Under the pieces are notes generated by a model. That model worked only from the letters and a program-made list of their open reading frames with translations, was not told the DNA's origin and made no database searches. A DNA stretch of 64,000 nucleotides, taken from NCBI GenBank assembly GCA_037893245.1, contig JBAIAA010000110.1, positions 1,054,001-1,118,000 of the forward strand, given 5' to 3'. This document shows positions 1 to 64,000 of the stretch, one piece after another; positions within the stretch are counted from its first letter, which is position 1, and each line of letters opens with the position of its first letter. The position numbers and the translations under genes are program-made. The stretch is from Crossaster papposus. Its lineage: Eukaryota; Echinodermata; Asteroidea; Velatida; Solasteridae.

Positions 1-322
1 TCGAACATTTTTACTACTGAATTATTAAGAAATATCTTACTTATTTTGAAAGTAAATAATAATTCTAGGCATTGAGTACAATTATTGCGCTAGATATCCA
101 GTAATTGTTCCGAAAAACCGAATTGAAAAAACCCCAAACAGAACTACATAACAACCACTTCCAGTTGAAAAATGAACGCCGTTTTTCTTGCCTTTCTCAG
201 CATTTCAGGATAGTAAAACCTCGGACATGTCAGTTAAACGATATTTATTATAAAATACAACCCCACAAATTCACCCATTCATGATCATTCAAACAATTAC
301 CAATGGTGTATCCTACCTTTAA
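1..322. mobile_element. MITE-like repeat, copy 1 (left end outside window)
   Basis: The right part of a short non-autonomous DNA element found four times in this window (also near 9495-9884, 27031-27383 and 37448-38050). All share the same interior (ACTACtGAATTATTA, AATTCTAGGCAT, GTTAAACGATAT) and end with ACCAATGGTGTATCCTACCTTTAA. In the complete copy that end is the inverted complement of the left end. The left terminus of this copy lies off the window. No transposase is present. Confidence 0.6.
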
Positions 323-1069
323 CAGTTCTTTTCTATGTTTTAATATATACATAAAAACTGTCATAGTCATAATAGTTAGACATATAAGTAAATACATGTA
401 TCATGTATCATGTAATTATAGTCTTAAGCATCCTGCAAAATAATGGCACCCGGTGTGCGTGCTGTAATCTTTCAATAAAAGTTGAATTTTGTATCAGTTG
501 CAATCGATTGCAGTTTGCAATTGGTTGCACATCTACGAATGGGTGCAAGCAGGTCTGGTTCCCTAACCTGATAATCAAAGAAGTCTATACATTTCTGTCT
601 CGTCTTAAGTATAGGGTCAGATATCCAGACAATACAAGAACAGGATTTATTGCATGTTTGACTTGATTTGTCCAGCATCTATAAACACAAAACTTTAAAC
701 GGGTCAGTGTAACGATATCCTTGCAGTAAAACACTAACCCTAATTAATTATATTCATTTACAAAAGAAAACAAAGGAAAAGGAAACAGTACAATTAAAAA
801 TGTTGTATAACCTAAACTGTTGCAAATTTACTGACGTGTTGGAGCCAAAAAAACCAGAATGATTGAGTTGACAGTGCTGACAAGTGCGGCAATTTGTCAC
901 CAATAATTATTCAAAAGAGATTTGAAAATCACCAATATTATTTGAGAATATGTAATGGCAATGTAATCGTTACAGAAATATAAACTAATTACTTGCATAT
1001 TATTTGGTATGACATTTATAATGCAGGTATAAACATACAATTAATGTAGGTTTGCCTCAAGGAGGCAAC
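323..1069. other. Intergenic, no gene seen; probable 3' flank of the receptor pseudogene
   Basis: AT-rich DNA with scattered stops in all frames. It is duplicated at about 9885-10629, so it belongs to the segmental duplication. The two 60-90 aa ORFs here are not conserved in frame with the other copy and are not called. Confidence 0.6.
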
Positions 1070-2391
1070 TTACAATTTGAGTTCTGTGTAAACACTTGGT
1101 TTCTGCTCAGCTAACTTTAGTTCCATGTACGATTCTCCAGGATTCACAATAGCTGGAAAAGCTTGACGAGTCTCCTCTGGGCTTGGAGAGTTGACAATTT
1201 CAGAGGCCGAAATATCAAAATAAATGTGTTGCACAGGATTTAAATTTTCACTTGAAGTGGAAATGTTCTGGTAACATTGTTCCTGTTGGCTAACGTCAGC
1301 AGTATGGCTCGATTGGGACTGTACCCCATCGAATACAGAATTAATGTAGGATGCATGGGGATACGTCAGGTTCTTCAAAGTGGGAGCCGCTTACTCCTTT
1401 CGACTGTCTCTTTATTACAGAATCGGTCCGCCGATTCCCAGTTCCTATGGAGCTGCCGAGATTGTTAAGGTAGGATTTGGCGTTCATCCACTTTCTTGGG
1501 TCGCAGTGACAGCAAATAGTGTGGATAGCAATCAAGATGAAGAGAGCGATTGCTCCAACGACGATACCTGCAATGACTGCTGCCGAGAGACCGACATTTG
1601 AGATCGTGGTCCCGGTTGGTATTTCTGTAGTACCTTCTGATCCACCGATTGGTTGGGTAGTAGGCAAACGCTCGACGACCAGGGAACCGATATTACAGGA
1701 TGGAGGCATCCGACCATCAGGTCTATTAGCCAAACAAAGAAAGGTTCTCCCATTGTCCGACAACATGACGTTTTTAATAAGCGACGCCCCTTGTCCTTGC
1801 GCGTTTCCTTGCATGGCCCACCCATCGTTACTCCCGTTAATTGTAGGTGTGGTTGAACCATTAGTTTGGCATTCAAGTTGACTTCCGATGACAACCAATG
1901 ATGTATCCACAGGTCTGCAAATCGGAAAGGCGTCAAATGGGTAAACTATCAGAGAAAGGGTAACTTGTGCCATAGCCTGTGTATGAACTACTTGGAAGCA
2001 CATTAATTTGTATTAAATTACATTCAATTGATCCAGTATCAGATTGTTCTATGTGACTAAAAGTCAAATTAAAAATGTACGAAGAAGAAAAAAGATCGGT
2101 TCTCTCAAATGTATACGAGTAACTCATCCGTGTACCCGGAGCATTTGCACTTGACAATGTTTCCCTTCCTCGATCAAGATTGACAGATAAAGTTATAAGG
2201 TACTGTGAAGGGTCGAAATTGTCAACACGGCAGAGGAAGCTCACCCTGTCACCTTCTCTTTGCACCTCGCTGTTGACTGGAGAGAATTCAGCTGTGATGG
2301 TTGGAACTGGCACACTAGTAGGATTTGTTGTTGCCATGCATTTCAATACCATCAAAAAGAAGAGCCAGAGGAACATTGGCAAGAGCGTCAT
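1070..2391 (-). pseudogene. Ig-like/ITAM receptor, broken by two frameshifts
   Basis: A close paralogue of the intact gene at 10630-11979. It reads in three frames: signal peptide and first Ig-like domain (2391 to about 2010), second four-cysteine domain, transmembrane segment and juxtamembrane region (about 2003 to 1341), and the tail (1378 to 1070). The first break lies at the junction of the two Ig-like domains, where this copy is about 7 bases longer than its paralogue between matching flanks. The second is a 4-base insertion near 1350 (CCCCATGCATCCTAC here, CCCCATCCTAC there). The tail still encodes YMEL and YTEL separated by nine residues, an ITAM spacing. The frames hold few other defects, so the loss is recent; assembly error is possible but would be needed twice. 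No splice sites could explain indels this small. Confidence 0.85.
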
Positions 2392-2808
2392 GATGAATCG
2401 TAGCTCCTAAATTCCGAACTCACAAGTGGCAAAAACCAAAGCAACCTTGGTTAATTACCGACTTAAATTCTTGGTTGATTACCGGTTTTTAATTCCGAGT
2501 TTGTATATTGAACCGCAAAGTTTAAATTTACTATAAAGCAACTGCCTCTTGTACAAAACAACTTCTGTTGACTATTTTTTAGAAAGCACACGTACTTCAA
2601 CAGTGGTGTTTCTGTGTGTGTCCCATGTCTGTGTGCCTCACATGAGTTGAACCACGAAGCTATGGTTGAACCTAGTATTTGACTCGAACTAACCCATGTT
2701 TATGTTGGCGCATTGAATGAACACAATAGTACGAAGCTGTCTAAGGGACCTACGAAGCTGTATTAGGGACATGATGAAAATAAATATTTTCTCTCACTTC
2801 AGCTAACT

Positions 2809-3084
2809 CGTACGTACGACTTATATGTCGTACGTACGACTTATATGTCGTACGTACGACTTATATGTCGTACGTACGACTTATATGTCGTACGTACGAC
2901 TTATATGTCGTACGTACGACTTATATGTCGTACGTACGACTTATATGTCGTACGTACGACTTATATGTCGTACGTACGACTTATATGTCGTACGTACGAC
3001 TTATATGTCGTACGTACGACTTATATGTCGTACGTACGACTTATATGTCGTACGTACGACTTATATGTCGTACGTACGACTTAT
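2809..3084. repeat. Left tandem array, 20-bp unit, about 14 copies
   Basis: The unit GTCGTACGTACGACTTATAT repeats with no variation over 2821-3070. Its first 14 bases are a perfect palindrome. The array is the outer part of the left arm of the element at 2730-4555. Confidence 0.95.
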
Positions 3085-3862
3085 GAAATGTATGTCGTAC
3101 GTACGACTTATGAAATGTAACTCGTACGTACGAGTTATATGTCGTACGTACGACTTAAATGTCAGACTTATGTCGTACGTACGACTTAAATATCAGCCTT
3201 ATGTCGTACGTACGACTTAAATGTCAGACTTATGTCGTACGTACGACTTAAATGTAAGATTTATGTCGTACGTACGACTTAAATGTCAGACTTATGTCGT
3301 ACGTACGACATAAGTAGGCCTACGCCGCGCGCACCTCATTCGGTAGGGCGACCGTGGAGCTACTCCAATGCTACTAGGTACTGGTATACCTAGTCTGACA
3401 TTTAAGTCGTACGTACGACATAGGTCTGACATTTAACTCGTACGTACGACATAAGTAGGCCTACGTATGTCGTACGTACGACATAAGTCTGACATTTAAG
3501 TCGTACGTACGACATAGGTCTGACATTTAAGTCGTACGTACGACATAGGTCTGACATTTAAGTCGTAAGAAAGGACATATACGTAGGCCTACTTATGTCG
3601 TGCGTACGACATAAATCTGACATTTAAGTCGTACGTACGACATAAGTCTGACATTTAACTCGTACGTACGACATATAAGTAGGCCTACTTATGTCGTACG
3701 TACGACATAAGTCTGACATTTAAGTCGTACGTACGACATAAGGCTGATATTTAAGTCGTACGTACGACATAAGTCTGACATTTAAGTCGTACGTACGACA
3801 TATAACTTACATTTCATAAGTCGTACGTACGTAAGTAAGTCGTACGTACGAGTTACATTTCA

Positions 3863-4498
3863 TAAGTCGTACGTACGACATATAAGGCGTACGTACGACA
3901 TATAAGGCGTACGTACGACATATAAGGCGTACGTACGACATATAAGGCGTACGTACGACATATAAGGCGTACGTACGACATATAAGGCGTACGTACGACA
4001 TATAAGGCGTACGTACGACATATAAGGCGTACGTACGACATATAAGGCGTACGTACGACATATAAGGCGTACGTACGACATATAAGGCGTACGTACGACA
4101 TATAAGGCGTACGTACGACATATAAGGCGTACGTACGACATATAAGGCGTACGTACGACATATAAGGCGTACGTACGACATATAAGGCGTACGTACGACA
4201 TATAAGGCGTACGTACGACATATAAGGCGTACGTACGACATATAAGGCGTACGTACGACATATAAGGCGTACGTACGACATATAAGGCGTACGTACGACA
4301 TATAAGGCGTACGTACGACATATAAGGCGTACGTACGACATATAAGGCGTACGTACGACATATAAGGCGTACGTACGACATATAAGGCGTACGTACGACA
4401 TATAAGGCGTACGTACGACATATAAGGCGTACGTACGACATATAAGGCGTACGTACGACATATAAGGCGTACGTACGACATATAAGGCGTACGTACGA
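3863..4498. repeat. Right tandem array, 20-bp unit, about 32 copies
   Basis: The unit AAGGCGTACGTACGACATAT repeats without change. It is the inverted complement of the left-array unit except for one fixed substitution (GGCG for GTCG). The two arms have therefore been homogenised separately and differ in copy number (about 32 against 14). Confidence 0.95.
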
Positions 4499-4811
4499 GT
4501 TAGCTGAAGTGAGAGAAAATAATTATTTTCACCGTGTCCCTTAGACAGCTTCGTACAATAGAAATTGAAATTGAGTTTTACATGTATAACTAAAAAAGCT
4601 CCACTCTCAATTGCATTCATCAAGATACTGCGGCGTTAAATCGGGACGTCTGATAAGGTGATAATACCATTTACCTGCAGGAATGCACTTGCACCGACCG
4701 CTTGAGCCTTGAAGTTGTTTTGAGTTAAAGCTATTTTACTCAAACGTTAGCCTTTCACCAAGGCAACCGTGACCTTGGAGACAAGAGCGAGTAAGCGGCA
4801 AAGCGACTGAA

Positions 4812-4949
4812 ATGGAGGCCATTCAACACCGTGGTCTCCACTCCAGGCTCTTCGCAATTGTGCTTCTTTGTCTATCCGGCTATTATTGCACGATTGCCTT
4901 GGCTGCTATTATCAAGTTTAAAATTCAATCACAATTTCCTGAAAAATGA
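4812..4949 (+). pseudogene. Signal-peptide-like ORF, possible 5' remnant of a receptor gene
   Basis: A 45-residue reading frame starting ATGGAGGCC, with a hydrophobic stretch (LFAIVLLCLSGYYCTIALA) that would serve as a signal peptide. It is followed by AAIIKFKIQSQFPEK and a stop. The last part loosely resembles the start of the receptor Ig domain (TISAKFYPINSEAQ in the gene at 14110-15162). The duplicate at 12553-12729 keeps the frame but runs 13 residues further, so the stop here is lineage-specific. No Ig core follows. It could be a truncated receptor, a small secreted peptide, or chance. Confidence 0.3.
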
Positions 4950-5448
4950 TCGCACAAAATAAAAGTTATAACCACAGTGCATGTGTAGTTTATTTTCAAA
5001 ATAACATATATTTTACTAAAACTTATAAAATAATTGTATGGGTCTATATAAGTGGATATTGTTTTGTATAATCCCCGGGTTTATACGACTATTAAGGGAG
5101 GCGTCTTGTGTAAATATTTCGACACGAAGTCATTCTTCCTAATTCAATTTTTGTATATGCCTACTTGGGTTTTGTGGGGAAACAGCTGCGATTTTTGAAT
5201 TTTGATATACATGTAATTACAGCTGCATTTCTTAATATTCACAATCAAATCAAGTCTACAAAAAGATATACTAAACAAGCAGCCGGTCAATGATAACCCA
5301 TTTTATACAAAGACAGGAGAACAAATTTCGTAATACTTGTTTAATTACCAAATCGTTGAATTACCCTCACTGTCGTACGGAATTAGAGAGAGAAAAAAAT
5401 AACATTTTATATATTCACAGAGATATGTTTATAGTGTTTATAGTGTTT

Positions 5449-5660
5449 CAGTTCGGTGTAAACACTTGGTTGGTGCTCTGCTCCTTTAAGATCCATATGC
5501 GAGCCTTCTGAATACAAGGAGACGTGCGGGGTCCAGTCCAAGACCTGTTAGCGGCAGTCTTGTGTCCTCTGATCCATGCAGTCCCGGGCTATTGACCATC
5601 TCGTATAAGCCAGACTGTCGCAACTTGAGGTGTCACATGCCCATATTGGCCATCTCTGTT
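5449..5660 (-). pseudogene. Relic of a receptor cytoplasmic tail (ITAM end)
   Basis: Read on the minus strand, the 3' part encodes HMDLKGAEHQPSVYTELK. This aligns with the ITAM end of the receptor at 10630-11979 (YMELNLAEQKPSLYTELK), with the first tyrosine replaced by histidine. A second frame further 5' holds a degenerate copy of the preceding YEIVNSP region, so at least one frameshift separates them. No Ig domain or membrane segment is found upstream. The duplicate relic is at 13168-13375. Confidence 0.6.
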
Positions 5661-7055
5661 GTTAAATAAGTGTGCCGTATCCCACATCCCCCTCCCCCGG
5701 CATATGCGGCATCATAAAATAGTACGGTTCAGATGCTGTCTGGCATCCAACAATTCGGAATACGCTACTGTATTGCGCAATCCAAAAATCGGAATCGCTG
5801 GCTTCCATCGACTATTGAAATCAAGCCTAGTGCGCAACAGCAAAATAACTCGACAACAACACCTTTGTGCTGTTTTGAGAGTAATGTTTACCTCCCTGAC
5901 TCCTTTTTATTCTCTGTACAAAAGAAATCGTTGCAAACAGCTTTTCTTCAAGCAATTTGTTGTATAGGTGTGACGGTGGTACAGTAGTCTGCTTTTCTGC
6001 AGCCTAGGGAAAAGGGAATTTCCTCAAAGTGAGCTAGCATTAATTCAAAACTAACATTTGCTTTTTTACAAGCATGGAACAATGTAATACAAATAACAAA
6101 CAGTATAGTTTATACAAATAACAAATCATTGTCAAAGAAACCGGTTTATAATCTTCGGTGGTTGTTATAACAGCTCGTGGTCTAATGATACATTTTACAC
6201 AAAACAGTCAAAATCCGAAGTAAATTCCGAAGAATAATAACTCATATAAGAAATTACACTATATAAAAAAACATTACAAAGTCCGAATAATATATAATAT
6301 TTGCCAAACTAACTCTGCCGTTTAAAATCTTATGCAAATTCGATTTAAAAAAGTATATTACTAAAAAAGTGCCAAGCATGAATATCTTATTTTAATTAAA
6401 CTTAATGCAGTCAATATGGTAAAATAATCTGTGCATCGAATACGTTATAAAGTTCCATTTCACTACAGGGTATTTCACATGTGGTGTACAATTAATAATC
6501 AATAAAGTAAAATTTTTAAACAAAATGGTCTCCATTTGGAACTATTTCTGATGTATTGACTATAATTCGAGGCTAATGTCCACTCGGTCAAAGTGTTGTA
6601 TAGTTTGCATATAAAATTATGAATATACTAAACAATAATAAAACAGCATGGAAACTAATCATTGAAATTTGTACAATGACTACATCGTATAAACAAACGT
6701 GTAAATTATATAATACTTATCTAAAAATAAGTCTGTGTATTTTTTAGCAGGATAAATATCAGGTAAATATTACTTATAATTATGTCGTCTTTAAAAACGA
6801 ATCCGTATATACGGTTAAACATTTTAGTTCGTATTTACAATTTTACAGTTGTTAGTAAAAATCTGTGTATTGTTTTCTCACCCTTAGTAAAAAGTAACTA
6901 TAACTAAGGAAAATCTAAGTCATTAATATAGTTTTTACAGCATTTTTGTATCAGTCTTTTTTTTTTAAAGTCACTTAGCCGGTTATTCTTTAAAAGTGGC
7001 GCGGTGTATATGAACATGTATTTCCTTTTAGTTGACGCAATTTACTCATGGCGAC
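5661..7055. other. Intergenic, no gene seen; includes the 3' flank of the next receptor gene
   Basis: Strongly AT-rich from about 6050. Short ORFs at 5659-5987 show no recognisable content. The part next to 7055 probably holds the 3' UTR of the minus-strand receptor, but I cannot place a convincing polyadenylation signal. Confidence 0.5.
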
Positions 7056-8720
7056 CTAATGCTTAATATCAGCATATATAGTCGGTGTCTTCGATGAAGA
7101 TTTAATCTTACCCCCTTCATCACCCCCCTGCAAATTCAAATCAGCATAAATGGCACCTTTAGGAGCAGCGTCGCCACTGGGCTCATTTGGCTCCTGTTTT
7201 GCGCCAAATTTCTGGACGTTTTTCGGTTTGGTTTGTGGTACAGGTTTTTCACTTTTGCCCGATGAGACGTTCACTGGATCTTCAGTGTTTTTTGCTGTGC
7301 TTCTTCTTGGCTTATTTACCTTAGCGTAAATTTGTGGGCTTGCTGAGTGTCTGGATGCTGCGTCGGCAGGTGTGGTCTCTCTAGTAGGCTTGTCTAGGGT
7401 CGTTCGACCACCACCAGTGGATCTGGCGGTCGCGTGGGGGACGTCAGTGGCGATTTGGACGCGAGGGTCTTTCCGAGCCGGTGGGGTTTCAACGACTGCA
7501 CCTGATGTGCTTGCGACATCAGCTGGGGCGATATTCATGTGCAAACGGAGATCGATGCTAAGGTTTAGGTTTTGCACCGTGACTGAAGGATCTGCGTAAA
7601 TGTTTGGCTCAGATTTTGATACCGGTCGGTTATCTTCAACAACGTAATGATGGATCTCACCTGAAGCCTCGAGGAGTACAGGATTATAGGCCGGGGGTGC
7701 GTCGGGTTCTTCAGGATGAGAGCCGCCCAATTCCACTTCCGACTGTCTCTCATTAGAGTTGGTCCCTTGGTTCCAAGTTCCTATGGAGCTTCCGAGATTG
7801 AGAAGGTAGGACTTGGCGTTCATCCACTTCCTTGGGTTGCAGTTACAACAGAGGGCGTGAATTGCGATCAAGATGACTAGAGCGATTGCTCCAACGACGA
7901 TACCTGCGATGTCTGCTGCAGAGAGACTGGCGTTTGAGATCGTGGTCCCGGCTGGTATTTCTGTAGTACCTTCTGATCCACCGATTGGCTGGGTAGTGAG
8001 CAGACTCTCGACGACATCCAGGGGACCGATATTGCAGGACAGAGGCATCCGACCATCAGGTCTATTAGCCAAACAAAGAAAGGTTCTCCCACTATCTGAA
8101 AACATGACGATTTTAATAAGCGATGCCCCTTGTCCTTGCGCGTTTCCTTGCATGGCCCATTCATCGTTACTCCCGTTAATTGTAGGTGTTGCTGCACCAT
8201 TGGTTTGGCATTCAAGTTGACTTCCAATGACAACCAATGATGTATCCACAGGTCTGCAAATCGGAAAGGCGTCAGGTAGGTAAACTCTCAGAAACAACGT
8301 GCGGCGTGCTAAGCCTACGAGTCCACCCCCTGAAGGCAGATTTAATAAATTACATTCAATTGATCCAGTATCAGATTGTTCTATGTGACTGAAAGTCAAA
8401 TTAAAAATGTACGAAGAAGAAAGAGGATCGGTTCTCTCAAATGTATACGAGTAACTCATCCATGTACCTGGAGCATTTCTACTTGACAATGTTTTCCTTC
8501 CTCGAGCAAGATAGACGTTTAAAGTTATAAGGTACTGTGAATTAGAGTCGAAGTTGTCAACACGGCAGAGGAAGCTCACCGTGTCACCTTCTCTTTGCAC
8601 CTCGCTGTTGACTGGAGAGAATTCAGCTGTGATGGTTGGAACTGGCACACTAGGCGTTGTTGAACTGATGCATTTCAATAACATGGCAAGAATCACCAGT
8701 GAAAGTATTGCTAGCGTCAT
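7056..8720 (-). CDS. Two-domain Ig-like receptor with ITIM/ITSM tail (554 aa)
   Basis: A type I membrane protein from a single uninterrupted frame. It has a signal peptide (residues 1-20) and a first Ig-like domain about 28-147 with C52 and C123; the usual core Trp is replaced by Leu and the F-strand reads DTGSIEC. The second domain, about 150-235, has C155, C171, C216 and C229 and ends CNIGPL. A linker leads to a membrane span about 270-290, then CCxC. The tail holds the family motif WMNAKSYLLNLGSS (299-312), a PPAY motif at 342-345, and tyrosine motifs IYADP (Y375), IYAKV (Y465), AIYADL (Y525) and TIYADI (Y549). The last fits ITSM (TxYxxI). Y525 and Y549 are 24 apart, as in ITIM/ITSM receptors that recruit SHP phosphatases. 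An inhibitory role is inferred. Residues about 22-340 are nearly identical to the gene at 10630-11979, whereas signal peptide and tail differ. Confidence 0.9.
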   Translation of the reverse strand: MTLAILSLVILAMLLKCISSTTPSVPVPTITAEFSPVNSEVQREGDTVSFLCRVDNFDSNSQYLITLNVYLARGRKTLSSRNAPGTWMSYSYTFERTDPLSSSYIFNLTFSHIEQSDTGSIECNLLNLPSGGGLVGLARRTLFLRVYLPDAFPICRPVDTSLVVIGSQLECQTNGAATPTINGSNDEWAMQGNAQGQGASLIKIVMFSDSGRTFLCLANRPDGRMPLSCNIGPLDVVESLLTTQPIGGSEGTTEIPAGTTISNASLSAADIAGIVVGAIALVILIAIHALCCNCNPRKWMNAKSYLLNLGSSIGTWNQGTNSNERQSEVELGGSHPEEPDAPPAYNPVLLEASGEIHHYVVEDNRPVSKSEPNIYADPSVTVQNLNLSIDLRLHMNIAPADVASTSGAVVETPPARKDPRVQIATDVPHATARSTGGGRTTLDKPTRETTPADAASRHSASPQIYAKVNKPRRSTAKNTEDPVNVSSGKSEKPVPQTKPKNVQKFGAKQEPNEPSGDAAPKGAIYADLNLQGGDEGGKIKSSSKTPTIYADIKH

Positions 8721-8828
8721 GGCGACGTTTTGCTGAGTAACTCCACTTAATGCAATAGTTTGATCGGCAAGCTGCAGTCACGGTATAAAAACGTTACGTT
8801 TTGTGTTGATCTGACGAACGCTCAGAGT

Positions 8829-9196
8829 TTATAGAACAGTCTTCGTTACCCCAGGCTGGGAATCTGTGGGACAGATCTGTTGGACGAGAACTGCAATACC
8901 GGTTCTCTGATGTAAAACCATAAATGACTGCATGTAAGTGTATTTTCCCACGGAGGTACGTAGTCTCGTATTCGGGCCTCCAATCGTGTATGACACGACT
9001 GAAGTGTAATTGTTGTTGTCTGGTGACACATGAATAGTCGTGACACGAACAATTTCGGGTAAAACACAATCAGGGCCCTGTATTTTTTGCAACAAGTTCC
9101 TGGTTCCTTTGATTTGAGTAACAATGTGTTCATATAAATAACACATCCCCCACATAGATGCAGCCATAATAACATAATCAAAATAGTAGTCTCCAA
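8829..9196 (-). other. Unidentified overlapping ORFs upstream of the receptor gene
   Basis: Three overlapping minus-strand frames of 91-116 codons lie 110-480 bases upstream of the receptor ATG. One contains a string of alternating hydrophobic residues (EIVRVTTIHVSP, YTSVVSYTI) suggestive of beta strands. I do not recognise a family. It may be a decayed gene, part of the receptor promoter or 5' leader, or chance. Confidence 0.2.
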
Positions 9197-9494
9197 TATT
9201 TTTATGTTGGAAATTGTTTGGGCATTTAGTTCAAGTATATTTCGACAGGTGTCACAATTACAAGAAGTGTATTTTTAAACATTCAATTTACTTACATGTT
9301 TTTGTTAATTTGTACATCCCAAATTCCAGGAGGGGTTTCCCCATTTAAACGCGTTCAATGAGCATCTGACAATGGCTGTTTCGATTCCTTTTTTTCGTAG
9401 TTTACTTTTGTGTTCTGATGTGATACTCTTAGCCCTAACAGTCCTAAATCCACCAAACTCAGTATAATTGTGTGCACACTCTAGGGAGTTAGGG

Positions 9495-9884
9495 TTAAAG
9501 GTATAGGATACACCATTTGCAGACATCAAACAATTTTACTACTGAATTATTAAAAAATATCTTACTTATTTTGAAAGTAAGTAATAATTCTAGGCATTGA
9601 GCACAATTATTGCGCTAGATATCCAGTAATTGTTCTGAAAAACCAAATTGAAAAGTAAAAAACACGATCGTCTAATGGCGATGGCGAAAAAAACCAAGAA
9701 CAACACAAGAACCACTGCCTGTCGCCGGTTGAAAATGAACGCCGTTTTTGTTGCCTGTCTAAGCATACAGGATAGTAAAACTTTGGACAGGTCAGTTAAA
9801 CGATATTTATTATAAAATACAACCCCACAAATTCACCCATTCATGATAATTCAAACAATTACCAATGGTGTATCCTACCTTTAA
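9495..9884. mobile_element. MITE-like repeat, copy 2 (complete)
   Basis: It starts TTAAAGGTATAGGATACACC and ends GGTGTATCCTACCTTTAA, which are imperfect inverted complements. The element is 390 bp with no coding capacity. TTAA at both outer ends could be part of the termini or a TTAA target duplication of piggyBac type; I cannot separate these from one copy. Its right half matches the element at 1-322. Confidence 0.65.
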
Positions 9885-10629
9885 AGGTTTTTTTCTATGT
9901 TTTAATATATACATAAAAACTGTCATAATCATAATAGTTGGACTGTATAAGTAAATATATGTATCATGTATCGTGTAATTATAGTCTTAAGCATCCTGCA
10001 AAAAAAATGGCACCCGGTGTACGTGCTGTAATTTGTCAATAAAAGTTGAATTTTGTATCAGTTTCAATCGATTGCAGTTTGCAATTGGTTGCACATCTAC
10101 GAATGGGTGCCAGCAGGTCTGGTTCCCTAACCTGATGATCACAGACGTCTATACGTTTCTGTCTCGTCTTAAGTAGGGTCACAGAGCCAGACAATACAAG
10201 AACAGGAGTTACTGTGCTTGACTTGATTTTTTCAGCATCTATGAACACAAAAAAATGTAAACGGTTCGGTGTTACGATATCCTTGCAGGAAAATACTAAC
10301 CCCAATTAATTCTATCCATTTACACACAAAAACAAAGGAAAAAGAAAACAGCAAAATCAAATGTTGTATAACCTAAATAGATGCGAATTCACTGACGTGT
10401 TGGAGCCCCAGAAAACACAATGATTCTGTTGACGATGATGACAAGTGCGACAATTTGTCACCAATAATTATTCATAAGAGCTTTGAAAATCACCAATATT
10501 ATTTGAGAATATGTAATGGCAATGTAATCGTTACAGAAATATAAACTAATTACTTGCATATTATTTGGTATGACATTTTGAATGCAGGTATAAACAACAA
10601 ATAATGTAGGTTTACCTCAAAGAGGCAAC
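9885..10629. other. Intergenic, no gene seen; 3' flank of the ITAM-type receptor
   Basis: AT-rich sequence duplicated at 323-1069. The 89-codon minus ORF here is not open over the same length in the other copy and is not called. Confidence 0.55.
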
Positions 10630-11979
10630 TTACAATTTCAGTTCTGTGTAAAGACTTGGTTTCTGCTCAGCTAAGTTCAGTTCCATGTACGATTCTCCAG
10701 GATTCACAATGGCTGGAGATGCTCGACGAGTCTCATCTAGGCTTGGAGAGTTGACAATTTCATAAACCGAAATATCAACATTGTCAGAGTTACTATATTC
10801 TAGTGGTTCTTTTGTAAAACAAGTGTGCTGCACAGGATTCAAATTTTCCCTTGAAGTGGAAATGTTCTGGTAACATTGTTCCTGTTGGCTAACGTCAGCA
10901 GTATGGCTCGATTGAGACTGTACCCCATCAAATACAGAATTAATGTAGGATGGGGATACGTCAGGTTCTTCAAGGTGGGAGCCGCTTACTCCTTTAGACT
11001 GTCTCTTTATTACAGAATCGGTCCGCCGATTCCAAGTTCCTATGGAGCTGCCGAGATTGTTAAGGTAGGATTTGGCGTTCATCCACTTTCTTGGGTCGCA
11101 GTGACAGCAAATAGTGTGGACAGCAATCAAGATGAAGAGAGCGATTGCTCCAACGACGATACCTGAAACGGCCGCTGCCGAGAGACCGGCGTTTGAGATC
11201 GTGGTCCCGGCTGGTATTTCTGTAGTACCTTCTGATCGACCGATTGGTTGGGTAGTGGGCAGACTCTCGACGACATCCAGGGGACCGATATTGCAGGACA
11301 GAGGCATCCGACCATCAGTTTGATTAGCCAAACAAACAAAGGTCCTCCCATTGTCCGACAACATGACGTTTTTAATAAGCGACGCCCCTTGTCCTTGTGC
11401 GTTTCCTTGCATGGCCCATCCATCGTTACTCCCGTTAATTGTAGGCGTTGCTGCACCATTGGTTTGGCATTCAAGTTGACTTCCAATGACAACCAATGAT
11501 GTATCCACAGGTCTGCAAATCGGAAAGGCGTCAGGTGGGTAAACTTTCAGAAACAACCAGAGGCGTGCTAAGCCTATGGAACTACCCCCTGAAGACAGAT
11601 TTAATAAATTACATTCAATTGATCCAGTATCAGATTGTGCTATGTGACTGAAAGTCAAATTAAAAATGTATAAAGAAGAAAGAGGATCAGTTCGCTCAAA
11701 TGTATAGGAGTAACTCATCCGTGTATCTGGAGCATTTCTACTTGACAATGTATACCTTCCTTGATCAAGATGGACGTTTAAAGTTATAAGGTGCTGTGAA
11801 GAGTCGAAGTTGTCAACACGGCAGAGGAAGCTCACCGTGTCACCTTCTCTTTGCACCTCGCTGTTGACTGGAGAGAATTCAGCTGTGATGGTTGGAACTG
11901 GCACACTAGGAGTTGTTGTTGCCATGCATTTTAATACCATCAACAAGAAGATCTGAAGGAACATTGGCAAGAGCGTCAT
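10630..11979 (-). CDS. Two-domain Ig-like receptor with ITAM-type tail (449 aa)
   Basis: A type I membrane protein in one exon. The signal peptide is about 1-20. The first Ig-like domain is about 29-147 (C53, C123, no core Trp). The second domain is about 150-235 with C155, C171, C216, C229 and the CNIGPL end. The membrane span is about 270-290, followed by CCHC and WMNAKSYLNNLGSS. The tail contains YQNI (Y370), SVYEIV (Y406) and, at the extreme C-terminus, Y431-MEL and Y444-TEL separated by nine residues. That fits the ITAM rule YxxL/I-x(6-12)-YxxL/I, which recruits tandem-SH2 kinases of the Syk type. An activating role is inferred. The ectodomain and span are nearly identical to the ITIM/ITSM gene at 7056-8720. 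A broken twin lies at 1070-2391. Confidence 0.9.
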   Translation of the reverse strand: MTLLPMFLQIFLLMVLKCMATTTPSVPVPTITAEFSPVNSEVQREGDTVSFLCRVDNFDSSQHLITLNVHLDQGRYTLSSRNAPDTRMSYSYTFERTDPLSSLYIFNLTFSHIAQSDTGSIECNLLNLSSGGSSIGLARLWLFLKVYPPDAFPICRPVDTSLVVIGSQLECQTNGAATPTINGSNDGWAMQGNAQGQGASLIKNVMLSDNGRTFVCLANQTDGRMPLSCNIGPLDVVESLPTTQPIGRSEGTTEIPAGTTISNAGLSAAAVSGIVVGAIALFILIAVHTICCHCDPRKWMNAKSYLNNLGSSIGTWNRRTDSVIKRQSKGVSGSHLEEPDVSPSYINSVFDGVQSQSSHTADVSQQEQCYQNISTSRENLNPVQHTCFTKEPLEYSNSDNVDISVYEIVNSPSLDETRRASPAIVNPGESYMELNLAEQKPSLYTELKL

Positions 11980-12552
11980 GATGAATCGTAGCTCCTAAAT
12001 TCAACTCCCAACTGGCAGAAACCAAAGCAATCTTGGTTAAATACCGGCTTCTAATTCCGCGTTTGTATATTGAACGGCAAAGTTTAAATTCACTATAAAG
12101 CAACTGCCTCTTGTACAAAACAACTTCTGTTGACTATTTTTTTAGAAAGCACACGGTCGTATAAACTTCAACAGTGGTGTTTCTCTGTGTGTCCCATGTC
12201 TGTGTGCCTCACATGAGTTGAACCACGAAGCCCCGGTTGAACCTAGTATTTGACTCGAACTAACCCATGTTTATATTGGCGCATTGAATGAACACAATAG
12301 AAATTGAAATTGAGTTATAATATAGCTAAAAAAGCTTCACTCTTAATTGCATTCATCAAGATATTGCGGCGTTAAATCGGGACGTCTGATAAAGTGATAA
12401 TACCATTTACATGCAGGAATAAACTTGCACCGACCGCCTGAGCCTTGAAGTTATTTTGAGTTGAAGCTATTTTACTCAAACGTTAGCCTTTCACCAAGGC
12501 AACCGTGACCTTTAACGGGAGACAAGAGCGGGAAAGCGACAAAGCGACTGAA

Positions 12553-12729
12553 ATGGAGGCCACTCAACACCATGGTCTCCACTCTAGTCTCTTCGCAATT
12601 TCGCTTCTTTGTCCATCCGGGTATTATTGCACGATTGCCTTGGCTGCTATTATCAAGTTTAAAATTCAATCACAATTTCCTGAAAAATGGTCGCACAAAA
12701 TAGAAGTTATAACCGCAGTGCATGTGTAG
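12553..12729 (+). pseudogene. Signal-peptide-like ORF, duplicate of 4812-4949
   Basis: A 58-residue frame beginning ATGGAGGCC with a hydrophobic core (LFAISLLCPSGYYCTIALA). It continues past the stop seen in the other copy and ends VITAVHV. No Ig cysteines follow. Same interpretation and doubts as the first copy; retention of the frame in both duplicates is weak evidence that it once mattered. Confidence 0.3.
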
Positions 12730-13167
12730 TTTATTTTCCAAATAACATATATTTTACTAAAACTTATAAAATAATTGTATGGGTTTATATACAGTGGATA
12801 TTGTTTTGTATAATCCCCGGGTTTATATGACTATTAAGGGAGGCGTCTTGTGTAAATATTTCGACACGAAGTCGTTCTTCCCAATTCGATTTGTGTATAG
12901 GCCTACTTGGGTTTTGTGGCAAAACTGCTGTGATTTTTGAATTTTGATATACTATTACAGCTGCATTTCTTAATATTCACAATCAAATCAAGTCTACAAA
13001 GAGAAATACTAAACAAGTAGCCGGTCAATGATAACCCATTTTATACAGAAGAACGAATTTCTTTATAATTGTTTAATTACCAAATCGTTGAATCACCCTC
13101 ACTGTCTTACGAAATTAGAGAGAGAAACAAATAACATTTGTATATTCACAGAGATATGTTTATAGTG

Positions 13168-13375
13168 TTTCAGTTCGGTGTAAACACTTGGTTGGTGCTC
13201 TGCTCCTTTAAGATCCATTTGCGAGCCTTCTGAATACAACGAGACGTGCGGGGCCCAGTCCAAGACCTGTTAGCGGCAGTCTTGTGTCCTCTGATCCATG
13301 CAGTCCCGGGGCTATTGACAATCTCGTAAGCCAGACTGTCGCAACTTGAAGTATCACTGCCCATATTGGACATCT
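13168..13375 (-). pseudogene. Relic of a receptor cytoplasmic tail (ITAM end), copy 2
   Basis: One minus-strand frame begins with AYEIVNSPG, matching VYEIVNSPS in the tail of the receptor at 10630-11979. After a frameshift another frame gives QMDLKGAEHQPSVYTELK, matching its ITAM end with the first Tyr changed to Gln. There is no upstream ectodomain. The sister relic at 5449-5660 has His at the same place. Confidence 0.6.
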
Positions 13376-13381
13376 CTGTGG

Positions 13382-14109
13382 TTAAATAAGTGGGCTGAAC
13401 TTGAATGAAAACGGCAAGGTATAGTCAGAGTGACTGTCAGCCGTTGAGAGAAAGTTGTGAATGTTAGTTGACCCGTCAACGTAAGTCGGTCGGATAAGGC
13501 GTCGGTCATCACCAAGAAAGCTCTTTTTCTAGTCGTTTACCCAGTCGCTTTTCCGTTCGATTCTGCTCAGGTTCCTTTTTACTCGGCGACGTTAACGAAT
13601 CACAGGAATCACAAGTCGCCAGATGCGGCTGAGATGGAAGCGAAAACACAGGATGGTACGGGTTTAATATGACCAGGGGAGCCAACTCACAGATGACGAT
13701 GGCTACGAGAACATCGACTGTCGGCCATTGCCATTACTCCTATTCGTCCTAGTCGTGAAAATTGTAGATATATTTAATTAAATAATCTGTGTATAATTAT
13801 ACATTTAATCTTATGGCGAAAATTAACACCGGAGAAACAAGAATATACAAATTCTGACAACACCAAGTCGAAACTTTCACTAGAAATTGACAAGACAAAT
13901 TGACAACTAACATGCAACAATGACTGTTGTCCTCACAGTACATGTACAATATAATCGCTACGTATTTAATATGTCATGTGTTCTATTGACAAATTGAAAA
14001 TCTAACCAACTAAAATAAGTGTCACCAATAGGCGGTTTTCCATCGACGATTTACGGTGATTTGCGTGGAGTATGTTTTGATTTTATGGTGTCAAATTTTC
14101 GTGAATATT
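13382..14109. other. Intergenic, no gene seen; 3' flank of the next receptor
   Basis: Here the two segmental duplication copies diverge. A plus-strand stretch at 13692-13718 would read DDDGYENID in one frame, but it is short, ends soon after and has no start. AT-rich from 13760. Confidence 0.5.
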
Positions 14110-15162
14110 CTAAATTGGATTTACGCCGCTTTTTGGCGTGTCATAGCTGGGGTTGCCAATCCTGCTCTGGTAGATGTGGGGCCCTTCTTTGCGGTCATGT
14201 TTCTGGTCGGCAGAGGCACAGGTGCAGAAACCGATGAGCCGTCGGCACCTGCTAGAGTCGAATCGACAGCAGAGGATGTTGACAAGAACGAGTATGGCGA
14301 GTATCACAAAACCAGTGACCGCGACTATGATTGCGGGTGTACATGTGTGTTCTCCACTCATTGACGGTGTCGTAACGGTTGGTGAACCTTTCGATTCAAC
14401 TGTTGTGGGGTTAATCTGCGTGGTCATATGTTCCTTCCCCGGCACTCTGACGGTAAGAGGACCAATACTACAGGACAGATTCTTGGAAGAGGCATCTATC
14501 GCAGCAACACAGTTAAATGTTTCCCCATCGTCGGTGGATGATACATTTTTTGTAAGATCTTGTCCCTGCTGCCAAACCTGATGGATCCATCTACCATCAC
14601 TGTCGGTAATCGCTGGGACTGCTTCGCCAGCTGTTCGACAACGAATTTCAGTGTCGATGTCGACTTCAGCTTCACCACTCGGGCTGCAGGTGGGAAAGGC
14701 TTCGACAGAGTAGACCCCTAGAGTCAGGTCGGTCTGCAGTACCGTATGGAAGGTACTGCCACCTGTATCTCTCTCGAGAAGGTCGCACCTGTAAGTACCA
14801 GCATCCGACTGGTTGACCAGACCGATGGTCAAATTGAATACAAAGACAGGTGGCGATGTGTAGTTGTGTTGACTTATGACATACCGCTCGGCACTCACCT
14901 CCATCTCTTTGGATGAAACAATGAACATGATGAACGGTGTTCTTCTTGTCCAGGAAACAACGTGTCTGTCCATGTCGACATTGAAGGCATTACATAGGAG
15001 ACTTACACTGACACCATCCTTCTGCGCCTCACTGTTAATAGGGTAAAACTTCGCGGATATCGTAGGTTGTGCCGTAGGTGCTGGAGTGCTAAAGCACAAC
15101 ACCTGACGGACAGCAAAGACGGCATAAAGCAGCAGTAACTGAAAAATCGTGTATGATTTCAT
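14110..15162 (-). CDS. Two-domain Ig-like receptor with short motif-poor tail (350 aa)
   Basis: The first ATG in the frame is at 15162 (MKSYTIFQLLLL); the frame is open 12 bases further but without ATG. Signal peptide about 1-24. The first domain is about 33-150, a more canonical V/I-type Ig fold with C57, W71 and DAGTYRC ending at C126. The second domain is about 155-238 with C159, C175, C218, C231 and the end CSIGPL. A Ser/Thr-rich stalk runs about 243-274 and the membrane span about 276-297, followed by CC and a Cys/Arg-rich stretch. The 50-residue tail holds only HIYQSRI and PSYDTP, neither fitting ITIM, ITAM or ITSM. It may signal through a partner or act as a decoy or adhesion form; no charged residue sits in the span. 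A TATAAA lies about 125 bases upstream. Confidence 0.88.
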   Translation of the reverse strand: MKSYTIFQLLLLYAVFAVRQVLCFSTPAPTAQPTISAKFYPINSEAQKDGVSVSLLCNAFNVDMDRHVVSWTRRTPFIMFIVSSKEMEVSAERYVISQHNYTSPPVFVFNLTIGLVNQSDAGTYRCDLLERDTGGSTFHTVLQTDLTLGVYSVEAFPTCSPSGEAEVDIDTEIRCRTAGEAVPAITDSDGRWIHQVWQQGQDLTKNVSSTDDGETFNCVAAIDASSKNLSCSIGPLTVRVPGKEHMTTQINPTTVESKGSPTVTTPSMSGEHTCTPAIIVAVTGFVILAILVLVNILCCRFDSSRCRRLIGFCTCASADQKHDRKEGPHIYQSRIGNPSYDTPKSGVNPI

Positions 15163-15287
15163 TCTGCAGTTCACGTTGTATGAAACGGTTGAACGATGTC
15201 ATCAACAAGTTGTTAAGATTTTAATGCTGACACATACAAGTTGGGCCTATAGCTTTAAAAGTGTGCAATCGACCGAATATCCTCGTG

Positions 15288-15293
15288 TTTATA
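15288..15293 (-). promoter_or_regulatory. Candidate TATA box for the receptor at 14110-15162
   Basis: TATAAA on the minus strand about 125 bases before the ATG. It is the only such hexamer close upstream in the right orientation. In an AT-rich genome a chance match is plausible. Confidence 0.25.
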
Positions 15294-16167
15294 TTACGAA
15301 GCTATTATGGTATTAAACCTTGGCTTTGTGAAGCGCGCCCCCGCCCTTGAAAGCCGAGGGCGCCATAATGGATCACCATGCACTGTTGCTCAAGATTTTA
15401 ATTGTATTATATGCATCGCTTGTTTGGCATATCACAACACCTACAGACGAAAATAACAGTTTGATTTAATACACGAGGTATTTCAAATGAACGAAATGTA
15501 TAAAAACGAGACGATCAGCTCTAGTATTTATCGTCAAACAAAATATGATAATAAGCATATTTAATTAATTCTGTTTATATTGTCATACTATAACTTTAGG
15601 TATAGATAAATAAGTTTTATAGTCACTGTGAATAAATAAACACAAACTAATTTTTATTTTACCCACACATTTTATTCAAGAAAATAGCGCAGTTTGTGAA
15701 AAATCCCTAAAATATCAATATGTTCGAATTCCGAAACTCCGGAACATTAAAAATGTTAACTTGTAAAATTCATATTTGTATATTTTATTTATTAAATATT
15801 TATTAATTAACACTACATTATTTATTTACACTATTAATCCAGTAAAACATCTTATTTTAGAGTATTTACAGATCAAGACAAATTAAAAAGGAAACAATAA
15901 ACGCGTGGGTATACGTCCCAAGTATCCAGCCAAGATGAGGGGGAACCGTTCTTAACATAAATCTGCGACTGAGAGCAGGTTGGGTAAGATCCCTTAAAAT
16001 CTGTCTCCCCTCGCGCTTAGCACTAGTATACCAGAGGTACTATGAACCCTATTGTCCCAGGTCTACTCAAATTACAAGGTCATGAAACATTTGGCAGGAT
16101 TGAGGGCGGTACTACTGGCCACCAAAAAGTTAGGCATAACGTGTGTGCTTTTATCACAGAACAGATC
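15294..16167. other. Intergenic; 3' flank of the next receptor with candidate poly(A) signals
   Basis: Very AT-rich. Minus-strand AATAAA hexamers occur at 15784-15789 and 15671-15676, about 380 and 490 bases after the receptor stop at 16168, so a 3' UTR of that length is possible. No coding frame seen. Confidence 0.4.
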
Positions 16168-17766
16168 TTAACGTTTAATTTCCGCATATTCTGTCCAGGG
16201 CTCTTTCGGTGACTTGACACTGTTCTGATTTTCCGGAAGGTCCAACTCGGCGTACACAATCACCGGATCTGGTTTGGGTGGGGACGCGGCTTTCTCCACC
16301 TTCCCTTTCCTGTTCAGAGCAAACCTCTTGATTTTCTTGGAAATTTTCCCCGCTCCGGAATCTTCGCAGGTGGTTACAGAATGCGGCGAACACCTTGCAG
16401 CTTTGTTCACCTTCGCGTAGATCACAGAGGGGTCTTTTTTGAGTTCGTTCGCGTCCGTTGTATCAGAGGCGGGACGGTCCGAGCCAAGAGGTTTATCCAT
16501 CTTTCCTTTGCGGTTGATGGCGAACCGTTTGATCTTCTTCGGCTTGGGGCCTGCATCAGAATCTCCCCCAGTGTTTGGCTTGACTGGGGAAACCTTTGCA
16601 TTATCATATATCGGGTAGATCTTGTCGCCTGGGTTCGAGACGGACGGGCTGATCACACCTTGCTCGGGCTGGTCAGGCGCCAGCTTATGAAGTTCAGAAG
16701 TACATGTAGCAGGTGGATCTCGTTCGTCTACTACAAGTGAATCGCCAACAGTCCCTACTTGTTTATTGCCTGCCACTGACTCGTACGCCGGCGGCACGTT
16801 GTCGCTGGCAAGCTGAGAACTGCCCATATCCACAGAGTTTGGTGAATCTGGTGCCGAGTCGTCTCGACGGTTCGAGGTTCCGAAGGAGCTGCTGCCGATG
16901 TCGAGGAGGTATGACTTGGCTCGCATCCATCTCTGCGGGGTGCAGCGACAGCACAGAAAATGCAGGGCAATAATGACGAGGATGAAAATAGAGCCGATCA
17001 CAATTCCAGCGATGTCAGCTGAAGAGAGACCACCGCTCACGTCATCTGTAATCACAGTCAGGGGGCCAATCTTACAAGAAAATGCCATTGGTGAGTTTCT
17101 ATAAAGTGCGAAACAGTTAAAAGTTGTTCCATTGTCCGAGGCGTTTACCGTGTGACTGAGTTCTGTGCCCGCGTTACTCGCAAACCAACCTGAAGCCTCA
17201 AAAGGCATTCCTGTTAATGTCACAAAGGGGACTTTTGACTCTTTCACAGTTCTGCAAGAAAGGGTGCTGCCGACGACCACTGCATCCTGGCCATAAGGGG
17301 AGCAAACTGGAAACTCGTCACCTGGGTAAACCGTCAGTATCTGTGAAGCCGATTCACGAGCTACCGCTATACAACTGTACGAAGCCTCGTCACTTTTTCG
17401 TAGAGCCTGGATTGTTACTCTCTGAGAAAACACCAAACTCGTTTCACTGACGACACGAGTTATGATGTCCAAAGTGAACCGATCATCAGCGTTTGAATTA
17501 AGTCCTGTTTCGTCGACGAATATCGTTGGTATTCCAGATGTCGAATTCGTTTTCTGCCAGACGATTACTTCAGGTGGTGTAGGGGATGCAACTCGGCAGT
17601 GAAGGGTGACGCTGTCCCCTTCCCGTGGCTTATCTGTTCTTTCGGGTATGATGGTTAGATTTACTCCTTGACTCGACACAGAGGCTGGGTGGCTCAGCAA
17701 AATCATCATAACTATTTTGAAAACGACAACCAGGAGAGTCGGTGCATCGCAGCGTGGATACATCAT
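16168..17766 (-). CDS. Two-domain Ig-like receptor with ITIM, ITSM and PPxY tail (532 aa)
   Basis: The frame is open to 17955 but the first ATG is at 17766, with a second directly after. Signal peptide about 1-33. First Ig-like domain about 35-147 with C57, W70 and SYSC (C132). Second domain about 150-237 with C155, C171, C218, C231 and CKIGPL. Membrane span about 250-270, then CCRC and WMRAKSYLLDIGSS. The tail has PPAY (325-328), KIYPIY (Y384, Y387), VIYAKV (Y450), IVYAEL (Y505) and TEYAEI (Y527). The last two form an ITIM plus ITSM pair 22 residues apart; TEYAEI is close to the PD-1 ITSM (TEYATI). A polybasic segment KKIKRFAxNRKGK occurs twice (410-422 and 477-489). Inhibitory signalling through SHP-type phosphatases is inferred. 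A TGACGTCA lies about 330 bases upstream. Confidence 0.88.
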   Translation of the reverse strand: MMYPRCDAPTLLVVVFKIVMMILLSHPASVSSQGVNLTIIPERTDKPREGDSVTLHCRVASPTPPEVIVWQKTNSTSGIPTIFVDETGLNSNADDRFTLDIITRVVSETSLVFSQRVTIQALRKSDEASYSCIAVARESASQILTVYPGDEFPVCSPYGQDAVVVGSTLSCRTVKESKVPFVTLTGMPFEASGWFASNAGTELSHTVNASDNGTTFNCFALYRNSPMAFSCKIGPLTVITDDVSGGLSSADIAGIVIGSIFILVIIALHFLCCRCTPQRWMRAKSYLLDIGSSSFGTSNRRDDSAPDSPNSVDMGSSQLASDNVPPAYESVAGNKQVGTVGDSLVVDERDPPATCTSELHKLAPDQPEQGVISPSVSNPGDKIYPIYDNAKVSPVKPNTGGDSDAGPKPKKIKRFAINRKGKMDKPLGSDRPASDTTDANELKKDPSVIYAKVNKAARCSPHSVTTCEDSGAGKISKKIKRFALNRKGKVEKAASPPKPDPVIVYAELDLPENQNSVKSPKEPWTEYAEIKR

Positions 17767-18831
17767 TGTAGGCCTATACACGATGGTCGCAGCCAGAAAA
17801 GCCCAAAAGAAACTAGTCAACTTCGCAATCGAACAAGAGTTGTTTACTGTAACTACCAGTCGCAAGACTGGAGTCCCAAAATTCCGAAGAAAATTCCGGA
17901 TAAAATAAGGCGAATGATGTTTGAGGTAAAGATCCAAAACCTGTAATAAAAACACTGCTTACAGACTTCCAGTACAAGCTACATGTAAGTTGTAGTACCA
18001 AATACAACGTATAGGCTACATATGATATAGATCGATACAATGAACTGCACAGCTCAACTAACCCTGACCAACACTCCCTTTTAACAACAGTGCGTGACGT
18101 CAGAGTAACCCACCATTTAATTCCAGTCTGATCGTTTGCCACGCTTCAACACAATATCTTATTGCATTCTTATCCCAATACTTGCCCGGTTAGGTCTTTT
18201 GTCAATATTTAAAACCGCTGGCAGTGCTTCAATGAAGCGAGTACTTGAATTAGTTTGCAAGGTTAATACGTCGGCGCTGCCATTGTAGTGTTACCTTGAC
18301 CTAAACCCACGCGAATCTGTAAACATGGATATAGATATGAATATAGAATCTTAGCCGTGCTAGATAAATTAAAAAAAAACGAAAAAAACATTCTGTTTTG
18401 CTTTATCATAATGTTCAATAATGTAGGTCATGCTACATGTAACGTCATACAGGTCAGGCATCCCAACCAAAACAACCGAACAAGTGTCTTTCTTACGTTT
18501 TCATATATTTTTTCTCTTCACATTTTAACACTGCACATAAATGGCACACATGCGGTTACATGTTAAATACAGCGTCACGTGACCACAACAATGCGATTGT
18601 GTAAACAAGTTTGACATGGTTTAAAGCCGATGCAAGTACAAACACTATCTTTGTACCACAGATACCCATGTAAACTACATTGAGCTAAACGGTGACATTT
18701 AAAAGCATGGATGTGGAAATACGTAAAGATTTTCAGATAATTTCGGGTGATTAATGATCATTCAACTTACAGAAAAAATACAAATAGGCCTATGGGAGTA
18801 ATTTAACGATTACAAATGTTCTCTAGAAATT
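17767..18831. other. Upstream region of the receptor and intergenic DNA, no gene seen
   Basis: Contains TAGGCCTA octamers at 17769 and 18785 and one TGACGTCA at 18095. The ORFs at 17813-18142 (minus) and 18357-18566 (plus) show no recognisable content. Confidence 0.5.
18095..18102. promoter_or_regulatory. Perfect CRE palindrome TGACGTCA
   Basis: The consensus site of CREB/ATF-type factors, about 330 bases upstream of the receptor ATG at 17766, where a promoter would be expected. A second copy at 25960-25967 is not close to any gene, so the site may be chance. Confidence 0.25.
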
Positions 18832-18902
18832 GACGGAAGCAGGGTTGGAACTTGCGACCTTTAGATTGCCGTTCCAGTGCTCTACCAACCGAGCTATCCA
18901 TC
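18832..18902 (-). tRNA. tRNA-like sequence, probable pseudogene or SINE head
   Basis: On the minus strand, a 71-base stretch folds as a tRNA. The acceptor arms GATGGAT and TTCCGTC pair at six of seven positions. The D-arm GCTCGGTTGGTAGAGC is near canonical. The anticodon stem is mismatched and its loop lacks U33 (ACGGCAA). The T-arm is GCAAG-TTCCAAC-CCTGC, with TTCCAAC in place of TTCGAAT. The defects argue against a working tRNA. The formal anticodon would be GGC (Ala), but I do not rely on it. Confidence 0.5.
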
Positions 18903-19222
18903 TCTATAAGTTGGCGGTTCCAAATCACCAAATAATATTTGTTAATATCTTATCTTTGTTCAGGAAGAACTAATCAGAAGCCACAAACCCATAAATGCCA
19001 TTATGACCAGGAATCACGCCCAAAGTCACTACTAGCAACATTAGCAATGTTGCAAACCTGCGAAATAGCAAAAGGGGATAACTAAGACTAAGATAGAGCT
19101 GTTTTAGTACAACTGTTAAAATAAACTACAAACTTAAATAACTATATAGGTGCTTTTTAATAATGTGGTGAAAACACACCTTGCAACCGCACAGTCGAAT
19201 ATCAGTATTCTGCTTGCCTATC

Positions 19223-19792
19223 TTATACCTGGGGGTCGAAGGAGTACAAACCAAGGAGGAGACAACCGCTGCACTCCATTATTAACCATAACCCCCAGGG
19301 TTGAGTTTTAATTACTTGGAGTCTTATTGCATTCAGCACTATATATAGGGGTACCATGCAACTTGTCAATACTCCAGAGCACAACCTAAGATCCGTGCCT
19401 AGTTTTACCAAGACTGTGTCGAAGAGAGTACCATTCGGCACAAAGCAGTTTCTATCTCCATTAAAGTACGTCTCTCTGTAACCCGGCCACATCAGAACAC
19501 TTAGCGCACTGAACATATCCTCGGGGATGTAATTCTCACCAAAAACAACGAAACCACGCAGATTTAGCACAAATACCTGAGCACGTGAGGGAGAATGCGC
19601 ATTTTGATCGAGCGAGCCCGAGCCTCTATAAATATTGACCCAGAACTGACATGCCGACTCTCGAGCCGTCTCTGGTTGGTTATTATTTGTCTCGTTATAA
19701 ATCCAAGAAAACCGATCGCTCCTGCTCGTCAGCAACCTCAAAATGCGAGAAACTACAACAGTATACGCCGAACTGTACACGGCGTTAGTCAT
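19223..19792 (-). CDS. Unidentified ORF (189 aa from ATG)
   Basis: An open frame from the ATG at 19792 to a stop at 19223 in a locally GC-richer patch. It contains several cysteines and aromatic residues (ESACQFWVNIY, SVLMWPGYRETY, NGDRNCFVPN), has no clear signal peptide or membrane segment at the start, and matches no family I know. The last 40 codons look less protein-like, so a splice donor may end it earlier. It could be an exon of a spliced gene, a relic, or chance. Confidence 0.25.
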   Translation of the reverse strand: MTNAVYSSAYTVVVSRILRLLTSRSDRFSWIYNETNNNQPETARESACQFWVNIYRGSGSLDQNAHSPSRAQVFVLNLRGFVVFGENYIPEDMFSALSVLMWPGYRETYFNGDRNCFVPNGTLFDTVLVKLGTDLRLCSGVLTSCMVPLYIVLNAIRLQVIKTQPWGLWLIMECSGCLLLGLYSFDPQV

Positions 19793-22700
19793 CAATAATC
19801 ATTGGCCAAATTTATGAATGGACAACGCCATTGTAAACGATTGTCGTCTTTGGGCACAAAGCAGGTGTAGCGTGAAACACGGACTCGTTAGTATACGCAT
19901 GTCTAATTGGAAAATAAAAAGGGTGATCAGTCACGTAAGACTAAGAGGGTTTAATCAATAGGGAAAACGAGTCTAATTTTCAGGGGAGTCGGAGATTTAT
20001 ACGACACTGGTTTGAATTGTTTGCCCAAAATCAAACTAACTTTATTGTCATTTTGTCACAACAGTATTTATGGGTAAAATCAATATTTCCTTTTAACTTG
20101 ACGATTTGCAATCAAACTAAAAACCCTTCTTTATGCAGGAAAACACGGTAAAACGAATCACCTCACCATTCGGTATTTATGATTCAAATTTTGAACATTG
20201 CAATCAATGAAAAGAAAAGAAAAGAAATCGTGACCTATTTTAATTTTGGATTAATTAACCCACTTCGTTTGCAATCAGTGCCTCCGACGAGCATCACCGA
20301 GCACTGCTGCGAATAAGTTGGACTATCGAATACCCGTTCCTTGGAGCGATTACATGGTAAATTTGACACGTTCCCAATTAGATAAAGGATAGTCAGTGGC
20401 ATCATCTTCCTCTTCTTATTCTCCTTAACAAAAAAACTACTCTCGAGTAAACCCTGGCTCACGAGGCTTACATGTAGGCCTAGTAAGAAAGGGAGTGGAG
20501 AATGATGGATAACGAAAGTGGCCTATCTCCCAAAGGTTGCAGGTAAAGGGATGTATTTCTGGTGGTGCATGAGGTTATATTTACTCTAAGGAAACCGTTG
20601 TTGCAACGAATCAATATGTAAATGATGCATAGGACTGCTATGTCTGCAAAGGCAAAGTCTTTCTTGTTTACAATTTTGTTTAGATAAATTCCATTTGAAA
20701 ATATATACGCATTTCAGTTATCACAATTATCAAAAAAAAATTGTTAATTAATAATGACCAAATAATGTTCTACGGGACGTAAATGCCGCGTGAGTAAGTG
20801 ATTTATAGTTTATGCAAAAAACGGCCAAAAAAACCCACGAATACTGTAATTATTTGTTTTAATAGCAACCGGGGGTCGACCGGTCATAGAAACCTCAAAA
20901 ATAGGTATTGAGGAAGATTTGCTGAAGAGATCATTCTCGACTGAGGATTAACGAGACGGTTCGAGAACAGAATAAATAAAACGTATAGTCGCTTCATTTT
21001 ATCGATCGGAACATGCAACCCCATCCGCATATAATTATCAGATACCAACTTTTCAGAAAAACACCAAGTGAAGTAATTTTTCGATATGCGTAATATTTTT
21101 GTATTTGTTTTGAGTGGCTTTGTTATAATGTCCACTCTCCACATAGGTTGACTGTTCTTTAATTTGATATTTTATTCATAGAGGCACTATGGAGGGAACA
21201 CCCACGGTGTTTTTCCTGGAGCCAAAAAAGCTAATTTAAGGCTTTTATTTCTAGAAACGAAACGTCAACATCTTGCATACGTAAACACCCCATAACTGAA
21301 GGCTTAATTTGAAGAAAACAAATCAAAATTTATGAAACAAAGAAATAGTTATAAACACAATCTCATTCCAATGCTTGTCTGTAATTCTTCATACCCTTTT
21401 TAATTCAAACTAGAGGTTGATACATTGCGAAGTAAAAGCTTCAATATTTCAGTACAAAAACTGGCAGTTACTATATTATCGTCAGCGGTAATGAAAAAGT
21501 GGAAAACTAAAACACGGACATTGGCAGAATATCAACCTGAGGTAGAATAACAGCAGCACGTTGTATCGTTTACCGTGCAATTCATGGACTAAATATAGAA
21601 TCAGGTGTATCAAACCGACGCTACTTAATAGCTAAACAACCGGAGGGTATTGGAAAAGCATGAATAGTTAATATGGATATGTAATATTCACGAGTGCACG
21701 CAATAGGCGAGAGAGTATTTTGTATTGACGCGGCATGATGCCGATGCATTATTTCTCATTCGCTGCACTGTTGTGACGCACAGTTATTGTTTCTTAGTGG
21801 TACTTTGCAATATTGGAAACATAATATGCCTAAACTGAAGTGGTTTCAATTATGGAAGAAGATTGACACAAGGAATTGTTAACACCAATTAAAAATATCC
21901 GTAATATCATAAGTATAACACTATTGCACAGTTTTCCTGTTGTAAAAAAGAGCTAATAATTATACAGGTGTTACTTGTATAAGGAATTAACATTCGAATT
22001 GTGTGGCTTCAGTGTAGTTCAAATGCTCGAATATAGGTATATGAACGTAACCATTGCGTCATTCAAAGACATTGTAAAAAAGCAGCTGAAACCTATTTTC
22101 TATGGAAAGAGAGTCTAAGAATTGTACATTGCTGTATTACACTTACAGGAACGCATGTACATTACACTGGCAAAGCTCATTCCCGAGCTAACTGCATGGT
22201 ACTGTTAGATGTTGCATTTATACCCGCGGATAAAAGATCATATTAGAATATAATACTGCTGCATGGCTGTTCTCATTATTGTTGTAATATTAAATTTCGA
22301 ACTTGATAAAAATAAATAATATATCACATTAAGTATATTATTCCTGGGAAATTACCTTTTGAATACCCCTACATCAATATTTTCATTATTTTGGGCAAAG
22401 ATTGATGGTCATTAGGAGACACGAACAATTTCCCTTGCCTCCACTATCCACCTTTAACCCATCCGGTGATACAAAATAATGTCGAGGAAGAGCAATTTTT
22501 ATTTCCAAAGCTCGAATGGCTGCATGCAAGCACCGGTGAATTGTTCCTGACTCAACGACCGGCGACGTCGCTCGGCTATATTAATCCAAATGTGCGGGCT
22601 TACTTCAAAGGCAGTATATGTCACGTACCTAAGCATTCACGGGGTCTGTTTAACTAATGGTGTTTTTTTGTTTGTTTAATCGAGGGCGTTGCCGCGTTGC

Positions 22701-23767
22701 ACACGAGGAGCGTGTATGAAATTATCGGGCCAATTTTCTCTTTTAACATAAACACCAGTTTGCTAAACATTAACTGTGACACATTTCAAATTGGACAGAA
22801 CAACCGTACAAAATATGTACATTGTATAAAGCCTATTCTCTATAGCTCTAAACACCACACACTTTGAATCACACCATTACAATGTAAAAATCTATATACG
22901 TTACTTGGCACACAATTGCACAAAACTCTACCCTGTTGGACACTATATTACACATCATTTTTACAATTCGTTTCTATAACATTAAAATATATTTCTCTTT
23001 TGTGTAGATTAAACTATTTTGTTTAATACTTTAAACTATAAATCTGGAGACAAAACATACAAAACTACCCCTTCTCTAGTATAAAAGACCAAATAGTATC
23101 CAAAGTACGTTTTATACAATATGTAATGTCTGTAGGCTATGACTACATTCTATATGCAAAATGTCGAAAGAAACATGGCACAGAAACCTAGTATCTCGGT
23201 GCTGTCTTTTGTTGAGAAGATTTTTAAAAAGATAATGTCCTCAATTGCCATACACTGCAAAAACTGCAGTGTTAAATTTAGCAACTGGTGTTACATTTTA
23301 GTTAACAGCGTTGTTTGATACAGGGGGCCACAAAAACGAACAAGCACACCTCTACCACCCAATGCCAAAAATAGAAGAAAAATTATACAAAGATATCCCG
23401 ATTTGGTTCAGTAGTTTTAGCTTCATCTATTTTGGTATCATTTTCTTCCAGAAAGACTCCCCAACCATTTTACCAATTTGGCCTCAGTGCAGCGAAAGCA
23501 CGCCTTGTCCGTTTTCTAGGGCCACCCTGTATAGATATGATGTAGCGTGAATTTCAGACTATGAAATACAGACTCATTGGTAGTACTGCGCATGCTTAAG
23601 TACATATAATTAAAAGAGTGACCAGTCACGTGAGAGGGACTAACCAATAATAGGAGTCAGATTTTGATGTTAAATTAACACAATAGTTTTTGCAGTGAAG
23701 TAGCCTACGTGACGCAGCACCGAATACTTTGGTTTCAATCCCAATATGAAATTAGTCTATGCATACA
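19793..23767. other. Intergenic, no gene seen
   Basis: About 4 kb of AT-rich sequence with only short ORFs (60-87 codons) lacking recognisable content. A TAGGCCTA octamer is at 20475. No tandem repeats of note. Confidence 0.6.
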
Positions 23768-24009
23768 GGGGCCAATTTCATAGAGCTGCTAAGCACAACA
23801 ATTTGCTTAGCATGACAATTTGTCCTTGGCAAAAACAAGGTTACAGACCAAATTTTTACCTGATCTTTATTGTTCTGGATTGATAATCAGCTGTTTTCTT
23901 GCTTAGCATGAAAAACATGTATAATTTTGGCTAGTAATCTGTTTTTAATGAGCAAGACTTTTTGTGCTAAGCAAAATTTGTTGCTTAGCAGCTCTATGAA
24001 ATTGGGCCC
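23768..24009. mobile_element. Palindromic MITE, 242 bp
   Basis: Left end GGGGCCAATTTCATAGAGC, right end GCTCTATGAAATTGGGCCC: inverted repeats extending about 28 bases (through GCTGCTAAGCA) with one mismatch. Further inverted matches inside (TTGCTTAGCAT and ATGCTAAGCAAG types) let most of the element fold back. No coding capacity. A fragment of the same family appears at about 37148-37200. Confidence 0.75.
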
Positions 24010-27000
24010 AGGTCTCGAGCCAGCTTTTAACATTAAAACGGTAGTCACGAGGCAACAGTAATCAAATAAAAATACAAAGGTAGAGAAAAAACCCGGAAGG
24101 ACCAACATACTCTGCAACAATGTTTGAATGGGTGGTACATTCTTAATTGGTCAAGGCAGGCCTGAAAGCCTACAACGTGTATATTTCATTGGGTAAGAAA
24201 CATTGCCATTTGCCAACCATGATAATTAATGATAATTAATTTAAACACTTACACAATCTTTTCAAATGCTAACAAATACCGCGCTGCACAAATAAGTGCG
24301 TGCTTGACTCGAACGTCACCTAATACTATACAAAATACTTGAGTAAATTTATGAAGTACTCTTACTGCACTTGCCTATGATAATTATGTACAAAAACAAA
24401 ACAAACTTGGGAAAACAGGAGATAAAAAAAAATGCTACTGAAATAGCATTATCGAGTATTTCATAATCCACAATTTAAAAATAATTTTGCACAAATAAAA
24501 TAAGAGCAAATGGCATTAATAATGATATAGGGTTGATTTAGGGCACAGCTGTTCACACCACCAAAAAGAAACCTGCTGCAGATTCAACAGGATTCCGTAT
24601 TCACTTTACTTTAGACCGGCAAAACAAAAATGCACATAATCATGCAAAGCCTCCTCACAGAGCCTGTTGTCGATTTTACGCCACTTGCACCCCGTCCCGG
24701 GAGAGGCTACTAGTACACGGACTCGACTCTGTAAGTGACATATCATGTCAATAGATCTTTATACTCTAGCTCTGCGTGTACAGAAAACGATCAGTTTAAC
24801 ATTGAACCGAAGTAAACATTGATTGGATCGTCGCATGACAGAAACACACAGACTTTTGTGAGTTTTATTTTATAAAGCACGCAGCAAAAACTAATGCCCG
24901 GTCAATTAAAACACCAGGGTACAGGGTAACACCTGTATTGCATAAACTGGTGCACAGCCTGCAAATAAAACACTTCTATAAACTGGGACCAATTTCCCAT
25001 GGAAATTGTGTTAGCGTGGCACTCGGCACCTGCATGCCGTTGGCTCACTGCCGTTTGCAAAACTAGACTAGAAATGTGTTTGTGAACAAGTTAGCAAGTT
25101 ATATACAGGAATCAAAGTTAGATAGAAAATGTCTGTTTTATACTGCGGCGACATAGGAAAGAAACCTGACAAAATCAGACAATCGAGTTAAGCTCTGTGG
25201 GATTTGACAGAGACTTTGGATGAGGAAGGCCGGGTAGAATTATCCCCTCTTTACGCCACACAGGGGAAATTACAGCAGATTGCTGCCCCAAAGATGCCTT
25301 GCCCGTTTCTTAGCCCCCACGCAAATGAGGACAGGCAAGTAATTTTCTGAACATCTTGGCAATTGCTCAAGGGCGATCTTCAGTCGCACTAATCTTACAT
25401 TATTACAACAGAGGCCTTAGGCACAGCAGACCACAGCACAGCTGTTGGAACTGAATGCCGTCGTGGTTTAAAAGCATCGCTAAATGCATGTAACTTCAAT
25501 TAGAGCTACCCGAGTTTGATATACAACAAACACAAGCATCATAAAATAGTCCTGAAGTGTTACCTAAAGCTTGGAAAATGATAAATGTAAAAAAAAGAGC
25601 TCGAGACCCGTATATAGGTTCTGGTAATCGTATTCTTTAAAGTAAAACAAAATGTTTGTACACAAAAATGTTTCTCCGAAACATGCACAAATATCTTGAA
25701 CAAGCTTGACCAAAATTACATACAAAATCGCCACAGTATTCCCAAAGTTAAATACACAATGACAGTCGCAAATTTACAAAAACACGATCAATGATTAAAT
25801 CTATACCGTAAAAGGTCAACTCGGACTTTCTTACGAAAAAAATATGCCTTATAAAAAGAGCTAAATAGAGAGCACCTTCAATGGCAAAATTGTTTGATCA
25901 GAAATTCTCGGCGTTTCCTGTATTTGCAGTCTTCATCTGCATTCAGTCACGTAATGGCGTGACGTCATATCTACAGGTCACCATCACCGAACTTATCAGT
26001 AGCTTTTCTCTTCTCTTATTTGTTTAGCAAACAGAGCTCTTATTTAGGCAAGCCGAGATCAATATAAGAATGGCCCAGCGCCGCATATCGTAATTGGATC
26101 TCAGTGTTCAGGTGCAACAACACCTTGTTCTTAGAGCGGCCCACAATGACAACCTGTCTGATTTTTTCCCCCTCTTAACTAAGAATCTTGTTTGTCAAGA
26201 TCAGAAAAACTAACAGTGAAAACCCTCCAAAAAAAAGTCAGGTGCTTGGAGCCGAGAAGACGCGAATTGTACAAATTTGCACTTATTCTTGGATTACACG
26301 TAAAATGATTTTCTGCCACGAGTACAGTCAAAATCACTTACAGCTCGCGCCGCTGACATTCTTGATTTTGGAAAACTGGTAGCACTGGTTGAAACGTACT
26401 GTACCATTACATTAATGTTTAGAATTAGCAACACGTGGTAACTCTCGCAATAATAGCGGCCGATTCCGTATCTTGATCCCACGTAGACATTAAACGGATA
26501 TTGATATGGGCGTGGTTCATGTCCGTATACACAAGAGCCTCCTATTTGAATATTTTCGAATTACAGCGCGGCTGGGCAGGCTTGTTTACCCCGCTGTAGC
26601 GGTCGCTAATGCACTGCACCGCTAGACCTGCCAGGAATAGGAATCCTTCCTCTCTCTTTTTATTTGTAGCTGGCCTTAAGGTGCTCCACGCGATCGATGC
26701 TTCCAAGACAGTAAATTACTCTCGGTTCAAGTAAAAGCTGAGGGAGCATGTAGCGACCATCGCATAACATTACCGCGCTGGACTGATATTGACTACAAAA
26801 TGCAGTGACCAGCCGAGAACAGAAAGTCAAATATGTTCTTGCCATGAGCCCTTTCTGTCAAGTAGATTAGATTTTGATAAAGATTTCCAGCCGTATCTGG
26901 GCAAGTAAATACACCAGGTGTCACGAGGACGCTCCGTTGTATAATTGCATTTGTGTATGAACGCGCAGAATATGCAAATACAACTTGTAACTTAATCCTC

Positions 27001-27030
27001 TTTGGGCATTCCGAGTCACAAACGCAGCTC
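24010..27030. other. Intergenic, no confident gene
   Basis: Short ORFs only. Minus-strand frames at 26660-27030 contain beta-strand-like text (RIKLQVVFAYS, SVLVTPGVFTC) but are broken and unrecognised. A TGACGTCA is at 25960-25967. Confidence 0.5.
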
Positions 27031-27383
27031 AAAGGTATGATACACCATTTGCAGACATCGATCAATTTTACTACCAAATTCGTAATAAATATCTTCCTTA
27101 TTTCATAATAATTCTAGGCATCCAGAAAAATGATTGCGCTAGGTATCCTGTCATTGTTCCAAAAATTAGAATTTTATTGCCGGACGGCAATCGCGAAAAA
27201 ATAAATACAAAGAACAATTGCTCGACGGTTGAAAACGAACGCCGTTTTTCTTGCTTTTTGTTCGGCATTCATCATTGTAAAACTTAGGACAGGTCAGTTA
27301 AACGGTATTCACTATAAAATGCAACCCCCCAAATCCACCTATTCCTGATTCAAGCAATTACCAATGAGGTATACAACCTTTAA
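27031..27383. mobile_element. MITE-like repeat, copy 3
   Basis: Begins AAAGGTATGATACACCATTTGCAGACATC, as in copy 2, and ends ACCAATGAGGTATACAACCTTTAA, with the shared interior in between. More diverged than copies 1 and 2, so an older insertion. No ORF. Confidence 0.6.
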
Positions 27384-28556
27384 ACTTTCAACATTTGCCG
27401 TACTCGTTTGTCCAAACGCTCATTGATTCCAAAATAAGCAAAAATTACACCTTTTAAAAATACTACATTACATTTTGTTAACATTGTCACATTCAGTAAG
27501 TTAGATCTTATCAACACTACCTTAAACCTGCAACTCGCATGTTTAAAATATGCGTTATATTTCTACCTAAATTATAATCAATCATATAGAAAACGTAGTG
27601 TACAAAACACCATCCGAATAATAGAAAACTCTAAATACATCATAAATCTTTGATCGAATTTTCTAATTAAAATGTACTGTCTTCAAAGTACTACCTAACT
27701 GGAAATTTGCGTTCACAAACACAGAAAAAAGGTTCCTCTGGAACAAATATTATTTCGGTATTACAACGAAGCAAAACAAATTCACTTAAATGCTATTACG
27801 AACACAACACATCGCTTCTGCTAAATACGGGACCGACTAGGAATACGTAAAAAAGAAACGAAATTGGTGTACGAATATATTACTGGTTTATGTTCCAGTA
27901 ATTGGAAATGCTACCCGAGCGAATTATTTTGCATATCATTTGCCACTTGAAATTTGATTTAGAAAAAAAGACCTGTTATATTTAGAGGAAGGAGTTACAA
28001 TCAATACTCAATATCTTAACAATCCCTTACCATGCTGAATGATGTCAGTCTTATGAGTACGTGAGGGATCCTCATTGCAATGTTAGATTCTTTAGGGGTC
28101 TCGGCGGAAATTAAGGCGGTTCCATGCGTTTCAATTACACGGTAGGAGCTCCTCCATTTAAATATCCGATATAGTTTGTGCGAGAGGGGCATTTCAGATG
28201 GTAAGACGCCCAATATTCGCTATCGTGTATACGAAGCGCGGTAAAGGTGCCCCGAAGGGTGACGATCAGGTGTCATTTCGGTTTCAGATGCAAATCATCA
28301 CGTGGCTGTTTCCTGAATGCCAGTGATTGGCGATGCTGATTGTTGGGATGCAGGTTTCAAGTTTCATACGGCTGTTTCCTGTGTATCTTGGTGTCATCGG
28401 GAAAGATTCTGTTACAATACGCTCTTGCCCTTAATTTGTTTCATCTTCTACAAATTAATCTCTGGTGAGACTCGGTCGATTTTTGGCACTCAGATTTCAC
28501 CTACCTGGAAGGTAGTGTAAACAAATGATACGCTATTTAATTATTTATCCCCCTTG
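27384..28556. other. Intergenic; 3' flank of the next receptor
   Basis: AT-rich with no coding frame that I trust. The part near 28000-28556 has less biased composition and may include the 3' UTR of the minus-strand receptor. Confidence 0.5.
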
Positions 28557-29456
28557 TTAAGAGCACAGCAAGCAAAATATTACAAGGGCAAGAAGACTTA
28601 TGAAGCTCAAGGTGAACGAAGGAGCTCTAGACGCAGTAAGTGGTCCAATTTCACAGGTGAATGGTTTGTCACCGTGCTCAGCGTCCGTTGGAATAGACCA
28701 GCAATCGAATGTCAACCCAACGTCGCTGATCGTCACTGACTTCTTCATTTCTGTGCCGGCTCCTCCGTCCCTCCGAAGCCCCATCTCCCAACTCTCAGCA
28801 GCGACGGTGATAGCTCCCCTTTGGTTGATGACAGGAAACCGGTCTTTGGTCAGGGTGCCGCAGTAGATGTTGTCCCCTTCCACCAATGGCGACTGACCGT
28901 TTGGGTAGCAAACAGGGAACAACTCTGGTAGGTACACAGTGAGGAGGGCCTCTCCATATGCCACTGTCTTGGTGAGCGCGCCGTCTGGGAGATTCTCAGT
29001 GGCGTTGGTGTTAATCAGTTGGCAACGATAGACGCTCTCGTCACTTTCCTGCACTGGGTTGATTACCAGACGCTGAACGTAAGCAGAGGTGACTGCTGTC
29101 ACCCCTGCTGAGTGCTTCTGGACCAAAAGGTGAATCCTACTGATAAACAACCGGTGATCGACGGATTTGTGAAGAGCGCCATTCGAGGCAATCACGGTCT
29201 CCCTCACCGATCCCTTGTCAAATCGGGTCCATTTGACGATGTGAGCAGCCTCAGAATATCCCACGATGTCGCAGCGGAGAATGACCATATCTCCCTCCCT
29301 GGGATCCGGTGTGCTCTCAGGGACGATCGAAAGAGACACGGTTGGTGCCGATCCGTCGACAAAATCCGGGCCGAAAATCGGCATTGGCACGGCGGCGCTG
29401 AGCAGCACCGCGACGCAGAGGGTACAAACAATTGCCATGGCGTTAACGCGCACCAT
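28557..29456 (-). CDS. Two-domain Ig-like protein, probably GPI-anchored (299 aa)
   Basis: Signal peptide about 1-25 (an in-frame Met at 7 is an alternative start). First Ig-like domain about 38-176 with C62, W76 and SVYRC (C145). Second domain about 178-275 with C183, C199, C252, C268 and CEIGPL. After the second domain come TASRAPS and a hydrophobic run from about 281 to the last residue 299, with no basic stop-transfer sequence and no cytoplasmic tail. That is the pattern of a GPI-attachment signal. Family resemblance is closest to the gene at 42163-43092 (both have KWTRFD/TWTRFD and a CWS after the third cysteine of domain two). It would be a surface receptor without its own signalling motifs, or a shed competitor for the same ligands. 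An uncleaved short C-terminal anchor is the alternative. Confidence 0.85.
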   Translation of the reverse strand: MVRVNAMAIVCTLCVAVLLSAAVPMPIFGPDFVDGSAPTVSLSIVPESTPDPREGDMVILRCDIVGYSEAAHIVKWTRFDKGSVRETVIASNGALHKSVDHRLFISRIHLLVQKHSAGVTAVTSAYVQRLVINPVQESDESVYRCQLINTNATENLPDGALTKTVAYGEALLTVYLPELFPVCYPNGQSPLVEGDNIYCGTLTKDRFPVINQRGAITVAAESWEMGLRRDGGAGTEMKKSVTISDVGLTFDCWSIPTDAEHGDKPFTCEIGPLTASRAPSFTLSFISLLALVIFCLLCS

Positions 29457-32400
29457 CAGCCGACACGTACTCCAGTCCCGAGTTCCTCACCAGGCATCAG
29501 TCGCTAGCAATCGGTCTAAGCGCGAATCGATGCCGAGATGCAGCTGAAAGGCCTGTCATCAGCCGCCTTGAAAATCTCCTTTCCGTCTTAGAAGAGAATC
29601 CGGAGCGAAGTGTATCACCACTACAGCACAGTATTGACACACGCCGCACATCCAGGTGTCCTCAAACCTGAACAGCCTTGACAGCAGTGTGATCGCATGC
29701 AATACTTAAATAATACGCGCTCACGACAACACAAGATGAAGCTACAACCTGCTACGGCGTGTGTGTGTACATCAGTGTCAACGAGACCCCCTGTGCACCA
29801 GCTAAAAGCAGCAGCTATCTTGGGGTACCAGCGATAGTTAGTGAGTCACACACGTATTCAGTTCATTCGTGCATGAATGGCGCAAACCCTGGGGGTTAAA
29901 AACCCTTATATCAACCAATAATAACACTAATAATAAGCCGCACTTTCCTCTTATTTCCCTCTCTAGGTTCCGCCAATCTCAAATCAAACCGAGCACCGAC
30001 ATACTTAATTTAACGCATGACATTTTGCACCAAAACTACAAGGTGATTCATACTTGAATAATAACAGGATTATTTTGTGCGACATTACAAATTTTTACCT
30101 AAAAGATGATTCAACAATTATGCTGATGAGCGTATAAAGATAATGTGATGACCTTTATAATAAAAAACAATCTATACAATAACGAATACTGTAGCGAGTC
30201 TTAGTATAGCCATGTTTTATTTTCAGTCTGACGCCTAAACTCAATTTCAAAAGGGAGAAACCGTTAATGTTTTGTTTTCATTGAGAAAAAAATATATTCC
30301 AGCGCCGGTCATTGTCATCGTCATAATAAGAGTCGATCGTGCACTGGCATACAGATTTAATAAAGAACGACGATCTCGGTGGGTCTAGCTTGTTTGTCTG
30401 CTCTTTGGAAGCTGAAATTATGATAATTTATTCACCCGAACCCTTCAATAATATTAGCCTAGATCGCCACTCGTGTGCAGTGTTCGCGATGACCGATAGG
30501 GGACTTACGTTGGATGGGTTTCCGACACGCACGAAGGAAATGGTATTTCAAATATAGATTATTACATACACATATACCGATTTATACGCACCCTGCACTA
30601 ATCCAAGTCAAAAGAAGATAATTTGATAATTAAAGCGTGTTGTCTGAGATACCGAGGAGCCATTAAAGGTCAGTTACTTTCACTGAAGCCCCCTGGGGCA
30701 AATGGAAATGAGTGCGGAGACTAAATTTACTTCTTTGTTGCAAGTTTTATATTGATAAAAGACTAAACCTGATGTTGAATGCCTGACAGTAATATTATTA
30801 TTTTCGGTCATTTTGTTCGTATTTATATACAGACAGGTGAAAATACAATGGAAATATGCAGGACGCCTCCGGATGTTTACGCAAAAAAACAAACCGCAGG
30901 TTTTGAAACGCGTTTTCGTGAAATTTTTCTTCTGCCTGTAGCAAGATCGATTTTCTTCGCATCTTCTTATTTCTGTTTTGTCCCTTTCTATTTGTTATCA
31001 CTGTTTTATTTTTTGAGAGGAACGATATATAAGAAAATGTATGACAACATTAAAAACCAAAATAAAATGTCTCAACCCTAAAGGTCCAATAATACTACAA
31101 AATATTACTTATTAGTAAACTGCAGTAATTAGTACTCTTATACGTGGCCTGTGAGAATTGAGTGGTACTTTGTAGTAGTGTGCAGGCCGACTAAAATGAA
31201 TACCTAGGACGTTATGGTTTACAGCGTCGGTTGAATTATCAAACTGACGTTGAGCATTAGTAACGAAAAAAATCCTTTCGTTAAAAACGCCTCTTAATTT
31301 AATTTACGACCACTTTAGTGCGAACAAAATGTTGTATTTAGTTACTGAGAAATCGTTGAGTACAATATAATTCGTAGGAGCCATGTCGTGTCGTCATATC
31401 CAATCCAGTGAAACAAAACAGTGTGCGCTTATGCTACTGAACAACTTGCTGGTTAACATAATTTGGGCACGATCAATGAGAAACGAATAACTGAAGACGA
31501 AGAGAAAATAAACTTTCTTGAGGGGCAGGAAGTGACCTCGTGTGTTCAAGGATAACCCTCTCTCCCTAAAGCAAATCCTTGGATTTCTCGTACTAAATCC
31601 GATGATGTGGTTGTGCGGATGAATTAACATTTTACAATTTCACCCTTGTAAGATATGTTGTGCGACCATGCTATCGCAGCATCTACGAAAGGTCGTCGAT
31701 GATAGCTGAAAGCAGGGTCAGATAAATTACAACCACGAGGTTTATCGCAATGAATACAACTCTGGAAGAGAAATGCATTAGTCGTCAATTTTTTTTTTTT
31801 AATCGGCTATATAAGTGGAATTTGTTTTCAACAAAACAATCTGCAATCAGCATTTGTCACGATTAAGCAAACAAATAACACCAGCCGTGTGCTATTTATT
31901 TTAGACTTTTAATTACAACCAAGGCCCCTAGTTTGTCCCTCATTGTTTTATTCCTATGCCAGCAGAACTAGCGACAGTTCTATATCTACAAGGAAATTAA
32001 GTGTAGGCACTTAAGAAAATAGGTCAATGACTAAATACATATTTGTTATTTATTTTTTCATCCACGGAAAATAAAGAAAAACCAAAAAGGTCCAATAGTA
32101 ATGGAGGTTAGAAGCATTGCCAAGGTTACTCTACAAAACGCCGTGACTAAACGAGGATAATTGCAAGAGCCGGGAGGGTAGTGTGTTTACTGATTGATTG
32201 GTTGACGGTCACGATTAATGAAATGGGCGGGGCCCAGTACGCGGCTGTGATTGATTGCCTATGTGGACGCGGCATTTTACTGCGAGTCTTGCAGCGGTGA
32301 TTTGATTAGACGAGAAATGAGCCCAAACCGGCCAGGTATATAATTCCTGAAACACAGCGCACAACACACAGAGACAATATTTAGAGAAAACTACGGGATG

Positions 32401-34810
32401 TTAATTTTGCCCATCAAATGATCCATCAACTCATCCACATAGACAGCTGGATTAAACCTTCATTTCTACGACGAAGCATTATGTTACTAACAACGCAATT
32501 CTGGAATTGAGTTTAACAAGAGGCTACAGGGATTGAAATTATATAATATTGAAGTACAACAGCTAACATTTACCTGCATGTGATATAGGTTATTCGAAAT
32601 TACAAAAATTTAAAACCAGAAAACAAATAATACGAAAGGTTCAATTGCCACAAAGGTTTCCCGAAATACACGTACGACTGACCTAATTAATTGATTGTCC
32701 ACTGAAGAGTGAATTGTTTAAAATGAAATGTCACTATTTCCCAAGAAAATTTAAAGCCACTTTAAAAAAAAAGAATTTAATCGAGGATTGGAATGGTTTT
32801 TAGTAGTAAATCAAACAGAATATAGAATGAACCTATACATGGAACCGTACTACACTTGATTAATTAAATGTTTAAAACCCTTTTTACAAACCCCAATCAA
32901 AAATAAACATATCTACGGTGATTATTGCTACGATTCACAAAAGCAGAAAAACATCCAGAATCATTCTGGATGTTTGACGGAAACACACAGTCCATTTATT
33001 ACAAAAATGTCAAGGTGTCAAAGAACCATATAAGATTGTTTATGCTGATGGTAACCTGCAACATCTAAAAGTAAATTTGTTTGGCACGCATTCAGAATTT
33101 AGCAGATCAGATGAAAAATGACCGAGACTTGGCCATTCGGGAAAATTTAATCAAAAAATAGTCACATAGAGGTGATTGGCATGTGTGTTCCAATCAGGTC
33201 AATTTAAAATACTGTCACATCCGAGTACCATAACCAGAAGCAGTTTATTAAAAAAAGACACTCTTGCAATAACACATCCGTGAGCGAAATCAGACTTCCA
33301 AATTTAAAATCTGACTATACGAATCGATAACGACAACTAGCCAAACATGTTCCAGAGGCTCAATAACCGAGCCAACAGTTACAGCCATCGTCATCCGGAA
33401 AAAAGAGGAAATTATCCAGAAAGGTTCTGATGCGGTGGGAAAAATAATCGCCTCGGGCAAAAACAAACGACGAAATTCAAATCTGTTCTCTGCCGCCATC
33501 GAATAATTATCCCTTGAAGATGGGTAAAATTACACATAGAAGGTAGGCAAATATTGGTCACATAAATAACACAGCAAGTTGCATTGCATTACATCACAAT
33601 CGACCGGTTGTGTAAACAGTGGAAGATCGATGACCAGAAGATTCAACATCTCACATACACTCTTTCCTTACAAAAAAATCAACATATATTTATCACTTCT
33701 CCCGCGGTTTCTCCCCGTCTATGTGGACCCTTGTTCCCTCTTAGCTGCGGAACAGCTCTTCCTTACCCCTTCTGCCCCAGGCGATTTTGCCGGATAGGCC
33801 AAGCTCTCAAGCAATTCTGAAAGGTTTTCATCAATTGATTTCAATTTTCCTCATTAAAAGATGGGTCAAGTGTGGAGATTTGCGCCCGAACGTGACAAAG
33901 GAGGGTTTACTCATCGCGCCCAGCAACTGGCGCCTTTTTTTCCTCACCAAAACAATCCGCAGTTTGGCAGATGGTGGAAATTTTGCACCCGTCAGGAAGA
34001 AATTGCGGAGAAATTAAATTAGCTCAAGAGGACACTCCTCGAATACCGATGAGACCACGCCATACATCCTGATACTACTAAATTGTATTACAAAATATAA
34101 AAATTAAGAAGTATAGGCCTATAGCCCATTCTTATTTTGGATCATTTTTGAATAATAATAAGTTCCTGACATTTTCTCATTTTCTTTTGTTCTCTCGGCT
34201 GGCAATTTAAAATGTGTAACTAAAAAAACAAACTATGTTCTCTATATTCTTCGTTTAAATTTTTTTCTTCAGATTTTGTATTTCCTTTCTCGGTTCAATC
34301 GGTTCAGCCGGCTATTTGCCATTGTCAACACACAGTACTTTAAAATGCACTTTTAATATTTTCCTTCCATAATGTTTTGTTTACCTATACTCTGGTAGAC
34401 TTTTAACAGATATTTAGCTGTTTGCTTTGTCTTTATTGACACGCTCCTCAAAACCAACAGACATTAATTGTAAGATCTACAGTGGTCATATTTTATCAAT
34501 TTCAAAGTGGCTACAAAAATAACAGTATACAAATAAAAAAGTATGCGGGCTTAGGTAAATAAATGCTGAGGTGCAGTCCCTTCATAGTCCTAATGACGGA
34601 TGAAATAATTATGATGAAGTTGTCCCAGTTATTAATTTCGCGAAATGCACTTAGCAATCGGTGCGCAGAATAGTTAAGATAAAAATTGACTGCGCACTCA
34701 CGCTTATTATAAACAGTTACAAATTTTTACATGATATCAAATTAATCTGTGTATTGTGCAGTGGATTTTTAAAAAGGTCAAATAAAAACAAATTTTCTCT
34801 GACTGGCAAA
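29457..34810. other. Long intergenic stretch, no gene seen
   Basis: About 5.3 kb. The only ORFs are 60-100 codons and unrecognised. A short perfect hairpin is at 32949-32975. The minus ORF at 33290-33499 begins ATGGCGGCAGAG but lacks any recognisable domain. Confidence 0.55.
32949..32975. repeat. Perfect 13-bp hairpin with 1-base loop
   Basis: AAACATCCAGAAT, C, then the exact complement. It is isolated from any gene and has no U-tract or other context giving a function. Confidence 0.7.
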
Positions 34811-34975
34811 CACTATCTGGTGGAGTTCCATGGGGGGCAAATAATGGGTCCAGTTATTTTTTGGGTTTGTACCAACAGTGCAGTTGACCCAGTTAACAGC
34901 AAATACCTTAAATACGTCAATGACCTCACCCTTGGTGAAAATATATCATACGTCAGTGAAAGCAAAATCCCAAAT
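34811..34975 (+). mobile_element. Non-LTR retrotransposon reverse transcriptase relic
   Basis: The frame contains GGQIMGPVIF followed about 20 residues later by KYVNDLTLGEN. This matches the RT pattern G-x-P-Q-G...GPxxF (motif B) and YVDD (motif C), with the second catalytic residue changed to Asn and the PQG lost. Only this core is left; the flanks are not coding. LINE-type origin is likely and the clade cannot be fixed. Dead element. Confidence 0.55.
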
Positions 34976-36750
34976 CCTAAAACCCTGTTATGTGTCAAGC
35001 TTCACAAGTTTAGCAAAAGAGACCCACCAGAATGTGCGGTACAGCATATCCAACCCTCAACTAATTTGAAATGAGATGCCCATGTAGATGAATGGTCTCT
35101 AAAGCTAATAAGAAATAATTTATTGTCAGAATTTTAAACACATGGACTTACTATACTGAGGAACTGGTCGTTATGTTATAAAGACTATAATGCAATCGTC
35201 GAATATTATGCGGCCCTAGTCTGGCATTCAAGTATCATAACTTTGAAGTTATTGGACTTACCAAACTAGCTTGCGACATTAAAAACCAACAGGTATGTCG
35301 TAAAAAGAGGACAGGGTTTGGATATTTTTTTTGGTGGGAAATCTCGAGGTACAACGACGACGACAAAGACAACAAAACTCAGCGCCAAAATAAAGATGGC
35401 GACCCTCACAACACACCGTCAACACGTAAACAAAACCGCGTTAAATTCAGCATCCGAAAACGCGCGAGAAAATCCTATTTTCTACCACAAGAAACTGTTC
35501 AAATTTACAAAAATGTGTATCATTAGAATTAAGCAAATTATACTTTAGGTTGATAAAGTTATTTTGGAAACTAGAGAGGGGCCGTAACTAGGCTATACGT
35601 CGACACAATCAAGCAAAATGCAAGCGCGCACAGAAGCCCATTAAAGAAATAAAAATGGAACCGAAAACAATTACATCATCACGTTTCCCTTTCTTTACAA
35701 TTATTGTGTCTCTAAATTCTCGAAAAAAATTATATGCTTCTACGGTAAATACAAAAACAATTAACACTTACTTGTTAAGTCGACTTCTTCTTGGTTCCTT
35801 AATTCGAGTTCTTCAAACTTGCAAAACTCATCCGGTTCTCAGTTTCCAAACAAAGGTCGCAGCACAGGTATGAACATCCATCCAAATGGACAAAAACTCA
35901 TCGATTGGTTCCTTTAATTCCACAAACAGAGGTAAAATGTTAGAGATACAAATATTGAAGTACAGGTCCTCAAGTTCTAAACTGTTCCTCCTCCGATAAA
36001 CATTCCTGTAGCGCGTTCGCGAGTCTTCGCCAGTTTATAGATCATGTTTTTGAAACTTTCAAACTTTCCATCGAAACTACCCTAAAAGTTTTCAAACCTT
36101 CAATCAAAGTTGCAAAGTCGTCAAGCGTAATATAATACTGTTGACTTTTCTCAGTAAAAGTTCAAGAAGTAGGTCATATACGTCTGTCGGACGTCGTTAG
36201 TCTGCCCGACATTCAACAGGAAAACTGCAAAAGCACAGCGCATTCACTACTTGCAGTCGCCATTAATGCACTGTGTAATATGTTTTGTACACAACTCACT
36301 AGGCAAAATGTATACATTTGGGACAAAAGGCGCATACCACGACGACACAATGCCGCACGTGCCGGTCATGAAACTGACCAATAAGAAAGCGCGTTTACGA
36401 AACCAGGTGTGTTGATGAAAGGCTCATTTTTCCAAAGGAGTTTTTCGAAACCTTCGCTTCGTTTCGGACGCGGCTTCGCCTCCGATTTCCGATTTACTGA
36501 GAAGCAAATAGAAATGGAAGCTAATGGAAACCTGGAACTTTTCATTTGGGTTTATATAATCCGATTGAATGTTTCTATATAAAGCATAACATGCACCAGA
36601 ATTTGGCTGGAGTTCTCGCAGTTATAGGAGCCTAAAATCGCCTTAGCCTAAGACGACTCGAAGCCAGTGAATCGAAAAGGCCCATAGATGTGGGGTAGAT
36701 AAGATTTTGCTCGTGCAGACCGTACCGCTTAACTGGGGCAGTGGGTATGA
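34976..36750. other. Intergenic; one YY1-like start region
   Basis: At 35387-35400 the sequence AAAGATGGCGACC resembles promoter-proximal YY1 sites overlapping a start codon. The frame there (MATLTTHRQH...) runs about 50 codons and is not recognised. It may be a first exon or chance. Nothing else is supported. Confidence 0.3.
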
Positions 36751-36751
36751 G

Positions 36752-37004
36752 CGAAAACTGCAGGGTTGTAGTCGAGTCCCTGCAAGTCCTTTCACAAGTC
36801 CTTTTGTGAAGCCAGTCATCAAGTCCCTTCATAAAGGCAGTCACAAGTAACTGGATGAACAATGACAAAGGAATGCTTTTGTCAAAGCTGATTTGAATAA
36901 CTTGTGATTTGAATTGAAACTGAAGGACTTGTGATGGACTTGCAGGGACTTACAGGGACTTGCAGGGACTTGTGATGGACTCGACTACATCCCTGGAAAA
37001 CTGT
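36752..37004. mobile_element. Inverted-repeat element (MITE-like)
   Basis: The left arm near 36756-36785 (GAAAACTGCAGGGTTGTAG, then TCGAGTCC) is the imperfect inverted complement of the right arm at 36978-37004 (GGACTCGACTACATCCCTGG, then AAAAC). Between them GGACTTGCAGGGACTTG-type units are repeated in both orientations. No ORF. Confidence 0.5.
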
Positions 37005-37218
37005 AACATCCACCTTAACAAAAACAAATGTTTGCTCACCAAATAGAGTTCCACATCATTATGAAATGTTTTTTGATCGGGTGCATGCGAGTATTTAATG
37101 GTCCGTCGTAAAATGAATATTGTGATTGCGTGACACATACTAGGAACCAGGGGCCAATTTCGAGCTGAAGAACACACATTTGCTTAGCACAAAAAGTCTT
37201 GCTTTGTAAAACATATGA

Positions 37219-37393
37219 AGCACGATATGTGGCAGAGAAAACCCCCCCTCTTTTGTGTTGACCATTGTGTTTCCGGAATCTCAGGAATTCCTTTTAGGTT
37301 TCAAGGGGGGGTGGGTTAGGTTACAATAGTGTTGAGTGCGTATAATTTTGTATTGGGATAAGAGGGGGGTACCCCTCTGCCACATATCGTGCT
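37219..37393. mobile_element. MITE, 175 bp, perfect 19-bp terminal inverted repeats
   Basis: AGCACGATATGTGGCAGAG at the left end and its exact complement at 37375-37393. The interior is G/C-homopolymer rich (ACCCCCCCTC, GGGGGGGTGG). A diverged relative with AAGCACGATACG and a G-run interior lies at about 48411-48550. The left flank (37148-37200) is a piece of the 23768 family. Confidence 0.75.
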
Positions 37394-37447
37394 GGGTATA
37401 TTGTAAAAACAGGCTAGTACCAGCCAAAATTTCACGTGCTTTAATTT

Positions 37448-38050
37448 ATGGTATTACTCTAAACACACACACTATTTCCAGATATAAACAAATTACTACC
37501 GAATTATTAGGAAATATCTTATTAAATTAAAAGTAAATAATGATTTTAGGCATCCAGCAAAATAATTGCTTTAATGCTTTATCCATTTCTTTTTTTCAAA
37601 TACATGTGCGCGTCTGGCTCGCAAAGATGTGTGTATTCGAAACCCTGTTCTCGCATTGAATGAACACGTGAACGGGGTTTTGTCTAACGAGCACCAGCAC
37701 ACGCAGGTACGTGTTCGAGAATGTTAGTTCTTTAGCCTCCCACGCGCGGCGGACGGCGATCGCAACGCAGGTTGAAAAAAACCGCTGTTTTTCGTGCTTT
37801 TCTCGGCTTCCATAATTGTTAAACTTCGAACAGGTCAATTAAACGATATTTACTGTAAAATACAATCGCTGTTTTTCGTGCTTTTCTCGGCATCCATAAT
37901 TGTTAAACTTCGAACAGGTCAGTTAAACGATATTTACTATAAAATACACCCCCCCCCCCCCCCCCCCCCGAAAAAAAAGAAAGAAAAAAAATAAAAATCC
38001 ACCCATTCATGATAATTCAAGCAATTACCAATGGTGTATCCTACCTTTTA
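37448..38050. mobile_element. MITE-like repeat, copy 4, with internal expansion
   Basis: The right end ACCAATGGTGTATCCTACCTTT and the left interior (ACTACCGAATTATTAGGAAATATC) match the family at 1-322. This copy is longer because of unrelated sequence at about 37580-37780 and a tandem duplication of an 84-bp piece. The left boundary is uncertain. Confidence 0.5.
37783..37949. repeat. 84-bp tandem duplication inside MITE copy 4
   Basis: CGCTGTTTTTCGTGC through TAAAATACA occurs at 37783-37866 and again from 37867 with only a few differences, so the duplication is recent. A run of about 20 C follows at 37949-37969, then an A-rich run. Confidence 0.85.
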
Positions 38051-39640
38051 AAAAGGGCAAGAAAAGACTGTTTCGAGTCTAACTGTTGACCTCCTTTCTG
38101 TCATGGCTGACTAAGTCTGCATAAAACGTTCCAAAGCTGTGTTCGTGACTACGTGCATACCATAATGATAAATATCTAACCAAAGTCTACATGATACGCG
38201 GCGATGTAGTTGTGAAATTAGTTGACGAAGTACTTCCTGGTGTAAACATAACAAATTGTAATACGACACGTCTCGGTTATAGACGTCTGAGCAAAGGTAA
38301 CACCCGTGTTTAGGGAACATTAAAGCAACACTGGATAAGTTCAAGCTGCGAAGGAACCTGCGCCGAATCTCATTGCCGAAAATTACTTATTTGCAGGTGT
38401 AGTCGAAAGGTACTTGTATTTGTGTGTATACTCGAATTGTAGTCGGTGGTTATACATGAGTTTGTGTTGACGTGAGAGCCATGATTATGTACACAACTGA
38501 CAGCTTGGGGATTTAGGACCTCACCGACACCCCTATCTGACCCGTACTGCACCCACGTCATGCTTGTACAAACTGCTGAGCATGCCACCATTGAACCACC
38601 CCTTTAGTAACCTCAGATCTGTGCCTGATGTATAATGCACAAGTAGATAGAGCCACATAAGAGAGAAAGACTTAAACAACAGTGTATAAAGATAGAGTGG
38701 ATTCTACTTTCCACCAAAAGCTTCAACAGGGGAGCTGCCGATCATCGGACATTGAAGTCTGCACATTAACTCACCAATGATCAGTCCAGCGAATGAATAG
38801 TGTAAAAACAGGACACACGACAAGAAGCTGGAGCTGAAGGCCTGATCAAGGGCGTGGTTGATGGAAGGAGATTGACAGGCTTTGAGAACCCGTCCCAGGT
38901 ATACCACTTCCTTGTAGATCCAATTATATTATTGTTGATGTCATCAAAAGGTAGAGGAACTATTTAGCATCGGGCCAAATGTAATTGACAAGGTGTTATT
39001 AAACCATTGGAGGCTGGTGGATCGAGCCCAGTTTTTACGGTAACCTTTTCTGTTCCACCTATAACTAGGACTCTAAAACCCACATTTATTTCCTACTTGC
39101 TGTTAATTATTTTGATAAAAGTACTAAAAGGTACAGTACAAACACTTAATCCCAAAGAATAAAAAAAGAAAAAAGAAGAAAACTGATCAGATATTTATAT
39201 ATTTTGCTGTGTGGATCCAAAGTCCACATTACTGTCTTATATGAGCCCAGTGATTCCGATAACCAAACGAAAAACGTCAGCTGTTCATTATTATATTGTG
39301 TCCTTTTGTTGTCTTTTAAACACAGGTGCAGGCACACAGCGCACAGCTCAAGGGATTGCTAAATGCCGTGGATGTTAGGGATTTTTTCAGATTTCGCAAT
39401 CGGGATTTTTGTGTGACGGTGTTGTTGCACTTTATGCAAGATGAATTAAGGTTACGGACAAGTTTCCATCGTCACAATCCAGGAAAAATGACTAGTACAA
39501 GCTGAAGCAGATGCGTTTTTGTTCGTCCTGGGTAATTGCAAGGTAATAGAGTAGTGGAACAACTTACACTTAAAAGTTTGAAATAAATTTCAAAGCGACT
39601 TGAATAGACTGAATAACTACCAACCGCCGGTGTTATTAAC
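38051..39640. other. Intergenic and 5' flank of the adaptor-like gene
   Basis: Minus-strand frames at 38111-38344 and 38370-38591 have moderately protein-like composition but no recognisable domain. No clear TATA box upstream of 39641. Confidence 0.45.
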
Positions 39641-40615
39641 ATGGAGAACGGGAGCTGGGTCGCCTTTGCGATTTTCTGGAGCATCGCCTTAATTGTGTTG
39701 GCCATGTTAATCGGCAGATGCATCTACCGGGCCTGGTATTATTACGACTGTTGTAGCTCGTGTCGGAAAAGAAATACCCAGAGAGATTCCGAAAAGAAAC
39801 AGGCCGAGGGAATTGCCGTCGAGCTACAGGCAATAAACGACAAACAGAGTACCGATTTGGAACAAGAGGCACCTGCAGATTCTATGGCCCGGTCCAACTC
39901 GCAGACATTTGACCCTTTGAATCCCGATAGTTTGGAACTGCCCGTGCACGGTATTCACTATCCTGACCCGTTGGAAGGGGTTAAGGAGGAGAACACTCCT
40001 CCAGGCGGCCACAATACTGATTTCCGTATTGTGACGGTGGGGTACGATGAGCCAGATAAAGTAATTGTGGTATCTGACGAGAGAAGCCCAGATGTTACCT
40101 CTGCTCAGGAATCGGTAGCAAACCTAGAAAACAGGTCGGATGGTGTTATCACGAGTTATCATTTGGTACAACGATCTGAGAGCAGACAACCCGACACGCC
40201 CACTGAGAACAGGGACTCCAAACACATTCAGACAAATGGGGGCGTTCCTCCAACTCCAGAATCTCATAGCGAGGCGGATGCCACTCCCAATCAAAACACA
40301 GGAAAGTACTCTGAAACTAAGTCCGATGGTTCCTTCACGAGTGCTGAGAGCAACCACCTTGACAGCGACACGCCCACCAAGGAGGACAAGGTGTCCAGAG
40401 AAAAACTGACACACGTGGGCGTTCCAGATCCAGAATCTCACAGCGAAGATGCCACGCCTACCCAAGATTCAGGGGGAAACATAGAACTTATTGAAGACAT
40501 AATTCCGGGTCATGACACAGATGAGTGGTTCGCAAATGGGACTCTAGATGAGAAGACTGGCATAGACAATCCGATTAATGTTGAGGACTCAGAACTTCGT
40601 CCGGTATATGTCTAA
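39641..40615 (+). CDS. Single-pass membrane protein, adaptor-like, with ITSM-like motif (324 aa)
   Basis: Single exon; the ATG sits in AACATGG. A 6-residue ectodomain with an N-G-S sequon (residues 3-5) precedes a membrane span about 7-25. Then come C27, three Tyr (33-35) and C37, C38 and C41, candidate palmitoylation sites, before a basic stop-transfer (CRKR). The remaining 280 residues are acidic, Ser/Thr/Pro-rich and probably disordered. Tyrosines: HYPDP (Y107), GYDEP (Y135), TSYHLV (Y173, fits ITSM TxYxxV), KYSET (Y223) and the C-terminal PVYV (Y323). Two imperfect repeats, each DTPT...PESHSE...DATP, lie at about 185-225 and 243-283. The layout matches transmembrane adaptors such as LAT or NTAL; sequence homology is not evident. 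The only plus-strand gene among the receptors; a candidate signalling partner by inference. It might instead be the membrane and tail part of a larger receptor. Confidence 0.75.
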   Translation: MENGSWVAFAIFWSIALIVLAMLIGRCIYRAWYYYDCCSSCRKRNTQRDSEKKQAEGIAVELQAINDKQSTDLEQEAPADSMARSNSQTFDPLNPDSLELPVHGIHYPDPLEGVKEENTPPGGHNTDFRIVTVGYDEPDKVIVVSDERSPDVTSAQESVANLENRSDGVITSYHLVQRSESRQPDTPTENRDSKHIQTNGGVPPTPESHSEADATPNQNTGKYSETKSDGSFTSAESNHLDSDTPTKEDKVSREKLTHVGVPDPESHSEDATPTQDSGGNIELIEDIIPGHDTDEWFANGTLDEKTGIDNPINVEDSELRPVYV

Positions 40616-42012
40616 GAACGTTTAAGCCTTCCGTTTTACAATTCTCACAACAAAGTTGACAATCTTGTTTATAGCAAATGTTTTAAGTAGTTTTATTCGT
40701 AATTAAAAGGTGTGGGGATAGAATACACTTCTTTTAAATATTGGTTATAGGTTTGCTAAATTGTAAACACAATTACTAGGCCTGTCGAACGAGGGAAGTG
40801 AGCTTAAAATAAGTGCCCAGAAACGTCTTCCGTGTATATACACATTTACATTGATTGTTTTATAGTGTAATCTAAATCTGTGATTGGTTAAAGATCAGAA
40901 ATTAAAAACATATTTCGTTATAAAAAAAACACATTATGCAAAAAAAGCATGAATCGTCATTATTTGTTTACACTGTTGCCATAAATTTTCAAAATAGGCT
41001 GAAACATGGAACTCCACAAATAGTTGTAAGATGGGAAACAACAACAAAGAAATAGTAACGTCGAGAAAGTGAACTTTACCAACATCCTGCAGTATTGAAA
41101 ATTCCGAAAATAAATTAAAGGAACGATAAATGAGTTTTACTTCAACTTGAATTCTATTTCTAAAACCCCGCGAACAAGTAACAATGGATTTAGTGCCAAG
41201 TTACAATGCAGTTTCATTGTAGGTGCATCATTGTATGTTGTTAGATGTTCGTGCAGTGAAAGTACGTTTACAGTTCAATGGCATTGATAAGCTAATAAGT
41301 ATTGACATGAAGTACAGTGCTCTTTCGAATTGTTTTTACCCCGTCATCGGCGCGGGTTCACGTTTAGGTACATGAACTGTAAGTGCAAAAACAAACAACC
41401 ACCATTTTAATGTTGTTTTTACGTTCTCATTTGATTGTTTTCTTCTGTTTACGATAGCAAAGGATTTACATCAAAAGCAACAAGCTTACAATTTTTGCAA
41501 ATTCCTTCTGATGGTCTCCCTGTTTAATCATGGTTTAACTTTAAAAAGAAAAGAAAAAAGAAGAGCGCCCTCTTTGACTTACTAGGTCCCAACGATCAGA
41601 TTTTGTCCAGGTTGCAACGACATTTCCTATAAGTCCAACTATATCCCAGTTGCAGTCATTGTGAAACGGTAGCTGTATACATAATTATATACATATACAT
41701 GTATTTAAACATTATATTAATTACGGTATATATCTGTCAACAATTACAAAAATATTGTAGAAAGTTACAAAACAATCATTGGTATCTAAGTTAATTGCGG
41801 AATTATAAACATGAAAATAGTGGCTTTTTATACAAAACTAACGAGGTTATTATAGGTTCTAACATGCCGCGGACAGAGAAATCTGACGCGGTAGGGCAGA
41901 CCTTCTAAACACGATATACATGTACATGTATTATGCTCAGGGTCATTCACATTTCGTTCCTCATTCTGGATTCGCAAATGTCACACTGCACTCAAACAAA
42001 GGAAGGAAGACA
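40616..42012. other. 3' flank of the adaptor-like gene and intergenic DNA
   Basis: An ATTAAA at 40702-40707 is a candidate polyadenylation signal about 90 bases after the stop. The rest is AT-rich with no coding frame seen. Confidence 0.4.
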
Positions 42013-42099
42013 CCCCCCCCCTCCTCCCCCCTCCTCCTCCTCCCCCCTCCTCCTCCTCCCCCCTCCTCCTTCTCCTCCTCCCCCCTCCTCCTCCTCCCC
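42013..42099. repeat. Pyrimidine microsatellite (CCT/CCCCCCT)n
   Basis: C-rich runs alternate with CCT triplets for almost 90 bases, an all-pyrimidine strand. It lies about 65 bases beyond the stop of the minus-strand receptor, possibly inside its 3' UTR as a purine-rich tract. Confidence 0.9.
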
Positions 42100-42162
42100 G
42101 GGCCAAGCCCCTTGCCAGTACCAGTCATGGTTTGGGTGCAGGATTTCTTCTCAATGAATGTC

Positions 42163-43092
42163 CTACGCCCTTGATGATTTGCAGCAACAGCAGCACATGC
42201 AGGCGATAAAAATGACCAACACGACCACGAAAGCACCGGCAGCGATGCCAACGATCGCCCCTACTGATAACGCCTTTGAGGCTGGCGGTTTGGTGCCCCC
42301 TACCACCCGAGGGGCGAGAGGGCAAGATAATGCCAGCTCCCCCACGGCGAAGCCGGTCGAGAACGACCAGCAGTCGAACACGGTTCCGTCGTCTGTGGCG
42401 TTGACATTTCGTGTCAGCTCCCATCCTGGTCTCCCGTCCCTGCGTGGACCTTTTGGCCAGCCCTCAAGATCGCCTGCTGGATTCCCCCGTCTGGTGACCA
42501 CGGGGATACGGGACTTGACCAGAGTACCACAGGACAAGATGTCACCAAGGACGAGAGGGTCTTTCGACGAAGCACTCGGAGCGCAGACCGGGAAGATTTC
42601 CGGGGAGTACACAGTCAGAGCCAGCTCTCTTGAAGCGACTGTCTCGGTGCCGCAAAGGGCGGTGCCGTTGTCGGTGCTCAACTCGACATTACAGCGGTAC
42701 AGCCCCTCGTCCGATTCGCTAACGGGGTCGATGACGAGTCGCTGGTGGACGTTACCTCGGTGGGATGCATTTGAGGCCTGGACCCGAGACACCAGAATCC
42801 GCTGATCGGCAGGTGCTTTCAGCGTACCGCCTTTCGCCAGCACGACCCAAGACGCCGAGCTTGAATCGAACCGAGTCCAAGTCACAACGTGGGCGGATTC
42901 CATGTAATCCCGTATATCGCACTGGAATTTCACAGCTCCGCCTTCCACTGGTACGGCAGTCTCGGAACCAGATTCAACCTTCAGGAACATTGTCAGCGTT
43001 TTGTCTGGGTCTTGAATGGGGTTGGAACCAACGGGTCTTGCTGCCAGACTAACAAGCACTACACAGAACATCACCAAAGCAGACAGTGCCAT
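42163..43092 (-). CDS. Two-domain Ig-like receptor with Cys-rich stub tail (309 aa)
   Basis: Signal peptide about 1-22. First Ig-like domain about 33-162 with C58, W72 and GLYRC (C134), plus an extra C147. Second domain about 164-262 with C170, C188, C241 and C257; the usual CxIGPL end is altered to CPLAPRV. A short linker leads to a membrane span about 276-298. The tail is only about ten residues: C298, then five consecutive Cys (300-304) and KSSRA. The run of cysteines suggests dense palmitoylation and raft association. There are no signalling motifs, so it would act through partners or as a decoy. Nearest relative here is the GPI-type gene at 28557-29456; the two differ mainly in anchor. 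A minus-strand TATAAA lies at 43310-43315. Confidence 0.88.
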   Translation of the reverse strand: MALSALVMFCVVLVSLAARPVGSNPIQDPDKTLTMFLKVESGSETAVPVEGGAVKFQCDIRDYMESAHVVTWTRFDSSSASWVVLAKGGTLKAPADQRILVSRVQASNASHRGNVHQRLVIDPVSESDEGLYRCNVELSTDNGTALCGTETVASRELALTVYSPEIFPVCAPSASSKDPLVLGDILSCGTLVKSRIPVVTRRGNPAGDLEGWPKGPRRDGRPGWELTRNVNATDDGTVFDCWSFSTGFAVGELALSCPLAPRVVGGTKPPASKALSVGAIVGIAAGAFVVVLVIFIACMCCCCCKSSRA

Positions 43093-44551
43093 CTCTCACT
43101 AAACAACGGCTTACAGTCTCCACGGAATGCCCAGAAGTGAAATAAAACCAAGCCCGATCTCTACCCGATGGTATTATTTTCAAGTTCAAGGCTCGGAAGA
43201 AAGTACAGTCATTTGGTACTAGAGTGAAGCCACACAACCTCCTGAACATGAACTGCGATGGAATGTAGTTGTATTTTAGGCATGCATCCGGAAACCTTGT
43301 ATGATGAAGTTTATAACTCAAAATCACAGCAGTGCCAGACATTGTCGCAGTACAACAAAGATAAGCGTACCAATAAGTGTTTCAAATGGGTTTTTCCCAA
43401 TGCTGTGCAATTTCCCCTTCCTCTTCCGCAATTGGAAGTTTTTTTGGTCTGTAATAAATAAGTTAACGTGCATCACCCATGACCCGATGAGCTTCCTGTC
43501 AGGACGTCCAAGTTCGGTACCCCAGTTGGCAACTACTACATAGAATTTGTCCTGGTGTACTCTGACGACCTTTAATGTGACATCAAAACCACATTATCTC
43601 GTGATCCATGTAAACGGGTTTAGATATGTGCATGCAAGAAGGGAAACTTCCTGAACTTGAAATTTGTATTGTCTTGATTCACTATAAGAGAAAAGTTATT
43701 TTATATACGCATTACACTGTATGTATTTTGCTCAATGTTGGTCAACATACCGACTGCCGATACTCTCGGATCGACAAAAGGACAGATTCTTCCCAATAGA
43801 AACAGTTGATCAGAGTTTAACCTTTTATTCAAATTAACCAACAGTGAGGTAACTACACATAAAAATGTTTGGCAAATAACATTTCCCAACAGTATTTTAC
43901 ATTAACCCCTTTTTTTATTAAACAGTGTGTAGAAAAGTGGTTAATTGGCACGCCGCCATTCAAAACATATAAATATGTCAGTAATCATAAATAACATTTC
44001 CATAATGACCACTTTTTGTTAGGGAGGAAACAGGGGTGTTAAAACACCGTAAAATATCTCAATTGCAATGTTATCACGCCAGGTATGCAGGCCTTTCATA
44101 CCTCGGGAGCCATTACTATACCACTCTCTAATATTGTACACCTGTACACAGTCATTATGTCTCTGAAGATCTTGTTAAGATCGAAGTATTAGGCCCTCTT
44201 AACTTATTTGATTTGTATATTTCAGGTCATTTCAGCCAGTAAGCAGTTTGCAGCAGTTTTAATCTTATTCACTCTCTAATATTGTTTGGTTTGTTCTGAT
44301 TCACCATCCTGAAGCAAAATGAACAGGAATCCACCTGCCCCAAACTCGTGTCAAATCAAGCATGGGTATAGTAGTCTGCAGCGATTGGGTCTCGGTCCGG
44401 CCGTCGTCACTGTGTCTCACCCCTACAAGACGCGATACGCCCACCAGTTCCCCTCCTGTATCTATACTCTTGCTTCGTGACATGCGTCTTTCAGTAGCCT
44501 GAATCATATTCACTTATCTTAATTTTACTTTAATTTATTTCGATGTTATAC
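43093..44551. other. Intergenic, no gene seen
   Basis: 5' flank of the receptor, then AT-rich sequence. ORFs of 60-97 codons are unrecognised. Confidence 0.5.
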
Positions 44552-44624
44552 CATCTTTGCTGAGAAGCATCTTTGCTGAGAAGCATCCTTGCTAAGAAGC
44601 ATCTTTGCTTAGAAGCATCTTCCT
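44552..44624. repeat. 16-bp tandem repeat, about 4.5 copies
   Basis: Unit CATCTTTGCTGAGAAG; copies 1 and 2 are identical, copies 3 and 4 each differ at two positions or fewer. Confidence 0.9.
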
Positions 44625-47600
44625 GAAAGTGGACAGGGCATTAAAACTAGGGAATTTAAAAGTTGAGAAATTTCCCATCTCAAGTTCAAACAGAGGGGTG
44701 GGGAATTTGTAGCTTTCCAGCATCTTTTACAGATGCCTTAAGATGTTGGACTAGCTAGACTGTATCGCTATAATACACTCGACTTCTATATGATATACCT
44801 TTTTAGTGTTCAAAGTATAAGGCTTAAAACTGGGCATTCAGCATCGACTCACTGCTGAAAATGGTCCAATGCAACCAATACTATTAGTGCGCCCTCTAAT
44901 GGTAAATAAAGTCAAATTAATAAAACGAGGCCAAACTTGCTAAAATCTCGTCTCTAAAGACCATGAGAGCATGTTCGGGCGAGATTCGTAGTCAATTAGC
45001 ACTTGAATCGTGACGTATATTTTACGCCTGTGCACTAATGGCAACGTGTAAATGGCTCTAGTATAACAAGAACAATAATTTCAAACAAATCAATAAAAAA
45101 TCATCAAAAAGCATTATTAAATTATTAAAAGTATATTAATAATATACTACGTGGAACCTACTACTATGAGACGAGCGCCCTCTTACTTCACACCTGTTTT
45201 CTCTCCCCTTGACATCATAAAATTGTGTTTTCGGATTAGCCTAATCAATAATGCTACGATAATCCCTCAGACTAGTCCAACAAATCCCCAAACCAACAAT
45301 TTTCAGATGTTTTGAGGGGTTGAAGAGTCCCCAGGAAAAAAACCCGAGCTGATACCGAGGAGGTTTTGGCGGACATGTCTTTCGTCGCTGAGATCTGTGG
45401 TAGGTTATGTCAGATTAACACTGTCGTTCCCGCCAAAAATAGCATCTCCTCCTGTCCTAAGCCGTTAGTGTGTTGCTCCCGCTAAATGTGCACAGCAGGG
45501 CGCCTGAGAAATGAAAACGTTTGCTCTATAGAGAAACAAGAATCCATGAAATACAGATTCTATTTTAAATCGCTATTGTATCTTTTATTTTACTTACACC
45601 AATCATAAACATGATATTACAATTATTATAGGGCCGACATGCTATCGACGACTTGAAACTGCTATGTTTAAAAAGTAATTGTTTGTTCAGTCACGAGTTA
45701 TGACAACTTTAAAAATCGCTCAATTGATAACTCGTGACAATGTATTCTGATTCACGCGAGTTATATAGTGTTTATCAGAAGCTTGCAATAATCCTATGTT
45801 CATGAGCAATGAATTCTGGGACAGAATTTTTGATAAACCAACCCACGTGATGCTAAAAGCTAGACGTCCATTGGACTGTGACAGCATGACTTGTTTTGTT
45901 TATCTTTAAAATGCATTGTTCAGTCTAGATCATAGATGGCGCATGTGCAAGCGAAACATCAAATTGGCTTATTTATCCATGGTATTTAGAAACAGTCGCA
46001 ACATCAAACTGCAGGCTGCTACATTCGATGTCTTTTGCATGGCATCATGGCGCACCTAAATAGGCCAGGTGTGTTCGTTCTCAAATGAGCCAACAAGAAC
46101 GAGACATAATGAAAACATCAGACTAGTCACTATGCCTTTCGTTTGATACACGAAGTTGAGTTACATAAAAATAGTTATTAGTACCTGACCTTAGTATCCA
46201 GCGGCGGGGAAAAATACTACTGGGTACTGCAAAGGCAGTGGGGACCGAGAATGTTCGCTGACCGCGCTGCCGCTATGACTCTCGTGGCCTTTCTGTAAAA
46301 CCAAGGGCTCTGCACTGTCTACAGGCATAAAGGAAATTAGCATTTTTCGTCCTTCCTACTACCGTTTTGGAGAGAGACGTGACAGTTGTGTTCAAAATTA
46401 CATGCCTTGCAACGAGAGAAAAAACCTTCCCGACCGGGACGCATACAGCAATTCGTTTAAATGTCACTGTCATTAACAATCATGTTTGTGTTTAGGTCCC
46501 CCGCCCCCTTACTTATCGATTTACCCGTGCATGCTGACACATCATGTACTGGTTGGATTCAGCATGGGGTTATAAGTAAGACGTACACCATTTATGTATC
46601 GCCGAGGAACTTTGTACGTGAAATTTATTATTTACCTGAAAAACAAACCTCAAGAAACAAACACCGTGCGCAAAAAAGCCATTGTGTTCTGTTCATCGAA
46701 CAGGCTTAAGCCTTTTTAGATTTCAAAAGTCATATTTTAGCACCAAAAAGAGATTTTACCCGATACGGCCGCAATGTTAACTTGAACTTTCGAAACAGTT
46801 TACTCGCTGATATAATTTAGGAAACGTACCATCAGAAAGCCATGATTTGGCTGTAAGGTCAGTAGGAAACTAATGTTTTAAAACAGATATTACATTTACC
46901 CTGATTTACATAACAAACCAATTGTATCTAAAAACCTGCAGGAATTGCCTTTAATCTGTGCTTTTGACTTTTATAGATATGATCACTTTCCGCAACAACA
47001 AGTGAACAAATCTGGATAGAGCATAGACCCGAGTTTGATTCATCTCAGGTATTCGTAACCTTGTCCGTGAACTTTTAACTGACGAGGCTATTGTCTGTGA
47101 GCTTACATTTTAATAGGTCTTTTCCCGGCCTGAAAATCAATTCCTGAGTATGTAGAGGGTCCGTTGTTCATTCGAAACACGATATGCCCGTCAACTCTGT
47201 AGGTAACCAGTTCCGCGGCTCAGCTGCGCTGCCGCTGCGTGCAATTCAAAAGGGTATTGTATGCTACCCGACACGCCGTGCGTTCCCTTTACAGAAATAT
47301 GTGAGCTGCATCAGGTTGCGCACATCCAAATGAAGTTCCATTAATACCCCAACTTCAACAAATTTGGAAAAATACTCACAACTCTCCAAGGTGACTAAAC
47401 TATACACCAGAATGAAGCTTATTTCACCATCTTTCATTTTCTTTTCAATTTGTGTTCGGTCATCTGATAACTTTTGGGTGATATTTCCCTCCAAAGGGAG
47501 ACACCCCTAAAACTAGTGCTGAAGCCCAATCTGCAGAGCGTCCATTTTGAAAAAATACCCTCTCGCTCAAGAGCCAAGTAGTGCCAATTCCACGGCCAGA

Positions 47601-48550
47601 TTCATCCCAAATGCTCAGAATTAGAAGCTCACACTCCTGGACCGAGGTGGTACACTGTATTTTTTACAATCCTTTAAATGCATGGCTCTCAAAATGCTCT
47701 TTAGAAAATTATTTCCTAGGCATGCAAAATGTGATCTGGTCGGCGCAAGCAATTTTGGGCCTATTTACAACCCTGCACCCGCGTCGCCGCCATCTTCACC
47801 CTAGAAGCATCGTGATCATTATCGACAATGCAACACTTTGACAGTCTGGTTATTATTGTGAAGAAATAATGAAACAACGTAACTAACATTCAACGCCTCT
47901 TATGTGTATTTTCACTGATTCATGCATGCAAGCAGTGACATGTACATGTACATGTACTTTCCAAAATTCCTTCAGCCTGCGCCTGTCAGCACATTTCAAA
48001 CGGTGTTACGTATAAATGTGGGACAACATGTATGACTGTGTCCGTTTCTAACCGCGAGAATAATCCGCAGCTGGCTGGTATAGCACATGATCAAACAACG
48101 CTGACAGCTACAACCCAGATAGCTATAGAGTTCGTGTTGAAAACTTAAAACCACCCCAAAACATCCAAGTGCACTGTTGCTAATTCAAGATGGGCTGGAT
48201 TTTCAACTTCAGCAGTGAATGACATACAATGTATGTAGCCAAGAGAACCATTCTCCTTTGTGTTGGGCATTGTGTTCCAGCAAGGTATCTCGGGAATTTA
48301 TTTCAAATATCCACAATGGCCCTATAGCTAAATATCAATCTAATGACGTACTGCGTGTGCCAAATCCATTGATTGAACAATAATTTATTTTCACCAATCT
48401 GCCTCATACGAAGCACGATACGAAACAGAGGGACCCCTCCCAACCCTTGCGATTGTCATGTGGTTGCGGAATGTTGTGGTTTCTCATGATTTTTAAAAGG
48501 TTTTTAGGGGGGTGCGTTAGGTATCAACAGTCTAGAGAGTGTATGGGGGA
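44625..48550. other. Intergenic, no confident gene
   Basis: Minus-strand frames at 46273-46479 and 47264-47494 are open for 68-76 codons with no recognised domain. A YY1-like site is at 47786-47796. A diverged copy of the 37219 MITE lies around 48411-48550. Confidence 0.45.
47786..47796 (-). promoter_or_regulatory. YY1-type motif AAGATGGCGGC
   Basis: On the minus strand, AAGATGGCGGCGACGCG. This is the classic YY1 consensus that often overlaps the ATG of housekeeping genes in animals. The frame MAATRVQGCK stops after ten codons, but a splice donor could lie within it (CAG-GGT is poor). Possible first exon; no gene body is identified downstream. Confidence 0.3.
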
Positions 48551-49795
48551 TAGTCCAGGAAAAATAGGTTTTGACCTCAAACAAATTGCAACAAATTGTT
48601 TTTCACCACAGTGCACTTCTATAAGGTCCCTAGAATTACATACTAAAAGTCGACAAAAATCAAAGTGGTGGAAATATGACTAATTTGCATAAATCGTTAA
48701 TCCCTGCCGCGTAATATATTTATTCCCATATTTGGGTATATAATATATTTTTAATTGTTTGAAAAGTTTATTTTGGTGATTCTACTTACATAATCCTTAC
48801 ATCAATAACATTTGCTAAATCATATAAGTGACTGAATAATTATGGGAACATAGTAAATATCAAAAATGACAACTTCGTGACCCTATAAATGTGCGCACAC
48901 TACACTGTCTCCAGATATCATCAAGTAGTCGGTATTGGTGAGCTTCAAATTCACCAAGTTGCTTACTGGCACAGTTATCATATTAAAACCTTATGAAAAA
49001 TCATAGGAACAATGATAACATTGTGATATTTAGCCCAGCAAACAAAAACTGGAGGAAAATGGTGTGTCCATAAATTGGGCGAAAAAGTAGTTAAAGGGTT
49101 GCCTAACATGGGAGACGTGAACAAGTTCAAGGAAATCCCCAAAATACATTTTAACGTAGATAGGATTATTGTAAGCAACAACAATCTTTAATTTGGGAGG
49201 TTTCCTTGAACTTGTTCAAGTCTCTCACCTTAGGCAACCCTTCACCTACTTGTTAGCCCAATTTAGAGACACACCATTTTTTCCCAGTTTTTGTTTGTTG
49301 GGCTAAATATCACAATGTTAACATTGTTTATGTGATTTTCCATAAGGTTTTAATAGGATAACTGTGCCAGTAAGCAACTTGGTGAATTTGAAGCACGTCA
49401 ATACTGACTACTTAATGATATCTGGAGACAGTGTAATGTGCGCACATTTATAGGGTCACGAAGTTGTCATTTTTTATATTTACTATGTTCCCATAATTAT
49501 TCAGTCACTTATATGATTTAGCAAATGTTATTGATGTAAGGATATGTAAGTAGAATCACCAAAATAAACTTTTCAAAAAAAATAAATATATATATATACC
49601 CAAATATGGGAATAAATATATTACGCGGCAGGGATTAACGATTTATGCAAATTAGTCATATTTCCACCACTTGGATTTTTGTCGACTTTTAGTATGTAAT
49701 TCTAGGAACCTTATAGAAGTGCACTGTGGTCAAAAACAATTTGTTGCAATTTGTTTGAGGTCAACAAAACAAAATTATGTATTTTGCCTGGACTA
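48551..49795. repeat. Large palindrome, about 600-bp arms with about 55-bp loop
   Basis: The left arm (48551 to about 49140) and the right arm (about 49195 to 49795) are inverted complements over nearly their whole length. Paired landmarks include TAGTCCAGG with CCTGGACTA at the ends, GTGCACTTCTATAAGG with its complement, GCCGCGTAATATAT with ATATATTACGCGGC, and GTGACCCTATAAATGTGCGC with its complement. Small indels and substitutions occur throughout. No coding capacity. Probably a foldback-type non-autonomous transposon. Confidence 0.85.
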
Positions 49796-50371
49796 GGACT
49801 AAGGGGGGAGTCCCTCGGTCACTTAGTGACTGACTGACTAACTCTCCTTTTCAACCATAATATCTTTCCAGGATGGTGGCTCATTAAAGAAAACCGGACA
49901 AGCATAATACTTGCACTATACCCTGAGGCCAAAACTACCTATACCAATGGTATTTTCAAGAAGAAAAATGATACCAAGATATCTGGATTTGGGCGGGTAG
50001 TTTTAGCTCTAGATCCTATTTTGTGAAGTGAATAGTCAGATAGTCCACTCGCACCAAAAAATAACTAAACCAAAATAACTAAACTTCTTCGTCCATGGTA
50101 TAGATAGTTTGGCCTTTTAGTGGAAGTATGCTTGTCTGTTGAGATATGCTTGTCCGGGTATTTTTTGGGATGCCACCCTGTATAGCGTCAACAACCCCGG
50201 GCTTCTCACGCCTATATTTCACATGAAATCACCCAAATCGCACACGGAAGACCAATGATTACTGTGGAGACTCCTCATTCAGCAAGCCTTTTAGCGGAAG
50301 GAGACTCGGTTTAGCTATTTTTAGTGCCATGTTTTAAGGGTTAAAAACACGTCCAGTACATTTTAGGGGAC

Positions 50372-50593
50372 TACACTCTAGAAATGCTTGGGTCAGATTG
50401 ACCCCGAAACGCATCTGAATCTGCACGAATCATTTTCTAAGTTAAAAATGAAAATTTGTTTGGTCAAAAATGACACTTTTCCGGGTCAAATTGACCTTTT
50501 TCTGGTTAATTTTGACCCCCATGCAGAGGGGTTTTTTTAACCCGGAAAAAGAATCGTGCAGATTTGGATGCGTTCGGATGTTTTTAGAGTGTA
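50372..50593. mobile_element. Palindromic MITE, 222 bp
   Basis: Begins TACACTCTAGAAATGC and ends TTTTTAGAGTGTA. The subterminal GATTCGTGCAGAT element is present in both orientations, and GGGTCA/TGACCC motifs are repeated inside. No ORF. TA at each end fits a TA target duplication. Confidence 0.7.
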
Positions 50594-51935
50594 ATACCAC
50601 GCAGCTCAGATTGGCGAAAAATTGTTTAATCAAATGATAAAAGCATGGAATTTAGTACACAATCACTATGTCAAGAGAAATATATTTGGCTATTATGGCC
50701 ATCGCAGATTTGTCCTTTGAAATAAATATTGGTAAAATAAACAAGCAATTTTCAATGTTCGATCAAGAACTGTGGTTAACCATAGTTCGTCTAACTCTGA
50801 TCGAACTCACGCGTTGTCGATTCTACAGTCGCCCGTTTTGAGGAAATTGTCAGCTCAAATTAATCGCCAGTGATTTAGTACTTTGTGCCTTCAACTTCGG
50901 TTTGAAGGTTCTGCCCGATTGAAAAGTTTCCTCGGTCTTGTAATAATTCAAAGGAAATCCCGTTTTCGACCAGCCAAACTTTTTAAACTTCAGGCCTTTC
51001 CGTTCTGGGTCTCTCTTTCAGCCACTGTCAATTAATGAAGCTTTTTGTGGTCTAATCAACAGATGACCGTACAGCTGGTGTTTAAACATGGCACCGACAT
51101 ATTTCGGGATTTATGAGCTAGCTTCCAAATCTTTTAAGAACACACAAATCCCTCTCTTCGAGCGCCAACTGCCAACACGAATAGATTTGATTTCAAGCCG
51201 TTAATTTATTAATTTGCCAATTACGGTCATTCAGTTGGCCAACGTATAGGGCCTACAGTTTACCGGGGTCCGCATTGATAATGATGTGTACGTGATACCG
51301 ACTGCATTTCAAGACGTACATTTGTACATGTACTGAAATTAGTTACTGGGCTACCTTTTACTTTTACCGTCACCTTTACTTTTACCGTTTACGAAGAGCC
51401 TCGGTGTACCTTGTCGGCTTCCAGTCCCAGGGGCGCCAGGGGGATTCGGTTGTCAACCCAGCACCACCTTCGCGAGCTCAAGTGGGTTTCCCTTCGCAGC
51501 CAATTGTCTAGGGTTTCCCCTGACTCATCTGCAAATGGTGCTGCCTTCCATTTCCAACAATAAAGTAATCTTCAAAAATGAAGTAATTATGCAATCTGCA
51601 GTAATTATGCGCGCTCCTTTATTTTCTGCTTTCAACAAAGGCATGATTGATTTTACCGGAGTACTGTATTCAATAAACCTCTGTACTGATAACGTTACTC
51701 TTTATTGCAAGTCGCTTTCGGTTTTGAGAAAGAGTTTTACACCATTAGCTTCAAACTAACCTAATTGGAAATATATGATGTGAATGGATTATACGGTATA
51801 CGAACAATGATGATGCTCAATGTCAATTAGTTTACAAAATAGATACATGTTAACATGTTGTTTATACTCAGCTCATGTTAATCCCACAAATTGCAAACGC
51901 CAGGCTTGTAACGGTCGAACACCAGAAGGTGCCTT
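50594..51935. other. Intergenic, no gene seen
   Basis: Several short ORFs without recognisable content. Confidence 0.5.
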
Positions 51936-52108
51936 GTACATGTATGTACATGTATGTACATGTACGTATATACATGTACGTACATGTACGTACATGTACG
52001 TACATACATGTACGTACATATGTACGTACATATGTACGTACATATGTACGTACATATGTACGTACATGTACGTACATGTACGTACATGTACGTACATGTA
52101 CGTATAAC
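51936..52108. repeat. Palindromic simple repeat (TACATGTACG)n
   Basis: Alternating TACATG and TACGTACA units, self-complementary at many scales, so every frame on both strands is open and repetitive. The predicted peptides here are artefacts. Confidence 0.9.
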
Positions 52109-53216
52109 ATGCTTTAACAAAATGTCCAACTTTATTTTACATCACCGACACTTGCCCTTATATAAAACATTGAAGTTCAGCCTGACAGAAAACTAATTAG
52201 ATTTTCAATAGTAATTTCCCTTTCACAACATGTTTACAAATGCATTTACAATATCTACCACGTTTAATGAAATATAATTGTAACAATCACAATTGGTTCA
52301 GCCGGAGGGTAACCAATTGGGATATTACAACTTCACCGCGGGCACAAAATATTTATGTTACATTACTCATTTAATTTATAATAAAAATAAATAATAACAA
52401 TACCGTTAACAGAGACACAAAACAGCCGTTCGATGTAAATTATGTAAATTATTATGATTTACAATTAGGCTTTATCCTGTCAAAGTAACCCCCTTCTTTT
52501 TCTTAACAGTAATCTAAATTTGACTGAAGTTGCAGTGCCGCCTCGTGTATTTTTGGCATTTTGCGATTGATTTCCTTTTCTAGAGCTTATTGCCGTGTGT
52601 CAAACAGGAAACTGTCAAATAATTGGAAAATATATTAGACAAACATTGATAATTAGAAGACTTCCCGTGATGTTTTTTTGGGGGCGACTGTTTTGTGTTG
52701 ATTTTTCCAACAGTTTGTCACGCACGCATCAACAAAATATTATGAACACAGCGGTATACTACAAAACTACCCATGAATACTTTTAGGAACATTTTTGTGC
52801 ATTTGTTCGATACTCCTAAATGTTAAGTATTTGACATTCCTTTCTATACATTTTATTGTAAAGCCTACTTGTCTAAACTATTTTCAATTGTCTATACTAT
52901 GATGTCATTTCGGGAATTTCAGGAAAAATATAGCAACTTTTTGTACTGAAATAGCTCTACTTTGAGGTTTCTGCCTCTAATGACCTCACAGTTTTGCTCA
53001 TTACATTGCATTACCCTTTAAACAAAGATCTTCAAATAAATGGAAAAACGAGTGACTTTAATTATTTAAGTTCAGCCAAACTTTATGTCTGGCGGTTGTT
53101 AATTATGAGCACCCAGTTTATCAAACATTTTCGTAACCGTAAGCTATAAAATAAAACAAAAATATTCGTTTGTGGCTGACATAATGTACTGACGAAATAT
53201 AAAATCATGGTGTGCT
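52109..53216. other. Intergenic; 3' flank of the next receptor
   Basis: AT-rich; no coding frame recognised and no clear minus-strand AATAAA close to the stop. Confidence 0.5.
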
Positions 53217-54707
53217 CTATTTTAAATTAGCTAACTCGGCATAAACTGTCGGTTCCTCCTTAGGAACTGGCTTCTTGTTTTTGCCGTCTGGATGGTTAAC
53301 TAAATCCAGCTCTGCGTAAACGAGTTCATCTTCCATTGAAGCAATGTCCGAAGCTCGGGGGGCGTTTCGCTGGACGGCCGCGTACTGGGCCGGATCCGTG
53401 GTTGTCTCCCTTGAATCTTTGAGTTTGTTGACGGCAGCATAGTGAGGTGGCTCGGTGTCCTGCCCCTGTCTACTCTTTCGGTCTTTGTTGACCGATGCGT
53501 ACTGTACCGGTTGTGCACCTTGCTTGCTGGGAACCTCGTGTTCATTGTGAACGGTGGCGTAGATTCTTCCTTCATGAGGTTCTTCCGGGGCCACTTTACC
53601 CCTTCCTGGTTGAACAGAGGTATAGACCACAGGTGCTTGTTCGGACGGCTGTTGCTTTCTCGCAGCGTGGGGTACCGGTTTATGAGGGGTTGTCTTGCCG
53701 TTTTCTGCCTGACGCTTCTCGGGAGGTGGCGACGAGACGCCGTTGGGAGTTGGTTTGTCTTGATCTGTGTCCAAGGGTCGTAGTCTCCCTTTCCGACGGT
53801 GGAGAATAAAGGAAAGGATAACGATGACAACGATGATGAGTAAGATGGCGATTACAATGGCGACAACGATCGAGGCGCTAATGGCAGCAGGTGACACCGT
53901 CGTGGAAGACTCCGTCTGATCATAGACGGTCCGCTGGCGAGTCGAGGAGGCAGCGGTAGTTGGAAGAAAAACGGACAGTGGTCCAATCTGGCAATCCAAT
54001 GTCACATCGGGGAAGTCCGCAGCGATGGAGGAACAGTTGAATGTCGCGCCATTGTCCGCGGTGGTGACCAATGCAGTCAGCCGCGAGCGGGGACCGGGAT
54101 CAAGCGGCCTGGTCACCCAGTCCTCCGGTGCTCCATTCCCGTTGACGACGAGTGCGGTGGTGTTAGCTGCGGCGGTACAAGAAATCGAGCTCCCCTCCGA
54201 CAAAGATGCCGCACCGCTCGGCGAACAAGAAGGAAAGATCCAAGCAGGATACACGGTCAGGACAGTCTGTACACTGGAGACGACTGAGTAGCTGTTACCG
54301 TTTTTCAATTCCAAGACTCGGCAGGTGTACATTCCGTTGTGGTGTTGACTGGCGGGATTGACCACCACGCTGTGGACCTCGGGCTCAGTCGAAGGCTCGC
54401 TTGTGGTGTTGTTGGCCACAGTGTAAGCAGGGTCAGTTATACGGCTGTCCAGCATGCCCTGCCAGGTAAGGATCCTAGCTTTGTCTGGAAAAACCGCCAC
54501 CCAGCTCAAGGAATGCACGCTAGACTGGAAGCCGAAGACCTCACAGCGTAGCGTTACCGCATCCCCCTCCCGGGGCTCAGAGGTGAACTCCGGCAGGATG
54601 CTGACGGTTGTAGTCTGGGAGGAGACCAGTACAGTCCCAAGCGTTAAGACGATGCAGCTCAAGAAACACATATACAAAGCAGCAACACTCAGCGAAGCAT
54701 GGGCCAT
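53217..54707 (-). CDS. Two-domain Ig-like receptor with seven tyrosine motifs (496 aa)
   Basis: Signal peptide about 1-30. First Ig-like domain about 32-153 with C55, W69 and GMYTC (C129). Second domain about 155-246 with C161, C177, C225, C239 and CQIGPL. A short Thr/Ser stalk leads to a long membrane span about 276-302. The 190-residue tail carries seven motifs: VYTSV (Y362), IYATV (Y383), QYASV (Y403), HYAAV (Y423), QYAAV (Y442), VYAEL (Y464) and TVYAEL (Y489), 19 to 25 residues apart. Y362, Y403 and Y464 satisfy the ITIM rule [IVLS]xYxx[LIV]; Y489 is ITSM-like (TxYxxL). No pair has ITAM spacing. The tail looks built by repetition of a roughly 20-residue YAxV unit. A multi-docking inhibitory or scaffold role is inferred. 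Ectodomain closest to the gene at 57093-58136. Confidence 0.92.
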   Translation of the reverse strand: MAHASLSVAALYMCFLSCIVLTLGTVLVSSQTTTVSILPEFTSEPREGDAVTLRCEVFGFQSSVHSLSWVAVFPDKARILTWQGMLDSRITDPAYTVANNTTSEPSTEPEVHSVVVNPASQHHNGMYTCRVLELKNGNSYSVVSSVQTVLTVYPAWIFPSCSPSGAASLSEGSSISCTAAANTTALVVNGNGAPEDWVTRPLDPGPRSRLTALVTTADNGATFNCSSIAADFPDVTLDCQIGPLSVFLPTTAASSTRQRTVYDQTESSTTVSPAAISASIVVAIVIAILLIIVVIVILSFILHRRKGRLRPLDTDQDKPTPNGVSSPPPEKRQAENGKTTPHKPVPHAARKQQPSEQAPVVYTSVQPGRGKVAPEEPHEGRIYATVHNEHEVPSKQGAQPVQYASVNKDRKSRQGQDTEPPHYAAVNKLKDSRETTTDPAQYAAVQRNAPRASDIASMEDELVYAELDLVNHPDGKNKKPVPKEEPTVYAELANLK

Positions 54708-57092
54708 AATTGTCTTATTATTCGTAAGCCGACCAAGAACACAATGTTCAGATAATCACAGTTCCGATATAAAAATGTGACATAGGATGTTTTCAGATGC
54801 CATCCAGTTGGTTATTGGCAAGGATAAAGCACAGCGACTATACCCAAAATGTCTGACGATGCCCCTTTCTCAATACAATAACACAGCAGAAAAATACAAT
54901 CTAACCAGACGACAAATCAGGACTATTCAGCTCACCATTCAATCCTCCTCGATGTTGCCATTTTCGTCATCTCATTATAAGGCGATGTGATGACTCATGT
55001 TCTACGATTCGCACACATCTCCTACCTGCTCTGTGCCGTTACGCAAAACGCCCGGCCTGCGGACAATGCAATAATACATGTACATAAACCAAGGTCCCAC
55101 TGTACGACAATGAGAGTCTCCCTGAAGAATCATCTGATTAATATCTCGAACCGGCAATTATTATGGCATCCACGGCGAAATAAATTCGTCTTTTAATAGG
55201 TAGCTAGTCCTTCGCCACAGTCCCCTCTTAAAATGAAAAAAACCCGGAATGTCTAAGTATTTCCCACTTTTGATTTTCGTGGTGTATTTCCGCATTCAGG
55301 GCTAGCTAAAAGGTCATGACGTGACCACTTCGTTTCTGTCCATTGCAAAGCAGCAATCCTTGCAAGGGCGAAGTCGTAGTTCCTCGGATTCTTTTGTGAA
55401 TGATCAGTCATTCGGAAAAAAAGCAAACGAAATTGTGTTTCTCTTACAGGAGATAAAGCCGTATGGAGTGACAGGGTTAACTATTCTTATGCTAATCACC
55501 GGGGGGGTACTTAGATTCAGCGGAGATCCTACATGGGCAGTTCAGGGCTTGCATAACAAAAGCGTGGGCTGGAGTGACAGGTAAAAATAGTACGGGATGT
55601 AATTTGGCCACATCAGGAACAACATATGTTTTCTGCGTATCAGTAATGGACAATTATGTTTCCGATTGTGATGGACAGTAGGGGATATTGGAGTACAGAA
55701 CGCGGACCCTAAAAGCATACAAGATTACTAAATGTGCGTTTGGTATATCTTATAATGCCAGTAAAACAGTGGCGTAAATTTGTTTTGGCGAGTGGTGACG
55801 GGGCTTGGCTATATTGGGGCGGTAGTCGGCTGATGAAGGGCAAAATCCTAAAATTGCCCGGCTGTGACATTTCGAAGAGCAAGAGACTATGGGGATTTGT
55901 TTAGAAGACAAATGTTTATACCCCTTACGCGCTTACGCCATTTATAGCACTGAAAGCACATGTAATGTAATTTTTTTTAGATCATGTTGGAAAGTTACAA
56001 AAGTTACTTCTGTTTGTTAATGTTATATATCTTCTGTCTTCGTACAAATTGACTACCATGAACAAAGAAAAACGCAGCGTAATAACGAGATGGGCGTGCA
56101 TGCGTGCTTCATATTAATTAATTTATCACATGTGCTGGTAGATAATGATATACAATTGTGTATTTATTTCGACTTTTGCAAGTGGCGTACTCTTTATTCG
56201 TAATCTTTATTCGATTCAGGTAGTTTATAAGATACTATAAACATACCCTTACATTATAAGATAAACATAACCCTACTTTCTTTCCTGTAAATTATACACA
56301 ACACACCCTAGGCCTAATCGGACGCTTGTCTAAGTTTTAAACTTAGTCCAAGATTGTACAATTCACAGTTCAGAAAATAAATAACAATCCTTTCTAAAAA
56401 GGAAGAGGAATATACTAACATAGTACTTAATAAGAATTTACATATTCGAAGAGTAAAATAATATTAAAAAAATTACTGTAAATAAAAACAATGAATTGTT
56501 AGATTATCGGTTCAATGACAGTCCATCGTATGTTTTGTTTATATATAGGCCTACATGTACATACACACATAAAATAATGGTGAACTAAACACAAGTCATG
56601 CATAATTCATACACCACAAGTTATTTCTACAATAACATTTACATAAACCTTTGTATATAGTACAACATTATAGTATATTATTACTAGAACAAATATACCC
56701 ATTTCTAAAGTATATCGTACATCACAATAAAACAAGATATATGTTTTGATGCTTTGGCATATGTTAAATAAATTTAAAAGAAGTTTTTCGTCAGGAGTAA
56801 AACTGTTTAATAATAAAACCGTTTGTTATATTAATATTACAATATTGTATTAATATTACAATATTAATATTGTACAGTGTACGCGGGAGTTAAGGTAGTT
56901 AAATACAGCCAAAAAACCTTTCTACAGAAGATAATGTATAACATCTAAATATTCCGTTGCTACCTTTTTCTTCACTTCTGCTTTAAATGTCGGTGAAGTC
57001 GTAAAGAGGAAGTTAGATCACAAATACAGAAACTCTCCCGGGTTGTGCATAATTATGGACAACATAAAAAGGGTTTGGTGATTTTAAGCAAT
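54708..57092. other. Intergenic between two receptors, no gene seen
   Basis: The plus frame at 55321-55584 (87 codons) has no recognised domain. Strongly AT-rich from 56140 to 57000, with TAGGCCTA at 56309 and 56546. Confidence 0.5.
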
Positions 57093-58136
57093 TTACGTTG
57101 TTTCTGCGTCTGCTTTATGATACCCCGTCATCTCAGTCTCCGAAGTGCGTTTGTGTTTTCTACTTTCCCTCACCAGTGCAACGACGGTGACGATACACAC
57201 TGTAATTACGAGAATGACGAGGATGGCGGTGAGGGCACGGGAGGTGGCTGGTGGCCGATGCTTGGGGTATTCGTTAGGTTGGAGGGTGAAACCGGTATCT
57301 TCCGGAGTAGGAGCAACTCCTGGACTAGCAGTAACATCAGGTGTTTTGGATTCAGAGGGTGGCATTGTTGTAATGTCCCGACATGGAGATTCCGTGGTTG
57401 TTGGCGAAGAGGGTACAGATAGCGGTCCGATCAGGCAAGTGAAGGGTAGACCGAGATAATCGGCTGCGACGGATGAACAGTTGTAAGTCTGACCATCGTC
57501 GGTGGAAGAGACTGTTGAAGTCAGTCGTACGGGTAGGCTTGGCTCCTCCCTGGTCCAATTTACCTGGGTGTTATTTATGGTAGTGTGGACAAAAGCACTT
57601 GTGTTTACCGTGCAGGACATTGGGCTACACACGGGGACCTCTGCCGCACCGCTTGGGGAGCAGGATGGGAAGACTTGTGAGGGGTAAACGGCCAAACGCA
57701 CCTGTTCAGCGGCAAGGATGACATTGTTGCCCTCCAACAGATCAAATTGCATTACTCTGCAAGTGTAAGTTCCAGTGTGATTTGTCTTTGTGCGATTGAT
57801 GACCAGAGTATGTTCTGCGAAACTAAAGCCGGTGTTGTTAACCACGGAGTACTGCGGGTCGGCGATCTGGGCGCGGTAGCTCATGCCAAACCACGTCAAC
57901 TTCTGTGGCGTGGCCGATTCTCCGAGGAGCCCTGTCCAGCTCAAGAACATCGTCGACCATCGATCGAAGCTGTTCACCAGGCAGTGAAGTTTCACAACCT
58001 CCCCCTCTCGCACTTGGGAGGCGGGCTGTGGTTCAACGTTAATGGTCACACTCTGACCAAGGACTGGTACCACGGAGGATAGGACGATGATTAGGCACGT
58101 GCGAGAAAAGCTTCGAAGAACCGCTACACGGGCCAT
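57093..58136 (-). CDS. Two-domain Ig-like receptor with mucin-like stalk, short tail (347 aa)
   Basis: First ATG at 58136 (MARVAVLRSF); the frame runs 13 codons further 5' without ATG. Signal peptide about 1-27. First Ig-like domain about 29-151 with C52, W67 and GTYTC (C126). Second domain about 153-240 with C159, C175, C220, C234 and CLIGPL, plus an extra C170. Six or more N-x-S/T sequons. A Thr/Ser/Pro-rich stalk of about 60 residues (241-300) should carry O-glycans. Membrane span about 301-322. The 25-residue tail has one tyrosine (TGYHK) in no known motif. The ectodomain pairs with the neighbour at 53217-54707 (shared FPSCSPSGAA and YNCSS/FNCSS with AAD), which has the long motif array. 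They may be an effector and a non-signalling partner for related ligands. A minus-strand TATAAAAA lies near 58475. Confidence 0.88.
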   Translation of the reverse strand: MARVAVLRSFSRTCLIIVLSSVVPVLGQSVTINVEPQPASQVREGEVVKLHCLVNSFDRWSTMFLSWTGLLGESATPQKLTWFGMSYRAQIADPQYSVVNNTGFSFAEHTLVINRTKTNHTGTYTCRVMQFDLLEGNNVILAAEQVRLAVYPSQVFPSCSPSGAAEVPVCSPMSCTVNTSAFVHTTINNTQVNWTREEPSLPVRLTSTVSSTDDGQTYNCSSVAADYLGLPFTCLIGPLSVPSSPTTTESPCRDITTMPPSESKTPDVTASPGVAPTPEDTGFTLQPNEYPKHRPPATSRALTAILVILVITVCIVTVVALVRESRKHKRTSETEMTGYHKADAETT

Positions 58137-60989
58137 AGTTAAGTAGTAATGATAAGATAAACTGTATAGTAACAACTTATACTCTCAACTAATTTGCATT
58201 CGTCGAGTGAACTAGTGAGACAACAGAAGCAGTTCAACTTTGCATTTGTAACGTACCTGAACGAAAGCTATAGCATTCCATTAAAGGGGGACTTCGTGAG
58301 ACCGGATTGGGTTACACAAAAGCAGACAAGTACGTGTTGCCTTGTTTATAATAACTACCAGCACATTGTATTACCTGTAATTGCTAGGGTGTAACGTCTG
58401 TCCCATAATTACGCAGCACTGGTCTTTAGCCGTAGTCATCAATTACTGAACTGATGTACCAGCCATATTTTTCTTTTTATAAGTTAAACCGTATGACAAC
58501 TATCACTCTTCACTTGGTATTCGCACTATAGTGGGCGTGTGTCAGAGGTAGCGCAAACGAAGACACAAACGGCTCTCTGCTACCAAAATCGTCTTGGTAA
58601 ACAACCACCACATGATCTTCCACCTAATGCTCTGTTCTGCTTTTGTTTTGCTCTGTGGTGGTACCAAAAATAGATAAATGTTGCAACGAAACCGGGACGA
58701 AACCGCACAATGTTACAATGTACCCGTGAAGTCATTTTGGGTTCGATTTTACTACCTCCATGGATTTTACCATTTTTAGGTTTTTGGATTTTTCTGATTC
58801 CCAAACTATTAATCTACAATCTCCCCAAATTTTGACATAATCCACCACCCAGAAGCTTTTTGTCGATTTTGGAAAACAATTGTGTATAGAAATAATACGC
58901 TTTTTTGAACTTCAAAGCGGTTTATCTCATAATTAGGTTGTCAGGGTCTTATCAGTAAATCATTCCCCAAGAGGAGATAAGGGGGGGAGACACACATAAA
59001 TGGAGAATTTAAAAAAAGCTAAAATATTTTTTTGTTAATGGTCAACTTTGTCCGGGTTTTGTTGGAGCAAGTCACCAATATCCTTTCATATTCTCACTAG
59101 AACGGAGCACCAACCATAATTATGTCTTCAGAATCGTGCAGAAACGCCTATGTAAAGTCATGCGTTATGAGACTGACAGTTAAGCAACAGGTTCGGATTA
59201 GGTACTCATGATAAATACCGGCACTTTAGTTTATTAATTAGTCGGGGATCCCACGCAGTCACAACGGCCATCCCATAAATAATGAAATCAACAAGGAAAT
59301 ACTTCACCAACCGTTTCTTTCCGTCCGTAAATTTAGTTATTCTGTACATAAACGTGGGCCAATATTCCCGACAATGTCTCCTTTAAAAGTGACTTGTTGT
59401 CTACTAGAAAATAATTATTGTTTATTAAGATTGTTTTTCAGGTGAAACTTTAAAAAATAGGGGAGAGTATACAAGTTTTATTTTGCGATGGCCATGACCG
59501 AACTTTAAAATGGGCAACCTTGAGCAGAAATGTAACGACACTGACATTTCCAATCTAAAGGGCCCTCGATCAAAGATTTAAAAAAATGTCAATCGGAAAT
59601 TATTCTCGACAACCTCAACTGACGAGTTAATTGTTCATGTCGTTTGACGCTATTCCCCAAGGACAGTCGGTGCGGTTCCACTTCCCACCTTAAAATAAAA
59701 CATCGTGAGAGTTGCTTTCAGAAGTATTACTTTTAAAGCCGGGTTTCATTGAACTATCGGGGAAAACATACTTGACATTGTAAACATAGCGAAGGTCAAC
59801 CATAAGTTCAAGTAAGGATTTTTGTGCGAGGATTTCAAGTGCTTGCGTTGAAGTGATAACGACGGGAACCGATATAATACAGATCCTGTTACTTTGTATA
59901 GCTCCATGGAATTACTGGCGCCTAATAATACGCTCGATCTATCAGGTTTTTCTTCAGGGTCTATTCGAAACATGGGTTTACGAAACGGTGGAACAAAATA
60001 TGAAGAATTTAACGATTATATGATATGATATTATATCTATGTTGTGATGTTAAATAAAGTGTCACGAGTATACATGGGCAAAGTGGATGCCCCAGTTGCC
60101 ACAACACTAAGATTTCTTTGTGACGTGTTTATCCAGATTCAAGAATGACAAAAAGTTGTGTCTGCCTTCCCCCGGCTGCTTAAATTGACATCATCAATCA
60201 GTGATAAATGATCGTACGATATCGTGTCATCTGCTGGCCACCTTCATGTAAATACGAGAGAAAAAAAACCGGTTATTCTTGCGAAAAGACGAAGCGAAGA
60301 CATCACTCCCCCAAAACGAAACACTTGCTCTGAAAGGAAACAGCTGGTGGTACGTCATATTTCCATGTAAAACAAAAAGGAAACTATTTTGTTTATATTA
60401 CTCATAATCTTTTGGCTGGAGAAAAGTCGAAAAGTGACAAATCTTAGACTAGTAATGCTGTATTTTTGGGGGGTAGGACGTTATAAAGTTTGATCTTCTG
60501 ACCTCGGTGAAGAAATTAGGGTTTGTTGAATCCAGGGACAACATTTGAAATGTCCATACTAAGAACGTATTGCATTTTTTTAAGAGCAGGGGTATAACAT
60601 TTTTAATTACCGTAGTTTTTTTGTCTTCACACCTACTAAACACCTGTTCGATTTTGATTGAAAAATCGGCATGGAGACAGGAAACTAGTTTAACCACAGG
60701 GATTGGCACGTGTGATGATTAACCATGACTCCCTGCAGATGCCAACCTTATTCTTGACATTAAGATCGTTGCAGATTAGAAAACAGTTGAACAAGTTATC
60801 CTCGAGGAATATATGTTTCAACCCATCATCAGAGCTTTGAGTTTCATCCCGGCTGACGTGACAAAAACTGGTAAAAACATTTAGCGCCAGCATGAAGCGC
60901 CAATAAAACGAGGTTCTATTTTTAGCGTACCTTTCGTTCTTGAAAAACCGGGCTTTTTGTTTCTGAGAATTGTACTCGGATTTTGTTAT
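58137..60989. other. Intergenic, no gene seen
   Basis: 5' flank of the receptor, then AT-rich DNA with short unrecognised ORFs. Confidence 0.5.
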
Positions 60990-61960
60990 TAAAATGACAT
61001 TTTCAAATTGGTTTCGACGGTCAGGAAAAACCTTTTTGCTGATTGATGGCGTTACAGACTTCAAAGAAAGAAACTTGACACCAAACAGTCTGAAGGCTGA
61101 TTCGCCATTTAGAATGACATTAGTGAATAGCGACTGTATTTGCTTTGAAGGTCAAGGAAACGCAAACTTATTATTTACCCGACATCTCTAATATTAAATT
61201 CCAACTTAAACCATGCAGGAAGTTGAACTTAAATAGCAAGGAACATGAACAATTATTAATGCGATGCCGTGTAGATAACGGTTTCCCAAATGCCTTCATC
61301 TTTAATAACCCTAACAACCCCATAGGGCCTACAGTTAAACTCAAACAGCAGGTTTTATTGGAATCTGTTAGGATGGGTACTGCATTGACCCCTAAACAGA
61401 TTATATTTTACACTGGGTTAGGCATACCTCCAGAATGTGCCCAGTTTGCCATAATGGTGTTGGAATTTGCCAGGATGGGTAAACTAAGAGCACATGGCCG
61501 CAGCGAAAACAAACTAACAAGATTTGACCAGTTATATGAATTTCACACCGTCGCGTCGGGCCTGATCAATTGTACCAAAACGCTGGTCCGAAGAAATGTG
61601 GAAGAAATTATGTTATTAATTGGTGAAAGATGAGCTCCGGTCGGCCTGTTATTATACCTAAACAGACTATTTTTGAGTGGACAGGAAACCAGGGACTGGA
61701 CTCATCTGAAGGTGGATGAAAGCCGATCACCGACTTCCAACCGTCGACACGAATTAGGCTGTTTAATCCACACCACCGAAGCTCCGTTTCCCAGTTATTC
61801 AATTGAATTACATTCCTGGCACGGCCGGGAGTTCAATAGGACAAGCATATTTTGCTAAGTTCCTGTCTAAATTGAGAAGTGTACCTAAGCAAGTTGAACC
61901 TCGAGAACTACTGCGAGCTAACTCGTGCGTTTTCTAAAACAAATACCAGTGTTTGCTGCC
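60990..61960 (+). pseudogene. Broken coding relic of an unidentified protein
   Basis: Several plus-strand frames follow one another with protein-like text: about 60994-61191, 61200-61633 (first ATG at 61259), 61640-61705 and 61815-61935. Stops or frameshifts separate them. The longest open part (61259-61633, 124 codons) includes CAQFAIMVLEFARMG and LVRRNVEEIMLLIGER. The last piece reads AGSSIGQAYFAKFLSKLRSV. I recognise no family. A splice acceptor-like TGCAG precedes 61221, so exons are possible, but the in-frame stops between pieces favour decay. It may derive from a mobile or viral-type element or a host gene. Confidence 0.35.
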
Positions 61961-62974
61961 TGTGCACTAAACATTATAGCTGTACATGTACTTCTCAAAA
62001 GTAAAATTGTTGAACAAATTTTTCCATTTTGAAGCTTGACTAAAAGGTACTAATTAATGTTCTTGACTGATATTAAACCAATGCTGTTTAATTATGTTTA
62101 AACAAATGGACAAGGGTTTATTTAAAGCCAGCACATTATATATTCCCTTGTTAAAACACACTTCGTGTAAATTTGTCATCAGCTTCAAAATCACTCACAT
62201 CCGTCACCAAAAAACAGTTACAAATCGACAAGGGATACTTGAAATTATAAAATGGCTCATTACCAAAACTGACAATTTTATGAAAATCGGTCTGTTTCGC
62301 ACGTAATAAAGTTCCTTTGAACATACAAAGCGCATATAGACAACCTCTGAATATACAAAATATAAACCACCGGAAAAAATAGGCTTACTGTAATAATAGT
62401 CCACATGGCTTCATAATCATCTTCTTCATAATAATAATAACAACAATGACTGCATTTTAAACACATGGTGATTGTAGAATTCCAAGGCAATAAATTATGT
62501 AAATATCAACAGGTCTGTCTATGTACAATAACCAGTGGCATATCCAGCTGCGGGGGAAAGAGAGCATCTTCCACAATTGTTGGTGTCATCTAAAGACACA
62601 GTATCATGGTTTTAAGACGGTTCTAAGATGGTTTCTAAGACAGTTTTACCAGTGGAGGATCTATAGAGAAAAGGGGTTGCACCCCCCCCCCTCCCCCTCC
62701 CCGTTTTTTTGGCCATGGACTAATGTTACGGTACTGCAAAAATCGGGCAAAAATAATGCCAGACGGCAGGCTAGCTAATTACAGATCCATTCCACATTGT
62801 CTGTTCCAGAATGCAGGCCAAAGTATTGTACATTTCCAAAATGTTCCAGGGGGCATGCCACCGGACTCCTAGCAAGCAATCACACCCCCACCCCTTTACC
62901 CCTCAGTTTGTTCTAAACTACATCTGTCCTTGTTTGTCCTTCCTGGATAAGTAATACTGACAACAATGGGCGTG
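61961..62974. other. Intergenic, no gene seen
   Basis: Includes a C-rich run at about 62684-62701. No recognised coding frame. Confidence 0.5.
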
Positions 62975-63046
62975 TGCCTGCGGCACACGGATGATTCAAA
63001 AGTGACTCATAATCGGTGGTTCGCTGGTTCGAATCCGACCTCTGAT
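62975..63046 (+). tRNA. tRNA-like 3' half, probable SINE or tRNA relic
   Basis: The T-arm GCTGG-TTCGAAT-CCGAC is canonical and contains an intact B-box-like GGTTCGAATCC. The preceding anticodon-arm-like AGTGA-CTCATAA-TCGGT has four of five pairs and a CAT anticodon. The D-arm is not recognisable and the acceptor arms do not pair. It is therefore a tRNA-derived repeat or decayed tRNA, not a working gene. Confidence 0.4.
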
Positions 63047-63782
63047 TTTGTTGCGTGGCCTTCAGGCCAAGTGACTCCTCTATTCCACACCGCCACACCC
63101 CTCCCTAAAGAGGAGTAAAGGGGTAGACTGTAATAGGCAGCGGAGGAAGGTATTTGAAACTCTAGGTGATTAAAGTATCTTGAAGATACGATGTGACCTG
63201 GTATTCGTTGTTGGCTCCCGCGGTTATTGCTTACTCCTCAGACTCACATCTGGTTGAATGCGATTTGTTTTGTTTTGTTACACATACATGAAGCACAGAG
63301 TAATGAAGTTAAGTCCTCACGGCCATCATCAATTCAGCTACATTTCCTTTGATGTTGTTCTTCTCTCTTTACCAATGGCGTAACTTTAGGATTACACGTC
63401 TGGGGCACCTAGGGTGTACATTGTTTTGTTTTTCGGGGGGTGGGAGGGGGGTGGACACGGACGTCCGCTGGGGTTGGGGTTAGGGAGCGTCACCCTCCTC
63501 CGTAGTTATGCCATCTTACTTGTTAGCCTACTTGTTATTTGACTTGCGACGAACTTGACTACAGCTGCGTGCATGATGTCTTGAGTACAGCCGCAATTCG
63601 TCCTAGCTTTAGCCTCACGAAGTTCGAATAGAAATAAAGCCATTTGTTAATGAGATGTAAACCTTCCGAGTGAGTGCATCTGTTTGCCAGGTAAGCAGTA
63701 GATTCCGGGACAATTTTCAATGATGTTTATATCTGCTAAGCGTATTCATTTCTATTGTCTCGAAAATGACTGGACTATTTAC
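63047..63782. other. Intergenic, no gene seen
   Basis: Possibly the body of the SINE-like repeat at its left end, and a G-rich stretch at 63436-63490. No coding frame recognised. Confidence 0.45.
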
Positions 63783-64000
63783 TTATGTCCCGATCAGGGA
63801 CTCGTACTGATTTGTGTTTTCTAGATTGAAATCCCCGTAAATCATAAAGTTATTCGGCAGCGTAACGTGCTTGCTAGCATCAGTTAGACTTCCGATCACA
63901 TTGCTGTACTTCTGTCGGTTGTTCTTCCCCGCGGCGCTCTTGTAGCACGGGATTGTCCTGCTCCGGTCGTCATCTGCCTCGTAGAGGCTATTGACCACTG
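63783..64000 (-). mobile_element. Non-LTR retrotransposon endonuclease fragment (runs off window)
   Basis: The minus-strand frame contains NFMIYGDFNLENTNQYESL. MxxGDFN is the conserved motif of the exonuclease-endonuclease-phosphatase domain of LINE-type elements. The preceding residues (SLTDASKHVTLPN) fit the usual spacing. The 5' end lies outside the window and the frame stops at 63783, soon after the motif, so this copy is probably truncated. Confidence 0.45.

Follow-up and report, generated by a model that had tools for sequence, protein, structure and literature searches.

In several described receptor families, similar ectodomains are coupled to different signalling outputs. The KIR, LILR, SIRP and PIR genes are clustered and share common ectodomains on unlike tails, their activating members being described as having a short tail and a charged membrane residue (PMC3533184). 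CEACAM1/CEACAM3 and their mammalian equivalents comprise, according to PMC2832619, an ITIM/ITSM-bearing inhibitory member and a member with an ITAM-like tail that acts without an adaptor; in the family as described there, which also includes GPI members, ligand-binding domains are homogenised by gene conversion and recombination. The extracellular part of Siglec-11 and Siglec-16, an inhibitory and an activating receptor, is reported to have been homogenised by repeated gene conversion, in which a nonfunctional allele has served as donor (PMC5701461), and activators of the Siglec-16 type are described as using DAP12 via a charged membrane residue (PMC2832619). Among invertebrates, the FcoR receptors of Botryllus and the Alr receptors of Hydractinia are presented in PMC12065747 as clustered Ig receptors, the former with ITIM or hemITAM tails and with activation and inhibition exchangeable on one receptor type, the latter with ITAM/ITIM motifs.

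The locus analysed here resembles each of these systems in part; for Hydractinia Alr the likeness is one of description. The mitochondrial genetic code of this genome points to an echinoderm. The locus lies in a 64,000-nucleotide stretch of Crossaster papposus DNA (the window), where the two genes put forward as a receptor pair were confirmed as open reading frames on the minus strand at 7056–8720 (gene A) and 10630–11979 (gene B). Gene A encodes a single-exon receptor of 554 amino acids consisting of a signal peptide, two Ig-type domains, a membrane span at about residues 274–292 and a 262-residue tail. Gene B, likewise a single exon, encodes 449 amino acids and carries the ectodomain of A behind its own signal peptide and in front of a tail of 162 residues. 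The ectodomains of A (residues 21–262) and B, which are homogenised with each other, occupy 7935–8660 and 11194–11916, respectively, on the minus strand.

Pfam matched A and B with general Ig models only, at scores below the cut-off, and these Ig-type matches did not include the V-type Ig, sushi and two C2 Ig architecture of Botryllus FcoR. The best single match in a search of the PDB was Robo2 (E 0.0044), and profile and Foldseek matches were generic, mostly to antibodies. A model of the ectodomain predicted from 8 sequences (pLDDT 78.5, pTM 0.66) shows two Ig folds; because its Foldseek matches are generic antibodies with query TM-scores of 0.30–0.37 among the 50 listed, the predicted model indicates an Ig fold and no more. 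Pfam, PDB, profile and Foldseek searches thus gave no kinship beyond generic Ig with KIR, LILR, SIRP, PIR, Siglec or CEACAM receptors, and no specific sequence kinship with CEACAM was found.

The original prediction had A and B nearly identical from about residue 22 to 340. The DNA block common to both genes (7677–8684 and 10933–11940) is 89.25% identical over 1,014 columns, and the ectodomains share 89% amino acid identity. Plotted in 50-bp windows, as had been proposed, identity starts from a background of 23/47, climbs to 42/50 a short way into the signal peptide, remains at 41–50/50 (once 46/47) down to 7884, is 37/50 and then 45/50 in the membrane part, and afterwards passes through 25/50 and 35/47 to background in the tail. 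Near-identity holds for residues 21–262 but not beyond, the values being 80% at residues 263–292, 87% at 293–320 and 56% at 321–345. Uniform divergence across the gene, which had been named as counter-evidence, was not found: dS is 0.079 in the ectodomain as against 0.49 in the transmembrane-juxtamembrane part, 1.61 in the signal peptide and saturation in the tail. Synonymous changes number 13 at about 174 sites in the ectodomain and 15 at about 42 sites in the adjoining part (p 1.3e-5). By these sequence measures the recently homogenised part is residues 21–262, the whole mature ectodomain, and the divergence of signal peptide, membrane-juxtamembrane part and tail is old.

Copies of both genes lie 9.5 kb away. 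Gene C (1073–2391, minus strand) is a broken copy of B in a tandem duplicate of the A–B unit, its frame being interrupted between ORFs of 157 and 223 amino acids and again in the tail; its A-type partner, A', is found immediately to the left of the window (contig positions 1051565–1053229). The right part of the duplicated unit, at 9526–13395 with no strand assigned, matches 1–2729 (87.4%) and 4555–5675 (91.6%). The A'–C block may represent not a duplicate but the other haplotype, positioned in tandem.

Outside the ectodomain, the four copies group as AA'|BC at 67/67 informative sites up to residue 345 and at 77/77 sites in residues 346–420, whereas inside it this grouping occurs at 1 of the 13 informative sites on which the whole ectodomain pattern rests (Fisher p 2e-13 versus outside). 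Distance-based quartet bootstraps gave AA'|BC in 1000/1000 replicates for the signal peptide, which differs between A and B as had been predicted, and also for the transmembrane-juxtamembrane part and the next stretch. For the ectodomain the same grouping was recovered in 0/1000 replicates and the physical neighbours A–B and A'–C were paired in 940/1000. The pairing of A with B there depends largely on six informative sites in residues 129–142; the ectodomain splits show no clustering beyond chance that would signal a second conversion event (runs p 0.69), and the second domain plus stalk gave ties in 370/1000 replicates. dN exceeds dS in single windows, as between A and A' at residues 61–100 (ratio 2.69). 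The A–B ratio of 9.7 at residues 128–150 rests on half a synonymous change, and A–A' gives 0.80 there, i.e. dN not above dS; positive selection is not claimed from these values.

Because AA'|BC is found at 67/67 sites outside and 1/13 inside, gene conversion between neighbours that keeps the ectodomains of A and B alike is shown, at the level of sequence, to be confined to the ectodomain. This was one of two routes proposed for these intronless genes, and dS, four-copy sites and quartets agree on it. The other, recombination at the juxtamembrane sequence, does not fit, since the conversion border lies where the stalk meets the start of the membrane part, at about residue 262, and the transmembrane-juxtamembrane parts are older homologues; the tail class changes further out. 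The protein identity profile by itself would permit a recent duplication followed by ordinary divergence, in which constraint holds the ectodomain and the tails evolve fast without conversion, but this account was rejected as extremely improbable given the ectodomain dS of 0.079 beside 0.49 alongside (p 1.3e-5) and a tree order of the ectodomain that conflicts with that of the tail. Low dS limited to the ectodomain and a phylogeny that switches at its borders correspond to the mode of maintenance seen in CEACAM and in Siglec-11/16. The structural part of our reading, a common ectodomain converted between neighbours on two kinds of signal peptide, membrane part and tail, is very probably correct.

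A and B belong to a cluster of 18 single-exon Ig-receptor loci, all on the minus strand, spread over 100 kb of contig C110 (1026798–1126770). The window contains the following related receptors. Gene D (14110–15174) has a short tail without YxxL/I/V; gene E (16168–17955), which probably begins at Met 64 or Met 65 in the numbering of the listed frame, has a tail of the A class (VIYAKV, IVYAEL, TEYAEI) with two strict ITIMs; gene F (28557–29456) has a hydrophobic end and no tail and is probably GPI-anchor-like; gene G (42163–43092) has a Cys-rich tail of 11 residues; gene H (53217–54707) has seven YxxL/V tyrosines in a tail ending LVYAEL...TVYAEL; gene I (57093–58175) has a tail of 25 residues; and gene Q (63783–64000) is the 3' end of a three-Ig member that continues to contig position 1119735. 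One weak tRNA-like match was returned by Rfam and none by ARAGORN.

Elsewhere in the family, genes K and M differ in their 5' ends and in their tails but have a common ectodomain (89.2% over 731 columns), and gene L is a hybrid with its front from M and its tail from K. Recombination through the ectodomain is shown here to have combined the front part of one gene with another gene's tail, and the K/L/M set is an independent repeat of the A/B pattern. In an FG-type loop (strand names assigned in this analysis) 5/7 positions vary among A, A' and B; because only 1/7 vary among K, L and M, hypervariability of this loop was rejected as a general feature.

We considered whether the tails are translated as read. 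One alternative is that unseen introns connect the ectodomain exon with different 3' exons; another is that the tails are chance reading frames. The coding sequences of A and A' differ by two gaps of 3 bases each, whereas their flanks hold 14 and 12 gaps, mostly not multiples of 3; between K and L, the tail contains 0 gaps and the 3' flank 12. The reading frame is maintained over about 700 bp of the A/A' tail, where the synonymous excess is borderline (one-sided p 0.056). Identical C-terminal motifs recur in divergent members, and genome-wide family matches, broken C's aside, all lie in open frames of at least 309 amino acids. Such splicing is accordingly very unlikely, chance frames were rejected in view of a frame conserved while the flanks gather gaps, and the tails behave, as far as their sequences tell, as coding sequence rather than as parts of other reading frames, the second counter-evidence that had been named.

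The tails had been predicted to be unrelated, which proved correct for the distal tails alone, as these fall into different classes, and incorrect for the juxtamembrane parts, which are homologous between A and B (z 29.8) and to gene E. The predicted ITIM-like/ITSM and ITAM-spaced ends are both present, though strict consensus motifs are distributed otherwise. The tail of A ends IYADL...TIYADI, an ITIM-like/ITSM-like pair with tyrosines 24 apart, and contains one strict ITSM (TIYADI), the near-ITIMs AIYADL and QIYAKV, and no strict ITIM. The tail of B ends YMEL-x9-YTEL, an ITAM-spaced pair slightly over x6-8 and within x6-12, and contains two strict ITIMs, SVYEIV (Y406) and SLYTEL (Y444), and, downstream of the membrane span, five YxN tyrosines. 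C-terminal pairs of the first type in A, E and H have tyrosines 22–25 apart, and ITAM-spaced pairs in B, J, K and L have them 12–13 apart; the latter arose by chance in 1–6 of 5000 shuffled tails. Between the ITAM-type distal tails of J and K there is no clear likeness (z 1.7), though each resembles that of B (J 6.7, K 4.3). Arg/Lys, the vertebrate activating hallmark, is absent from all 17 predicted membrane spans examined. The combination of a short tail with such a residue was not found, B having 162 tail residues, nor was a charged residue of the DAP12-using type seen in the cluster. The vertebrate paired-receptor hallmark that had been invoked is present as very similar ectodomains on unlike distal tails within a gene cluster, but without the membrane Arg/Lys and without supported kinship to KIR, LILR, SIRP or PIR.

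We favour, as the somewhat more probable account, an invertebrate paired-receptor set in which A would dampen through an SHP-type phosphatase and B would activate through a Syk-type kinase or signal both ways. Both receptors would bind the same or a similar ligand on immune-type cells; the tandem YxxL/YxxI tyrosines of A, 24 apart, would recruit a tandem-SH2 phosphatase of SHP type, and the ITAM-spaced pair of B, together with Grb2-type YxN sites, a tandem-SH2 kinase of Syk type. Conversion bypasses signal peptide, membrane part and tail, and these remain of two kinds. Matches to SH2-SH2-phosphatase in order occur in the genome at C580, and to SH2-SH2-kinase at C121, C704 and C150. That signalling output differs between A and B is fairly likely; opposite signalling is plausible, and the specific assignment of A as inhibitory and B as activating is about an even call. 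Both could instead be inhibitory (or both dual), differing only in strength or partner, with the B tail a rearranged ITIM tail and the sharing a matter of dosage or specificity maintenance. The two strict ITIMs of B, the distance of 25 residues from Y406 to Y431, its next YxxL tyrosine, close to the spacing in A (24), E (22) and H (25), the compatibility of YxxL with either reading, and a juxtamembrane part of A's class all point that way. However, J, K and L also end in the short-spaced pair although their proximal tails are quite different, the PPAY element of A is lost from B, and the tail classes have been kept apart by selection or distance though the transmembrane-juxtamembrane parts (80–87% alike) are still convertible, so that we regard this alternative as unlikely. 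Slightly less likely again are adhesion or fertilisation receptors whose paired ectodomains serve cell-cell recognition: YxxL/V tails also occur on Ig adhesion proteins, and reproductive proteins too may have fast-changing ectodomain loops, but a cluster of ITIM/ITSM-bearing, ITAM-spaced, tail-less and GPI-like members has the make-up of an immune cluster, such as that described for the CEA family (PMC2832619).

The paired-receptor set thus preferred is organised unlike its counterparts. CEACAM genes, confined to vertebrates, are multi-exon, and distinct cytoplasmic exons encode their signalling motifs; Siglec-11 and Siglec-16 are multi-exon sialic-acid lectins; and Hydractinia Alr genes contain introns. 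Botryllus FcoR has a sushi and three Ig domains and swaps motifs by alternative splicing, whereas A and B have two Ig domains and swapping here takes place in the DNA, by conversion and crossover among genes that lack introns. CEACAM conversion borders can fall in introns; since the coding parts of A and B have none, the sharp borders at signal peptide and membrane span cannot derive from intron positions, and selection or old tail divergence must therefore set them.

The A/B pair looks independently built relative to vertebrate receptor pairs. Gene-converted paired receptors are already known in vertebrates and the single-exon version is new; among the matches listed from the open-licence PMC literature no paper dealt with echinoderm paired receptors or intronless ITIM/ITAM Ig clusters, which is weak evidence of novelty. 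More tentatively, a single-exon system may have arisen in echinoderms independently of vertebrates, with the ectodomain as a mobile cassette: conversion and unequal crossover inside it would repeatedly reassign ligand specificities to outputs of the inhibitory, activating, tail-less and GPI types. The homology by which partners stay alike would also create new combinations in a single step, gene L being an example. If the tails do signal oppositely, counterbalance of the vertebrate style would have arisen on at least one occasion in a non-vertebrate lineage, through the same genetic device. With coding parts that lack introns, what maintains paired receptors becomes testable in a simple gene structure.

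Gene A (7056–8720, minus strand) and gene B (10630–11979, minus strand) are uninterrupted open reading frames of 554 and 449 residues. In each, a hydrophobic start is followed by two Ig-type domains, a single membrane span and a tail with tyrosines. The Pfam matches of both were to general Ig models only and stayed under the curated threshold, which some of the related receptors in the window passed, namely D (V-set), E (Ig_3 and ig) and H (ig). The AlphaFold2 model of the A ectodomain, built on an alignment of eight sequences from the window, features two beta sandwiches (pLDDT 78.5, pTM 0.66), and Foldseek and PDB profile searches with the ectodomain retrieved generic Ig domains, for the most part antibodies. 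Nineteen ectodomain columns are invariant in the eight window members; six of these are cysteines, of which domain 2 contributes four.

A and B share a block of 1,014 columns with 89.25% identity which, in 50-bp windows, starts just within the signal peptide and fades out in the tail. Synonymous divergence (dS) falls from 1.61 across the 20 codons of the signal peptide to 0.079 across the 241 codons of the ectodomain (residues 21–262), is back at 0.49 over the 58 codons of the membrane span and juxtamembrane part, and is saturated in the tail. The synonymous sites of the ectodomain and of the TM-juxtamembrane part differ with p 1.3e-5.

The window is 1054001–1118000 of contig C110, and a 93% full-length copy of A, here A', lies directly left of it at contig positions 1051566–1053229. 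Searched with A, the window's own assembly (1.02 Gb, 1,841 contigs) gave matches in four places, every one on this contig, and no further copy. Because window positions 1–2729 repeat 9526–12300, 4555–5675 repeat 12294–13395, and contig positions 1050685–1056729 repeat 1060177–1066300 (89.7%), the unit A-B is adjoined by a second unit A'-C, in which C (1073–2391, minus strand) is a broken copy of B; A'-C might conceivably be the other haplotype set in tandem rather than a duplicate. Within the duplication, on the side of A'-C, a 20-bp element rich in the palindrome TACGTACG is repeated in tandem about 87 times (2804–4498). A dispersed repeat is common to 37771–38051, 27031–27384, 9497–9885 and 1–322, and at 37783–37948 it consists of two 84-bp direct copies.

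A, A', B and C were compared in a four-way alignment. The split AA'|BC was found at 67/67 informative sites in residues 1–20 plus 263–345 and at 77/77 in residues 346–420, whereas the 13 informative sites of the ectodomain divide into one for AA'|BC, eight for AB|A'C and four for AC|A'B. In distance-based quartet bootstraps AA'|BC was recovered in 1000/1000 replicates for the signal peptide, the TM-juxtamembrane part and residues 321–345, and in 0/1000 for the ectodomain, where the physical neighbors A-B and A'-C were joined in 940/1000. The ectodomain splits thus contradict the grouping seen on both sides, which argues strongly against AA'|BC there and upholds the gene conversion proposed in the original prediction, with a border that does not lie at the juxtamembrane sequence, where it had been placed. 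The pairing of neighbors is suggested less firmly; it leans on sites at residues 129–142, and domain 2 plus stalk tied in 370/1000 replicates. As the A-B ectodomain dS is not above that of A-A' outside the ectodomain (0.094–0.208), the exchange is of about the same age as the duplication, or as the separation of the alleles.

A C-terminal pair YA[ED]L ... YA[ED][IL] is present in the tails of A, A', E and H, with tyrosines 24, 24, 22 and 25 apart, respectively; the endings of A and E may resemble vertebrate SIRP-alpha and Siglec tails. B and the further cluster member J carry YM[ED]L-x9-Y[TV]EL, and cluster members K and L carry YMEL-x8-YTEL. When each tail was shuffled 5,000 times, an ITAM-spaced pair arose in 103 cases for B (6 of them C-terminal), 80 for J (3 C-terminal), 54 for K (4 C-terminal) and 30 for L (1 C-terminal), the K and L tails not being independent of each other. 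The original prediction was too sure in setting an activating against an inhibitory receptor, and we infer the function. By juxtamembrane sequence, A, A', E, M and B make up one class and K, L and D another; J is akin to both classes and H to none. Among the distal tails, A, E and H form a group (z 4.9–5.4), and B goes with J (z 6.7) and K (z 4.3), J against K giving just 1.7; the z of 4.0 between A and B is owed to the proximal stretch. Since its juxtamembrane part is of the A class and its distal tail goes with J and K, the B tail is itself likely composite. As a genome query it gave six matches, none outside C, A', A and E. The tails of D, G and I are short, and F has a GPI-like hydrophobic stretch at its end. 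PPAY, which we take to be a PPxY element of WW-ligand type, occurs in the tails of A (7680–7690 region) and E, with SPSY instead in B.

Left of the window, K (contig 1043946–1045382), L (1041340–1042674) and M (1038868–1040061) form a second case. The three have a common ectodomain, in which K and M are 89.2% identical over 731 columns; elsewhere K and M differ, in their 5' ends, membrane parts (juxtamembrane z 0.4) and tails (z 1.2). For at least 600 bp of upstream sequence, and then across the signal peptide into the ectodomain, L equals M; it is a mosaic inside the ectodomain, and equals K from the stalk onward, tail and 3' flank included. Both ends of the duplicated stretch (1039355–1042676, equal to 1041968–1045259) lie within ectodomains, as would be expected of unequal crossover through them. 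M could be a signaling-dead or decoy partner of K. The proximal half of its tail is A-like, and the tail is without a YxxL/I/V pair.

Of the 4,074 ORFs of 40 aa or more in contig 854001–1198000, an ectodomain profile picked out 18 with an E-value of at most 0.01, each on the minus strand. As two of them are halves of C, this leaves 17 loci; N, missed by the profile and matched with H as query, makes 18, from 1026798 to 1126770, nine of them in the window plus the end of Q, a three-Ig member. N (contig 1026798–1029794, 998 aa) has a very long TPPA repeat stalk from its Ig domains to the membrane span. Genome-wide single-protein searches, with 47 candidates scored in each, gave at least 30 and at least 33 matches, spread over 16 contigs; contig C6 has additional clusters. 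Among the matches listed, all but the broken C lie in open frames at least 309 aa long; single-exon structure would hold for the coding part, and the untranslated parts may contain introns. Elsewhere in the window, 39617–40615 (plus strand) is an open frame with one membrane span at its start, a long acidic tail and no Pfam match, and 18831–18902 (minus strand) gave a weak Rfam tRNA match (31.9 bits, gathering 29) without an ARAGORN call. In mitochondrial COX1 on contig C1841 (16,330 bp), TGA stands for Trp at 13 codons, six of seven AAA codons align with Asn of mammalian COX1, and ATA aligns with positions of Ile/Leu type. AAA for Asn belongs to the code of echinoderms and flatworms (table 9) and is reported in some hemichordates; taken with a strong, deuterostome-like COX1, it points to an echinoderm. 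Contig C8, of over 5 Mb and possibly bacterial, also matches COX1, with 490.8 bits, in a TGA-free frame of 682 aa.

Matches in the order SH2-SH2-phosphatase on contig C580 (101748–101900, 100756–100923, 94737–94883 and 94113–94277, minus strand) fit a candidate SHP-type gene, and those in the order SH2-SH2-kinase on C121, C704 and C150 fit candidate Syk- or Shark-type genes, C121 and C704 perhaps representing a single gene in two haplotypes. The general definition of paired receptors includes a charged membrane residue (PMC3533184); K or R occurs in 0/17 predicted membrane spans.

Vertebrate pairs kept alike by ectodomain gene conversion are described for Siglec-11/16 (PMC5701461) and for CEACAM1 and its ITAM-type partners (PMC2832619). 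In the Botryllus FcoRs, ITIM and hemITAM are swapped by splicing (PMC12065747), and an ITAM-bearing Ig receptor of an oyster is mentioned in passages that name no echinoderm receptor (PMC11999971). At the level of sequence the claims on the A/B pair are firm, and the original prediction was correct about the pairing and about conversion. The kind of pair is therefore known, and its single-exon and apparently echinoderm version with ectodomain-bounded conversion would be new.
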